From Myxococcales bacterium (lineage in GTDB: Bacteria; Myxococcota_A; Polyangia; Polyangiales; Polyangiaceae): a stretch of 44,596 nt of DNA. Below, one piece after another: positions 1 to 44,596 of this stretch (positions are counted from its first letter, which is position 1; every line of letters begins with the position of its first letter). Made by a program: the position numbers and the translations under genes. The stretch lies in contig CANJCO010000040.1 in assembly GCA_947473045.1 (NCBI GenBank), forward strand, positions 1 to 44,596, in the 5' to 3' direction. The notes under the pieces are model-generated. The model saw only the letters and a program-made list of their open reading frames with translations, ran no database searches and was not told the origin of the DNA.

Positions 1-291
1 ACCTGCGTCGACCGACTGCGAGGCGTCGACGCTCTGTGCGCTGTCGGGGGCGAAGAAGGCGTCGGGGAACTGCACGTCGAGCGAGGCGTCGATGGTCGGA
101 TCGACGACGGTCGCGTCGGCGCCAGGCTGACCGCCGTCGGTGCCCCAGTTGATGACGCCGGTGTCCACGCCCCCGGTGGAAGCGTCGGGCGTGGGCTGCG
201 GATCGACGCCCGGATTGCCGCCGTCGCTGCCGCACGCGAACATGAGAGAGCCGACGCAGACGAGGCAAGCCAGTGAGATCGCGCTGCGCAT
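1..291 (-). CDS. Putative lipoprotein, N-terminal part (cut by window edge)
   Basis: The first 97 codons of a minus-strand gene are visible and the rest lies left of base 1. The ATG at 291 opens a short hydrophobic signal sequence whose end reads L-M-F-A-C, a lipobox, followed by a Gly/Ser/Asp stretch. After the Cys the protein is low complexity, rich in Asp, Gly, Val and Thr, with repeated S-V-D-A units near the cut edge. Such Asp/Gly-rich linkers after a lipobox are common in myxobacterial surface lipoproteins, and two more occur near 29.7 and 30.7 kb here. Function cannot be told because any folded domain is outside the window. The lipoprotein call is fairly safe. Confidence 0.7.
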   Translation of the reverse strand, partial: MRSAISLACLVCVGSLMFACGSDGGNPGVDPQPTPDASTGGVDTGVINWGTDGGQPGADATVVDPTIDASLDVQFPDAFFAPDSAQSVDASQSVDAG

Positions 292-390
292 GGAAAGCAC
301 CTTTCACGGGGCGGGCGAAAACCGCGCCGTACCTCTCGATAGTCGCACCATCGCCCGGGCGGGTGCAAGCCGCGACCGCGCGCCGAACAG

Positions 391-2133
391 CTACTGTGGT
401 TCGTCGTAAAAGTCGGGCGTCTCGGGGGCGGCCTGCGCATCGGAGGCGGGCGCGTCGAGTCCCGAGTCCCGCTGCGGCGCGCTGCCGGCATCGCTGATCG
501 TGGGCGGCGGCTCGGGCCACGAGAGGGCGCCCAGCGCCGAGTCTGCCTTCTCGCGGAGCGCGTCGAACTCGTCGCGGTCGGCCGCAGGCAGCACACGCAC
601 GCCGTCGAGCTTGAGTACGAGAGGGTCGAGGAACACGTTGCCGCGCTTGAGGGCGAAGTGCAGATGTGGACCGGTCACGCGGCCGGTCTGGCCGACGTAT
701 CCCAGAAGTTGTCGGGACTCCACATGTTCTCCGCTGTGGAGTCCCGGGGCGAAGCGCGACAGGTGACAGTACGCAGTTGTGAGTCCGCTGGGGTGGTCGA
801 TCTGCACCATGTTGCCGCAGGGGCCGCTGTCGCCAACGCTGCGCAGGACGCCCGCGCCGGCGGCATAAATGGGAGTTCCGGTCGACGCCGCGAAGTCGAC
901 GCCGTTATGGGGCATCACCACGTGCAAAACCGGATGCACGCGGTTTGGATTGAAGCGCGACGAGATGCGCGCCATCGGGATCGGCGATCGCCAGCCGCCA
1001 TGATAGGGCTGCCTCCCCTTTGCGTCGTAGTATCCGCCTCGCGGGGCGCGGTCTTTTCTGTCTTTGCCTGGAGGTTCGCTGTAGCCCTTCGGGTAAAAGT
1101 AGACGCGCACCGCAGGCCTGCCCGCCGCCGTCCACTCGACGGCATCGAGCGATCCGTAGCGGATGAAGTCGCCCTCGAGCCGGTCTTCGGTGGCGACCAG
1201 CTTGAGCTTGGCGCCGGGCCGAAGGTCGGACAGCTCGGCGTGGCCGTCGAGCGCGTCGTCGATCAGCGCGGCGAGCTCCCCGCGAAGCCCGGCGCTCTCG
1301 AGGTCGGCTCGCAGGTCATCGCCGACGATGAAGGCCGCGCCCACCCTGGCGTGTTCGGCCACGAGGTCGAGCCGGCGAGCGGTGAGCTCCCCGTCCTCGC
1401 CGATCCGGGCTTGCCATACATCGAAGGGCGAAGTGGCGTATTCGAACGCGGTGAGGCTCGCGCCCGCGTCGCCTTCGCCAGCGCGCCGCTCGGCGATGAA
1501 CGTGTCTCGCGGGCTGGTATGGTCGAGGCTCCGCACCCGCGAAAATGCGGCGATGATGCGGCGCGCCTCCTTGTCGGTGAGGCCCGCGGACACCAGCGAG
1601 GCGATCATCCCGCGCTTGCCGGGCGCACCGGTCAGCGTCTTCGCCAGCGGGTCGCCGGCGTCGTCCGCGATGCGCCAGATGTGGGCGCGCGGGGCCGGCG
1701 GGGCCGCGGCGGCGTCCGGCGGATCGGAGGCGGCCACCACGTCGGTCGTCGACGGAGCAACGACGACGGGGGCGGGGATCGGCGTCGGGATCGGGCGGCG
1801 GGCGTGCCACGCAAAGGGCAGCGTCAGGCCCAATATGACGGCGGCACCCACGGCCAGTCCGACCGCGGACCGGGCCTTCGGTGAGGCGCGATCGATCCAT
1901 CGCAACGCGGTCGGCCCGGGAGCCGGTGCGGCGTCGGTGTCGGAGGCCGGCTCCGTAGTCGCGGGCTCGGCATCCGCACCTCGATCGTCGGGGCGCGCGT
2001 CGTCGGGCGCCGCGGCCGTCGCTTCAGCCGACTCGGCGCTCGGCGCGCTGGCAGGCGTCGAGCGCGGCTCCATTTCGATCGCCTCGCCGCGGGTGGCGAG
2101 GTTGTCGTCTGCGACTTCTTCGGGCGGAAACAC
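391..2133 (-). CDS. Membrane-anchored M23 family metallopeptidase
   Basis: Probable peptidoglycan endopeptidase of the LysM-less OapA/Csd3-like M23 type. The Ala/Pro/Asp-rich N-terminus (about residues 1-90) is followed by one membrane segment (about 93-112), a Pro-rich linker, a middle domain resembling the OapA/Csd3 prodomain (about 150-310), and a C-terminal M23 domain. The M23 metal ligands are visible: H-N-G-V-D in the first motif and H-L-H in 'GPHLHFALK', with the Y-C-H-L strand between them. The domain should sit in the periplasm and cut peptide cross-links. The start shown is a GTG at 2133; an ATG at 2073, behind a GAGG, is an equally good start 20 codons in. It is divergent from the TPR gene at 2184, so a shared 50-base promoter region is likely. 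Confidence 0.85.
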   Translation of the reverse strand: MFPPEEVADDNLATRGEAIEMEPRSTPASAPSAESAEATAAAPDDARPDDRGADAEPATTEPASDTDAAPAPGPTALRWIDRASPKARSAVGLAVGAAVILGLTLPFAWHARRPIPTPIPAPVVVAPSTTDVVAASDPPDAAAAPPAPRAHIWRIADDAGDPLAKTLTGAPGKRGMIASLVSAGLTDKEARRIIAAFSRVRSLDHTSPRDTFIAERRAGEGDAGASLTAFEYATSPFDVWQARIGEDGELTARRLDLVAEHARVGAAFIVGDDLRADLESAGLRGELAALIDDALDGHAELSDLRPGAKLKLVATEDRLEGDFIRYGSLDAVEWTAAGRPAVRVYFYPKGYSEPPGKDRKDRAPRGGYYDAKGRQPYHGGWRSPIPMARISSRFNPNRVHPVLHVVMPHNGVDFAASTGTPIYAAGAGVLRSVGDSGPCGNMVQIDHPSGLTTAYCHLSRFAPGLHSGEHVESRQLLGYVGQTGRVTGPHLHFALKRGNVFLDPLVLKLDGVRVLPAADRDEFDALREKADSALGALSWPEPPPTISDAGSAPQRDSGLDAPASDAQAAPETPDFYDEPQ

Positions 2134-2183
2134 TTTCGGACTCGCAACGATACCGCGTTTTCGGTAGCGTCACAGGGCTTCCC

Positions 2184-2906
2184 ATGGATGACCGCGTCAA
2201 GCAGCTACTCACCGTCGGGCGTGAGCACTACGGCAAGCGCGAGTTCGACAGAGCTGAGCCGCTGCTGCGTCAGGTTCTCGAGGCCGACGACCGTTTTGCC
2301 GACGTGCACGACATGCTCGGGGTCATCGCGCACGCCCGGGGTTCGTTCCCGCAAGCCGAGCGCCATTTCGAGCGCGCGCTCGAGATCAACCCGGCGTACA
2401 CCGAGGCCGCGCTCAACCTGGCCGTGACTTACAACGACCGCGGCAAGTACGAGGCCGCGCGTGCAGTATACACGCGAATTCAAGGCGGCCCATCGGGCAC
2501 CGCGGAGTCGCTCGATCCGTTCGCGCGCGGCAAACTCGCCAACATGCACGCCGATCTCGCGCAGGCCTACATCGAAAGCGGGCTGCTTCGCGAGGCCATC
2601 GGCGAGCTCGAAAAGGCTGTGGGGCTGTGCCCTCAATTTGCAGATCTCCAGACGAGGCTCGGCGGCCTGCTGCGCGAGGCTCGTGACTTCGCGCGCGCGC
2701 GCGCCCACTACGAAGCGGCGATCGCAGCGCGCCCTCAGTTCGTGCCGGCCCGCGTACAGCTCGGCGTGACGCTCCTCGCGCTGGGCGACACCGCGAGCGC
2801 GGAGGAGCAGTGGAAGAAAGTCCTCGAACTCGAACCGGACAACACGCAGGCGAAGATGTACCTGCGCATGCTGACGGCGGAGCGCGCGAAGACGCAGGAG
2901 AGCTGA
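2184..2906 (+). CDS. Tetratricopeptide repeat protein
   Basis: A 240-residue protein built almost wholly of TPR units, each with the small-residue/Tyr pattern (for example A-E-R-H-F-E-R-A-L-E-I-N-P at about 55-68 and A-R-A-H-Y-E-A-A-I-A-A-R-P at about 173-185). No signal peptide or membrane segment is visible, so it is probably cytoplasmic and acts as a protein-binding scaffold. No partner can be named. The ATG at 2184 starts 50 bases from the divergent M23 gene. The 3' end touches or overlaps the DUF2062 gene, so the two are probably co-transcribed. Confidence 0.85.
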   Translation: MDDRVKQLLTVGREHYGKREFDRAEPLLRQVLEADDRFADVHDMLGVIAHARGSFPQAERHFERALEINPAYTEAALNLAVTYNDRGKYEAARAVYTRIQGGPSGTAESLDPFARGKLANMHADLAQAYIESGLLREAIGELEKAVGLCPQFADLQTRLGGLLREARDFARARAHYEAAIAARPQFVPARVQLGVTLLALGDTASAEEQWKKVLELEPDNTQAKMYLRMLTAERAKTQES

Positions 2907-3367
2907 AGCGCCATGCGCCGAACCTCCGGGCGCGACTGCGAAGTGCATGGAGGCGACTGCGGGGCGGCGAGCTGACGCCTGCGCGCGCGGCCGCGAGCGT
3001 CGCCGTGGGCCTGTTGATCGGAGCGACGCCGCTCTACGGCCTGCACCTCGTGCTCGTGATGGGCGTGTGCCTGCCGCTGAAGCTCGACGTGCCGCTCGCG
3101 TACCTCGCAGCGAACATCTCGAACCCGTTCGTCGCGCCGTTTCTGCTGCTGGCCGAAATTGAGACCGGAGCGATGGCGCGAGCTGGCGTGTGGCGCGACC
3201 TGTCCGCGGAGGCTGTGCGGCAGAGCGGACCTGCGCCCTATCTGGCCGATGTGGTGGTGGGGACGCTCGCGTTCGCGCCGGCGCTTGCGCTCGTCGGAGG
3301 CGCGGCGACCTACGGCGCAGCGGCGCTCGCGCAGCGACTCAGGCGCCCGCGCGGGGCGAAAGCGTAG
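2810..3367 (+). CDS. DUF2062 family membrane protein
   Basis: The body matches DUF2062: a basic Arg-rich lead, then T-P-A-R-A-A-A-S-V-A-V-G-L-L-I-G-A-T-P-L-Y-G-L-H, and the hallmark N-I-S-N-P-F segment, then a second pair of hydrophobic helices. The start is unclear. The only ATG/GTG/TTG codons in frame are the GTG at 2810, which would make 31 codons of TPR-gene DNA read out of frame, and a GTG at 3005 inside the first membrane helix. The natural family start would fall near 2903, where the codon is CTG overlapping the TGA stop of the TPR gene, just after an AGGAG. Translation from that CTG is a real possibility. Function of the family is unknown; it lies in the inner membrane. Confidence 0.75.
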   Translation: MEESPRTRTGQHAGEDVPAHADGGAREDAGELKRHAPNLRARLRSAWRRLRGGELTPARAAASVAVGLLIGATPLYGLHLVLVMGVCLPLKLDVPLAYLAANISNPFVAPFLLLAEIETGAMARAGVWRDLSAEAVRQSGPAPYLADVVVGTLAFAPALALVGGAATYGAAALAQRLRRPRGAKA

Positions 3368-3382
3368 TAGCCCGGACGCGAG

Positions 3383-4033
3383 ATGGAGGCAGGGACGATC
3401 GCACGCGTGCAGGCTCGTTACGCGCGGGTGGGAACGCGATTTTACGTGCGCGGGAAGCTGTCGGGCGATCCAGTGTGCGCTCAGGTCGAGGCGCTCGCGC
3501 GGGCGGCAGGAGGCTTCGCGTCCGTGCTCGACGTCGGCTGCGGGCGAGGTCAGATGGGGCTCGCGCTCCTGGAACTCGGGCTCGCAGGGCAAGTGGCAGG
3601 CTTCGATTGGGACGCTGAAAAAATCGAGGAGGCGCGATCGGCGGCCAGCACCTTGCAGCATGGGCAGGCGCGCTTTTGGACGGGAGACACCCGCAGCGAG
3701 GCGCTCCCCGAGAGCGACGCAGTGCTGCTGCTCGACGTGCTTCACTACCTCACGGCAGACGAGCAAATCGGTTTGGTCGAGCGGGCTGCGCGCGCGGCGC
3801 GAAGGGCGATCGTCATCCGCGAGCTCGACCCCGATCGCGGCTGGCGGAGCGCCGTGACGCGCGCACAAGAGGCGGTGACCACGTTCGCCCGCTACAACGT
3901 GGGCGCCCGACTGCTGATCCGCCCGATCGCGCCGGTCGTGGAGAGCTTGCATCATGCGGGGTTTTCGGTGCGCGTCGAGCCGAGCTGGGGCGCAACACCG
4001 TTCGCGAACGTGGCGCTGCTCGCGACCCGGTGA
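3383..4033 (+). CDS. Class I SAM-dependent methyltransferase
   Basis: 216 residues with a Rossmann-type methyltransferase core. Motif I is V-L-D-V-G-C-G-R-G (about residues 49-57), the acidic end of strand 2 is G-F-D-W-D, and the motif IV region reads A-V-L-L-L-D-V-L-H-Y-L (about 111-121), a methyltransferase-11/25 style pattern. There is no membrane segment. The substrate cannot be read from the sequence. It lies 15 bases after the DUF2062 gene and 49 bases before a second methyltransferase, so all may form one transcript from 2184, although the products do not point to one pathway. The ATG at 3383 gives a complete domain of usual size. Confidence 0.8.
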   Translation: MEAGTIARVQARYARVGTRFYVRGKLSGDPVCAQVEALARAAGGFASVLDVGCGRGQMGLALLELGLAGQVAGFDWDAEKIEEARSAASTLQHGQARFWTGDTRSEALPESDAVLLLDVLHYLTADEQIGLVERAARAARRAIVIRELDPDRGWRSAVTRAQEAVTTFARYNVGARLLIRPIAPVVESLHHAGFSVRVEPSWGATPFANVALLATR

Positions 4034-4082
4034 GCGCCGGGTCGTGGTTGTCGGCCGCCTCCGCGTTCGGTAGCTTCAATCC

Positions 4083-5000
4083 GTGTACCTGATCGATACG
4101 TGCCCCTGCTGCGACGCTCGAGTTACCGCGGGCTGGCCCGCGATGGTCTCGCCATTCCTCGCGGATCGTGCGCTCCGCTCTGCTCCTTCATCCGCGCGGC
4201 TCCTCGAGTGTCGTCATTGCCACTTTCGCTTCTTCGATGTTCGTCTCGAGGACGCTGAAATCGCCCGCCTGTATGACGGATATCGCGGCGACGCCTATTT
4301 CCGGCAGCGCCACGCGCACGAGTGGTGGTACTCGCGACGGACGAACGATCGGATTGGCTCCGACGCCGGGATAGCCTCGCAGCGACGATCGGCGCTCACG
4401 AGCTTTTTGGCGGCGTCGATCGACTTGTCCACGGTCGATCGGGTGCTCGATTACGGCGGGGACAGAGGTCAGTTCATTCCGGAAGGGCTCGGCCGGGAGC
4501 GCGTGGTCTATGAGTTCTCGGGCGTCGAAGCGGTTGAGTCGGTTCGCGGCGTCACCGACCTCAGCGCGCTGAATGGGCAGCGGTTTGACCTCGTACTTGT
4601 CGCACACGTCCTCGAGCACGTGTCAGACCCCGCCGGGTTTCTTCGCACGCTCGGGAACGAATCTTTTGCGAAAGACGCACTAATCTATATTGAGGTTCCC
4701 TTGGAGCGGCCGCGATTCGTGGGGACGCTGCGCGGCCGCCTCGGAGGCGCATGGGTCGGTGCGCTGCTGCGCAGGCCGCGCGCGTTGAGGGCCGTTCAGT
4801 TCTACTCGACGGCGTCCCGCGTCGCCTTGAACGTCGTTCCGCCTCTGGGCGTTACCAACGTTCATGAGCACCTGAATTTCTTCGATGGCGGCTCGCTGCG
4901 TAGCCTGCTCGAGCGGCTCGGATTTCACGTGACGCAGCTACGGGAAGTGGGGGCGACCGTGCGGGCGCTCGCGCGACTCGGCGGCGCCGCGCAAACCTGA
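4083..5000 (+). CDS. Zinc-ribbon class I SAM methyltransferase
   Basis: The protein opens with C-P-C-C and a second C-R-H-C pair about 45 residues later, a zinc-ribbon-like lead seen in a group of methyltransferases that act on sugars or small molecules. The Rossmann core follows: motif I V-L-D-Y-G-G-D-R-G (about residues 119-127) and the motif IV/V region L-V-L-V-A-H-V-L-E-H-V-S-D-P (about 170-183). A later H-E-H-L-N-F-F element (about 261-267) is typical of the same group. The start is a GTG at 4083, immediately before the first Cys pair. Codon choice is a little less G+C-biased than in its neighbours around 4670-4700. Substrate unknown; sugar or surface-polymer modification is a guess. Confidence 0.75.
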   Translation: MYLIDTCPCCDARVTAGWPAMVSPFLADRALRSAPSSARLLECRHCHFRFFDVRLEDAEIARLYDGYRGDAYFRQRHAHEWWYSRRTNDRIGSDAGIASQRRSALTSFLAASIDLSTVDRVLDYGGDRGQFIPEGLGRERVVYEFSGVEAVESVRGVTDLSALNGQRFDLVLVAHVLEHVSDPAGFLRTLGNESFAKDALIYIEVPLERPRFVGTLRGRLGGAWVGALLRRPRALRAVQFYSTASRVALNVVPPLGVTNVHEHLNFFDGGSLRSLLERLGFHVTQLREVGATVRALARLGGAAQT

Positions 5001-5112
5001 GCGCTTCCCGAAGCTCTTCTGGAGGCGGTTCGCGTCACGTGCCCCCCGCTCGGGGCGTCATTCGCAAATCGGGCCGTCCCGGCTTGCGCGCCTGTGTCAC
5101 ATTGCGGGGCCC

Positions 5113-5970
5113 ATGCCTTTCGCAGCGCTGCTCGGCCGCACGGCCACGCTCCCCATCGTTCGTTTCGGTAGCCCCGGGGCATTTCTCGCGCTGAAACAAG
5201 GCGAATACAAAGACGGAGAGCCGACGATTCTGCTCCTCGGAGCGGAGATCCCCGTGGGCGCGACCGAGGGCGATGAGCTGCTGGTGTTCGTCTACAAGGA
5301 CTCGGAAGGCCGCCCGCTTGCGACGATATCGCGGCCCAAATTGGAGCTCGACGAGGTCGCGTTTCTCGAGGTCACCGCGCGCACTGACTTCGGATGCTTC
5401 GTCGACTGGGGCCTGCCCAAACAGCTGCTCGTGCCGTTCGCCGAGCAGACCGCAGACATGAACGTCGGCGCCACCTACGCGGTCGCGCTGTATCTCGACC
5501 CGAGCGGCCGGCTCGCGGGAACCATGCGCGTGACCGAGCGGCTACGCGCTCGCGGTGAGTTCGAGCAGGACGAGTGGGTGATGGGCGAGGCCTGGCGCAA
5601 CGATCCCGACATTGGCCTGTTCGTCATCGTCGAGCGTACGTTCGTCGCCCTCGTACCGCGCAGTGAGCGGCATACGCTTTCGCGCGGTCAGTCTGCCCGA
5701 TTTCGCGTATCGAACATTCTCGAGGACGGAAAAATCGAGCTGTCGTTGCGCGGCCGGGCCCACGAAGAGCTCGACAACGACGCGGCGAAAATTCTCGCGG
5801 TGCTCGCGCGGCCGGGCACACCAACCCTCGGCGACCACTCGAGCCCCGAGGCGATCAGTCGCGCCTACGGCCTCAGCAAAAAAGCCTTCAAGCGGGCCGT
5901 TGGGCGCTTGCTCAAGCAGGGAGCCGTCATCATCTCGCCGGACCGCACCATCGCCCTCAGCGGCAAATGA
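5113..5970 (+). CDS. cvfB: CvfB-like S1-type RNA-binding protein
   Basis: 285 residues, the usual CvfB length. CvfB-type proteins carry several S1-like OB folds and a C-terminal winged helix and bind RNA; in Firmicutes they influence virulence gene expression. The most telling segment is T-D-F-G-C-F-V-D-W-G-L-P-K-Q-L-L-V-P-F (about residues 94-112), nearly the family consensus. The C-terminal 60 residues contain the expected helix-turn-helix, with S-R-A-Y-G-L-S-K-K-A-F-K-R-A-V-G-R-L as the recognition part. No signal peptide is present, so it is cytoplasmic. The stop codon overlaps the start of the next gene (ATGA at 5967), showing translational coupling to a membrane protein, an odd pairing whose meaning is unclear. 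Confidence 0.85.
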   Translation: MPFAALLGRTATLPIVRFGSPGAFLALKQGEYKDGEPTILLLGAEIPVGATEGDELLVFVYKDSEGRPLATISRPKLELDEVAFLEVTARTDFGCFVDWGLPKQLLVPFAEQTADMNVGATYAVALYLDPSGRLAGTMRVTERLRARGEFEQDEWVMGEAWRNDPDIGLFVIVERTFVALVPRSERHTLSRGQSARFRVSNILEDGKIELSLRGRAHEELDNDAAKILAVLARPGTPTLGDHSSPEAISRAYGLSKKAFKRAVGRLLKQGAVIISPDRTIALSGK

Positions 5971-7925
5971 CGCTCGCGGCGAGTCGCCCGCCGCAGCCCG
6001 TGTTTTTGGCCTGCTGCATCACGCTCGCAGCGAGCGCTGCCGCGGTCGCTTACGGGCCGGATCCGCGAATACAAAGCACCTTCCAGCCCGGTGACAGCCA
6101 AGTAGAGATTCGGGACCGTGTGTGGCTCGCGCTGTGGCTGCTTCTGCCACCCGCGCTTGTGGCAATCTGCGGTTTACCGGGCATTCGCAGGCTGGGTGCT
6201 GAGCTCACCCGGCTCGCCTGGGTGCCGCACGCCCTCTTCGCGCCGCTCGCGCTCTACCTGCTGGTGGTTCCCGGCGAAATCAGCCTCTCGTGGAACGGCT
6301 TCGGGCTCGGGCCCACCCTGTTTTCGCTGGTCGTCGCGGGGCTTTGGATTCGATATCGAAGCAGTCGCTGGCTAAACGCGCTGCTCGAGGTGGGCGCGTG
6401 GGCGCTGCTGGCGCGCACGGCTGCGTTTGTATTTGAATCCGACCAACGGACGGTCGATGTCTATCACAGCCAATTTACGGTAGACGAGTTGCTCAGCTTT
6501 TCGGCCGGGCGCGTGCCGCTCGTCGATTATATACCTCAATATACTTCGCTCCTCGGACTCGCGCCGGCTGCGCTGATCCGACTGCTCGGCGTGCCGCCCC
6601 TTCGCGCAGCCCTGTTTTCGATCGTCGCGCTCAAATGGGCCACGCTCGGCGGGCTCGTGTGGGCGCAGCTCCGCGCGTTCGGTCCGAAGCTCCGATGGGG
6701 TCACGTCGCGGCCGTATCGGTGGCGGCGCTGCTCTGCACGCACGAGGGGCCGCTCGCCGATCGCACGCTGTCGAGTTATCACGCGGTATTTCCAATCCGG
6801 CTTTTTGGGCCTGCGATGGGCTATGTCGCGCTCGCACATTGGCTCGCCAATCCGCTCGGCGTTCGGGCGCGTCCATTTCTGCTTGGGTTTGTTCTCGCGT
6901 TCGGCCTGCTCGCGAATATCGATTTTGGCTTGGTGGCGGCCCTCGCGGCGGCTGCTGTGTTTGCTGCTCGGCTTCGCGTCGCATCGAGTGCGCACCGTCG
7001 CGTTGAGGCGCTTTGGCTGCTTTTCGGAATTGTCGCCTTTCTCGCGCTCCATCTGCTCGTCTACAGGGCAGTCTACGGTCACGCTGCCCACTACGAAGAG
7101 CTAACGCTGTTCGTGCGTCTCTTTGGTGAGCGCGGCCTCATGAACGTCTCGATGCAGCCCCTCGGCCTGCACTCGCTGGTCGCCTTCGTCGCCGCTTACG
7201 CCACCTGGCTGGCGGCGGGCTCGCTGCGCGACGACGCTCGCACTTCCGAGTGGGGCGCAATCATGTATCTCGGCATTTTTTGCACAGGAACGCTTGCATA
7301 CTACACGGGACGCTCGCTCGTCTCGACGCTGACTGGCGGCTCTGCGATTCCGGTCGCGCTGCTGCTCGCGGGCTACAACTCGGTTGTGTGGTCGCCGAAC
7401 TCGCCGATTGCCGCGCCGAGCGCTCCGTGGCGCGTCGGGCGGGTCGCGGTGGGCCTGTGCAGGGCGCTGCCCGTCACCGTGCTGCTGGCCGCGCTCTTCT
7501 TTCAGCCCCGCGTCTTGATGCCCCGCGGCAGCGTGATTCCCGTGGTCGAACTTCCGCCCGATCTCGTTCGGACGCTGCCGCCGAATGCGGGTTTGTTCGC
7601 CAATGACGGCAATCTCATCTCGCTGCGGTCGGGAGTCGAAAACTCGATTCCGTTCAGCCATACCGGCTATCTGTCGAGCGCCGCAGGGGCCCGCATTTAC
7701 TGCGAGCGACTCGCCCTTGGTCGATATCGTCACCTGCTCGTGCAGCTTCAGCCCAATTCGCGCAGCTGGCCCGATTCGGACAGCGGGGAGGTGTTCTCGA
7801 AGCTGGCTGATTCGCCGAGCTGCCAGGCGGTTGGAATCGACCGGGTCGGCGCGAGCGCGCTCGAAGCGCGAAGAGCTCGCGGCGAGGCGTGGGGCGTCTT
7901 TGATTTGCGTCTCGCGAACCGGTAG
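5967..7925 (+). CDS. Large polytopic membrane protein, GT-C-like or unknown
   Basis: 652 residues with about a dozen hydrophobic helices from residue 10 to about 510, then a soluble tail of about 140 residues. The layout, many helices followed by a periplasmic domain, resembles GT-C glycosyltransferases or their inactive relatives. The Asp-containing loop after the fifth helix (E-S-D-Q-R-T-V-D-V-Y-H-S-Q) could hold a polar active site, but no diagnostic motif was found. The ATG overlaps the cvfB stop by four bases. It ends 11 bases before the convergent end of lipB. The family is not recognised with confidence; a role in polysaccharide or lipid-linked sugar metabolism is only a suggestion from topology. 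Confidence 0.7.
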   Translation: MTLAASRPPQPVFLACCITLAASAAAVAYGPDPRIQSTFQPGDSQVEIRDRVWLALWLLLPPALVAICGLPGIRRLGAELTRLAWVPHALFAPLALYLLVVPGEISLSWNGFGLGPTLFSLVVAGLWIRYRSSRWLNALLEVGAWALLARTAAFVFESDQRTVDVYHSQFTVDELLSFSAGRVPLVDYIPQYTSLLGLAPAALIRLLGVPPLRAALFSIVALKWATLGGLVWAQLRAFGPKLRWGHVAAVSVAALLCTHEGPLADRTLSSYHAVFPIRLFGPAMGYVALAHWLANPLGVRARPFLLGFVLAFGLLANIDFGLVAALAAAAVFAARLRVASSAHRRVEALWLLFGIVAFLALHLLVYRAVYGHAAHYEELTLFVRLFGERGLMNVSMQPLGLHSLVAFVAAYATWLAAGSLRDDARTSEWGAIMYLGIFCTGTLAYYTGRSLVSTLTGGSAIPVALLLAGYNSVVWSPNSPIAAPSAPWRVGRVAVGLCRALPVTVLLAALFFQPRVLMPRGSVIPVVELPPDLVRTLPPNAGLFANDGNLISLRSGVENSIPFSHTGYLSSAAGARIYCERLALGRYRHLLVQLQPNSRSWPDSDSGEVFSKLADSPSCQAVGIDRVGASALEARRARGEAWGVFDLRLANR

Positions 7926-7936
7926 GCGTTGGAACG

Positions 7937-8665
7937 CTACGTCGAGTCCCACGCGAGGCTCGCCTCGAAGCGGTCCGCTACGCACTGGGCCGCAACTTCG
8001 GCTGCCTCGCGGAGCGTCGGCACAGGGGCTCCGAGCTCGAGCAGCGATGTGACCCCCAGCTCGCGTATTCCGCACGGCACGATTCGTTCGAACATCGACA
8101 ATTCGGTCGAAACGTTGAGCGCGAAGCCGTGCATCGTGACCCAGCGCGAGAGGCGCACCCCGATCGCTCCCACCTTCGCGATCCGACGAAAGGGGCTCAG
8201 CTCGGCCGCGCTGGCCATTTCGGGCCAGTCGCCGACGTGGTCGCGGTCGACCCAAACTCCCACGTATTTCGGATCGTCCGGGACGGTGCCGGCGCTTACC
8301 CCGTAATGCCTGCAGACTGCAATCATCGACTCGGCGAGATCGCGCACGTAGCGGCGGACGTCGCAGCGCTCGGGCTTGAGATCGAAGATGGGATAGGCGA
8401 CGAGCTGCCCGGGTCCGTGGAAGGTCACGTCTCCGCCGCGGCCCGTTTCATACAGGCCGATGCCGAGCTCTTCGCGCTCTTCGGGCGACGCCACCACGTT
8501 GCCAGCTTGCGCGCCGCGCCCGAGGGTGATGACCGCGTCGTGCTCGAGCAGTAGCAGCGTGTCGCCAATCGCGCCGTCGATGCGCTCGCGCACGAGGCGC
8601 TCCTGCAGCGCGAGGGCCTCACCGTATTCGATGCGGCCGAGAAAGCGCGCAGTGATGGTTCTCAC
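7937..8665 (-). CDS. lipB: Lipoyl(octanoyl) transferase LipB
   Basis: Transfers octanoyl from acyl carrier protein to the lipoyl domains of 2-oxoacid dehydrogenases and the glycine cleavage H protein, the first step of lipoate synthesis. Family landmarks are all present: R-G-G-D-V-T-F-H-G-P-G-Q-L (about residues 76-88), K164 in K-V-G-A-I-G-V, and the acyl-thioester Cys198 in V-P-C-G-I. Length, 242 residues, is slightly above usual because of an insert of about 20 residues between V-G-V-W-V and the catalytic Lys (about 139-160). The start is GTG at 8665, 15 bases after the guaB stop, so it is probably read with guaB. No lipA is in the window. Confidence 0.93.
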   Translation of the reverse strand: MRTITARFLGRIEYGEALALQERLVRERIDGAIGDTLLLLEHDAVITLGRGAQAGNVVASPEEREELGIGLYETGRGGDVTFHGPGQLVAYPIFDLKPERCDVRRYVRDLAESMIAVCRHYGVSAGTVPDDPKYVGVWVDRDHVGDWPEMASAAELSPFRRIAKVGAIGVRLSRWVTMHGFALNVSTELSMFERIVPCGIRELGVTSLLELGAPVPTLREAAEVAAQCVADRFEASLAWDST

Positions 8666-8680
8666 TTTTTGCGGCCTGCG

Positions 8681-10201
<1,521 letters not shown>

Positions 10202-11707
10202 TCACTCGGGGATTTTGTGACCCATCGCGGCGAGCTCTTCGCGGAATTCGTCGAGCCACTCGATGAAGACGCCTGAAACGTCGGGATCGAACTGTGAGCC
10301 CGAGCAGCGCTCGATCTCGCCGATCGCGACGTCGTGGGGCAGGGCGCGGCGATAGGCGCGATCGCTGGTCATGGCGTCGTAGGTGTCGGCGACGGCGATG
10401 ATGCGCGCCATGATCGGGACGTCGTTGCCCTTCAAGCCGAGCGGGTAGCCGCGGCCGTCCCAGCGCTCGTGGTGGAGGTGCACGCCCGGCACCAGCGGGT
10501 GGAGGAATTTAATCGGGTCGAGGATGTCGCGACCGAACCCGGGGTGCCGCTTGAAGATCTCGTATTCATCCTGCGTCAGCTTGCCCGGCTTGTTGAGATT
10601 CATGACGCAGCCGATTTTGCCGATGTCGTGCATGAGCGCGCTCTGACGAACAATTTCGAGCTCGCGCTCGCCCATACCGAGCCGCTTGCCGAGGTAGCTG
10701 GCGTAGATCGCCACCCGGCCCGAGTGGCCTGCGGTGTAGCGATCCATTTTGTCGATGGCCTTCGCGAGCCCTTCGATAGTCTGCTGGAACGTGGCCTGCA
10801 GGTCTTCGTAGAGCTTGGCGTTTTCGATCGCCGCGGCGGCGCGCGAGGCGACGATCGACAACATTTTTCGCTGACCTTCGTCGAAGCGTCGCGAGGGCCC
10901 GAACGAGACGCCCGCGATGAAGCCGAGCGTGCGCGACTGCATCTTGAGGGGCACCGCGACGAGCGAAACCGCGGGCGAACCGGGCTGCTTCGCGAAGAAC
11001 CGTTCGAGGTTGCCGCTGTGCTCGAGCAGAAGCGGATCGGCCTGAAAATGAGCCATGAACGCGCGCGGATCGAGCTCGCCGAGATCGGCACCGGGCGGCG
11101 CCAACGAGCGCTCGGGAGATGCGACGAGGCGCTGTCGTTCGACGAGCGTGCCCTCTCCCGAGTCGAGCCACGTCGAGACGAGGTCGCTGCCGATTTCGGT
11201 CAGCGCGGCGTCGCCGAGCGCCTGCATCACCTCTTCGAGCGACAGGCTCGCCTGAATCGCCTCGCTTACTTTGTAGAGCGACAGCGCCTCGCGGAGCCTG
11301 AGATTCTCGGCCGCCATGCGCTGCTTTTCGAGGCCGCGCTGCACGACGTGAATGACCTCGTCGACCTTGAACGGCTTGAGAATGTAGTCGTACGCCCCGC
11401 GCTTCATGGCGTCGATTGCAGTCTCGACGGTGCCGAAGCCGGTCATGAGCACGGTGAGCGCGTTGGGGGCGGCGATCGCGATATGATCGAGCAGCTCGAT
11501 TCCGCCCATGCGGGGCATTTTCAAGTCGCTGATCACGATGTCGTAGCGGCTCGCCTTGAGCTCTGTCAGCGCGGCGGTACCGTCTGCGGCGGTCCGTACG
11601 GCGAAGCCCTCCATGCCGAGGAAATCGGCAAGGATGTCGCGGATGAACTGCTCGTCGTCGACGATCAGGACGCGGGGGCGGTCGAGGCCAGCGGACGCCG
11701 ATTCCAT
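10202..11707 (-). CDS. Response regulator with GAF and HD-GYP domains
   Basis: A two-component output protein predicted to degrade cyclic di-GMP. The receiver domain (about 12-125) has the acidic pair D17-D18, phospho-acceptor D61 and K111. A linker helix and a GAF-like sensor (about 145-300) follow. The HD-GYP phosphodiesterase domain (about 305-500) keeps H360-D361 and the H-H-E-x-x-D-G-x-G-Y-P signature at 412-422, so it should be catalytically competent. The start is ATG 11707. The partner histidine kinase is not in the window. No nearby gene suggests the controlled process; motility, adhesion or development are typical in myxobacteria. Confidence 0.92.
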
Positions 11708-11827
11708 TCGCGCAGAATTGTAGCAGAGGATGCCACATCGCGGGCGGCCGGAATTTTCGCGCGCGCCCGCTGCGTTGCCGGTGCGCGTGCGTTGCGCCCG
11801 CGGCGTGGTCGTGACACTCCAAGCGTC

Positions 11828-12505
11828 GTGGCTGCTCCCCGCCTCGTCTACGCCGATCGCGTGAGCCTCGGCGTGTTGCCCTCCGCGCCCTCCGACGCGC
11901 CCGTTGAGCGGCCGTGGTTGCCGTGGCTCGGCGCCGCCTATCTGGGCATGGGCGTCATCGGAGCGGGCGCCTGTTACGCGACCGGGCGCAGTCCGTGGAG
12001 TCAGCAGCCCTGGCTCCCCACGTTCGGGCTCGAGGCGGTCGTCGTGTCGGTCATCCTCGGCGCGGCATCCGGCGCGCTCGTGGTGATCGCTTCGCGCTCG
12101 CTCGAAAAAAACGCCACGTGGGCGCGCGCGCTCGGCGACAAGCTTCGGCCGCTCGTGAGGCATCAATCCGCCGCGGCGTTGGCAGCGATGGCGGTCGCCG
12201 CGGGCGTCTGCGAGGAAGTGTTTTTTCGAGGCTGGCTCGCGCAGGTCGCGGGCGTGGCCATCTCGTCGCTCGCGTTCGGGTTGCCGCACCAGGTGAAGGG
12301 AGCGGGGCGCATCGGTTGGATCGTGAGCGCGATCGCTCTGGGCGCTTGGATGGCGACGCTGTACCGAATGACGGGACAGCTGATTGGCCCGATCATCGCG
12401 CACACGCTGATCAACGCCGTCAATCTCTTCCACTTGCGCCGCACCGCGCGATTGCAGCGGTCGAGCAAGCTCGGGGGTCTGCTGGCGCCCGCCCGCCGGG
12501 GCTAA
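11828..12505 (+). CDS. CPBP family intramembrane metalloprotease
   Basis: An integral membrane protein of the CPBP (CAAX protease and bacteriocin-processing) family. Its conserved motifs are visible: E-E-V-F-F-R-G (the E-E-x-x-x-R motif), the His of F-G-L-P-H, and H-T-L-I-N-A-V-N near the C-terminus, which together form the glutamate/His active site in the membrane. At least five hydrophobic helices are seen. The start is uncertain: GTG 11828 is shown, with in-frame GTG codons at 11861 and 11873. The gene is divergent from the HD-GYP regulator. A short hairpin (arms 12506-12511 and 12515-12520) follows the stop at once but has no T-run. The substrate is unknown; a second CPBP gene lies at 15404-16132. 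Confidence 0.85.
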   Translation: MAAPRLVYADRVSLGVLPSAPSDAPVERPWLPWLGAAYLGMGVIGAGACYATGRSPWSQQPWLPTFGLEAVVVSVILGAASGALVVIASRSLEKNATWARALGDKLRPLVRHQSAAALAAMAVAAGVCEEVFFRGWLAQVAGVAISSLAFGLPHQVKGAGRIGWIVSAIALGAWMATLYRMTGQLIGPIIAHTLINAVNLFHLRRTARLQRSSKLGGLLAPARRG

Positions 12506-12602
12506 CGGCGCCGAGCGCCGCGCATTACTTCGCGCCTGAACGAATTTTCGAGCTCGCAAGCAGTCGGCGCGATCGCGCTCCGGGATCGTCAGTCGCCTTC
12601 GG

Positions 12603-14255
12603 TCACTTCTGCTGATGGAGCGCGTCGATCGTTTGGGTGAGGTCGGCGTGCAAGGCGTGCGTCGTCGCGATCGCGCCCTCGAGCTCCGCCGTGGTCGCCG
12701 CGTGCAGGCGTTCGTGCTGCTCGTGCTCGGCCTCGAGCTTGAGTTGAAGTCGAACCATCTGGAACGTCAGATCCTGCTCGTCGGACCGCGCGCGATCTTT
12801 TCCGGCGCTCACCGCGGCGCGCTCCCAAAGTTGCGCGTCGGCGTCGCCCGGATCGGCTGGCATGTCGGCACCGTCGAGGCGCGCCTCTTTTACGAGCAGC
12901 TCCGAGTAGTGTGCGCGCAGGCGCGAGCGATCGCGGCCGAGTTGGTCGATGGCGCCTCCGAGGCTCTGCCGGAACGCGCGTGCATGAGCCTCGAGTGCGT
13001 CGAGGCGCGTCTGCGCTCCTGCGACCGAATTTGTTGTTCGATCGAGCTGCGTAATCAGCTCCGCGGCGTGCGCGTAGAGGGCCTCGGCGACCTCGAGTCC
13101 GTCTGGTGCAAATCCCGATGCGCGCGCTCTTGCGTCGATGTGTTTTCGCGCACCGATGAGCAGCGCGCCCCAGCGCGACGACGACGCGCTCGTCAGCAGC
13201 CAGCCGACGTTTTCTGTCGCTCGCGGAGCCTGTTGCGGAGTCGCTTCAACCGACGTGTGCATGACCTTGTCGCGGCCGATCAGGGGCGCCACGGGGACGT
13301 CGTCGGCGGACGGCGCTCGCTGAAGGAGCGCGCTCAGGGCATCTTCCACGGCAAACGCGTCGGCGGGTCGATCGTCGGGCGCCCGCGCAAGCAGCTGCAT
13401 GATCAACGCTTCGACTTCTGCGGGCACCGTCACGTTGCGGGCGCTCAGCGGGATCGGCGACTTCGTGAGCGGGCTCATGAGCAGCTCGAGCTGCGACGCG
13501 GCGTCGAACGGAAGCGTTCCGCTGAGCGACTCGTACATGAGCACGCCGAGCCCGTAGAGATCGCCGCGCGCGTCGATCTTTGCGCCCCCGATGACTTCGG
13601 GCGGAATGTAACCCGGCGTGCCGAACGTCTGCTCCGACAGCGTGAGCGCGGGCGCGTCGAGGAGCTTGGCGATTCCGAAGTCGGTCAGCTTCACGCGATC
13701 GCCGTCTTCGCCGCGGCGCTTGTCTGCTTCGTCGCTCCGCAGGATCAGCACGTTTTCGGGCTTGAGATCGCGATGAATCACCCCGGCCGCGTGCGCTCGC
13801 GCGAGCGCTGCGGCGACCTGCGCGGCGATTCGAACCGCGCGGCGCCACGGCAGCACGCCGCGTTTTAGTGTATCATGCAACGATTCGCCGTCGGCGTACT
13901 CCATGACGAGATACGCCGTGCCGTCCACCTCGCCGAGATCGGAGATCTCGACGATGCCCGGGTGGTGAATGCGGTTGACCGCCCGCGCCTCCCGGAGAAA
14001 GCGCTCTCTGTGTTGGGGATCGCGGGTGAGGTCGCGCCGCAGAATCTTGATCGCGCTGAGCCGCTCGATGACCACGTGCTCCGCGAGGTACACGACGCTC
14101 ATGCCGCCCTGGCCGAGCTTGCGCAGGATGCGGTATCGCCCGGCGATCGTGCGCCCGACGAACGGATCGGTCACGGCCGCGAGCGGCGTGCCGTCGGCGG
14201 GGCAGAAGCCGGCATCGTCATCGTAGCGCGCTGAGCATTTCGAACAAACTTTCAA
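12603..14255 (-). CDS. Zinc-ribbon eukaryotic-type Ser/Thr protein kinase with coiled-coil tail
   Basis: The protein begins with a small zinc ribbon (C-S-K-C, then F-C-P-A-D-G, residues 4-22), followed by a Pkn-type kinase domain (about 40-312). Glycine loop G-Q-G-G-M-S, ATP Lys70, Glu89, catalytic loop H-R-D-L-K-P-E-N with Asp163, and D-F-G at 192-194 are all intact, so it should be active. After an Ala/Pro linker the last 200 residues are charged, heptad-like coiled coil with no membrane segment, so unlike many Pkn kinases it is probably soluble. The start is a TTG at 14255, supported by a GAGGA about eight bases upstream and by the Cys pair that follows directly. The stop is 97 bases from the convergent CPBP gene. 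Targets unknown. Confidence 0.92.
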   Translation of the reverse strand: MKVCSKCSARYDDDAGFCPADGTPLAAVTDPFVGRTIAGRYRILRKLGQGGMSVVYLAEHVVIERLSAIKILRRDLTRDPQHRERFLREARAVNRIHHPGIVEISDLGEVDGTAYLVMEYADGESLHDTLKRGVLPWRRAVRIAAQVAAALARAHAAGVIHRDLKPENVLILRSDEADKRRGEDGDRVKLTDFGIAKLLDAPALTLSEQTFGTPGYIPPEVIGGAKIDARGDLYGLGVLMYESLSGTLPFDAASQLELLMSPLTKSPIPLSARNVTVPAEVEALIMQLLARAPDDRPADAFAVEDALSALLQRAPSADDVPVAPLIGRDKVMHTSVEATPQQAPRATENVGWLLTSASSSRWGALLIGARKHIDARARASGFAPDGLEVAEALYAHAAELITQLDRTTNSVAGAQTRLDALEAHARAFRQSLGGAIDQLGRDRSRLRAHYSELLVKEARLDGADMPADPGDADAQLWERAAVSAGKDRARSDEQDLTFQMVRLQLKLEAEHEQHERLHAATTAELEGAIATTHALHADLTQTIDALHQQK

Positions 14256-14276
14256 TGCTGTCCTCGGCCGCTCATC

Positions 14277-14714
14277 TCACACAGGGACCGGGCCGCCAAA
14301 CAGGCCGAAGAACCGCAGCGCCCATACCACGATTTGGGCCCCCAGCGACCACGCGAGCCCGCGCAGCAGCCACGCGCCGATTCGGCCCTGCCCCAGCTCG
14401 TTCGCGTTGCCGTCGCGCCCGACCAGCCAAACGCCGCGGGCCGCGAGGACGCCGAGGACGATCACCATGAACGGAGCTACGGGATTCATGCGAAGCGCAG
14501 TCGGAACGTCGAGCGACAGCAGCGCGCGCGCGGCGCGCGTCGACCCGCATCCGGGGCAGGGAAGGCCCGTGAGGCGCGCGAATCCGCAGTCGACAGCGCC
14601 GGCGAGCAGCAGCGCTGCGATGCTGGAGAGCAGCAGCGCCGCAGCTCCCGCTCTGCCCCAGAAAAACGGCTTTTCCGTGGCGTGACGCGAGGGTTGCGGC
14701 TTTGCGGTCTGCAT
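14277..14714 (-). CDS. DUF2752 family membrane protein
   Basis: 145 residues with three or four hydrophobic helices and the family signature G-L-P-C-P-G-C-G-S-T-R-A. The two Cys and the Gly between them are the family hallmark; the molecular role is unknown. The start chosen is ATG 14714, because the in-frame DNA upstream of it belongs to the promoter side of the divergent gene at 14797. Its stop lies 21 bases before the start of the kinase gene downstream on the same strand, so the kinase may be transcribed from the same promoter. Confidence 0.85.
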   Translation of the reverse strand: MQTAKPQPSRHATEKPFFWGRAGAAALLLSSIAALLLAGAVDCGFARLTGLPCPGCGSTRAARALLSLDVPTALRMNPVAPFMVIVLGVLAARGVWLVGRDGNANELGQGRIGAWLLRGLAWSLGAQIVVWALRFFGLFGGPVPV

Positions 14715-14796
14715 CGTGTGGGTTGTGTGCGATGATGGCCCGATGTTCGCCGCGAAGCGGCTGGGGGGCGGAGCTGGCAAGGGCAGCAGGGAGACC

Positions 14797-15330
14797 ATGA
14801 TGATGGACAAGGCGTTGGGCGCAACCGAAATTCAGCAAACAGCGGGCGGCTACGGTCCTCCGGGCGGCGGCTATCCACCCCCGGGCGGCGGCTACGGCGG
14901 TCCTCCTCCTGGAGCTCCTCCTGGCGGCTACGGTGGACCTCCTCCTGGCGGGTTCGGCGGTCCTCCTCCCGGCGCGCCTCCTGGCGGGTTCGGCGGTCCT
15001 CCTCCGGGAGGCGGCTACGGCGGTCCTCCTCCGGGCGGCGGGTTCGGCGCTCCGGGTGGTCCCATGATGCCGGGTGGCGGCGGCGACGTGAACACCACGT
15101 TGCCCCTCGTTTTCGGCATCTTGTTGATCGTGCTCTGCGGCTGCCTTCCCGGCGGCGTCCCGGCGATTATTTTCGCCGTTCAGGCAGGCAACGCGAAGAG
15201 CGCCGGCGACATGGCGACCGCGGCCAAAAAAGCGAAGACGTCGTTGATCATCAGTGGCATCGCTGCGGGCGTCGCGCTGCTTTTCTGGGTGGCCTACATC
15301 GGTATTGTGGTGGCCGCACAGGTTCACTGA
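14797..15330 (+). CDS. Gly/Pro-rich CD225/dispanin-like membrane protein
   Basis: The first 95 residues are mostly G-G-Y-G-G-P-P-P-G type repeats; the last 80 carry two membrane helices with a short Cys-containing loop (V-L-C-G-C-L-P-G-G) and a conserved A-x-x-A-x-x-A-K-K-A-K-T linker. This arrangement, proline/glycine-rich cytoplasmic lead plus two re-entrant or spanning helices, is that of bacterial CD225/dispanin-like proteins. No biochemical role is established for the bacterial members. Three ATGs in a row (14797, 14800, 14803) sit behind AGGGAGA, making this the likely start. A strong hairpin follows the gene at 15358. Confidence 0.75.
   Translation: MMMDKALGATEIQQTAGGYGPPGGGYPPPGGGYGGPPPGAPPGGYGGPPPGGFGGPPPGAPPGGFGGPPPGGGYGGPPPGGGFGAPGGPMMPGGGGDVNTTLPLVFGILLIVLCGCLPGGVPAIIFAVQAGNAKSAGDMATAAKKAKTSLIISGIAAGVALLFWVAYIGIVVAAQVH
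14848..15060 (+). repeat. Imperfect GC-rich tandem repeats coding Gly-Gly-Tyr/Phe-Gly-Pro-Pro
   Basis: About ten imperfect copies of a unit reading roughly ggcggctacggtcctcctcc, alternating with cctcctggcg-type units, all in frame with the CD225-like gene. The unit size varies in multiples of three. Such tracts change length easily by slipped replication without breaking the frame. Confidence 0.75.
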
Positions 15331-15357
15331 GATCGCAGGCGTCTGTTTGCGTTCAGG

Positions 15358-15392
15358 AAGGTCGCGCCACGAGCGCGGCCTTTCGCGTTTTG
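15358..15392 (+). terminator. Rho-independent-type terminator after the CD225-like gene
   Basis: A ten-base-pair stem (15358-15367 with 15373-15382, one G-U pair, loop cacga) is followed by tttcgcgtttt. It lies 28 bases after the stop at 15330 and before the convergent gene ending at 15404, so it could serve both sides. The T-run is interrupted. Confidence 0.6.
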
Positions 15393-15403
15393 TGGGTTGC
15401 CCG

Positions 15404-16132
15404 CTAGATGCTGGGTCCCCAGAGCCGGAACATCATGACGACTGCCCAGTCGAACAGCGCGTGGGCGAAAATGCCGGGCAGCAGGCGATCGAAGGTCTTT
15501 CGCATCGCGCCCCACACGAGGCCGGCGCCGAGCGCAGCGAACACGAGCATCGGGTTATAGCCGGCGACGCCGTCGCGCATGACGACGGCGGTGCCGGTGT
15601 GGGCGAGCGCGTAGAGCGCCGCTGAGCCGATCCATGCTGCGCGGGGGCCGAACACCTCGCCCACGATGTCCTGCACCAGCCCTCGCCAGACGATCTCTTC
15701 CGCGGCTGCGGCGATCACGACGCCGACCGCGACGAGGCCGATGTGCGCGCGAAGCATCGCGGGGTCGCCGATCTGCAAGTAGATGCGGGCCATCCACGCT
15801 TCGCGCGGGGAGCCGGCGGGGATGACGACTTTCACAAAAGCGAACGCGGAGGCGAACAGCGCAGCGCCGCCGACGACGCCGCGCGTGATGTCGCCCCACT
15901 CGGGCCGCGCCCAGTCCCGGAGCGTTCCCTCGCGCCGGGCCCGCACAAGCGCCAGCGCCGCGAGCGCGACGCACGGGCCGATCGCCCACCCGAACAGCGC
16001 GACGGATCCTTCGGCCGCGCCGCGGAACGCCATGGTGAGCGCGCCCGCCATCGCGGCGGTGACGGCCAAAAGCAGGGCGATCTTGCGGGGCTTGTGCATC
16101 GGTTGCGAGCTATCACCCATGCGTTGCGGCAT
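15404..16132 (-). CDS. CPBP family intramembrane metalloprotease
   Basis: 242 residues with six or seven hydrophobic helices and the CPBP motifs: A-E-E-I-V-W-R-G (E-E-x-x-x-R), L-A-H-T-G-T and I-F-A-H-A-L-F-D-W. The catalytic Glu and both His positions are intact. It differs clearly in sequence from the CPBP protein at 11828 and so is not a recent duplicate. Possible starts are ATG 16132 (used; AAGG upstream), 16120 and 16099; the third begins just before the first helix. Upstream is a 208-base gap shared with the divergent HARE-HTH gene. Substrate unknown. Confidence 0.87.
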   Translation of the reverse strand: MPQRMGDSSQPMHKPRKIALLLAVTAAMAGALTMAFRGAAEGSVALFGWAIGPCVALAALALVRARREGTLRDWARPEWGDITRGVVGGAALFASAFAFVKVVIPAGSPREAWMARIYLQIGDPAMLRAHIGLVAVGVVIAAAAEEIVWRGLVQDIVGEVFGPRAAWIGSAALYALAHTGTAVVMRDGVAGYNPMLVFAALGAGLVWGAMRKTFDRLLPGIFAHALFDWAVVMMFRLWGPSI

Positions 16133-16340
16133 GCAACGGCTGCCTTACAACGTGACCGTTTGACGCCGCGGCCCCGGCGGGATATGAGTCATGCAGCGGT
16201 CAAGGGACCCCTCGGCTTCGTCGCGCTGCGATGATCGCCGGGATGAGCCCCGCCCGCCAACGTCGTCGCGCAGCTGGCAGGCCATTGGGGCCGCCTCCCT
16301 GCGCGCCAAGCGCCCCATCAGGGGGCGGGGAAATCCGAAA

Positions 16341-17912
16341 ATGACCTTCACCGAAGCCGCTGCTGAGGTCCTCCGTCTCGCCGGCAAGCCTCTGCACTAC
16401 AAAGAGATCACCGAGCTGGCGATCGAGAAGAACCTCCTGTCTCACGTGGGCAAGAGCCCCGAAGTCACGATGGGCGCGCGCCTCGCTGCGCTCCTCAAGA
16501 AGGATGACAAGACCATCCCCCTCGTGCGCGTCAAGCCGGGCGTGTTCGCGCTGCGCGAGTGGAGCGAGAAGAAGGGCCGTCGCGGCAAGGCCGCCGCGGA
16601 GGACACGAGCGTCGAGAGCGAGTCCGCCGAGGTTAACGCGTTGGAGCTCGAGGCTCCCGAGCCCGCCAGGGCGGCGCCGTCCGGGGCGAACCTTGGCGAA
16701 GGCGACGACGCCGACGATCAGCCGATCGTCAGCGGCGAAGATGCGTTGCGCGCTGACCTTCACGCGAGCGGCGCCGATCTGTTCGATGACGAAGAAGACG
16801 ACGATCAGCCGATCCTCGCCATGCCAGGCGCAGCAGCGGCCGCTCCCGGAGCCGAGGGCGCCCTCGATGCGAACGGTCGTCGCCGTCGCCGCCGTCGTCG
16901 TCGTGGCCGAGGCGGTCGCGAAGGCGAGTTCGCGCCGGTCGCCGGGCGCGATGGCGCACCCCCGCAGGCGTCGCCTGCGCAGCTGCAGTTCGAGGGCGAG
17001 TCGGTCGAGGCTCCGCGTGATCCGCTCGCGCCTCCGCCGCGCCCGCAGATCCGCGATCGTCAGCAAATCATGGGCGGCGGTATGCCGACCGGCATCGAGG
17101 TCGCGCTCACCGACGGAGAAGAGCTCGCGGGCAAAGAGCTCGCCGACGCAGCCCTGGTTGTGTTTACCGGCTTCGATCGCAACGGCGGACCGATCGCGAT
17201 TCGCACGGTCGTCGAGGCGCTCATGCGTCGCGGTCGACTTGTCGGAGACCCGAACGCAGCCGCGACGCAGCTCTCTGCTTCGCTCCGCGCGGACAACCTT
17301 CGCCGTCAGGCCCAGGGGCAGCGCGCGCGCTTTCGCTTCGCACAAGCCCAGCGCGTGGCTCCGACCGAGTGGGCCCTTGGTCCCGACGTCGCGCGGCTCG
17401 AGCAGGAGCTCAACGCGGCCGCCGATCGCTACCGCGAGGCGACCCGCCGCGCGTTCCTGCGTCGCGTTCAGGAGCTGCCAGGTCATGCGTTCACCGAGCT
17501 CGCGCTCCTCGCGCTCGAGCGCGTCGGCATGACCAGCCTCAAGGCCGTGCGGCGCGCGGGCGCAGCCGGAGGCGAAGGCCATTTCTCGGCCGTCCACAAA
17601 ACGGGCACCGACGAAATCCGTACGGCCATCGTTGTGCGCAAAGACGGACGTGAGCTCGGTCGCGAGCGCGTCAGCGATCTTCGCGGAGCGCTTCACCATT
17701 ACGGCAGCGCGACCGCCGGCTGGCTCGTGACCACCGGGCAGGTGCTCTCGGGCGCACGTGAAGAGGCCGCAGCGCCTGGCGCCGCCCCGATCGCGCTCTT
17801 CGACGGCATGGCCTTCTGCAAGCTCCTCGAAGACCACGACGTTGCAGTGCTGCGCACGCGCATCGCTGTAGCCGTGCCCGACTTCGAGCTCCTCGAGATG
17901 CTCCGCGGCTGA
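16341..17912 (+). CDS. HARE-HTH protein with degenerate Mrr-like nuclease domain
   Basis: The first 70 residues (T-E-A-A-A-E-V-L-R-L-A-G-K-P-L-H-Y-K-E-I-T onward) are a HARE-HTH domain, as in RNA polymerase delta and ASXL proteins. A long acidic and Ala-rich middle with a basic patch of nine or more Arg (around residues 174-190) follows. The last 130 residues resemble an Mrr-type restriction domain: a G-T-D-E-I-R turn, the strand I-V-V-R-K, R-E-R-V-S-D-L-R-G, G-W-L-V-T-T-G and L-F-D-G. The usual E/Q-x-K is V-x-K here, so catalysis is doubtful. The start at ATG 16341 begins the HARE domain directly. It may bind nucleic acid or polymerase rather than cut DNA. A DUF3634 gene follows within eight bases. 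Confidence 0.75.
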   Translation: MTFTEAAAEVLRLAGKPLHYKEITELAIEKNLLSHVGKSPEVTMGARLAALLKKDDKTIPLVRVKPGVFALREWSEKKGRRGKAAAEDTSVESESAEVNALELEAPEPARAAPSGANLGEGDDADDQPIVSGEDALRADLHASGADLFDDEEDDDQPILAMPGAAAAAPGAEGALDANGRRRRRRRRRGRGGREGEFAPVAGRDGAPPQASPAQLQFEGESVEAPRDPLAPPPRPQIRDRQQIMGGGMPTGIEVALTDGEELAGKELADAALVVFTGFDRNGGPIAIRTVVEALMRRGRLVGDPNAAATQLSASLRADNLRRQAQGQRARFRFAQAQRVAPTEWALGPDVARLEQELNAAADRYREATRRAFLRRVQELPGHAFTELALLALERVGMTSLKAVRRAGAAGGEGHFSAVHKTGTDEIRTAIVVRKDGRELGRERVSDLRGALHHYGSATAGWLVTTGQVLSGAREEAAAPGAAPIALFDGMAFCKLLEDHDVAVLRTRIAVAVPDFELLEMLRG

Positions 17913-17919
17913 GCACGTG

Positions 17920-18258
17920 ATGGCGCTGGGGGCGACGTTAGCGATTACGCTCGTCGCCCTCGCGCTCGTCTACTTCTCAGCGCGCCGCGCCGTCACGCTG
18001 TGCGTACTCAAGATCGACTCCCAGCGCATGTACATCATGCGCGGGGCGTTGCCGCCTTCGGTGCTCGGCGACCTGCGCGACGTCGTTCGGCGCGCACGGG
18101 TCGTCTCGGGAACGGTGCGCATTCAGCGCGAGGGCGATCGCGCTCGCGTCGTTGTTTCCGCCGAGGTTCCGAGCGCGGCGGCGCAGTCATTTCGCAACGT
18201 GATCGGCATCGTTCCGCTCGCGGCGCTCATCTCGCGTTCGCGGCGTGGCGTACGATGA
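17920..18258 (+). CDS. DUF3634-like small membrane protein
   Basis: 112 residues: one N-terminal membrane helix (A-T-L-A-I-T-L-V-A-L-A-L-V-Y-F), then a soluble part with V-L-K-I-D, R-G-A-L-P-P-S-V-L, V-V-S-G-T-V-R-I and the final Q-S-F-R-N-V. This pattern (a short 'basic or polar, G-x-x-P-P' turn and a terminal Q-x-x-R-N-V) matches DUF3634, best known from gammaproteobacteria; function unknown. A GTG directly precedes the ATG at 17920. The gene starts seven bases after the HARE-HTH stop, so the two are probably one transcript. Confidence 0.65.
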   Translation: MALGATLAITLVALALVYFSARRAVTLCVLKIDSQRMYIMRGALPPSVLGDLRDVVRRARVVSGTVRIQREGDRARVVVSAEVPSAAAQSFRNVIGIVPLAALISRSRRGVR

Positions 18259-18304
18259 CACAGGCGCCATGCAGAGGGCGCGCGGCCGGAGTATGATCAC
18301 CGGC

Positions 18305-19345
18305 ATGCGCACGCGCGTTCTCTTCGCTCTCACCGTGTGGTTTGCTGCTTCCCCGGCTTTCGCGGTTGGGAAGAAGAAGCAGCCGGCGTTGCCGGCCCCT
18401 GCGCCGACGCCGCCCAGCGTCACGGTCGAGATCGTCGCTTCCGAGCCGGCGACCGGTTGGTCGATGCGGCTCACGAACACCGGCCTTGAGGCCGTGCGCG
18501 TAGTCGCTGACGCGCGCCTGCTGTCGCTCGAGATCACGCCGCCGGGCGGTGGTCCCGTGGCTCGATGCGTGTTGCCCGCCGAAATGCGCCCAGTCACCGA
18601 CACCGGGCGCACGATCGTGCTCGTCGCGGGGCGCTCCTATTCCGAGAGCTTCGATCCGCGGCTGTACTGCTTTGCTGAGCGCGAGCGGGTCGCGCTCGTC
18701 GCAGGGGCGGCGGTCGTAGGTCGCGTCGGCTTCGGCGCTGATTCACCGTCGCCACCGTTCGTCGCTGCGCTCGCCGCTCCGCTGCGGCCGGAGTTGCATG
18801 CTACGGAGCTCGTGTCTGCGCCGGTGACGGTCGGTGCCGCGTCTCCCGTCGTCGCGTCGCCTCCCGCGTCTGCTCCGGTTTCCGATGCAGTGCCTGCGGC
18901 GCTGAGCGTGTCGATGCCGGCGCGCATCGACGCCAGCGCTGCGGGCGATACGGAAATCGCCTTCTCCGTCGACAATGCGGGTCCGCGTCCCAGCTCACTT
19001 CTGTTGCGCTCCGCGACGCTCGGTCTGCTCGTCGAGCGGCCGGATGGGGTGACGCTGCGCTGCGGTGGCAACGGCTCGCGGCTTACTGCGATTGCCGAGG
19101 CCGCGACCGTGATTTCTCCTGGCGGGCGGGCTTCGCGATCCGTCAATGCGTCAGCGCTCTGCCCCGACGTCTTCGACGCGCCAGGCCTTTATGTCGTGCG
19201 TCCGCGTGTGGATACGCGCGGCGTGGTCGGTCGCGCGAGCGGGTTCGTCGGTGAGCTGCTCGGAGCGGCATCTTTCGTGCGCGTGCGTCAAGGACGCGGC
19301 GATCTCCGGCCCCGGCCCGCTCCCGATCCCGTTCCCTCGCCGTGA
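18305..19345 (+). CDS. Secreted protein of unknown function
   Basis: 346 residues starting at ATG 18305, chosen because it opens a clear signal peptide (M-R-T-R-V-L-F-A-L-T-V-W-F-A-A, cleavage after A-F-A). The mature protein is rich in Ala, Val, Pro and Ser and seems to contain two beta-rich segments of similar layout (about 40-155 and 205-320), each with a paired Cys (for example R-L-Y-C-F-A and A-L-C-P-D), joined by a Pro/Ser/Val linker. This suggests two immunoglobulin-like folds, but no family was recognised. Probably periplasmic. The following TPR lipoprotein starts 33 bases on and may be co-expressed. Confidence 0.65.
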   Translation: MRTRVLFALTVWFAASPAFAVGKKKQPALPAPAPTPPSVTVEIVASEPATGWSMRLTNTGLEAVRVVADARLLSLEITPPGGGPVARCVLPAEMRPVTDTGRTIVLVAGRSYSESFDPRLYCFAERERVALVAGAAVVGRVGFGADSPSPPFVAALAAPLRPELHATELVSAPVTVGAASPVVASPPASAPVSDAVPAALSVSMPARIDASAAGDTEIAFSVDNAGPRPSSLLLRSATLGLLVERPDGVTLRCGGNGSRLTAIAEAATVISPGGRASRSVNASALCPDVFDAPGLYVVRPRVDTRGVVGRASGFVGELLGAASFVRVRQGRGDLRPRPAPDPVPSP

Positions 19346-19378
19346 GCAACTGTTTCGATCTGCAGCCGACATGCACGC

Positions 19379-20224
19379 ATGCGTTTTCGCTCGTCGGTCG
19401 CGCTGCTGTTGTCGCTTGCGCTAAACGCGGCCTGTGCGGGCCGAGGTCCGCTCCCCGCGAGAGCCATCGCCCTTGGCGATCAGGGGGCGGTCGCGCTCGC
19501 CGCCGGTGATCTCGACGTCGCCGAGGCGCGCCTCGCGTTGGCGCTCGAGTACAATGACCGGTTCACCGAAGCCTGGGTGAACGTCGGCGTTTTGGCGACT
19601 GTGCGCGGTGATTTCGCGCGCGCCGAGCGAGCGCTCCGCAAGGCTGTTCGTCTCAACCCGGACTTGCCGGCTCCGCACCACGCGCTCGGTCTGCTCGCCG
19701 AGCGTCGGCACGACTGGGCGGCCGCCATCGGGCACTACCGAGCGGCGCTCGCGGTTGATCCGTCGTTCGTTGCCGCGCGCGAAAACCTGGGTCGGCGCTT
19801 GTTCGAGGAGGCGCGCTACGGCGAGGCTCGCGAGCAGTTCGCGCGGCTCGTCGAGATCGCGCCGGACCGTACCGAGTCGTGGATCGGGCTGTGTGAGGCC
19901 CTTCTGCGGCTCGGCCGCGAGAGCGACGCCGAAGCGTCCTTGTTGCGCGCCCGCGCTGCCCTCGGGACCGCCGACGGGTTGCAGCTCATCGCGGCGCGCC
20001 TTGCCCTGAGAAAAAGCGAGTTTGCGTACGCCGAGCAGCTTCTCGTGCGCCTCACGTGCGTAGCGGGTCGCGATCAAGCGCAGGCCTGGGCGTGGACGGG
20101 CTTCGCTCGCGCCGGACGTAACGACGACATCGGCGCGCGGGCTGCGCTGCGCAGAGCCCTCGACGTTGATCCGGCGGATCCCGTAGCCGCTGCGCTGGGC
20201 GCGCATCTCGCGACAGGCGAGTAG
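19379..20224 (+). CDS. TPR lipoprotein
   Basis: The first 20 residues form a signal peptide with lipobox L-N-A-A-C, so the protein is lipid-anchored in the periplasm or outer membrane. The mature part is a series of six or seven TPR units, for example A-E-A-W-V-N-V-G-V-L-A-type first helices and A-L-A-V-D-P-S-F type junctions. A single extra Cys lies in the fifth or sixth unit (R-L-T-C-V-A). TPR lipoproteins of this kind often support pilus or secretion assembly, but nothing nearby confirms that. It converges on the PP2C gene with only nine bases between the stops. Confidence 0.85.
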   Translation: MRFRSSVALLLSLALNAACAGRGPLPARAIALGDQGAVALAAGDLDVAEARLALALEYNDRFTEAWVNVGVLATVRGDFARAERALRKAVRLNPDLPAPHHALGLLAERRHDWAAAIGHYRAALAVDPSFVAARENLGRRLFEEARYGEAREQFARLVEIAPDRTESWIGLCEALLRLGRESDAEASLLRARAALGTADGLQLIAARLALRKSEFAYAEQLLVRLTCVAGRDQAQAWAWTGFARAGRNDDIGARAALRRALDVDPADPVAAALGAHLATGE

Positions 20225-20233
20225 CGCCTGTCT

Positions 20234-21427
20234 TCAGCGCAGCAGCAAAAACGCGGTCGCGCCGAGCAGCGCGATGACGCCTACGATGAGCGCCACGACG
20301 ACTCCCGTAGGCACGTGCGTGCCGGGAATTTCAACGCGATCTTCTTCGCCATCATCGGCGTCGCGCCGCGCGCGCTCGGCAGACGTGGACGACGGATCGC
20401 CTTCGTCGCTGTCGCGCGTGCCGCCGTTTCGCATCGCGGCCGAAGGTGACGACAACACCCGGCGTCCGGGCTCGGTCGGCTCGTCCTGAGGGAGCGGATA
20501 CTTGCGGTAGGCGAGGGGCTCGTCCGGGTTGAGCGCACGCAGGCCGTCGCCGTCGAAGCGCGCCACGATCACCGTAATGTTGTCGTGTCCGCCCGCGAGG
20601 TTGGCTCGCTCCGTGAGCGCCTTGCAGGCATCCATCGGATCGCCGAGCGCCTTGAGAACTTCGCGAATTTCGTCGTTGCGAACCATTCCGGACAGTCCGT
20701 CCGAGCACAACATGAGCACGTCGCCGCGCATGAGATGGACGTACGTGAGGTCGACCTGCACGGTGTCGGCCGTGCCGAGCGCCTGCAAAATGATGTTGTT
20801 GTGTTCGAAGGTCTCGGCTTCTTCTTCGGTGAGCTGTCCGGCCTCGATGAGCTGGTTGACGAGCGACTGATCGCGCGTGACCTGCACGAGCGTGCCGTTT
20901 CGCAACAGGTAGGCGCGCGAGTCGCCTACTTGCGCGAGGAACAGGTGATCGTCGACGAGCGCAGCGGCCGTCGCTGTGGTGCCCATTCCGCGACGTGCCC
21001 TGTCGGCCTTGGCTTCCTGGAAGATGCCTTGTCCGGCCATTTCGACCGAACGAACGAGCCGCCGAGCGATTTCGTTGCGCTTGGTCGGGCGGGCTGCCGA
21101 GGCTCCCTCGGACATTTGCTTGTAGATGGTGTCGACGGCCATCTGGCTGGCGACTTCGCCGGCGGCGGCGCCGCCCATGCCGTCGCACACGGCGAACAGC
21201 TCTCCGGCGATGCCGAGCGTGATGTCTCTCGCGTCTTCTTGAAGCCCGGCGATGCCGCGCGTGAGATCGGCGACGAGAAAGTTATCCTCGTTGTGTTCGC
21301 GAACCTGACCCACATCGGTGCGCGCGAAGAGCTTGATGCGAACCGCGGGGCGCGACTCGACCTGTTCTCCGTCGCTCACCGGCGAGTTCGACTCTTCGGC
21401 TTGAGAGAGCTGTGCGCCCTCACTCAC
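20234..21427 (-). CDS. PP2C-type Ser/Thr phosphatase with C-terminal membrane anchor
   Basis: A PPM/PP2C phosphatase that should reverse Ser/Thr phosphorylation. Metal-binding and catalytic motifs are intact: V-R-E-H-N-E-D-N, C-D-G-M-G-G-A-A-A-G-E, G-T-T-A-T-A-A, V-G-D-S-R-A-Y, C-S-D-G-L-S-G and G-H-D-N-I-T-V. A charged linker and one C-terminal membrane helix follow, so the enzyme faces the cytoplasm. The start shown is GTG 21427, which overlaps the FHA gene stop by eight bases and follows a GAGGG; an in-frame start at 21454 is possible. Overlap with the FHA gene indicates one transcript and suggests the FHA protein and the phosphatase act on the same phosphoproteins, perhaps with the kinase at 12603 (inference). 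Confidence 0.92.
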   Translation of the reverse strand: MSEGAQLSQAEESNSPVSDGEQVESRPAVRIKLFARTDVGQVREHNEDNFLVADLTRGIAGLQEDARDITLGIAGELFAVCDGMGGAAAGEVASQMAVDTIYKQMSEGASAARPTKRNEIARRLVRSVEMAGQGIFQEAKADRARRGMGTTATAAALVDDHLFLAQVGDSRAYLLRNGTLVQVTRDQSLVNQLIEAGQLTEEEAETFEHNNIILQALGTADTVQVDLTYVHLMRGDVLMLCSDGLSGMVRNDEIREVLKALGDPMDACKALTERANLAGGHDNITVIVARFDGDGLRALNPDEPLAYRKYPLPQDEPTEPGRRVLSSPSAAMRNGGTRDSDEGDPSSTSAERARRDADDGEEDRVEIPGTHVPTGVVVALIVGVIALLGATAFLLLR

Positions 21428-22964
21428 CGGAGCCACCCTCGCGGCGAGCTGCACCGTCGATGCGATACAGCTGCTGTCCCACGCGCAGTTCGTCTCCGGG
21501 TTGCAAGCTCACCTGTCCTCGAATCTGAAGGAATGTACCGTTCGACGAGCCAAGATCGGCAATAAAAAATTCGCCATCGCGCTTTCGCAGTGCCGCGTGG
21601 CGGCGTGACATGAAAGCGTCGGCTGTAAAAACGATGTCGCCGGACTCGCGCCCGAGCACGGTTTCCTCGCTGCGAACGTGAAACACGTCGCGCGTCACCG
21701 CCTCGGTCGTGCGCTGAGAAAGGCGCGCAAACACCGGGAGGGCGGGCGTGCCAAACAGCAGGGTACCGTGCTGCGTTGCCGCCCCGAAGCTCTCGTCCGA
21801 GCTGGTCACGATCTCCAACCTTAGCACCTGTTGTCCGAGCAGGATCAACTCTTGGTCGCGAACTGCGGACTCGGCCTCACCGCGGAGGCGCAGGTAGACG
21901 CCGTTCGCTGTGCCCAGGTCGACGGCGCGGAGCTCATCGCCGGCGACGCTGAAGCGCACGTGCCGCGGCGCGAGGTAGCGATCGTCCGGCACGCACAGGT
22001 CTGCTTCGGAGCGGCCCACATCGAATACTTCGGCGATGCGGTAGCGCCCGGCCTCGGTACCGTCGCGTGCGACTGCGACGAGCGTGAACGCCGCCGCGAG
22101 GTCCGCGGGAGTTTCGGTGAAAGGTGCGACCGCTGCGGGATCGGTGGCGGGTGCGCGCGCAGCAGGCGCGTCGTCCGAGGGCGCCGGTTGGGCGACTGTG
22201 GATTGCAGTGTGACGACTTGCTGTCCGATCGCTGCCGTGTCGGATTCTGCCCTGGCGGCGCTGTCGTGAGCGCCCTCGGCTGCCGTTTGGGGCGCCGGCT
22301 CCTCGTCGGTCGGAGCGGCAGAGAACGAGGTCGCAGCGAGGAGAGGGTCGACGTCTGGCGCCGCTTCGAGCGCCTGCATGACGAGCGTGCTCATCGCATT
22401 GAGCCGGGGCACGACGACCTCGGGCGCCGCCGGTGAAGCTGCGTTGCCTGCCGCATCGTCGACCGCCGCCTGCGCCATGGGAGCGACGCGCGGGGTCGGC
22501 GAAACGCTGATGATCTCAATGGGCGCGATCGGCTGCGCAGCGATCGCAGAAGCCTCGGGGGGGGCCGCTGCGACGGGGGCCTCGGCGGCCGGAGCCCCGC
22601 AGAAGCGACAAAACAGCGACCCCACCGCGATCGCGTTCGCGCAGCGACCGCAAGGCCGCGTCGACTCGGCAACCGGGGGCGCGGGGGTCGCCATCGGGAT
22701 GATGACCGGCTGGGCGACCTGAGGTGGCCGCGGCGACATGCTTGGGCGCGCGTCGAGCGAGCGCCCGCAGCTCATGCAAAACCGCATGCCGAACGGGTTC
22801 ACCGTGCCGCAGGCGGTGCACCCTGCGCCCTCGATCGGCGCCCGCGGTGCGAGGCTCGCGCGCCCGCCGGGTGGGGCGATGCTACGGCCGTGCAGACGCG
22901 CTCCGCAGTCTTCGCAGAACACGAGTTGGTCGCCGTTCAGTTTGCCGCAGGTGCCGCAGATCAC
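21420..22964 (-). CDS. Triple zinc-ribbon, double FHA domain protein
   Basis: 514 residues. Three zinc-ribbon Cys clusters head the protein (C-G-T-C/C-E-D-C; C-T-A-C/C-M-S-C; C-G-R-C/C-R-F-C, within about residues 1-125). A long Ala/Pro linker follows. The C-terminal 230 residues hold two FHA phosphothreonine-binding domains. The first has G-R-S-E-A-D-L and the less typical R-H-V at the His position with D-L-G-T-A-N-G; the second is a textbook version, V-L-G-R-E-S, S-R-R-H-A and D-L-G-S-S-N-G-T. The start is GTG 22964, just before the first Cys pair. It is the first gene of an operon with the PP2C phosphatase, so it probably gathers phosphorylated partners for it. Confidence 0.88.
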   Translation of the reverse strand: MICGTCGKLNGDQLVFCEDCGARLHGRSIAPPGGRASLAPRAPIEGAGCTACGTVNPFGMRFCMSCGRSLDARPSMSPRPPQVAQPVIIPMATPAPPVAESTRPCGRCANAIAVGSLFCRFCGAPAAEAPVAAAPPEASAIAAQPIAPIEIISVSPTPRVAPMAQAAVDDAAGNAASPAAPEVVVPRLNAMSTLVMQALEAAPDVDPLLAATSFSAAPTDEEPAPQTAAEGAHDSAARAESDTAAIGQQVVTLQSTVAQPAPSDDAPAARAPATDPAAVAPFTETPADLAAAFTLVAVARDGTEAGRYRIAEVFDVGRSEADLCVPDDRYLAPRHVRFSVAGDELRAVDLGTANGVYLRLRGEAESAVRDQELILLGQQVLRLEIVTSSDESFGAATQHGTLLFGTPALPVFARLSQRTTEAVTRDVFHVRSEETVLGRESGDIVFTADAFMSRRHAALRKRDGEFFIADLGSSNGTFLQIRGQVSLQPGDELRVGQQLYRIDGAARREGGSGE

Positions 22965-23015
22965 ACCGAGAAGGGAAGCCCCAAGGTCGCCCCGCCGTCA
23001 AGCAGACTCGCCCGC

Positions 23016-23636
23016 TCAGCGCGAGAAAGGATCGCGCCCTTCGAGAAGTACCTCGAGCGAGACGAGCTGCGCGATGCCGTCTGCGCGCGTGGAACCGGCG
23101 CCGTCGGTGAACCTCGCGGAGTAGATCGCGCGATACGTCAGCGACACTCCGACGAGCGTCGTCGTCGAAATCTGAGCCTCGGTTCCAAGGCCGAGGCTCA
23201 CCGACGGGCCGCCCGTGTCGACCTTCCATTCGTTGCCGTAGGCCGCGACGCCGAGGGCACCGATCACGTACGGGTCGGCGTCGAGGTGTGCGCCCAGAAA
23301 GTAGAAGCGCGCTTCGGCGCGGAGCTGCTGGAAAATGGCGAGGCGATAGAGCTGACTCGGATCGAGCTTGGAAAATCCGTAGGCAAGTCCGAAGTAAAAC
23401 GGGCCTGACGTGCGGATCCCCGTGCGCGCGGAGATGCCTCCGCCGCTGCCGAAAATGCACGCTGCGGCCACGGTGGAACAGATGCCGCCCGGGGCCGCGA
23501 CGAAGTCGGCGCTGAACGCAACGCCGCCCTGCACGAAGCGTCGTGGGACGATCGCAGCCGCCTGCGGTTCGCTCGCGCGCGCCTCGCGAGCCGCCATTGC
23601 TGCGATCGCGACCGCGCAAATGAGGCTCCGATTCAT
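23016..23636 (-). CDS. Secreted, probable outer membrane beta-barrel protein
   Basis: 206 residues. A signal peptide (M-N-R-S-L-I-C-A-V-A-I-A-A-M-A) ends at A-R-A-S. The mature chain alternates polar and hydrophobic residues with many Gly, Tyr and Phe (for example G-P-F-Y-F-G-L-A-Y-G-F and A-R-F-Y-F-L-G-A), about eight such strands, typical of a small outer membrane barrel. One Cys pair (G-I-C and A-A-C) lies near the N-terminus. No specific family is recognised. It stands upstream of the FHA gene on the same strand, 51 bases away, but co-regulation is not shown. Confidence 0.65.
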   Translation of the reverse strand: MNRSLICAVAIAAMAAREARASEPQAAAIVPRRFVQGGVAFSADFVAAPGGICSTVAAACIFGSGGGISARTGIRTSGPFYFGLAYGFSKLDPSQLYRLAIFQQLRAEARFYFLGAHLDADPYVIGALGVAAYGNEWKVDTGGPSVSLGLGTEAQISTTTLVGVSLTYRAIYSARFTDGAGSTRADGIAQLVSLEVLLEGRDPFSR

Positions 23637-23745
23637 GGCTTGAACTGTAGCCGAAGGCTGGCGCTCACGGGTCGCACTTCATGCGCGCGGAGCACTTCTG
23701 CTGGCACCCTCCGCGCAGATCGTAACGATGATTCATGTCGAACCA

Positions 23746-23775
23746 TTGACATTGCGTGCGCGCATCGCTTATTCG
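23746..23775 (+). promoter_or_regulatory. Candidate sigma-70-type promoter of the acidic-tail gene
   Basis: A perfect TTGACA (23746-23751) is followed after 18 bases by TATTCG (23770-23775), about 56 bases upstream of the ATG at 23832. The -10 matches the consensus at three of six positions only, so the call is tentative. The surrounding 195-base gap also serves the divergent barrel gene. Confidence 0.4.
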
Positions 23776-23831
23776 GCTCGACTTCGGCGCGAGGCGCTGC
23801 AAAGACGAAGCCTCGGTAGCGGAGACGTGCC

Positions 23832-24239
23832 ATGGAGATTGTACTCGATAAGCGTGCGGTTCGACAGATTCGCCTCTCGGCGACAGACGCCATTGAAGAA
23901 GGCGAAACCGACACGTTGCGTGAAGATATCCTCGAAGCTTTTTCGGAGGAGCAGGTCGAAGAAATTGAGCGTCGCCTCGACAGCGGCGACTTCTTCGAGT
24001 TCCTCACGGACATGCTCGACGAGTGGGGCGGCGATGATGTCGACGAGCTCTTCGAGCTGGTCGAAACGCAGCTCGGCGACGTCGGCGTTGACGTGAAGTA
24101 CGACAAGAAGTCCGCTGCGTCGGCCGACGACGAAGACGACAAAGACGACGACTACGAGGAAGACGACGAAGACGAGGACGACGACGACCTCGACGACGAC
24201 GACGAAGAGGAAGAAGAAGAGGAAGAAGAAGCTCCCTGA
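23832..24239 (+). CDS. Small protein with extreme acidic C-terminal tail
   Basis: 135 residues. The first 85 appear helical and already acidic (for example E-E-Q-V-E-E-I-E-R-R-L and F-F-E-F-L-T-D-M-L). The last 45 are nearly all Asp and Glu with a few Lys and Tyr, ending E-A-P. No known domain was found. A GGAG seven bases upstream supports ATG 23832. Acidic tails of this size can mimic nucleic acid or bind basic proteins or cations, but nothing shows which. The tail coding DNA, from 24152, is read in antisense as the poly-Ser end of the convergent lipoprotein gene. Confidence 0.8.
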   Translation: MEIVLDKRAVRQIRLSATDAIEEGETDTLREDILEAFSEEQVEEIERRLDSGDFFEFLTDMLDEWGGDDVDELFELVETQLGDVGVDVKYDKKSAASADDEDDKDDDYEEDDEDEDDDDLDDDDEEEEEEEEEAP

Positions 24240-25312
24240 GGAGCTTGCTCGCGCTCGATGTAGTCGCGGCACGCCGGTGGGGCGTGGCTGCCGGCCGGGC
24301 GCGAGAGCGAGGGGCAGCGCGCCACCGCGCACGGCACGTAGCGTGAGTCGGGCGCACGCGTGAGCAGCTCGCTCAGGGCGGCGCACGAGGCCGCAACGTC
24401 GCCGGCCTGTCGCAAAATTTCGGACCTGCGAAACAGCGCGGCGTCGACTTTGGGCGAGCGTGTGAACGTATCGACGAAGCGCCTGTACGTGTCTGCCGCG
24501 CGCGCGGGATCGCGCAGCGACTTGTCGTAAATTTCTGCGAGCCGGAGCATCGACTCGGGGAAACGCGGGCGATCATAGCTGCCGTTGAAATAAGACGTCT
24601 CGCGCACCTCGAGCATGCGCTCCAGATCGGCGGCCGCGACCGCGTGCTTGCCTTGCCGCGACGCGACTTCGCTGGCGTGCCACAGCGCGTCGTCGAAGAG
24701 CGTTCCGTGCGGGTAGGGCCATCGGTCTGCGACACTCAGGTAGGTCGCGTGCGCTTCGTCGTGCGCGCCGGTTGCTTCGAGGCGCGCAGCGCGCTCGTAA
24801 AAGACGTTGGCGGCGAGCTCGCTGCCGGCGGTCGGGACCTCGGCCGATTTCAGATAGGCGAGCGCAGCCTCCACGCCGCGCGCGTCTTCGATTTCGAGTC
24901 GGGCTTTGAGCGCTCGCGGGGCGAGGCCGTTGGAGGGAAAACGCGCGATGAAGGCGTCGAGCTCAGCGGCCGCCTCGGCGGCGTTGGTTGGCAGAAGCAG
25001 CCGCGCGTGGGTGAACGATGCTTGCGCCGCGAGGTCTCCCTTGCCGCGCGCGACAAGCTCAAGACCTTTGGCGCCCTCTGCGACGTTTCCCGCTTCGATT
25101 TGAGCGGTCGCCGCGCGAAATTGCGCCTGCGCGCGCTCGTCGTCGCCGGTGGCGGCGAGCGCCGCGCGGGAAAACGCCGCAGCCGCCTCTTCGTGCCGCC
25201 CGGCGCGATCGACGCGCTGGCCTTCAGCATACGCGACCGAGAATGCCGATGGCGCCCCGGCGCCGCATCCGACGCCCGCTGCGATCAGGGCAGCAAGTGC
25301 AGCGCGCTTCAT
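24152..25312 (-). CDS. TPR-like lipoprotein with poly-Ser C-terminus
   Basis: 386 residues. The N-terminal signal peptide ends in a lipobox (A-G-V-G-C), so it is lipid-anchored. The body (about 20-355) is a chain of TPR/helical repeats like the YbgF/BamD outer membrane scaffolds, with A-E-G-Q-R-V-D-R-A-G-R-H-E-E-A-A-A-A-F type starts and A-D-T-Y-R-R-F-V-D-T-F-T-R-S later. The last 30 residues are almost pure Ser, encoded by DNA that is the antisense of the neighbour's Asp/Glu tail. The start ATG 25312 overlaps the aldolase stop (ATGA), so it is translated together with the aldolase. A poly-Ser end is unusual and may be a read-through after loss of an older stop. Confidence 0.82.
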   Translation of the reverse strand: MKRAALAALIAAGVGCGAGAPSAFSVAYAEGQRVDRAGRHEEAAAAFSRAALAATGDDERAQAQFRAATAQIEAGNVAEGAKGLELVARGKGDLAAQASFTHARLLLPTNAAEAAAELDAFIARFPSNGLAPRALKARLEIEDARGVEAALAYLKSAEVPTAGSELAANVFYERAARLEATGAHDEAHATYLSVADRWPYPHGTLFDDALWHASEVASRQGKHAVAAADLERMLEVRETSYFNGSYDRPRFPESMLRLAEIYDKSLRDPARAADTYRRFVDTFTRSPKVDAALFRRSEILRQAGDVAASCAALSELLTRAPDSRYVPCAVARCPSLSRPAGSHAPPACRDYIEREQAPQGASSSSSSSSSSSSSRSSSSSSSSSSS

Positions 25313-26376
25313 GGCTGCGCAGCAGCTTGCGCGAGCTGCTCGGCAGCGGCCCTGGCCTCCGCCGCCGAGACGTCGAGGTGAAGCACCGCGCGAACTCGTC
25401 GCGGCCCCGTCGCGTTGACGAGCACCCCAGCCTGCCTCGCGCGCGCGGCGATCTGCTCCGCGGGCGCGTCGGTGTCGATGTTGACGATGTTCGTCTCGAC
25501 GCCGGCCAGGTCGACGTGCAGCCCAGGCGCGCCGGCCACGCGCTGCGCCAGCTCGCGCGCGTGGTCGTGATCGTCTTGAAGCCGCGCTCGGTGATGCTCG
25601 AGCGCATGCAGCGCGGCGGCCGCAAGAATGCCGACCTGCCGCATGCCTCCGCCCCACATTTTTCGCAAGCGTCGCGCGCGCTCGATGTGCTCGTGCGAGG
25701 CAACGAGCGCGCTGCCAACCGGCGCGCCGAGCCCCTTTGAGAAGCACAGGCTGACAGTGTCGAACGGAGCGCAGAGCTGGTCGATGGGCACCCCGGTCGC
25801 AGCGCTCGCGTTCCAGAGTCTGGCGCCGTCGAGGTGCACGCCGAGCCCGTGGGTGCGCGCGCGGTCTGCGATCGCGATGATCGCGCTCTGGGGGAAGACG
25901 CGTCCGCCTGCGCGATTATGTGTATTTTCCACGCATACGAGCGAGGTTCGGGGGCACCAGTAGGCGCGGGGCTTGATCGCAGCCTCCATCGCGTCGGCGT
26001 CGAACAGCCCGCCAGCACCTGCGAACGCGAATTGAACCCCTGACAGCACCGGCGCGGCGCCCGACTCGTAGAACGCGGGGTGCGCACCGTCGCCGACGAT
26101 GATCTCGTCGCCCGGACGCGTGTGCAGCGCGATCGCGAGCTGGTTGCCCATGGTACCGCTCGACACGAACAGCGCGGCCTGCTTGCCCGCCAGTCGCGCG
26201 ATCTCGGCTTCGAGCGCGCGCACCGTGGGATCTTCACCGAAGACGTCATCGCCGACCTCGGCGCGCGCCATCGCTTCGCGCATGGCCGGGGTGGGACGGG
26301 TCACGGTGTCGCTGCGAAGGTCGATCAAGGGTGTGCTCCTGTGGGACGCGGCAAAGGCGAGCTTCGGGTCATGCAT
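25309..26376 (-). CDS. ltaE: Low-specificity L-threonine aldolase
   Basis: PLP enzyme that splits L-threonine or L-allo-threonine into glycine and acetaldehyde. 355 residues, normal for the family. Landmarks: [10 protein letters not shown] at the N-terminus, [36 protein letters not shown] and the PLP Lys in [13 protein letters not shown]. Start ATG 26376 is supported by GGAGG with five-base spacing; a longer in-frame reading from 26448 has no family match. The stop overlaps the TPR lipoprotein start by four bases. Why a cytoplasmic amino acid enzyme is coupled to a lipoprotein is not clear. Confidence 0.93.
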
Positions 26377-26567
26377 GCCTCCGAAGGTGTTGTGGTGGGT
26401 AGAGAGGTTTGCGGCGCGCCGCGCGCGCTCGTAGCCCAGCGCGGGCACTCCGATCGCAGCAGCAGTCTACGGGATTCGGCGCGGCTTTTCAGGGCGCAAA
26501 CGCAGCTGCCCCACCGGCAAGCACGCGCAGGCGGTCGCCCACCACAAAAGCCGCTAGGCTCGCGGGC

Positions 26568-27386
26568 ATGCAGGCCTTCGCACAAAACCAAACCCCACCC
26601 GCAACCGGACCGCAACCCGAGCGCGATATCGATTTCATGGGCGCCGTGAAGTTCGTCTTCACCCTCGAGCGCCCGTGGAACACGATTTTGCTCGCCACCG
26701 TGACGCTCTTGATTCCGGTCATCGGGCAGTTCGTCATGTACGGCTGGCACTCCGAAATCATGCAGCGCCTCGAGCGCAAGCACCCCAGGCCGATACCCGA
26801 CTTCAACTTTTCTGACCTGATGCATTACCTGTCTCGAGGCCTCGCCGCGTTTGCTGTGCAGCTGATTGCGTCGCTTCCGATATCGATCTTTGTTGGCGTG
26901 TTGTTCGGGATTGGCGGCGCCGTCGGCGCGATCATCTCTGCGGGCGCCTCCGCCTCCCCAGATGAGCAAGCGATGGTGATGCTCGCCGTATTCGGCGTCG
27001 TGGGGTTGGTCACACTGCTCGTCGCGCCGCTGCTCGGCATCATCGTCAGCGCGGCCGTGACCCGCGCCGAAATGACCGAAAACATCGGCGAGTCGCTCTC
27101 TTTCCGGCCGCTGCTCGCCTACGTGAAGCGCATGTGGCTGACCATCTTCGGCGCCACCTTCGCGATGAGCCTGATTGGTATGGTCGGCTCAATCGCCGGG
27201 CTGATGTGCTGCTACTTCGGTGTCTTTCCAGTGGCCATTATTCTGGGTGTCGCGATGGTGCACATTCGCCACCAGATTTACCAAAAGTACCTCGCGCGCG
27301 GCGGCGACCCGATCGCCTTGAAGCCCGCCGTAGCGCTGCCGTCGGAGCTCGCCGCGCAGCAAGCTCAGTATCCGTATCAGCGCTAG
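26568..27386 (+). CDS. DUF4013 family membrane protein
   Basis: 272 residues. The polar N-terminus (about 1-25) is followed by F-V-F-T-L-E-R-P-W-N-T-I-L-L, the W-H-S-E-I turn and five or six hydrophobic helices, which fit DUF4013, a family of bacterial and archaeal membrane proteins of unknown role. The cytoplasmic loop with R-H-Q-I-Y-Q-K-Y-L lies near the end. Start ATG 26568 gives a natural N-terminus. The gene is divergent from the aldolase operon, sharing a 191-base region, and its 3' end is 12 bases from the convergent lipoprotein gene at 27399. Confidence 0.7.
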   Translation: MQAFAQNQTPPATGPQPERDIDFMGAVKFVFTLERPWNTILLATVTLLIPVIGQFVMYGWHSEIMQRLERKHPRPIPDFNFSDLMHYLSRGLAAFAVQLIASLPISIFVGVLFGIGGAVGAIISAGASASPDEQAMVMLAVFGVVGLVTLLVAPLLGIIVSAAVTRAEMTENIGESLSFRPLLAYVKRMWLTIFGATFAMSLIGMVGSIAGLMCCYFGVFPVAIILGVAMVHIRHQIYQKYLARGGDPIALKPAVALPSELAAQQAQYPYQR

Positions 27387-27398
27387 GCCGGGCGCCGC

Positions 27399-29696
27399 TC
27401 AGTTCGGCGACATGCGCGAACACCGACCGCCGATGCAGGCGATGCCTGCGCCCGAGCCGCAGCAGTCGGCGTCGGTCGTGCAGTTCTCGAACTCTTCTGC
27501 GCAGCCCGGCGGCTGGTCGGTGCATACGAGCCCGCCGCCGTCGCCGGCCTGCCTGCAGAAGCCGTTGCAGCACTCGTCGCCGGTTTGGCAGCTGTTGCCG
27601 TTGGGCTGGCAGGGGTCGACTACCCAGAAGCCGCGCATGTTGCCTGCGTCGAGCTCCTGCCCGGGAAGGTAGAAGGCGGGATGGGAGGGATCCTGCCCAG
27701 GCTTGGGATTCACGTCGATGGCCGCGACCCAGAGCTTCTTGGCGATGGGATAGGTGCCGTCGCCGTTGTCGTAGGGCGCCCCGGTCGCGATGTTGCCGTA
27801 CATGCGCCGGGCGGTGAAAACGACCCAGTAGTAGCCGCCCGAGGCCACCGGGTTGACGGTGGGCTCGTAGTTGAGCTTGGCGTCGCTCGGGTGGTCGACG
27901 TTCGACGGAACGTAAGGGACGTTGCCCGAGGTCAGCCCGTTGAGCGCGTTCATGCGCACGGGGGTGTTCGGTGCGGTCGTGCCGGTGTACCAGAGCTCTG
28001 CTTGCGCCCCGAACCAGGTCGAGATTTCGCAGTCTACTTTGCACGAGCCCGGCGTGACCGTGTTGTGGAACACGAGGCCCTTGGCGTCGGGCGTAAACGT
28101 CGGCCATGCGGGAAAACGCGCCGAGTCGCGGTAGAGCTCGCGCAGCTTGGAGAAGTGGTAGGGGGGCGCGCCGCAGGTGATGCCGTTACCCTGGCCGCAG
28201 TCGAAGTCCATCATCGCGAGCGAGTGACCCGCGCCCGCCGTTACGTTGCCGGCGCCGGGGCCCTCCCAGAAGTTGAACGCGACCGCTTTGCCGCTCGTCG
28301 AAAAGGTCGGCGTGACGGCGGCCGTGACGACGCCTTCGATGCCGGTTGAGCTGATTTTGCTGCCGTCGGGGCGCCCGTAAAGCGCCGCTGCGAGCTTGTT
28401 GTTTTCGCGGGCGTGCTTCGAGTTGACGAGCGCGAAGGTGCCGTCGGGATAGACTCCCGACCACAGGAACTTGCGGTCGTTGCTCGAACCGTCGGGCGCA
28501 GTGCCCGCGTAGTCGGCGATTTGCTTGCCGCCCTTGGTCATATCAAACGATGCGTTGGGAGCGTAGTAGATGGCATTGTCGACGAGCGACGACGATATCT
28601 GCGTAAATAGCGTTGATCCGTTCGCCGAAACTTCGTGGCAAACATGGCATTTGCCCTGTTGCGACGGCAGCGCGAGCGTCGGCGAGAAGGCGCCCGGCTT
28701 GATCGCCAGCACTGCGCCGGTGGTGGCGCCGTTGGCGTTGAGCTTCGAGTTGTACGAGTTGTAATAGACAGTGCCCTTGAGCGTGCCGGGAGCGACGCCG
28801 TAGCTCTCTGAAATCGGGCCCACCAGCTTCGAGCCGTCGTAGGCATACACGTCGACCTTCATCGGATCGCCGCCGTTGCCGTAAAGGGCCTTTGACCACG
28901 CGTACGGATCGACGGGCTGGTTGACGAGCGCGGTGCCTCCGTAGAAGCCATCGAACTTGAAATTGGCCTGTTCGACGTGCACGCGCACTGCCGTGATGGC
29001 GAGCGAAGTTTGCCATTGGAGCAGCGGCGGCAGCACGCCGCGCGGCCACACCGTTTTATCGTACGGATACAAAAAGCCGAGCTGCTGCGCGTTCGCCGGA
29101 GGCGTTGCCGCGCCGAGCAGCTTGTTCTTCGTGGTGGCCGATACAGCCTTGCCGGGGCCTGCGCCGCCGACGCCGCCGTAGCCGCCCGCGCCGTTGCCGC
29201 CGTTGTAGTTCTTGGGCGGGCCATTTTGCGTGATGGCGACGCGAACGGTGAGCGTGGTTGAGGCTGTCTTGCCGCCGAAGCTCGCCGTTACGGTGCCCTT
29301 GCCGCTCGATGCGCCGCTCGCAGTAAACACGCCGCTGGCGGCCACCAGATTGCCGAGCTCGCCGCGGTCGAGCGTAAAGCTGGCCGCGATGCCGACGTTG
29401 TTGGCGTTTTGCGCCGTAAACGTGATCGGCCCCGTCGTGATGACGCCGTCGTCGATGGCTACGTCGACGGTGGGGTTCGCCGGGAAGATCGCGATGTCGC
29501 CTTGCGCGATGCCGCCGTCGCCGTTAAACGCCGCGTCCGGTTCGTAAGTATACGCGTCGGAAGCGTCGGGTTCGGGCGGGAAAGCCGCGGCCGGAAGCCC
29601 TTCGTCGGCGCACGCCTGCACCAGCAGCGCAGCGGAGACGAGTGAGGCAGCAAGCACGGACCAGGTCGCGACACGTCGGGAAATCAAGTTAGGCAT
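27399..29696 (-). CDS. Large lipoprotein with one CxxCH haem motif and TolB-like repeats
   Basis: 765 residues. Signal peptide with lipobox (L-V-Q-A-C), then an Asp/Pro/Tyr-rich linker and an Ig-like domain (about 65-150). A Gly-rich hinge leads into a large beta-rich region with WD/PD40-like strands (P-T-F-S-T-S-G-K-A-V-A-F, P-T-F-T-P-D-A-K-G-L-V-F). A single C-H-V-C-H at residues 350-354 fits covalent haem c binding. The last 75 residues carry a doubled Cys-rich module (C-Q-T-G-D-E-C-C-N-G-F-C and C-T-T-D-A-D-C-C-G-S) of dickkopf/knottin style. It should lie on the periplasmic or outer surface. GGAG seven bases upstream supports ATG 29696. Family membership as a whole is not known to me; redox or surface-binding roles are both possible. 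Confidence 0.8.
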   Translation of the reverse strand: MPNLISRRVATWSVLAASLVSAALLVQACADEGLPAAAFPPEPDASDAYTYEPDAAFNGDGGIAQGDIAIFPANPTVDVAIDDGVITTGPITFTAQNANNVGIAASFTLDRGELGNLVAASGVFTASGASSGKGTVTASFGGKTASTTLTVRVAITQNGPPKNYNGGNGAGGYGGVGGAGPGKAVSATTKNKLLGAATPPANAQQLGFLYPYDKTVWPRGVLPPLLQWQTSLAITAVRVHVEQANFKFDGFYGGTALVNQPVDPYAWSKALYGNGGDPMKVDVYAYDGSKLVGPISESYGVAPGTLKGTVYYNSYNSKLNANGATTGAVLAIKPGAFSPTLALPSQQGKCHVCHEVSANGSTLFTQISSSLVDNAIYYAPNASFDMTKGGKQIADYAGTAPDGSSNDRKFLWSGVYPDGTFALVNSKHARENNKLAAALYGRPDGSKISSTGIEGVVTAAVTPTFSTSGKAVAFNFWEGPGAGNVTAGAGHSLAMMDFDCGQGNGITCGAPPYHFSKLRELYRDSARFPAWPTFTPDAKGLVFHNTVTPGSCKVDCEISTWFGAQAELWYTGTTAPNTPVRMNALNGLTSGNVPYVPSNVDHPSDAKLNYEPTVNPVASGGYYWVVFTARRMYGNIATGAPYDNGDGTYPIAKKLWVAAIDVNPKPGQDPSHPAFYLPGQELDAGNMRGFWVVDPCQPNGNSCQTGDECCNGFCRQAGDGGGLVCTDQPPGCAEEFENCTTDADCCGSGAGIACIGGRCSRMSPN

Positions 29697-29774
29697 GGCG
29701 GGCTCCGCGACAGAAAGTCGCGTTTACAATGTATCCTGACTCGTGCGGGCGCGCTCAGCTTCTTGCGCGGTTGG

Positions 29775-30704
29775 CTACTGAAGCGTCGCCGCGGCGCTGG
29801 CGGTGCCGGTCGCGGTCTTCGACAGCGTGAGCAGGTTCAGCCGAACGGCCCATCCGCTGACGACGGCTTCGGCCGCGTTCGACGCGGTGATCGCGATCGA
29901 CGCCGACGTCGACTGCGACGGCAGGCCACCCATGACGCTCGCGGGCACCGATCCGCTCCCTGCTGATGCAGGGAAGATGCATGCAATCGAGGTCGAGGTC
30001 GTCGCTGTGACGCCGCTGATAGTCGCCGTGACTTGCCCGGCCCCGCCGCCGGTCCATGCGATCGCGAGCGGCTGCGTGCGGCTGAGCGTGAGCTTGCCGC
30101 CCGCTGCCGGAAACAACGGGCTGGTCACCGTGACGTAGTTCGGCGCGGCCGCCTTGAGGTCGAACGCGGGCACGTCGCCGCCGACCGATTTTGCCTCGAT
30201 CATCTCGCCACCGAGCCACAGCTTCTGCTGCGCGCTCACCGGCACGTAGTCCGCGCCGGAGGCAATGACCTGCACCGGGCGGGAGCCTCCTGTGATGTTG
30301 ATCGTGCCTCCGCTGGCAGGCTTCGGCGCTCCGGCATCGCCTCCGCTCGCCAGCGGACACTGAATCGTGGTGCACGCGCCCGTCGTGCTGGTCGTGCACG
30401 CGCCACCCGAAGCGCCGTACGCGCTGTAAAACCCCGCAGACGCGCTCATGCCCTGAATGGGTGTATTCTGCACAGTATAGTCGTAGCTCGTGAGGTATAC
30501 GCCGCCGCCGCGCGAGGGTGCGCCCGCGCTGGCGTCGCCGTTGCCCGAGCCAGCGTCGCTCGTGGTGCCGCCGTCGCTCGTGGTGCCGCCGTCGCTCGTG
30601 GTGCCGCCGTCGCCCGTGGTGCCGCCGAACGGCACGGGAGTCGCGCTGCCACAGGCGGCTGCGGTCATCACAAAAGTAGCGGTCGCGAGCTTGAACATGC
30701 GCAT
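29775..30704 (-). CDS. Asp/Gly/Thr-repeat lipoprotein of unknown function
   Basis: 309 residues starting at ATG 30704, which has GGAGG at five-base spacing. A short signal peptide ends in A-A-A-C (lipobox). Four copies of G-G-T-T-S-D-like hexapeptides form the linker (30555-30626). The mature part is beta-rich, with two Cys pairs in a loop (G-A-C-T-T-S-T-T-G-A-C-T-T-I-Q-C-P), and a C-terminal stretch of short Thr/Ser/Ala/Val strands. No family recognised. It is upstream of, and on the same strand as, the CxxCH lipoprotein with a 78-base gap, so one transcript is possible. Confidence 0.72.
   Translation of the reverse strand: MRMFKLATATFVMTAAACGSATPVPFGGTTGDGGTTSDGGTTSDGGTTSDAGSGNGDASAGAPSRGGGVYLTSYDYTVQNTPIQGMSASAGFYSAYGASGGACTTSTTGACTTIQCPLASGGDAGAPKPASGGTINITGGSRPVQVIASGADYVPVSAQQKLWLGGEMIEAKSVGGDVPAFDLKAAAPNYVTVTSPLFPAAGGKLTLSRTQPLAIAWTGGGAGQVTATISGVTATTSTSIACIFPASAGSGSVPASVMGGLPSQSTSASIAITASNAAEAVVSGWAVRLNLLTLSKTATGTASAAATLQ
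30555..30626 (-). repeat. Four tandem 18-base units in a lipoprotein linker
   Basis: Units begin at 30555, 30573, 30591 and 30609; the first three are identical and the fourth differs at one base. Each codes six residues of the Gly/Thr/Ser/Asp linker, so copy-number change keeps the frame. Confidence 0.9.
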
Positions 30705-30826
30705 GGGAGCCTCCGGGCTTAAGAGGACCGCGACGATACCATGGCCGGCGAGCGGGCCGGTCGGCGAGGGCGATTGGCCCCGCAAGAAGATCACACCGGC
30801 GGGCGCGTCTGCTGCATCGTAGGCGC

Positions 30827-32023
30827 ATGCCCTGGTGGTTTCGCTACTTGACGCTCTGCTGCTTTTTGCTCGTGGTGACCGGCGCGTCGCTCGCACGCGC
30901 GCGGCAGTTTGCGACCTTCGCCGGCGTGATCGTCGGAATTCACTCGCTCATCGCGCTCGAGCTCGCGCCGGTGTTCGCGCGCGTAGCGCCGCTGTTTGTC
31001 GCGCTGCACGTCGCCGTCTACGTGAACTTTCTCATGCTCACGCGGCCCCGCATGCGACCGCTGCCGTTTCGCCTGCTGATCAGCTGGCCGGGCGCGTTCT
31101 TCTGGGCGGGCACGCTGCTCGCGCTGCCGCTGGCGATCGCGCGCGTGGTCGGTATCGAGCCCGGGTGGTTCATCGCCCTTCCGTACGCGCTCGCCGCAGT
31201 TGGCTTCGTTCAGTCGCTGCGCGCCGGCGCGGAGGAGATCGATCTGGTCGTGGGGGATCATCCCGCAAGCGCGCCGCTTCCGCTGCCGCATCCACGCGGC
31301 GAGCAGCGAGAGGCGCGGCCGCTGCGCATCGTGCAGATCTCCGATCCGCACCTGGGCCCGTTCATGTCGGTGCGCAGGCTCAGGCAAATCGCGCACAACG
31401 CCGTGGCGAGCAAACCGGACCTCGTGCTGCTCACCGGTGACTTTCTCACCATGGAGTCGCAGAGCGATCCCGAGCTGCTGCGCGTCGCCTTCGAGCCGCT
31501 CGCCGCGATGAAGGGCCGCGTGCTCGCCTGCCACGGCAATCACGATCACGAGGCCCCCGAGACTGTGCGAACTGCGCTCGAGGCGAACGGCATCGCGCTG
31601 CTCGTCGACGACGCAACCGTGGTCGAGACAGGCGCTGGGAGGGTGCACGTGGTGGGTATGGACTTCTCATGGCGCGATCGCGCCGAGAAGATGAAGCGTG
31701 TGTGTGACTCCCATCCGCGCCTCCCAGACACCACACGCATCGTGATGCTCCACGATCCCGGCGCCTTCAAACACCTGCCCGAAGGCGAGGCCGATCTCGT
31801 GCTGTCGGGACACACGCACGGCGGACAGGTCGGGCTCCTGAGCCTCGGGCTGTCGTGGACGTTTTTGCGCCTCTTCGGGATCACCATTCCCGACCACGGC
31901 TTTTGGGCGCGCGGCCGTGACCGCATGTACGTGCACCGCGGCACGGGGCACTACGGGTTCCCGCTGCGGATCGGCGTGCCGTCGGAGGAGAGCGTGCTGT
32001 CGGTGCACCGGGCGCGGGCGTAG
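30827..32023 (+). CDS. Membrane-bound calcineurin-like metallophosphoesterase
   Basis: 398 residues. Four or five hydrophobic helices fill about 1-130; the rest is a metallophosphoesterase domain with all metal and phosphate motifs: D-P-H-L-G, G-D-F, G-N-H-D-H, L-H-D-P and G-H-T-H-G-G-Q. The set-up resembles YkuE/YaeI-type enzymes, which act on lipid A precursors or other phosphodiesters at the membrane. The real substrate cannot be seen. ATG 30827 lies 122 bases from the divergent lipoprotein. A hairpin (32068-32084) separates it from the convergent gene at 32099. Confidence 0.88.
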   Translation: MPWWFRYLTLCCFLLVVTGASLARARQFATFAGVIVGIHSLIALELAPVFARVAPLFVALHVAVYVNFLMLTRPRMRPLPFRLLISWPGAFFWAGTLLALPLAIARVVGIEPGWFIALPYALAAVGFVQSLRAGAEEIDLVVGDHPASAPLPLPHPRGEQREARPLRIVQISDPHLGPFMSVRRLRQIAHNAVASKPDLVLLTGDFLTMESQSDPELLRVAFEPLAAMKGRVLACHGNHDHEAPETVRTALEANGIALLVDDATVVETGAGRVHVVGMDFSWRDRAEKMKRVCDSHPRLPDTTRIVMLHDPGAFKHLPEGEADLVLSGHTHGGQVGLLSLGLSWTFLRLFGITIPDHGFWARGRDRMYVHRGTGHYGFPLRIGVPSEESVLSVHRARA

Positions 32024-32067
32024 CGGGGAGGGGACCCGCGGCCCGCCGCGCTCCGCTTCGCCTGCCA

Positions 32068-32084
32068 CGCGGAAGGCTTCCGCG
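32068..32084. terminator. Hairpin between convergent genes
   Basis: A perfect seven-base-pair stem CGCGGAA/TTCCGCG with loop GGC sits between the stops at 32023 and 32099. There is no T-run on either side, so it is only a possible bidirectional or Rho-assisted end. Confidence 0.3.
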
Positions 32085-32098
32085 CCGAGACTCCGGCC

Positions 32099-32788
32099 CT
32101 ATCGCGCCATAAAGATAACGTGCTGAATGCGCCCGCCAACCCGGCTCGCGACGCGCAGCACTTCGACTTCGAAGCCGTGACTTTCGAGCTTTCGCACATA
32201 GCGCGCGCTCGGACCGCACGACCAGACGGCCAGAATGCCGCCCGGACGAAGCGCTGCCCGGCACGTGCGCACGCCGATGTCGCCGTACAGGCGCTGGTTC
32301 TTCGCTTCGGCGAGGGCCTGCGGGCCGTTGTCGACGTCGAGCAAAATGATGTCGAAGGCCCCCGGGGACCGCTTCAACGTCTCGAACACGTCGCCCACGA
32401 CGACGTTGCAGCGCGGATCGTCCATCGGATGATCGTTGAAGTGACCGAGGTATTCGCGGTTCCAGCCCACAAGCTCGGGAACGAGCTCGGCGACAGTGAC
32501 CTGGGCGTCTTCGCTCGCCAAATCGAGCACGGCGCGCAGCGTATATCCGAGGCCCAGCCCGCCCACGAGCACGGTGCTCGGGTCGGGGAAGCGCTCGAAC
32601 GCGCGCTCGGCCATGACCTCTTCGGAGTTGTGCACCCGATTCGACATCAAAATACGTTCGCCGACGCGAATCACCCAGTCGTCGGCGAAGCGCCCGAGAA
32701 CAAATTCGCCCGCGCCGCCCTGCACACGCGCCGTCGCAACCACGTCCCAATCGAGGATCGAGTACGGCTCCAAAGCTTCAACAGTCAT
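32099..32788 (-). CDS. Spermidine synthase-like methyltransferase-fold protein
   Basis: 229 residues with the spermidine/spermine synthase fold: V-L-V-G-G-L-G-L-G-Y-T-L (SAM/dcSAM-binding loop), V-A-E-L-V-P-E-L-V-G-W-N at strand 2, and V-V-V-G-D-V-F followed by D-I-I-L-L-D-V-D-N-G-P-Q. True spermidine synthases have the gatekeeper motif D-x-x-x-P with aspartates placed differently, and the usual N-terminal beta-domain is short here, so the substrate may differ. ATG 32788 begins the protein; further in-frame codons upstream run through the intergenic DNA. It is the last ordinary gene before the defence island and reads away from it. Confidence 0.8.
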   Translation of the reverse strand: MTVEALEPYSILDWDVVATARVQGGAGEFVLGRFADDWVIRVGERILMSNRVHNSEEVMAERAFERFPDPSTVLVGGLGLGYTLRAVLDLASEDAQVTVAELVPELVGWNREYLGHFNDHPMDDPRCNVVVGDVFETLKRSPGAFDIILLDVDNGPQALAEAKNQRLYGDIGVRTCRAALRPGGILAVWSCGPSARYVRKLESHGFEVEVLRVASRVGGRIQHVIFMAR

Positions 32789-32958
32789 AAACGGCGGGAC
32801 GATAGCCCGCGGGAGCGCCCCGGGTCCACCCCGCCAACCGCCGGCGCGCATTTGCCCGCCGCGCCCCGAAGGCGGCTCGCGCGCGTGCCCATCGTCGCGC
32901 GCGGCGCGAAAGCCCCGAAATCGGGCGTCATTTGGGCAGCGAGAGCCGGCGGCGACGG

Positions 32959-32978
32959 GAATTCGGATCTCCGAATTC
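32959..32978. repeat. Palindrome at left island edge
   Basis: Nine-base arms GAATTCGGA and TCCGAATTC with two bases between. A close copy, eight-base arms with the same core, lies at 44259-44276 beyond the last island gene. The DNA facing the island is also partly alike in inverted order: gggcga, then gcgctgcg, then ggcggcc or cggccgc. Confidence 0.7.
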
Positions 32979-33077
32979 GGGCGATCGTCGCGCCGCGGCT
33001 CGACCGCGCTGCGGGGGGTGGCGGCCACAAGGAATTTCCGTCCGTTGCCGCGCGAAATCGAAGTGGCGTCCGGGCAC

Positions 33078-33105
33078 TTGACGTTTGTTTAGTTCGGGGT
33101 ATTGC
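33078..33105 (+). promoter_or_regulatory. Candidate promoter of the restriction-modification genes
   Basis: TTGACG (33078-33083), 16-base spacer, TATTGC (33100-33105). It would start transcription near 33112, leaving almost no leader before the GTG at 33116, or a 28-base leader before the ATG at 33140. Confidence 0.35.
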
Positions 33106-33115
33106 TCCGGATGCC

Positions 33116-33742
33116 GTGGCCCTGTCCCGCTCCGAGAACATGGCTCGCATTCGGTCGGCGAACACGAAGCCCGAGCTGCTCCTCCGAAGGGCGATTCATG
33201 CAGCAGGCGTGCGTTACCGTCTCCAGTTTCCGACGCCGGGTGGCAGGGCCGACCTCGCGATCTCCACCCGCAAGTTCGCCCTCTTCGTTGACGGATGTTT
33301 TTGGCACGGATGTCCCGAGCATTACGTGCGTCCAAGAACCAACGCAGCGTTCTGGAACGCCCGCCTTCGCCAGAACGTCGATCGTGACCGTCGTCAAACG
33401 CTGGCGCTCGAAGAGCGCGGTTGGTGCTGTTTTCGTGTGTGGGAGCACGAACTCAGCGAGGATCTCCATCGCGTCGTACGCGCGGTGATCGCCTGCTTGC
33501 ACGGGGAACCTTCGGCTAAGTCAAATCGCCGCGTGGTGTTCGTCGCTCCCCTGGATGAGCAAAGCAACACCGAGACGTGGTCCTTCGAGGATCTTCGCGA
33601 TTCCGCGCGCAAAGAGACGCTCGTCCGTGAACGCAGCACCCGAAAAGTCGGCCGGATCGGGTCGCTGCGGGATGACCAAACAACAGGATCGCATGTCAGG
33701 GGGAAACTGCATGATAGAAACAGCACCGATGGCACGTCGTAA
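33116..33742 (+). CDS. vsr: Very short patch repair endonuclease (Vsr)
   Basis: Nicks next to T:G mismatches left when 5-methylcytosine deaminates, protecting the sites of a neighbouring C5 methyltransferase. Family signs: [17 protein letters not shown] at the start, the metal-binding Asp in [20 protein letters not shown] with catalytic His and zinc ligands, and [12 protein letters not shown], where a usual Cys ligand is His. GTG 33116 keeps the conserved R-S-E-N-M lead; ATG 33140 would start inside it. At 208 residues it is about 60 longer than usual: the end, after A-C-L-H-G, is a polar tail that runs 32 bases into the methyltransferase gene. Confidence 0.88.
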
Positions 33743-34763
33743 GCGCAACAGTCCGACTTTCATCGACTTGTTCGCGGGAATTGGCGGTTTTCGCTGGGCG
33801 CTCGAGCGCGCCCTGGGCGCGACGTGCGTGTTTGCGTCCGAGTGGGACAAGTTCGCTCAAGACACGTATGAGGCCAATTTCGGCCATCGTCCCGACGGCG
33901 ATATCACGGCCATCGATCCTGTCGACATACCCGCGCACGATATTTTGACCGCAGGATTTCCCTGTCAGCCTTTTTCGATCGCGGGTGTGTCGAAAGCCAA
34001 CGCGCTCGGTCGACAACACGGATTTGCGCACGCGACCCAGGGCACGCTGTTCTTCAACGTCGCAAAAATCATCGAAGCAAGGCGTCCGCGCGCGTTCATT
34101 CTCGAAAACGTCAAAAACCTCAAGTCGCACGACAAAGGTCGCACGTTTACGGTGATTACCGAGACTCTGCGAGAACTTGGGTATTACTTTGATTCCAAGG
34201 TCATCGATGCTCGGCACTGGGTGCCGCAGCACCGCGAGCGAATCTTCATCGCCGGGTTCCGTGACGAAAACGATTTTGCGCGCTTCGATTGGCCCGTTGC
34301 GCCCGAGAAGGGGCCCGTGTTCCGCTCGATTCTCGAAAAGAAGGTCGACCCAAAATACACCCTGACCGATGGCCTTTGGGCGTACCTCCAGGCCTATGCC
34401 GCGAAGCACAAGGCGGCAGGTAACGGTTTTGGCTTTGGTCTCACCAATCTCGATGGCGTTTCCCGCACACTGAGCGCCCGCTACTACAAAGACGGTTCCG
34501 AAGTGCTGATACCTCAGCGTGCGCCAAAGAACCCGCGGCGCCTCAGTCCTCGCGAGTGCGCCCGACTCATGGGATACCCCGCCGAAATGAACATCGTCTG
34601 CAGCGACACGCGGGCGTACAAGCAGTTCGGCAACTCGGTGGCTGTTCCCGTGGTGACTGCCGTGTGCCAGCAGGTTCTCGGGGCCTTCGATACGCGACGC
34701 GCGCCTGTGCAACGAAACGGATCCGAGCAACTCAGGCTTTTCCACGCGCCCCGCGTTGCGTGA
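33711..34763 (+). CDS. DNA (cytosine-5)-methyltransferase
   Basis: 350 residues. C5-methyltransferase motifs in order: [20 protein letters not shown] with catalytic Cys85, [23 protein letters not shown], and [17 protein letters not shown] and [13 protein letters not shown]. The target-recognition stretch is short, as in Dcm-type enzymes of the CCWGG/CCSGG group, which fits the MvaI/BcnI-type partner; the exact site is not readable. ATG 33711 follows an AGGGGG; a second ATG is at 33729. It overlaps vsr by 32 bases and is followed after 56 bases by the restriction gene. Confidence 0.94.
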
Positions 34764-34819
34764 TTCAGCGCGCGGAGAGAGCGGCTTGCAGCGCGCTACG
34801 GCTCCGGTACCGTCTCGTC

Positions 34820-36127
34820 ATGGCTCTCGACGATGTCTTGAAGCAGCTCGCGCGCGCGGGCGCTCAAACGGTCTACGGAAAAGCGCTCGCGCCCAACGAC
34901 AACTCCAAGAATCAGGTTTATCTCGGCGGTTCCCTCGCAGCGGTGAACCTTCTGCCCGTTCGCGAAATCATCGCGGACGCTGAGTCTCCAAAACGCCTCA
35001 AGGCGCCCGTATCGTTCTCGTGGCTGACGCCTACAGGGCTGGACCCAGCGCCTCATGCACAACTAATCCTGTATCCAGATTACCCGGAAGTGAGGTTGTC
35101 GGGCTTTCTTCGCGGATGCACCCGCGCCCCGAACACCGTCATGGCCTCACGGGAGCCGGGTCGCGTGCTGCTCATCGGCGTCACTGCCGAGCGCACGATC
35201 GTCGCGATCGCCCTCGAATCAGAGGCCGCCGCGGCGGTCGAATTCATCGCAAAGGCCGCCACCTTCAAGACGTGGGGGGTTCTCGCTGAGCTCCCATTGC
35301 CAACAAGCATTTCGCTCTACGACGCCTCGCCGCTTTTAAGAAAACTCCACGGCATCCACACCAAGGGATGGATTCGCTCATGGAGCCTCGGCCCATTTGG
35401 TGAACGCAATCCGTGCGAGAGCGTGCAATGTGGCGGCTATACGCTTGAGGCCGAGTTGGGCATCGCAAAAAATGCGCGCTCTGAGCCTGATTTTCTGGGC
35501 TGGGAGATCAAGAGCTTCAAGGTAAAATCGACTGAAGCGGCACTGCTAAAAGGAAACGCCATCACCCTGATGACCCCCGAGCCCACGGGCGCTTTGTACT
35601 ACGACGACTTCGCCCAGTTCTGGTCACGCTACAGCTATCCCGACAAATCGAAGAAAGAGGGGCGGGAGGGCCGACGCAACTTCGGGGGCATCTACAAGTG
35701 CGGGGCGAGGCCGAACGCCACGACTGACTTGACGCTCACACTCGGCGACTACAACGCGGCAAAACAGACGTTCAACGCTGGCGGCGCCTTGAGCCTCGTC
35801 GACTCGAGCGGTCGCGTCGCTGCCTCCTGGGGCTTCGCAGGCCTGCTCGAAAAGTGGAGCCGCAAACACGCCCTCGCTGCGTTCGTGCCCGTCGAAGAGC
35901 ACCGCGATCAGCCCAGGCGATATCGCTACGATGCGCGCGTCGCGCTGGCGCGCGGCACGGACTTCACGCGCTTTCTGCAGGCGGTTAGCAAAGGAAAAGT
36001 TTACCTCGACCCTGCGGTGAAGTTTGAAGACGGTAAGTACAAGAAGCGAAATCAGTTCCGCGTCGCCTTCAAGGATCTCGCGTCGCTCTATTACGACTTC
36101 CGCGAAGAGCGGGTGATCGATCCGTGA
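34820..36127 (+). CDS. MvaI/BcnI family type II restriction endonuclease
   Basis: 435 residues. The catalytic core shows D224-F-L-G-W-E229-I-K231, exactly the D-x4-E-x-K spacing known for MvaI and BcnI, after an E-A-E-L-G-I-A-K-N lead. Those enzymes cut CCWGG or CCSGG as monomers. About 165 residues precede the nuclease domain here and form an N-terminal domain, absent from the short MvaI, whose function I cannot name. ATG 34820 was chosen because upstream in-frame codons overlap the methyltransferase gene. Cognate methylation by the enzyme at 33711 is inferred from position. The gene ends an apparent three-gene transcription unit. Confidence 0.9.
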   Translation: MALDDVLKQLARAGAQTVYGKALAPNDNSKNQVYLGGSLAAVNLLPVREIIADAESPKRLKAPVSFSWLTPTGLDPAPHAQLILYPDYPEVRLSGFLRGCTRAPNTVMASREPGRVLLIGVTAERTIVAIALESEAAAAVEFIAKAATFKTWGVLAELPLPTSISLYDASPLLRKLHGIHTKGWIRSWSLGPFGERNPCESVQCGGYTLEAELGIAKNARSEPDFLGWEIKSFKVKSTEAALLKGNAITLMTPEPTGALYYDDFAQFWSRYSYPDKSKKEGREGRRNFGGIYKCGARPNATTDLTLTLGDYNAAKQTFNAGGALSLVDSSGRVAASWGFAGLLEKWSRKHALAAFVPVEEHRDQPRRYRYDARVALARGTDFTRFLQAVSKGKVYLDPAVKFEDGKYKKRNQFRVAFKDLASLYYDFREERVIDP

Positions 36128-36501
36128 CGGAGGTTGGGATTGCACGGGAGGGTAGTGGGATACTTGCGCTGTGCGTCACGCGACGTTCTTGGGTCTGCCG
36201 CGCGACGGCGAGAGAGCGCATGCCGCCGTCTTCCGAAAGTGCAAGAAGTGACGAGCCCGCTTAGAGTCCAGAAGACGAATGCGTAGATGTTTTTTTGGAC
36301 ATCTCAACACTCCACTTACGGGACATTATTGCACCGCACGTGTGTGGGCGCGCGTCGCCCAATTACTGATAAACGTGCATCAAGCGGCCAGCTGCGCGAT
36401 CACGGTTGCACCTGTGCACACGGGCGTGTGACCATCAGACAGTGTCTCGCGCTCAGACCGGGGCGTCCGCGGTACCCACTCCCCCACACTTGGAGAAGCT
36501 T
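36128..36501. other. Intergenic region between the two defence modules
   Basis: 374 bases with no convincing gene. It is less GC-rich than the host DNA. It contains the AGATGT hairpin at 36285 and several weak promoter-like sites; it probably drives the four-gene operon. In-frame GTG 36442 and TTG 36490 of the ATPase lie in its right part and could be alternative starts. Confidence 0.6.
36285..36304. promoter_or_regulatory. Inverted repeat, possible operator
   Basis: Perfect six-base arms AGATGT and ACATCT flank an eight-base T-rich spacer. It lies about 200 bases upstream of the ATPase gene in an otherwise T-rich, promoter-like stretch. A regulator site is a guess; no regulator gene is in the island. 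Confidence 0.3.
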
Positions 36502-38046
36502 TTGCCCGAAGACAAGCCGCACTATCTCGACCGGGAGCTTCCGCCCGATCCTGCCGTTTTGCTACGAAGCCTTCGGGGTATTGGCTATTCAGTCGAGGAC
36601 GCGGTTGCCGACATCGTCGACAACAGCATCGCCGCGAGGGCCCAGAACGTCGACATCTGGCTGCACAGTCTCGAACACGATCTCGTCGTCGATATGGGCG
36701 ACGACGGCGAGGGCTTGACTCGTGAAGAACTCATGATCGCTCTCACCCTCGGAGCTCGGGAGAGGGATCCCGACCTTACTCGACGCGATCATGACCTCGG
36801 CAGGTTTGGGCTGGGGTTGAAGACCGCAAGTTTCTCCGTCGCACAGCGCCTCAGCGTGTACGCAATGAAGGATGGCGTGGCTTGCGGTGCCGCGTGGGAC
36901 CTCGCTACCGTTGCACGAACAGGCCGCTGGCGACTATCGCCCTTGAGCGAACTGGAGAGCGCGGAACTCTCTTCCCGCCTGTCCGATCGGTCAGCTGGGA
37001 CGGTTGTTCGATGGTCTCGTGTCGACCGCCTTCAGCAGACGCCCGGAGGCAGTCGGGCGGTCGGCGTCGCTCGACTCGAAGAGCGTCTCCGAAGACATCT
37101 CGGTATGACATACCATCGATTCCTGGATGGCCTTGACGCAGACGGGACAGCAATTCCGCGGACAAGTATCTCCATCAACGGTCGTGCCATCGCCGGGTGG
37201 AACCCGCTTCTTCCGTTCGTTGATCGTCCGGAGTTGGTCCAGTTTGGTGAGGTGCGAATGGCGCACGGCATCCGGGTGGAATACGCGGTACTTCCGCCGG
37301 AGGTCCAGATGCACGCCGAGGAGCGGGATCAAGCAACCTTGGAAGGGCGGCGCCTCACGGATATGCAGGGTTTCTACGTTTACCGGGGAAACCGTCTCGT
37401 CTGCTTTGCGAACTGGCTTGGCTTACCAGGCTACGGGAGCGGTCGCTGGAACAAGGACTCGTCAACGCAACTGGCTCGGATCGCTGTGGATTTGACAAAC
37501 GCGGACGACGAGGAGTGGTCGTTGGACGTGAGAAAGTCGAGAGTGACTCCTCCGGAGCGAGTGCGTCCTGCCTTAATTGAAATCGGCGCGGAGGCGCGAG
37601 CGCGTTCGAGGTCCCGGATCTTTGGCAGGAGTGGCAGCGCACGTAACGAGGGTCCGGACCCACGGTCAGAGTCTCTCTGGACGATGGAACAGGGCCGCCT
37701 TCAGATTAATCGAGAGCATCCGCTCGTTTCCTCCATTGTCGGTTCGACCGATGGGATTCCGAAGGCGGTCCTGGTCGCAGTGCGATCTCTCCTGCGTCAG
37801 CTCGAAAGCAGCCCAGCCCTGGTAGCGTTCGTGTCGGAGCAAGGCGCACGCGACGGTGGTGCGAACCCTCCGCCGCCCGAGGTCCTCGATGACGCCGACT
37901 TCGGGGAAGCGCTGGACCTTGCGCGTTTCTTACTCCGGTCTGGCAGGTCGCTGGCAAGCGTTCTCGCGATTGCTTCTGAGGACCCCCGTTACGGAAACAA
38001 CCCCGACCTGCTTGAGCGCCTGCGAGCAAGACTGGAGACTCGGTGA
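36502..38046 (+). CDS. GHKL (MORC/MutL-like) ATPase of defence operon
   Basis: 514 residues. The GHKL ATP-binding fold is complete: N-box V-A-D-I-V-D-N-S with D40-N41, G1 box D-M-G-D-D-G-E-G (64-71) and G-R-F-G-L-G-L-K (100-107). A transducer-like middle with a conserved Lys region and a helical C-terminal third follow. Such ATPases cluster with MutL/MORC and form ATP-dependent clamps on DNA. I start at TTG 36502, six bases after GGAG; GTG 36442 and TTG 36490 are alternatives. The stop overlaps the next gene's GTG by four bases, so ATPase and Z1 protein are made together. Comparative genomics has linked this family to restriction-modification loci (Iyer, Abhiman and Aravind). Confidence 0.88.
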   Translation: MPEDKPHYLDRELPPDPAVLLRSLRGIGYSVEDAVADIVDNSIAARAQNVDIWLHSLEHDLVVDMGDDGEGLTREELMIALTLGARERDPDLTRRDHDLGRFGLGLKTASFSVAQRLSVYAMKDGVACGAAWDLATVARTGRWRLSPLSELESAELSSRLSDRSAGTVVRWSRVDRLQQTPGGSRAVGVARLEERLRRHLGMTYHRFLDGLDADGTAIPRTSISINGRAIAGWNPLLPFVDRPELVQFGEVRMAHGIRVEYAVLPPEVQMHAEERDQATLEGRRLTDMQGFYVYRGNRLVCFANWLGLPGYGSGRWNKDSSTQLARIAVDLTNADDEEWSLDVRKSRVTPPERVRPALIEIGAEARARSRSRIFGRSGSARNEGPDPRSESLWTMEQGRLQINREHPLVSSIVGSTDGIPKAVLVAVRSLLRQLESSPALVAFVSEQGARDGGANPPPPEVLDDADFGEALDLARFLLRSGRSLASVLAIASEDPRYGNNPDLLERLRARLETR

Positions 38047-40970
38047 CGATCGCGATCAAAGACGACACGTTTGCCAATGTGGTCCGAACAGCGGAATACT
38101 TCATCGAAATGAGAACGTCTGCGCCGTCGCAGCTAGTGCCGCTTCATGTAATTGATGAGGCGGTTCTCAAGGCGGTAAGGCAGCTGCTCGAAGACAGTTC
38201 ACCCGAAGAGCGGAAGGTCTATTCGGAAGAGGCATCCCGACGCGTACAGGCCAGCCGGCGAGTCGAGATCGCCGACCCGAACATGCTCGTCGATGGACCC
38301 CGGGTGGACTGGTATGGCGGTGAGCGCAAGAAGCTTCGGCCGCTCTGGGACCGGTACAAGCGACTTTTGGCAGACGAGTTGGGCTTTGACGCTAATACAA
38401 TCGCAAGTATCGACCGATCCAGCGATCAGATTGTTGAACAGCTCGGTGACCCTGAATCGCGCGGTACGTTCGACAGGCGTGGTCTCGTGGTCGGTCAGGT
38501 CCAGTCAGGAAAGACGACGAGTTACGCCGCAGTAATCAACAAGGCGATCGATTCGGGATACCAAGTAATTGTTATCCTGACCGGGGTTCATGAGAACCTC
38601 CGAGTTCAGACGCAGAAACGGCTCGAAGAGACAGTGCGCGGCCTTGCGACGGAGACGGGGAGGCCCGGCGGTCCCGGCAAGGGGACTCCTCTGCGCATCG
38701 CAGAGATTCAGCACATCGCGTCTCCTCCTCATCTTTTTACGACCAGAGCCATTGGCGGCGATTTTTCAGCGGATGCCAGTCACTTTGCGAGCTCGGTCGC
38801 GGGCACGCACATGTTCGTTGTCAAGAAGAATGCTCGGATACTCAATGAGCTACTACGCCACTTTCAGAGCAGTGTGTACGAGCACGAGACAACTGGGCGA
38901 ATGGAGCTGAAGGGGCGCTCGCTTCTGATTATCGACGACGAAGCCGATAACGCATCGATCGACACCAATAAACCTGATCCGAACGATTTTGATCACGACC
39001 CGACCACAATCAACCGGTCTATCAGACGTATTTTGATGCAGTTCCAGAAACGCGCGTACGTTGGATACACAGCTACGCCATATGCTAATATACTCATTCA
39101 TAAGGATAACGAAACCAGTGAGTACGGCCCGGATCTGTTTCCTGAAGACTTTATCGTCATGCTTCCTGCGCCATCCAACTACGTTGGCCCGACGACATTC
39201 TTCGGCGGGTCGTCGCTCGGAGTTGAGGCCGGCGGTTCGCCGTCTGCGCCGCCCCTGCTTCGTCATGTGAAGGACTGCGGAACAGCCGACTCTGCTGATT
39301 GGATGCCCAAGGGGCACAAGAAGAATCATGTTCCCAACGTCAAGGGGGTCGCGGGCATTCCGCTGTCCCTTGAGAATGCGGTTATCTCGTTCGCTATTGC
39401 CACGGCGGTGCGACGCCTCCGCGGCTGGGGACGAGCCCACAATTCGATGCTCGTTCACGTCTCGCGCTTCAAGCTGGTGCAGAAACAGGTGCGCGAGCTG
39501 CTGGGCGTGTTCGTTTACAAGCTCAAGGGCGCGTTGGCTGACGAAGATAGCGATCCAGAGTTGAGCAGGCGGTTTCGTCAGCTGTACGACGCGGACTTCC
39601 TACGGACCACGGGCATTATTGCTGAGGCTGAGCGGGGAAGCATTTTCGCGTTTCCCGAGATAAAGATTGAGGTTCAGAACGTTCTTGACTCAACGAAAGT
39701 GTGGACGGTCAATTCTGAAGCGGATACCGCGCTCGACTATGAACAGTACCCGAATGGTCTTACGGTTATCTGTGTTGGCGGAGACAAGCTGTCACGCGGG
39801 CTGACTCTAGAAGGGCTTACGGTAAGCTACTTCCTCCGCGCCACGAAAATGTACGACACGCTCATGCAGATGGGTCGTTGGTTTGGCTATCGACCCGGCT
39901 ACAAGGACCTGTGTCGGCTGTATCTGACGGAGGAACTGTCGCGCTGGTATCAACATGTTGTGCGCGCCGACGAGGAGCTGCGGGGTGAGTTCTTGAACTT
40001 GGAAGCGGAGCGACGCAAGCCTTCTGACTACGGCCTTCGCGTGCGCAGTCATCCGTCTCTGATGGTCACTGCGCCGGCGAAGATGGCGGCATCTCAGGAG
40101 CTCTCGCTGGATTTTGGCGGCCGTGTATCTCAGACGATTCACTTTTTCCGAGATCCGGAGGCGCTTAGGCAGAACGCTCAGGAAACAGAAGCTTTTCTCC
40201 AACGGATCGTGCCGTACGCAGAGACAGTCCACGGACTGGTGCGGCGGGATCCTGTCAGCGGAGCACCAGCGGGTAGACAGCCGCTATCTGGCTATCTCTA
40301 CACGAACGTGCCTGTACTCGACGTGAGAAACTTCCTCCGAAGGTTCAGGTTTCACCCCGACGCGAACACGGTTGGCGCCGCACCGCTAATCGAGTTTCTT
40401 GATCGACTGATCACGAGCGGTATGGAGACGGCCTGGAGCGTTGTTGTTGCGTCGGGAGGGCGTCCGGACGACGCCGGACGAGCGACGGTGGCGTTGGCTC
40501 CAGGCGTATCGGTGATCCCGGTCTCGCGAGCGACGAAGCCAGCCGCAGAGAAGGACTGGTCTGAGGGCCGACGCGATGACGCAATTGTGCTCGGAGTGCT
40601 TGCCTCCCCGAGCGATCTCGTTGCGGACCTACAGGAACACGAGGTGAGCCGCTTGAGCGGGCTGCCCAAGGGGCGCGTCAAGGTCGACCCAACAGCAGGT
40701 GAGTACGCGGCGCGCAGTCGTGCCTGCAAGGCTCGAGACCCGAACCACTGCCTTCTGGTAATCTACGTGGTCCAGCCGACGACGACGCTACACGTCGATG
40801 GCGAACCAAGCGACGAGAAACCTAAAAATGTGGAGCTGGCACCTGGCTCTCAGCTGCCGATCGGCATAGCAATAGCTCTGCCGGAAAACCCGAATATGCC
40901 GTCGGTGAGCTACGTGGTGAACTCGGTCAAGATTGATGAATTCGAGGCACAGTTCACAAGTGACGACTGA
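38043..40970 (+). CDS. Z1 domain protein, helicase-like ATPase
   Basis: 975 residues. Walker A G-Q-V-Q-S-G-K-T-T (151-159, Lys157), I-L-T-G-V-H-E-N-L-R, Walker B I-I-D-D-E-A-D (D298-D302), G-Y-T-A-T-P-Y-A-N and a Z1 region with G-G-D-K-L-S-R-G-L-T-L-E-G-L and Q-M-G-R-W-F-G-Y-R. These are superfamily II helicase motifs fused to the Z1 domain, which is seen almost only in this gene neighbourhood. The 200 C-terminal residues are unassigned. GTG 38043 overlaps the ATPase stop. Codon use is clearly less G+C-biased than in the host genes (see around 39060-39120). It probably moves or remodels DNA for the nuclease next door. Confidence 0.9.
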   Translation: MTIAIKDDTFANVVRTAEYFIEMRTSAPSQLVPLHVIDEAVLKAVRQLLEDSSPEERKVYSEEASRRVQASRRVEIADPNMLVDGPRVDWYGGERKKLRPLWDRYKRLLADELGFDANTIASIDRSSDQIVEQLGDPESRGTFDRRGLVVGQVQSGKTTSYAAVINKAIDSGYQVIVILTGVHENLRVQTQKRLEETVRGLATETGRPGGPGKGTPLRIAEIQHIASPPHLFTTRAIGGDFSADASHFASSVAGTHMFVVKKNARILNELLRHFQSSVYEHETTGRMELKGRSLLIIDDEADNASIDTNKPDPNDFDHDPTTINRSIRRILMQFQKRAYVGYTATPYANILIHKDNETSEYGPDLFPEDFIVMLPAPSNYVGPTTFFGGSSLGVEAGGSPSAPPLLRHVKDCGTADSADWMPKGHKKNHVPNVKGVAGIPLSLENAVISFAIATAVRRLRGWGRAHNSMLVHVSRFKLVQKQVRELLGVFVYKLKGALADEDSDPELSRRFRQLYDADFLRTTGIIAEAERGSIFAFPEIKIEVQNVLDSTKVWTVNSEADTALDYEQYPNGLTVICVGGDKLSRGLTLEGLTVSYFLRATKMYDTLMQMGRWFGYRPGYKDLCRLYLTEELSRWYQHVVRADEELRGEFLNLEAERRKPSDYGLRVRSHPSLMVTAPAKMAASQELSLDFGGRVSQTIHFFRDPEALRQNAQETEAFLQRIVPYAETVHGLVRRDPVSGAPAGRQPLSGYLYTNVPVLDVRNFLRRFRFHPDANTVGAAPLIEFLDRLITSGMETAWSVVVASGGRPDDAGRATVALAPGVSVIPVSRATKPAAEKDWSEGRRDDAIVLGVLASPSDLVADLQEHEVSRLSGLPKGRVKVDPTAGEYAARSRACKARDPNHCLLVIYVVQPTTTLHVDGEPSDEKPKNVELAPGSQLPIGIAIALPENPNMPSVSYVVNSVKIDEFEAQFTSDD

Positions 40971-41988
40971 AATTACAGGTGTAATCGAGTGTGAGCTCCA
41001 ATCTCACTGGGAAGCAGAACTGGCGTCGCCCACGCGCAAGGCCTACGAAGGGCGTCGGCTTCTTTCCGTTGCGCCCATAGAAGCCTACGCGGGAGTCGAC
41101 CAGATCGGCGGGCGACGGTTTGTTGCTATCCGGCTCGACTCGGGCCGAAGAAAATTGCTGGCCGCGCGTTTTCCTCGGAGCAGCAAGGGGATCCTCGTTG
41201 AGAACGTCGAGCAGGGGGGCGGTAGGATTACCTTCTTCCTTCGCGAGGAAGCAGGCGTGCCACGGGCTGTTTTCCCCGCCGTCATGCTGGACGTACTGGT
41301 TGCCGGGGACGGTGCTGCGATCGAGACGGCAGCACGCGCGACTCTAGAACGGTTCTCGTCATGGCAGGCCGCGCTGAGCCGGCAAGCAGGCGGAATGACC
41401 GCCGCGGAAGTGCGCGGAATCCTCGGTGAGCTGATCGTGGCGCGTGACGTCATCGAGCCGGAACTGGGCACCGCCGCTCTCATCGAAGCATGGAGGGCGC
41501 CAGATGATGACCATATTCATGATTTTGTCGGCGCAACCTGGGAGCTTGAGGTCAAGACGGCGATCACTCCGGCAACGCATTTTCACGTCAGTGCTGAAGG
41601 GCAACTTGAGCCGGCGGCAACCAATCGAATGTTCCTCGCCGCTGTGGAGCTCGAACCAGCCAGCGAGGGCACAAGCCTGAGTGGGATCGTCGAACAGATG
41701 CTTTCGCGGCCCGGAGCGACGGACGACCTCACCGAAGCGCTCCGCAACGCATTCATCCGACGGGGGGCTATGGTGCGCACCACGGGTGGCGAAGCGGTGC
41801 AGCAATACCGCGTGGTGGCCGTCGAACAGTTCGAGGTCCGTGACGGGTTTCCGCTCCTGCTACGCAAAACGATGCCTGGGGGCGTCAGCTCGCTTCGCTA
41901 CCAGGTGAGTTTTTCAGCCTGCAAGCTGCACAAAATCGACCGAGGCGTTTTGTCGAACGCCATCACAAACCAGGAGAACGCACAATGA
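40960..41988 (+). CDS. PD-(D/E)XK motif protein, DUF4420
   Basis: 342 residues. Nuclease-like residues are in place: G-E-L with Glu157, H-D-F-V-G with Asp188, and W-E-L-E-V-K with Glu197 and Lys199, the ExK of the PD-(D/E)XK fold. Family DUF4420 is described as such a nuclease that accompanies Z1 and AIPR genes. Start chosen at GTG 40960, which overlaps the Z1 stop by 11 bases and gives M-T-T-E-I-T-G-V-I; TTG 40933 and ATG 40936 are in frame but lie deeper in the Z1 gene. No membrane segment. Most likely the nuclease of the operon, but activity is not shown by sequence alone. Confidence 0.85.
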   Translation: MTTEITGVIECELQSHWEAELASPTRKAYEGRRLLSVAPIEAYAGVDQIGGRRFVAIRLDSGRRKLLAARFPRSSKGILVENVEQGGGRITFFLREEAGVPRAVFPAVMLDVLVAGDGAAIETAARATLERFSSWQAALSRQAGGMTAAEVRGILGELIVARDVIEPELGTAALIEAWRAPDDDHIHDFVGATWELEVKTAITPATHFHVSAEGQLEPAATNRMFLAAVELEPASEGTSLSGIVEQMLSRPGATDDLTEALRNAFIRRGAMVRTTGGEAVQQYRVVAVEQFEVRDGFPLLLRKTMPGGVSSLRYQVSFSACKLHKIDRGVLSNAITNQENAQ

Positions 41989-44108
41989 CGGAACTGAAGA
42001 CGCGCGACGACTTTTACAAGGTGCTGTGTGGCGTCTCGATTCCCGAACGGGCAGCCCAACTCGTGGCGGAGGACCAGACGCGCGAGGGCAGCGCAGAACT
42101 GCTCGGATTTGCTCAGTACGCGCTCGAGATACTCGAGTCCGAAGGATGGACTGAGGAGCCTCAGTCAGTGTTCTTCAGGCGCAAGATCGGGCGCCCGCTC
42201 CGAGAGGTCGCATTGCCGGTCTATTCGCTGCTCGTCGAGGAGGGAGCTCTGCATTTGTTCGGATTTCATTATGATTCCACGGCGGTCGACCCGGTCATCC
42301 TTGAGCAACGAATCATCGAAAGAGAGCGAACGCGCCTCTCCGGCCTCGTCGACCTTCTTCGCGACCCCGTTTTCGACCTGTCAAGCCTGGCCGACGACCT
42401 TGCCGTGCCGCACCTCCAAACGCTGCGTGATTTTGTGAATTCGGATAAGTGCCGCGCAATCAAGTACTTTATCGTAACTAACCAGATCAAGCGCGAGCGT
42501 GGCCGACAGGAAAAAACCGCCGACGGCAAGGTATTCACTGAGGTTGTCGATCTCGAGCGTCTATTCCGCTGGTCGCGCGGTACCGCGAGCCGCTCGGAGA
42601 TCGAGGTCAACGTGAAGGAGATGATGGGGCCGGAGCGCCTCATCGCGCTACGGACGCCCAGTACGACTGACGACGTGACGACGTTTCTGGCGGTACTTCC
42701 AGGCCGTTTTCTCGCGGACCTCTACGAGGCGTATGATAACCGGCTGTTGGAACTGAATGTACGCTCGTTCCTCAGTGCAAAAGGAGGGGTCAACAAAGGC
42801 ATCCAAGAGACCCTGAAGAGTCCGGAACGGCGACGTTTTTTCCTGCCCTACAACAACGGGATCGTCATGGTGGTTGACGAACTCGAAACGGAGGAACTCG
42901 GGAACGGCGCCACCGAGATCAAGTGGCTAAAGGGAGTCCAGATCGTGAACGGTGGTCAGACGACCGCTTCGCTGTTCAAAGCGCGACGCGATTTGAAGAA
43001 GGATGACCCGCTCGAGAACGTCTTCATACAGGCCAAGATCATCCGTCTGAACCGACGAGGCGACGAGGCTGAAATTGTCAAATCGATCTCGCTCTACTCA
43101 AACTCGCAGAACAAGGTTGAGATGGCTGATCTTGGGGCGAATGAGGCTTTCCATCGAAGACTCGAGCAGCTCGCTGAACTGGAAGTCGACCCGCGTGACG
43201 GGGCGTTCTGGTTCTACGAGCGCATGCGCAACGCCTACGCTGTGAAGCTCATGCTCGAAGATTCGTCGGCGTCGCGGCGTCGATGGCAAGACAGGCACCC
43301 GAAAGAGCGAGTGATCACGAAGACGGACCTCGCGAAATACATGATGGCTTGGGACAGGCAGGCTGCGACCGTGGCCCGTGGCAACCAGAAGTGTTTCAAC
43401 GCCTTCGCGCAGAGTTACCACGTAAAGCCGATCAAGACTGACGCGGCAGCGGAAAAGGAAGTGACGTCGGATCGATACAAGGAGACCATCGGAAAAGTCA
43501 TCGTCTACAGAACTGCTCACAAGATCGTGAAAGGCGACAAGGAGGCCTTCACTTCCAACCAGATTAACATCGCAACTTATACTGTGGCGTACCTGTCGCG
43601 CCGGGTCGGTGGCGAACTGGACTGGAAAACGATATGGAGAAACCAGGAGTTGTCGGGTGAGATGCAGTCGGTTCTGAAGTGGTTCGCGCGGAGCGTATCG
43701 AAGTACGTCGACAAGGTTGGCGCCGGACGCCTTGGCTCGGAAGTGTGCAAGAAGGAAGGGCTTTTCGAGGAGATGTGGCGCGAGCTGTCGGACCTGCCGC
43801 TTCCCGGGGAGATCCCCGAGCCGGTCGAGGCGAAGGGGAGGCTTAACGGTGGAGAGGAGCCCCCAGACCCTGAGGACCAGAACAATATTTCGGAGGTGAT
43901 GTCGTACGCCCCCGAGCGCTTTGCGGCCGTTCACGCTGCTGCAGAAGCAAACAGGGATGCCTTGAGCGAGTATCACATCGGCGTAATCAGGAAGTTGGAC
44001 GCGCTGGCGCAGAATGGATGGCTCGAGCGGCCGAGGCCCAAGCAAGCGAAGATGTTTCTCACGGCGTTGGCCAAACTCGAGAATTTCGGTCTGGTAGAAA
44101 GCGACTGA
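41985..44108 (+). CDS. AIPR family protein (abortive infection phage resistance)
   Basis: 707 residues. The AIPR core has L-P-Y-N-N-G-I-V-M, then V-N-G-G-Q-T-T (N322-T327), I-Q-A-K-I-I-R-L, and N-S-Q-N-K-V-E-M-A-D-L-G-A-N-E-A-F, the marks of this family. AIPR was named after abortive infection phenotypes in lactococcal systems; the biochemical role remains poorly known. ATG 41985 overlaps the previous stop (ATGA) and has an AGGAGA ten bases before it. No signal peptide. It is the last gene of the four-gene operon; a 10-bp hairpin follows 48 bases after the stop. Confidence 0.9.
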   Translation: MTELKTRDDFYKVLCGVSIPERAAQLVAEDQTREGSAELLGFAQYALEILESEGWTEEPQSVFFRRKIGRPLREVALPVYSLLVEEGALHLFGFHYDSTAVDPVILEQRIIERERTRLSGLVDLLRDPVFDLSSLADDLAVPHLQTLRDFVNSDKCRAIKYFIVTNQIKRERGRQEKTADGKVFTEVVDLERLFRWSRGTASRSEIEVNVKEMMGPERLIALRTPSTTDDVTTFLAVLPGRFLADLYEAYDNRLLELNVRSFLSAKGGVNKGIQETLKSPERRRFFLPYNNGIVMVVDELETEELGNGATEIKWLKGVQIVNGGQTTASLFKARRDLKKDDPLENVFIQAKIIRLNRRGDEAEIVKSISLYSNSQNKVEMADLGANEAFHRRLEQLAELEVDPRDGAFWFYERMRNAYAVKLMLEDSSASRRRWQDRHPKERVITKTDLAKYMMAWDRQAATVARGNQKCFNAFAQSYHVKPIKTDAAAEKEVTSDRYKETIGKVIVYRTAHKIVKGDKEAFTSNQINIATYTVAYLSRRVGGELDWKTIWRNQELSGEMQSVLKWFARSVSKYVDKVGAGRLGSEVCKKEGLFEEMWRELSDLPLPGEIPEPVEAKGRLNGGEEPPDPEDQNNISEVMSYAPERFAAVHAAAEANRDALSEYHIGVIRKLDALAQNGWLERPRPKQAKMFLTALAKLENFGLVESD

Positions 44109-44156
44109 GCATTGTTGGGTTCTGGATCTGTCTGCGTCGAGGCGTCGTGACCCGTT

Positions 44157-44181
44157 GCGGCCGACGGTTCCGTCAGGCCGC
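44157..44181 (+). terminator. Probable terminator hairpin after AIPR
   Basis: Stem gcggcc-gacg with cgtc-a-ggccgc (one bulged A, loop gttc), 48 bases after the AIPR stop. The T-run after it (tcgttt) is weak. Confidence 0.45.
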
Positions 44182-44258
44182 TCGTTTCCCTGCAAGATCT
44201 ATCGAGTCGGACGTCGTTTTGCGGCCGTCGCAGCGCCGCGCCGCGGCACCGCTCGCCC

Positions 44259-44276
44259 AATTCGGAGGTCCGAATT
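44259..44276. repeat. Palindrome at right island edge
   Basis: Arms AATTCGGA and TCCGAATT with two bases between them; the same core as the palindrome at 32959. Together the pair bracket the seven defence genes. Confidence 0.65.
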
Positions 44277-44596
44277 TCGGCGCTGGGGGCGTTTTGGCTG
44301 TGATGCTACGGAGCGCGTTTTGCGTGCTCACGGCCCCCCCCTCCGCTTGGAGGCGTTCGTGATGCTCGCTACTATCGGCGGAGACGACCGGACAACGCCG
44401 CGCCAATGCCGCGCGTCTTTTTTTCGGGCCCCGCCGCTCTGTTGCTCCCCCGCCACCGACGCGCTCGCGCCGTAACGCCCGCGCGGCGCGTCGCGCCGGC
44501 GAATGGCTGACATCGGCGCACTTGCGACGCATCGCGAGGCCACCGTTTCTCGGTAACGCTCAGTTGCGTGGGTTCACGAGATCCACATGATGAGCG

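Follow-up and report, generated by a model that had tools for sequence, protein, structure and literature searches.

A MvaI/BcnI restriction set beside an MZA-like MORC-Z1 operon, with a plausibly shared methyl mark

Can one methyl mark serve two neighbouring defence modules as a common self signal? This question is raised by a locus from a Myxococcales bacterium (contig CANJCO010000040.1 of assembly GCA_947473045.1), analysed here within a stretch of 44,596 nucleotides referred to as the window. Between positions 33116 and 44108, all on the forward strand, open reading frames and Pfam matches identify genes for a Vsr protein, a C5 methyltransferase, a MvaI/BcnI endonuclease, a MORC ATPase, a Z1 helicase, a DUF4420 nuclease and an AIPR protein (Table 1). 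A preliminary description of this DNA had listed the same seven genes with these limits, order and strand; all of this was borne out, with the Pfam matches of all seven proteins lying above curated cut-offs.

Table 1. Positions of the genes and other features of the locus within the window
Feature	Position	Strand	Basis and remarks
Vsr mismatch endonuclease	33116..33742	+	PF03852 and TIGR00632 above cut-off; start uncertain, frame open upstream
C5 cytosine methyltransferase, Dcm-like target-recognition region	33711..34763	+	PF00145; type T4; start 33711 or 33729
MvaI/BcnI-family endonuclease, 435 aa	34820..36127	+	PF15515; PD-x4-ExK motif intact
N-terminal domain of MvaI/BcnI-family endonuclease	34820..35350	+	hhalign to EcoRII-type N-domain / last-gene domain of some Z1 operons
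Gap without called gene, restriction set to four-gene operon	36128..36405	.	ORF coordinates, sequence
MORC-type GHKL ATPase, MzaB-like	36406..38046	+	PF13589; PADLOC MzaB; start 36406 or 36442
Z1 superfamily II helicase, MzaC-like	38043..40970	+	PF10593; PADLOC MzaC; Walker A/B kept
DUF4420 PD-(D/E)XK nuclease, MzaD-like	40933..41988	+	PF14390; PADLOC MzaD; E, D, E, K invariant
AIPR protein, MzaE-like	41985..44108	+	PF10592, PF22879; PADLOC MzaE

The four operon genes overlap successively by 4, 38 and 4 bases. Because a gap of 278 or 314 bases, depending on the MORC start, separates the MvaI gene from the MORC gene, the operon is probably transcribed separately from the restriction set. G+C content is 0.63-0.72 upstream and falls to 0.56-0.62 from about 33 kb onward, and the rightward view of the locus stops at the contig end, 488 bases past the AIPR stop. 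A promoter consensus scan over 32900-44596 returned sites no more numerous than in shuffles. Terminators were at chance level, repeats were unremarkable and no tRNA was found; when the flanks were searched for in 20 genomes, including that of the window, no clean empty site turned up.

The first three genes fit the MvaI/BcnI type II restriction-modification systems, in that a PF15515 domain with PD...ExK is present and the cognate C5 methyltransferase adjoins it. The Vsr protein matches its Pfam family at 2.3e-20, above the curated cut-off, and aligns with the solved mismatch endonuclease 1cw0. The methyltransferase, which matches Pfam DNA_methylase at 4.7e-84 (also above the curated cut-off), is the sole PF00145 match in the window's genome. 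Its recognition region aligns closely with that of the solved cytosine methyltransferase 3lx6, which we take to have Dcm-like CCWGG specificity, and CCWGG is the predicted target of the window's enzyme. The endonuclease matches MvaI_BcnI at 2.7e-34 (119.6 bits against a cut-off of 25), and its residues P226, D227, E232 and K234 (P0003 numbering) are invariant in six aligned proteins. A sequence search of the PDB with this endonuclease found no solved chain at E 1, and its predicted structure, from a two-row alignment, has a mean pLDDT of 38. The site of MvaI-family members may be CCSGG, as for BcnI, instead of CCWGG; MvaI itself and EcoRII are neoschizomers that share one site (PMC4081073).

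The core proteins match both Pfam and PADLOC families: MORC at 9.6e-26 (HATPase_c_3) and 7.8e-73 (MzaB), Z1 at 8.7e-76 and 7.9e-168 (MzaC), DUF4420 at 4.6e-39 and 1.1e-10 (MzaD), and AIPR at 7.2e-79, with AIPR_N at 1.3e-9, and 6.3e-82 (MzaE). The window keeps the GHKL and Walker A/B residues found invariant among aligned relatives, as well as the E, D, E and K of DUF4420, which do not vary across 105 aligned loci, the window's among them. The structural model of AIPR points to an N-part of nuclease fold, in which catalytic residues are not conserved, together with a ParB/SspE-like middle; against a viral fold library, the one match at E 0.001 or better was a phage AIPR protein.

The operon is MZA-like. 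MZA, with its proteins MzaA to MzaE, is an anti-phage system reportedly described by Gao et al. in 2020, and the window's four operon genes match MzaB, C, D and E in the same order on one strand. Unlike MZA, the window has an MvaI set attached and has no MzaA (ankyrin plus sigma-70 type) upstream, with no room for one at 36127-36406; a search of the window's genome with the MzaA-like protein of locus L022 gave matches to the sigma part only (query 439-664). The NCBIfam equivalog cut-offs for MzaB to MzaE are far missed, at 268.8 against 850, 678.7 against 1500, 77.8 against 420 and 346.3 against 1050 bits. The label is held at "MZA-like" because MzaA is missing and the core here sits alone on a long branch of the core tree, with a best identity of 34%; on account of that branch, the behaviour of relatives may not hold for it.

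The overall kind of locus is already known, both from MzaB-E and from the third prokaryotic MORC operon type. The latter combines MORC, a helicase with a C-terminal DThhQXuRhFG motif and an E-D-ExK nuclease; cytosine methylases and Vsr are noted in the text, type II endonucleases and AIPR are added in the figure 2 legend, and a DNA-looping model is proposed (Iyer, Abhiman and Aravind 2008, PMC2292703). The window's MORC protein (P0004) reads GFYVYRGNRLV at the S5-domain motif GhXhhpXXRhl of this type, its helicase (P0005) reads DTLMQMGRWFG at the C-terminal motif, and its DUF4420 protein fits the restriction-fold nuclease in the 105-locus alignment. By contrast, the MvaI/BcnI enzyme and an exchange analysis are absent from the accessible part of PMC2292703. 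An island of Corynebacterium diphtheriae BH8 resembles the window in uniting an EcoRII-like endonuclease, a Dcm-like methylase, a Z1 helicase and DUF4420, but has EcoRII where the window has MvaI, and three of its proteins are left unclassified in PMC5379612. Among the 25 of 60 PADLOC families listed for the methyltransferase, the best match was DrmMII of DISARM class 2; no match to DrmA, DrmB or DrmC occurred among the other six proteins of the set. PADLOC matches of the seven proteins (for the methyltransferase, the same 25 of 60) included no BREX protein.

Comparison of Z1 loci showed which parts of this arrangement recur. Core order was identical in 105 of 105 full-core loci. A C5 methyltransferase lay within 8.5 kb in 80 of the 81 full-core loci having at least 6.5 kb on both sides (none was found in L084), and Vsr was present in 61 of the 81. 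The methyltransferase was placed upstream on the same strand in 38 cases, downstream on the opposite strand in 23, downstream on the same strand in 15 and upstream on the opposite strand in 9. Such closeness is not expected by chance, since within the window's phylum a PF00145 match occurs in just 88 of 187 genomes. Cutters were uncommon. Searches iterated from the window's enzyme placed an MvaI relative in a single one of the 144 Z1 loci, namely the window's; enzymes that include an EcoRII-C part occurred in 5 of 144, and an AspBHI/Mrr-type enzyme (AspBHI_N plus Mrr_cat, a modification-dependent type) in 7 of 144, by searches seeded from single proteins, which more distant enzymes can escape. 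The MvaI count may overlook distant MvaI/BcnI members next to Z1, because two PF15515 genes of the window's phylum (G274 and G236) were not recovered in their own loci (L169 and L170). The idea that a type II enzyme typically adjoins the core was rejected on these MvaI and EcoRII-C counts. They agree with the preliminary description, which called it notable that a full type II enzyme separates Dcm/Vsr from the operon, at least among detectable types. The co-occurrence of MvaI-type sets and the core that it put forward for checking did not emerge as far as tested, either in the Z1 loci or among plasmid records, where 0 of the 17 with an MvaI relative were among the 40 with a Z1 relative. Recurrence is limited to the broader statement that a CCWGG-type restriction set lies beside a Z1 operon. 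In the loci with a CCWGG-type cutter and a full MORC core (the window, L044, L126 and L174), the set's own methyltransferase was the only one found next to the core.

The type of methyltransferase beside the core is exchanged. The tree of cores (99 typed loci) requires at least 23 changes of recognition type, with a range of 13 to 36 over four clustering thresholds; these types are sequence clusters and not measured sites. Because labels shuffled 100 times gave 50-61 changes against the 23 observed, core and methyltransferase are not wholly independent, and types are partly inherited. Exchange was seen even between cores more than 85% identical, and 7 of the 37 core pairs with at least 75% identity differ in type. 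In the three differing-type pairs aligned (L055/L063, L050/L070 and L049/L065), recognition regions are 19-28% identical; for L055 and L063, core proteins are 79-88% identical against 28% for recognition regions, and for L049 and L065, 60-87% against 19%. When L049, L052 and L067 were compared with L065, no core protein fell further than in same-type pairs, and no clear change matching methyltransferase type was seen in MORC, Z1, DUF4420 or AIPR. DUF4420 was about 4 points less conserved where types differ at 50-65% core identity, an effect absent above 65%, and may have a weak link to the site. Since type exchanges without a clear matching change in core proteins, the core itself probably does not carry the site reading, as judged from these alignments.

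We favour, though tentatively and as a reading that falls a little short of probable, an acquired island of defence genes in which two modules have one methyltransferase in common and the core accepts differing recognition regions. The first module would be a complete type II set: the methyltransferase would mark host CCWGG, the MvaI-family enzyme is predicted from its family to cleave unmarked sites, and Vsr is likewise predicted to repair T:G mismatches after marked cytosines deaminate. In the MZA-like second module, the MORC clamp ATPase and the Z1 helicase would capture, remodel or travel along DNA, the DUF4420 nuclease would cut it, and AIPR might serve as a nucleotide-driven sensor. The core's methyltransferase slot would be filled here by the restriction set's enzyme, and self and non-self would be told apart via the methyltransferase, as with BrxX in BREX, or via a small exchangeable reader domain. 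We infer all of this action; gene content, the near-constant methyltransferase, its exchange and the sharing of domains are observed. In BREX, the methyltransferase BrxX/PglX gives a multi-protein defence both site recognition and self mark (PMC11842806); the proteins differ from the window's, and the likeness is a proposed analogy, not membership. One methyl mark serving both modules, the self signal suggested in the preliminary description, is plausible because the restriction set's methyltransferase is the only one beside the core in the CCWGG-cutter loci. The 80 of 81 loci with a C5 methyltransferase and the single PF00145 match of the genome are also in its favour.

Of the alternatives, the one that survives best, although we consider it rather unlikely, is that the two modules are independent neighbours, an MvaI-type cassette having landed by an MZA-like operon in a defence island, with the operon ignoring the mark. 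Cassettes of the same kind (Vsr-methyltransferase-MvaI) stand alone on plasmids and a viral contig (L122-L125, L168), and by clustering of recognition regions the window and these stand-alone sets have type T4 in common. The set on Sagittula plasmid p8 is like the window's in methyltransferase type, Vsr and endonuclease N-domain, but has no Z1 gene within the 13.3 kb examined. The single MvaI relative among 144 Z1 loci and the 278-base gap between the modules also fit independence. However, a C5 methyltransferase is near the core almost throughout the full-core loci, and, with no other PF00145 protein in the genome, an operon indifferent to this one would be without its usual partner.

It is less likely that the four genes encode a sensor of ends, damage or modifications that arise in DNA during infection, such as MvaI ends or foreign 5-methylcytosine, with the host mark merely linked to repair. 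MORC is a MutL relative, and the frequency of Vsr and the modification-dependent-type enzymes in 7 loci are consistent with such sensing. In a fold search, the middle of the AIPR model resembled ParB-N and the modification sensor SspE at Z 4.4-5.7, but these matches are middling; all VIA-align rows for AIPR are below Z 8 and may reflect common arrangement only. Moreover, in most loci no cutter of the searched-for families was found, and a methyl-dependent attack would imperil the methylated host genome.

The N-domain of the MvaI enzyme, about 150 residues, is distantly related to a domain of EcoRII-type enzymes and of last genes in Z1 operons (hhalign probability 85.8, E 5.3e-6, 111 columns). 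In EcoRII-type enzymes this domain forms the N-part. In three MZA operons of Rhizobiaceae it makes up a separate last gene that abuts AIPR, and in three Z1-DUF4420-paraMORC operons from the window's phylum it is the C-part of the final gene; in the sampled loci, these relatives lie beside CCWGG-type methyltransferases only. The domain has no match in Pfam and nothing convincing in the PDB by sequence. Kinship with the true EcoRII-N domain is a possible lead; comparison with EcoRII-N (PF09217; plasmid EcoRII in L195) gave short matches at like positions with probability 2.2 and 0.2, which are not significant. An "EcoRII" label was dropped for the proteins of L023 and L025 and for one of 425 aa in L024, as they have the N-domain alone in common and no nuclease part was found; Pfam assigns the L023 protein to DUF6339. 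Both L023 and L025 combine a CCWGG-type methyltransferase with a domain-bearing Z1 operon, and no cutter was found in them. It is conceivable, if quite improbable, that type II enzymes and MORC-Z1 machines are linked through a portable domain that reads CCWGG, in which case the window's MvaI enzyme would find targets as well as cut them, passing unmarked CCWGG sites to the MORC-Z1 machine. In the window, neither a separate domain-bearing gene nor MzaA was found.

Least likely is that the core acts as a second restriction enzyme on CCWGG by recognising, on its own, the target site of the methyltransferase in unmethylated form, a response to the same unmodified sites that the preliminary description had proposed: the near-constant partner, the partial inheritance of types and the slightly lower conservation of DUF4420 speak for it, but the exchange of type at least 23 times without clear matching core change, even in 7 of 37 close pairs and in the comparisons with L065, speaks against it.

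The locus, with an MvaI set beside an MZA-like core, varies a kind already described, and its joint mechanism is putative. Literature searches, whose reach into subscription journals was limited, listed no paper on the way MZA-like machines distinguish host DNA from that of phages. For the two-module reading with a common methyltransferase, the exchange pattern is informative in that a C5 methyltransferase seems needed and its specificity seems free. In the naturally occurring pairs L055/L063 and L049/L065 the cores are alike and the methyltransferases differ, and the window's locus joins a core to a cutter whose site is probably known. Should the shared domain read sites, classical restriction enzymes and MORC-helicase machines would be exchanging recognition parts, which would bear on the route by which MORC proteins of eukaryotes acquired their action on methylated chromatin, a connection put forward in PMC2292703.

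The seven genes of named families that the preliminary description placed in the window are present, in its order and on one strand. The window spans the whole of contig C40, one of the 138 contigs that make up a 5.15-Mb genome, and its G+C is lower from about 33 kb on. The Vsr frame overlaps the methyltransferase gene, which lies 56 bases from the endonuclease gene; a further 278 (or 314) bases in which no gene was called precede the core operon (MORC ATPase, Z1, DUF4420 and AIPR), whose genes overlap by 4, 38 and 4 bases. The MORC, Z1 and DUF4420 proteins retain residues invariant among relatives, and the endonuclease retains P226, D227, E232 and K234 (six aligned proteins). The recognition region of the methyltransferase, the sole PF00145 match in its genome, aligns closely with 3lx6, an enzyme whose specificity we take to be CCWGG, and CCWGG is therefore its predicted site. 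The stretch 3' of AIPR matches two other genomes (20 searched), over short stretches only.

Locations of features in the window and in loci from other sources (L numbers)
Locus	Feature	Positions	Strand
Window	Vsr, C5 methyltransferase, MvaI/BcnI endonuclease, MORC-type GHKL ATPase, Z1 helicase, DUF4420 nuclease, AIPR	33116-44108	+
Window	Final 488 bases, 3' of AIPR, to contig end; no clear operon gene	44109-44596	
L044	Stand-alone domain gene, Rhizobiaceae MZA operon	15454-16158	
L126	As L044	14454-15173	
L174	As L044	15454-16164	
L023	Domain-bearing last gene, Z1-DUF4420-paraMORC operon, window's phylum	15126-16397	
L024	As L023	3845-5119	
L025	As L023	3790-5064	

PADLOC assigns the products of the four-gene operon to MzaB-E, with NCBIfam scores far below equivalog cut-offs. 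The text consulted of Iyer et al. 2008 (PMC2292703) describes this operon type, associates it with cytosine methylases and Vsr, lists AIPR as well as type II endonucleases in its figure 2 legend, and proposes DNA looping by MORC between the recognition site and the cut site; its MORC and helicase motifs occur in the window's proteins as GFYVYRGNRLV and DTLMQMGRWFG. A Corynebacterium island with an EcoRII-like enzyme, a Dcm-like methylase, Z1 and DUF4420 is also already published (passage in PMC5379612). Given the PADLOC naming and these two reports, the gene grouping is of a known kind, not new.

Z1 was present in 20 of 377 genomes searched of the window's phylum, the window's own included. 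The sample of 144 Z1 loci comprised the window itself, 20 stretches drawn from a further 19 genomes in the phylum, the best 80 of at least 571 confirmed relatives from a genome scan, 31 viral contigs and 12 plasmid loci picked from 40 records. Gene labels come from iterated HMM searching seeded with the window's seven proteins and seven neighbouring genes; the sample is weighted towards close relatives, and endonuclease counts cover seeded families only. The full core was labelled in 105 loci, and the order MORC-Z1-DUF4420-AIPR held in all 105. In 81 of the full-core loci, a set that excludes the window, the sequence extends at least 6.5 kb to both sides of Z1; among these a C5 methyltransferase lay within 8.5 kb in 80, Vsr occurred in 61 and MzaA in 25; in the sole exception, L084, no C5 methyltransferase was found within 8.5 kb. 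Counting short-flank loci too, 130/144 had the methyltransferase and 84/144 Vsr. Compared with this near-constancy beside the core, only 88 of 187 phylum genomes had a PF00145 match of any kind. All four side-strand placements were used (38 upstream and 15 downstream on the core's strand, 23 downstream and 9 upstream on the opposite strand). The near-constancy of the methyltransferase says, as far as gene content goes, that the mark or the enzyme itself matters to the core.

Several loci vary this plan. In L071, L082 and L090 the MORC gene is preceded by two C5 methyltransferases in tandem that differ in recognition-region type (T2 and T10), and a second, larger AIPR-family gene follows the first in L051 (883 aa) and L054 (932 aa). 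Near the methyltransferase, at the place that Vsr takes in other loci, L023, L024, L025, L030, L072, L076 and L077 carry an HhH-GPD glycosylase-like gene, a label checked with Pfam and PADLOC for L076 alone; in L097 a similar stretch is fused to the methyltransferase.

Recognition regions of 137 C5 methyltransferases of at least 300 aa (7 from loci without Z1) fell into 19 groups, and 99 of the 105 loci on a FastTree phylogeny of the concatenated core could be typed (8 types). At least 23 type changes occurred on this tree, versus 50-61 in 100 shuffles; four clustering thresholds gave 13, 23, 25 and 36. Type differs in 7 of the 37 core pairs whose identity is 75% or higher. Recognition regions are 28% identical between L055 and L063 (core proteins 79-88%) and 19% between L049 and L065 (core proteins 60-87%). 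On these comparisons, methyltransferase type is partly inherited with the core and often exchanged. This frequent exchange runs against the suggestion that the core responds to the same unmodified sites; the core itself probably does not read the site.

The core proteins were also compared across exchanges. In the L049 group, the different-type pair L049-L065 (MORC 77, Z1 75, DUF4420 60, AIPR 87) shows no larger drop than the same-type pair L049-L052 (80, 74, 63, 85). In the L055 group, from L055-L050 to L055-L063, DUF4420 and AIPR are down 8 points, MORC 2 and Z1 4. Over all pairs, DUF4420 is about 4 points lower where types differ and the cores are 50-65% identical, a gap that is gone above 65%; as the pairs are non-independent, this may indicate at most a weak link to type. 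MzaA did not track type in these two groups (46 in the same-type pair and 49 in the different-type pair; 58 and 56). On this tree the window core stands alone on a long terminal branch (1.99), at most 34% identical to any other core and outside the MzaA clade, its placement unsure.

The proposed co-occurrence of an MvaI-type set with the core did not hold up in the loci and plasmid records searched. An iterated search from the window enzyme found an MvaI relative in at least 1 of 144 Z1 loci, the window; this is a lower bound, since the search missed two (L169, L170) of the five PF15515 examples in the window's phylum. PF15515 exceeded its cut-off in 5 of 356 phylum genomes and, among the 20 with Z1, only in the window's own. 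The 17 plasmid records with an MvaI relative and the 40 with a Z1 relative did not overlap. The four MvaI plasmids examined of 17 all carry methyltransferase and endonuclease, three also Vsr, and viral contig L168 has a similar gene set. Other cutters were found beside Z1: an enzyme with an EcoRII-C part in L024, L030, L044, L126 and L174 (Pfam for L024, L044 and L126), and an AspBHI_N + Mrr_cat enzyme in 7/144 loci (Pfam on L175 only). The latter (L056, L065, L087, L154, L175, L178, L180) lies beside MZA-like cores and a C5 methyltransferase; being modification-dependent by family, it seemingly forms a self-endangering pair with that methyltransferase.

The window's methyltransferase type, T4, occurs in nine Z1 loci (the window, L023, L024, L025, L030, L044, L126, L143 and L174). 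A domain first recognised as the N-part of EcoRII-type enzymes was found in seven of these, not in the window or L143, and in no other of the 144 loci; in L143 neither domain nor cutter of the seeded families was detected. The domain lies inside the enzyme in L030, L044, L126 and L174, forms a stand-alone last gene directly 3' of AIPR in L044, L126 and L174, a single Rhizobiaceae lineage, and makes up the C-terminal part of the gene that closes the operon in L023, L024 and L025, a gene in which no nuclease part was found. The stand-alone genes encode 235-240 aa, start on the AIPR stop and are homologues of the N-domain of the same locus's EcoRII-type enzyme. The MvaI N-domain (window and five relatives) aligned with this domain by hhalign (probability 85.8, 111 columns, 25% identity, single-comparison E 5.3e-6), centred on a common NQ motif; kinship with the true EcoRII-N domain was not significant.

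A model of AIPR (26 rows, mean pLDDT 80.3) had no PDB match by Foldseek at E 0.001. The best VIA-align matches of its N-part (1-201) are restriction-fold nucleases (HamA 7.3, FokI 7.3, MspJI 6.2, SduA 6.1). Only 69% of the 102 relatives carry Asp at position 90 of this part, where the window has His, so the window N-part is probably not a nuclease. The middle (225-378) resembles ParB-N and SspE (5.7 to 4.4); SspE is described, in the source consulted, as a modification sensor, and the modelled likeness is a lead.

Two arrangements could bring such a core to its sites. The methyltransferase itself might locate them, much as the BrxX methyltransferase finds sites in BREX (passage in PMC11842806). 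Alternatively, a small exchangeable reader might do so. In the window, both roles, methyltransferase and reader, could fall to the restriction set.
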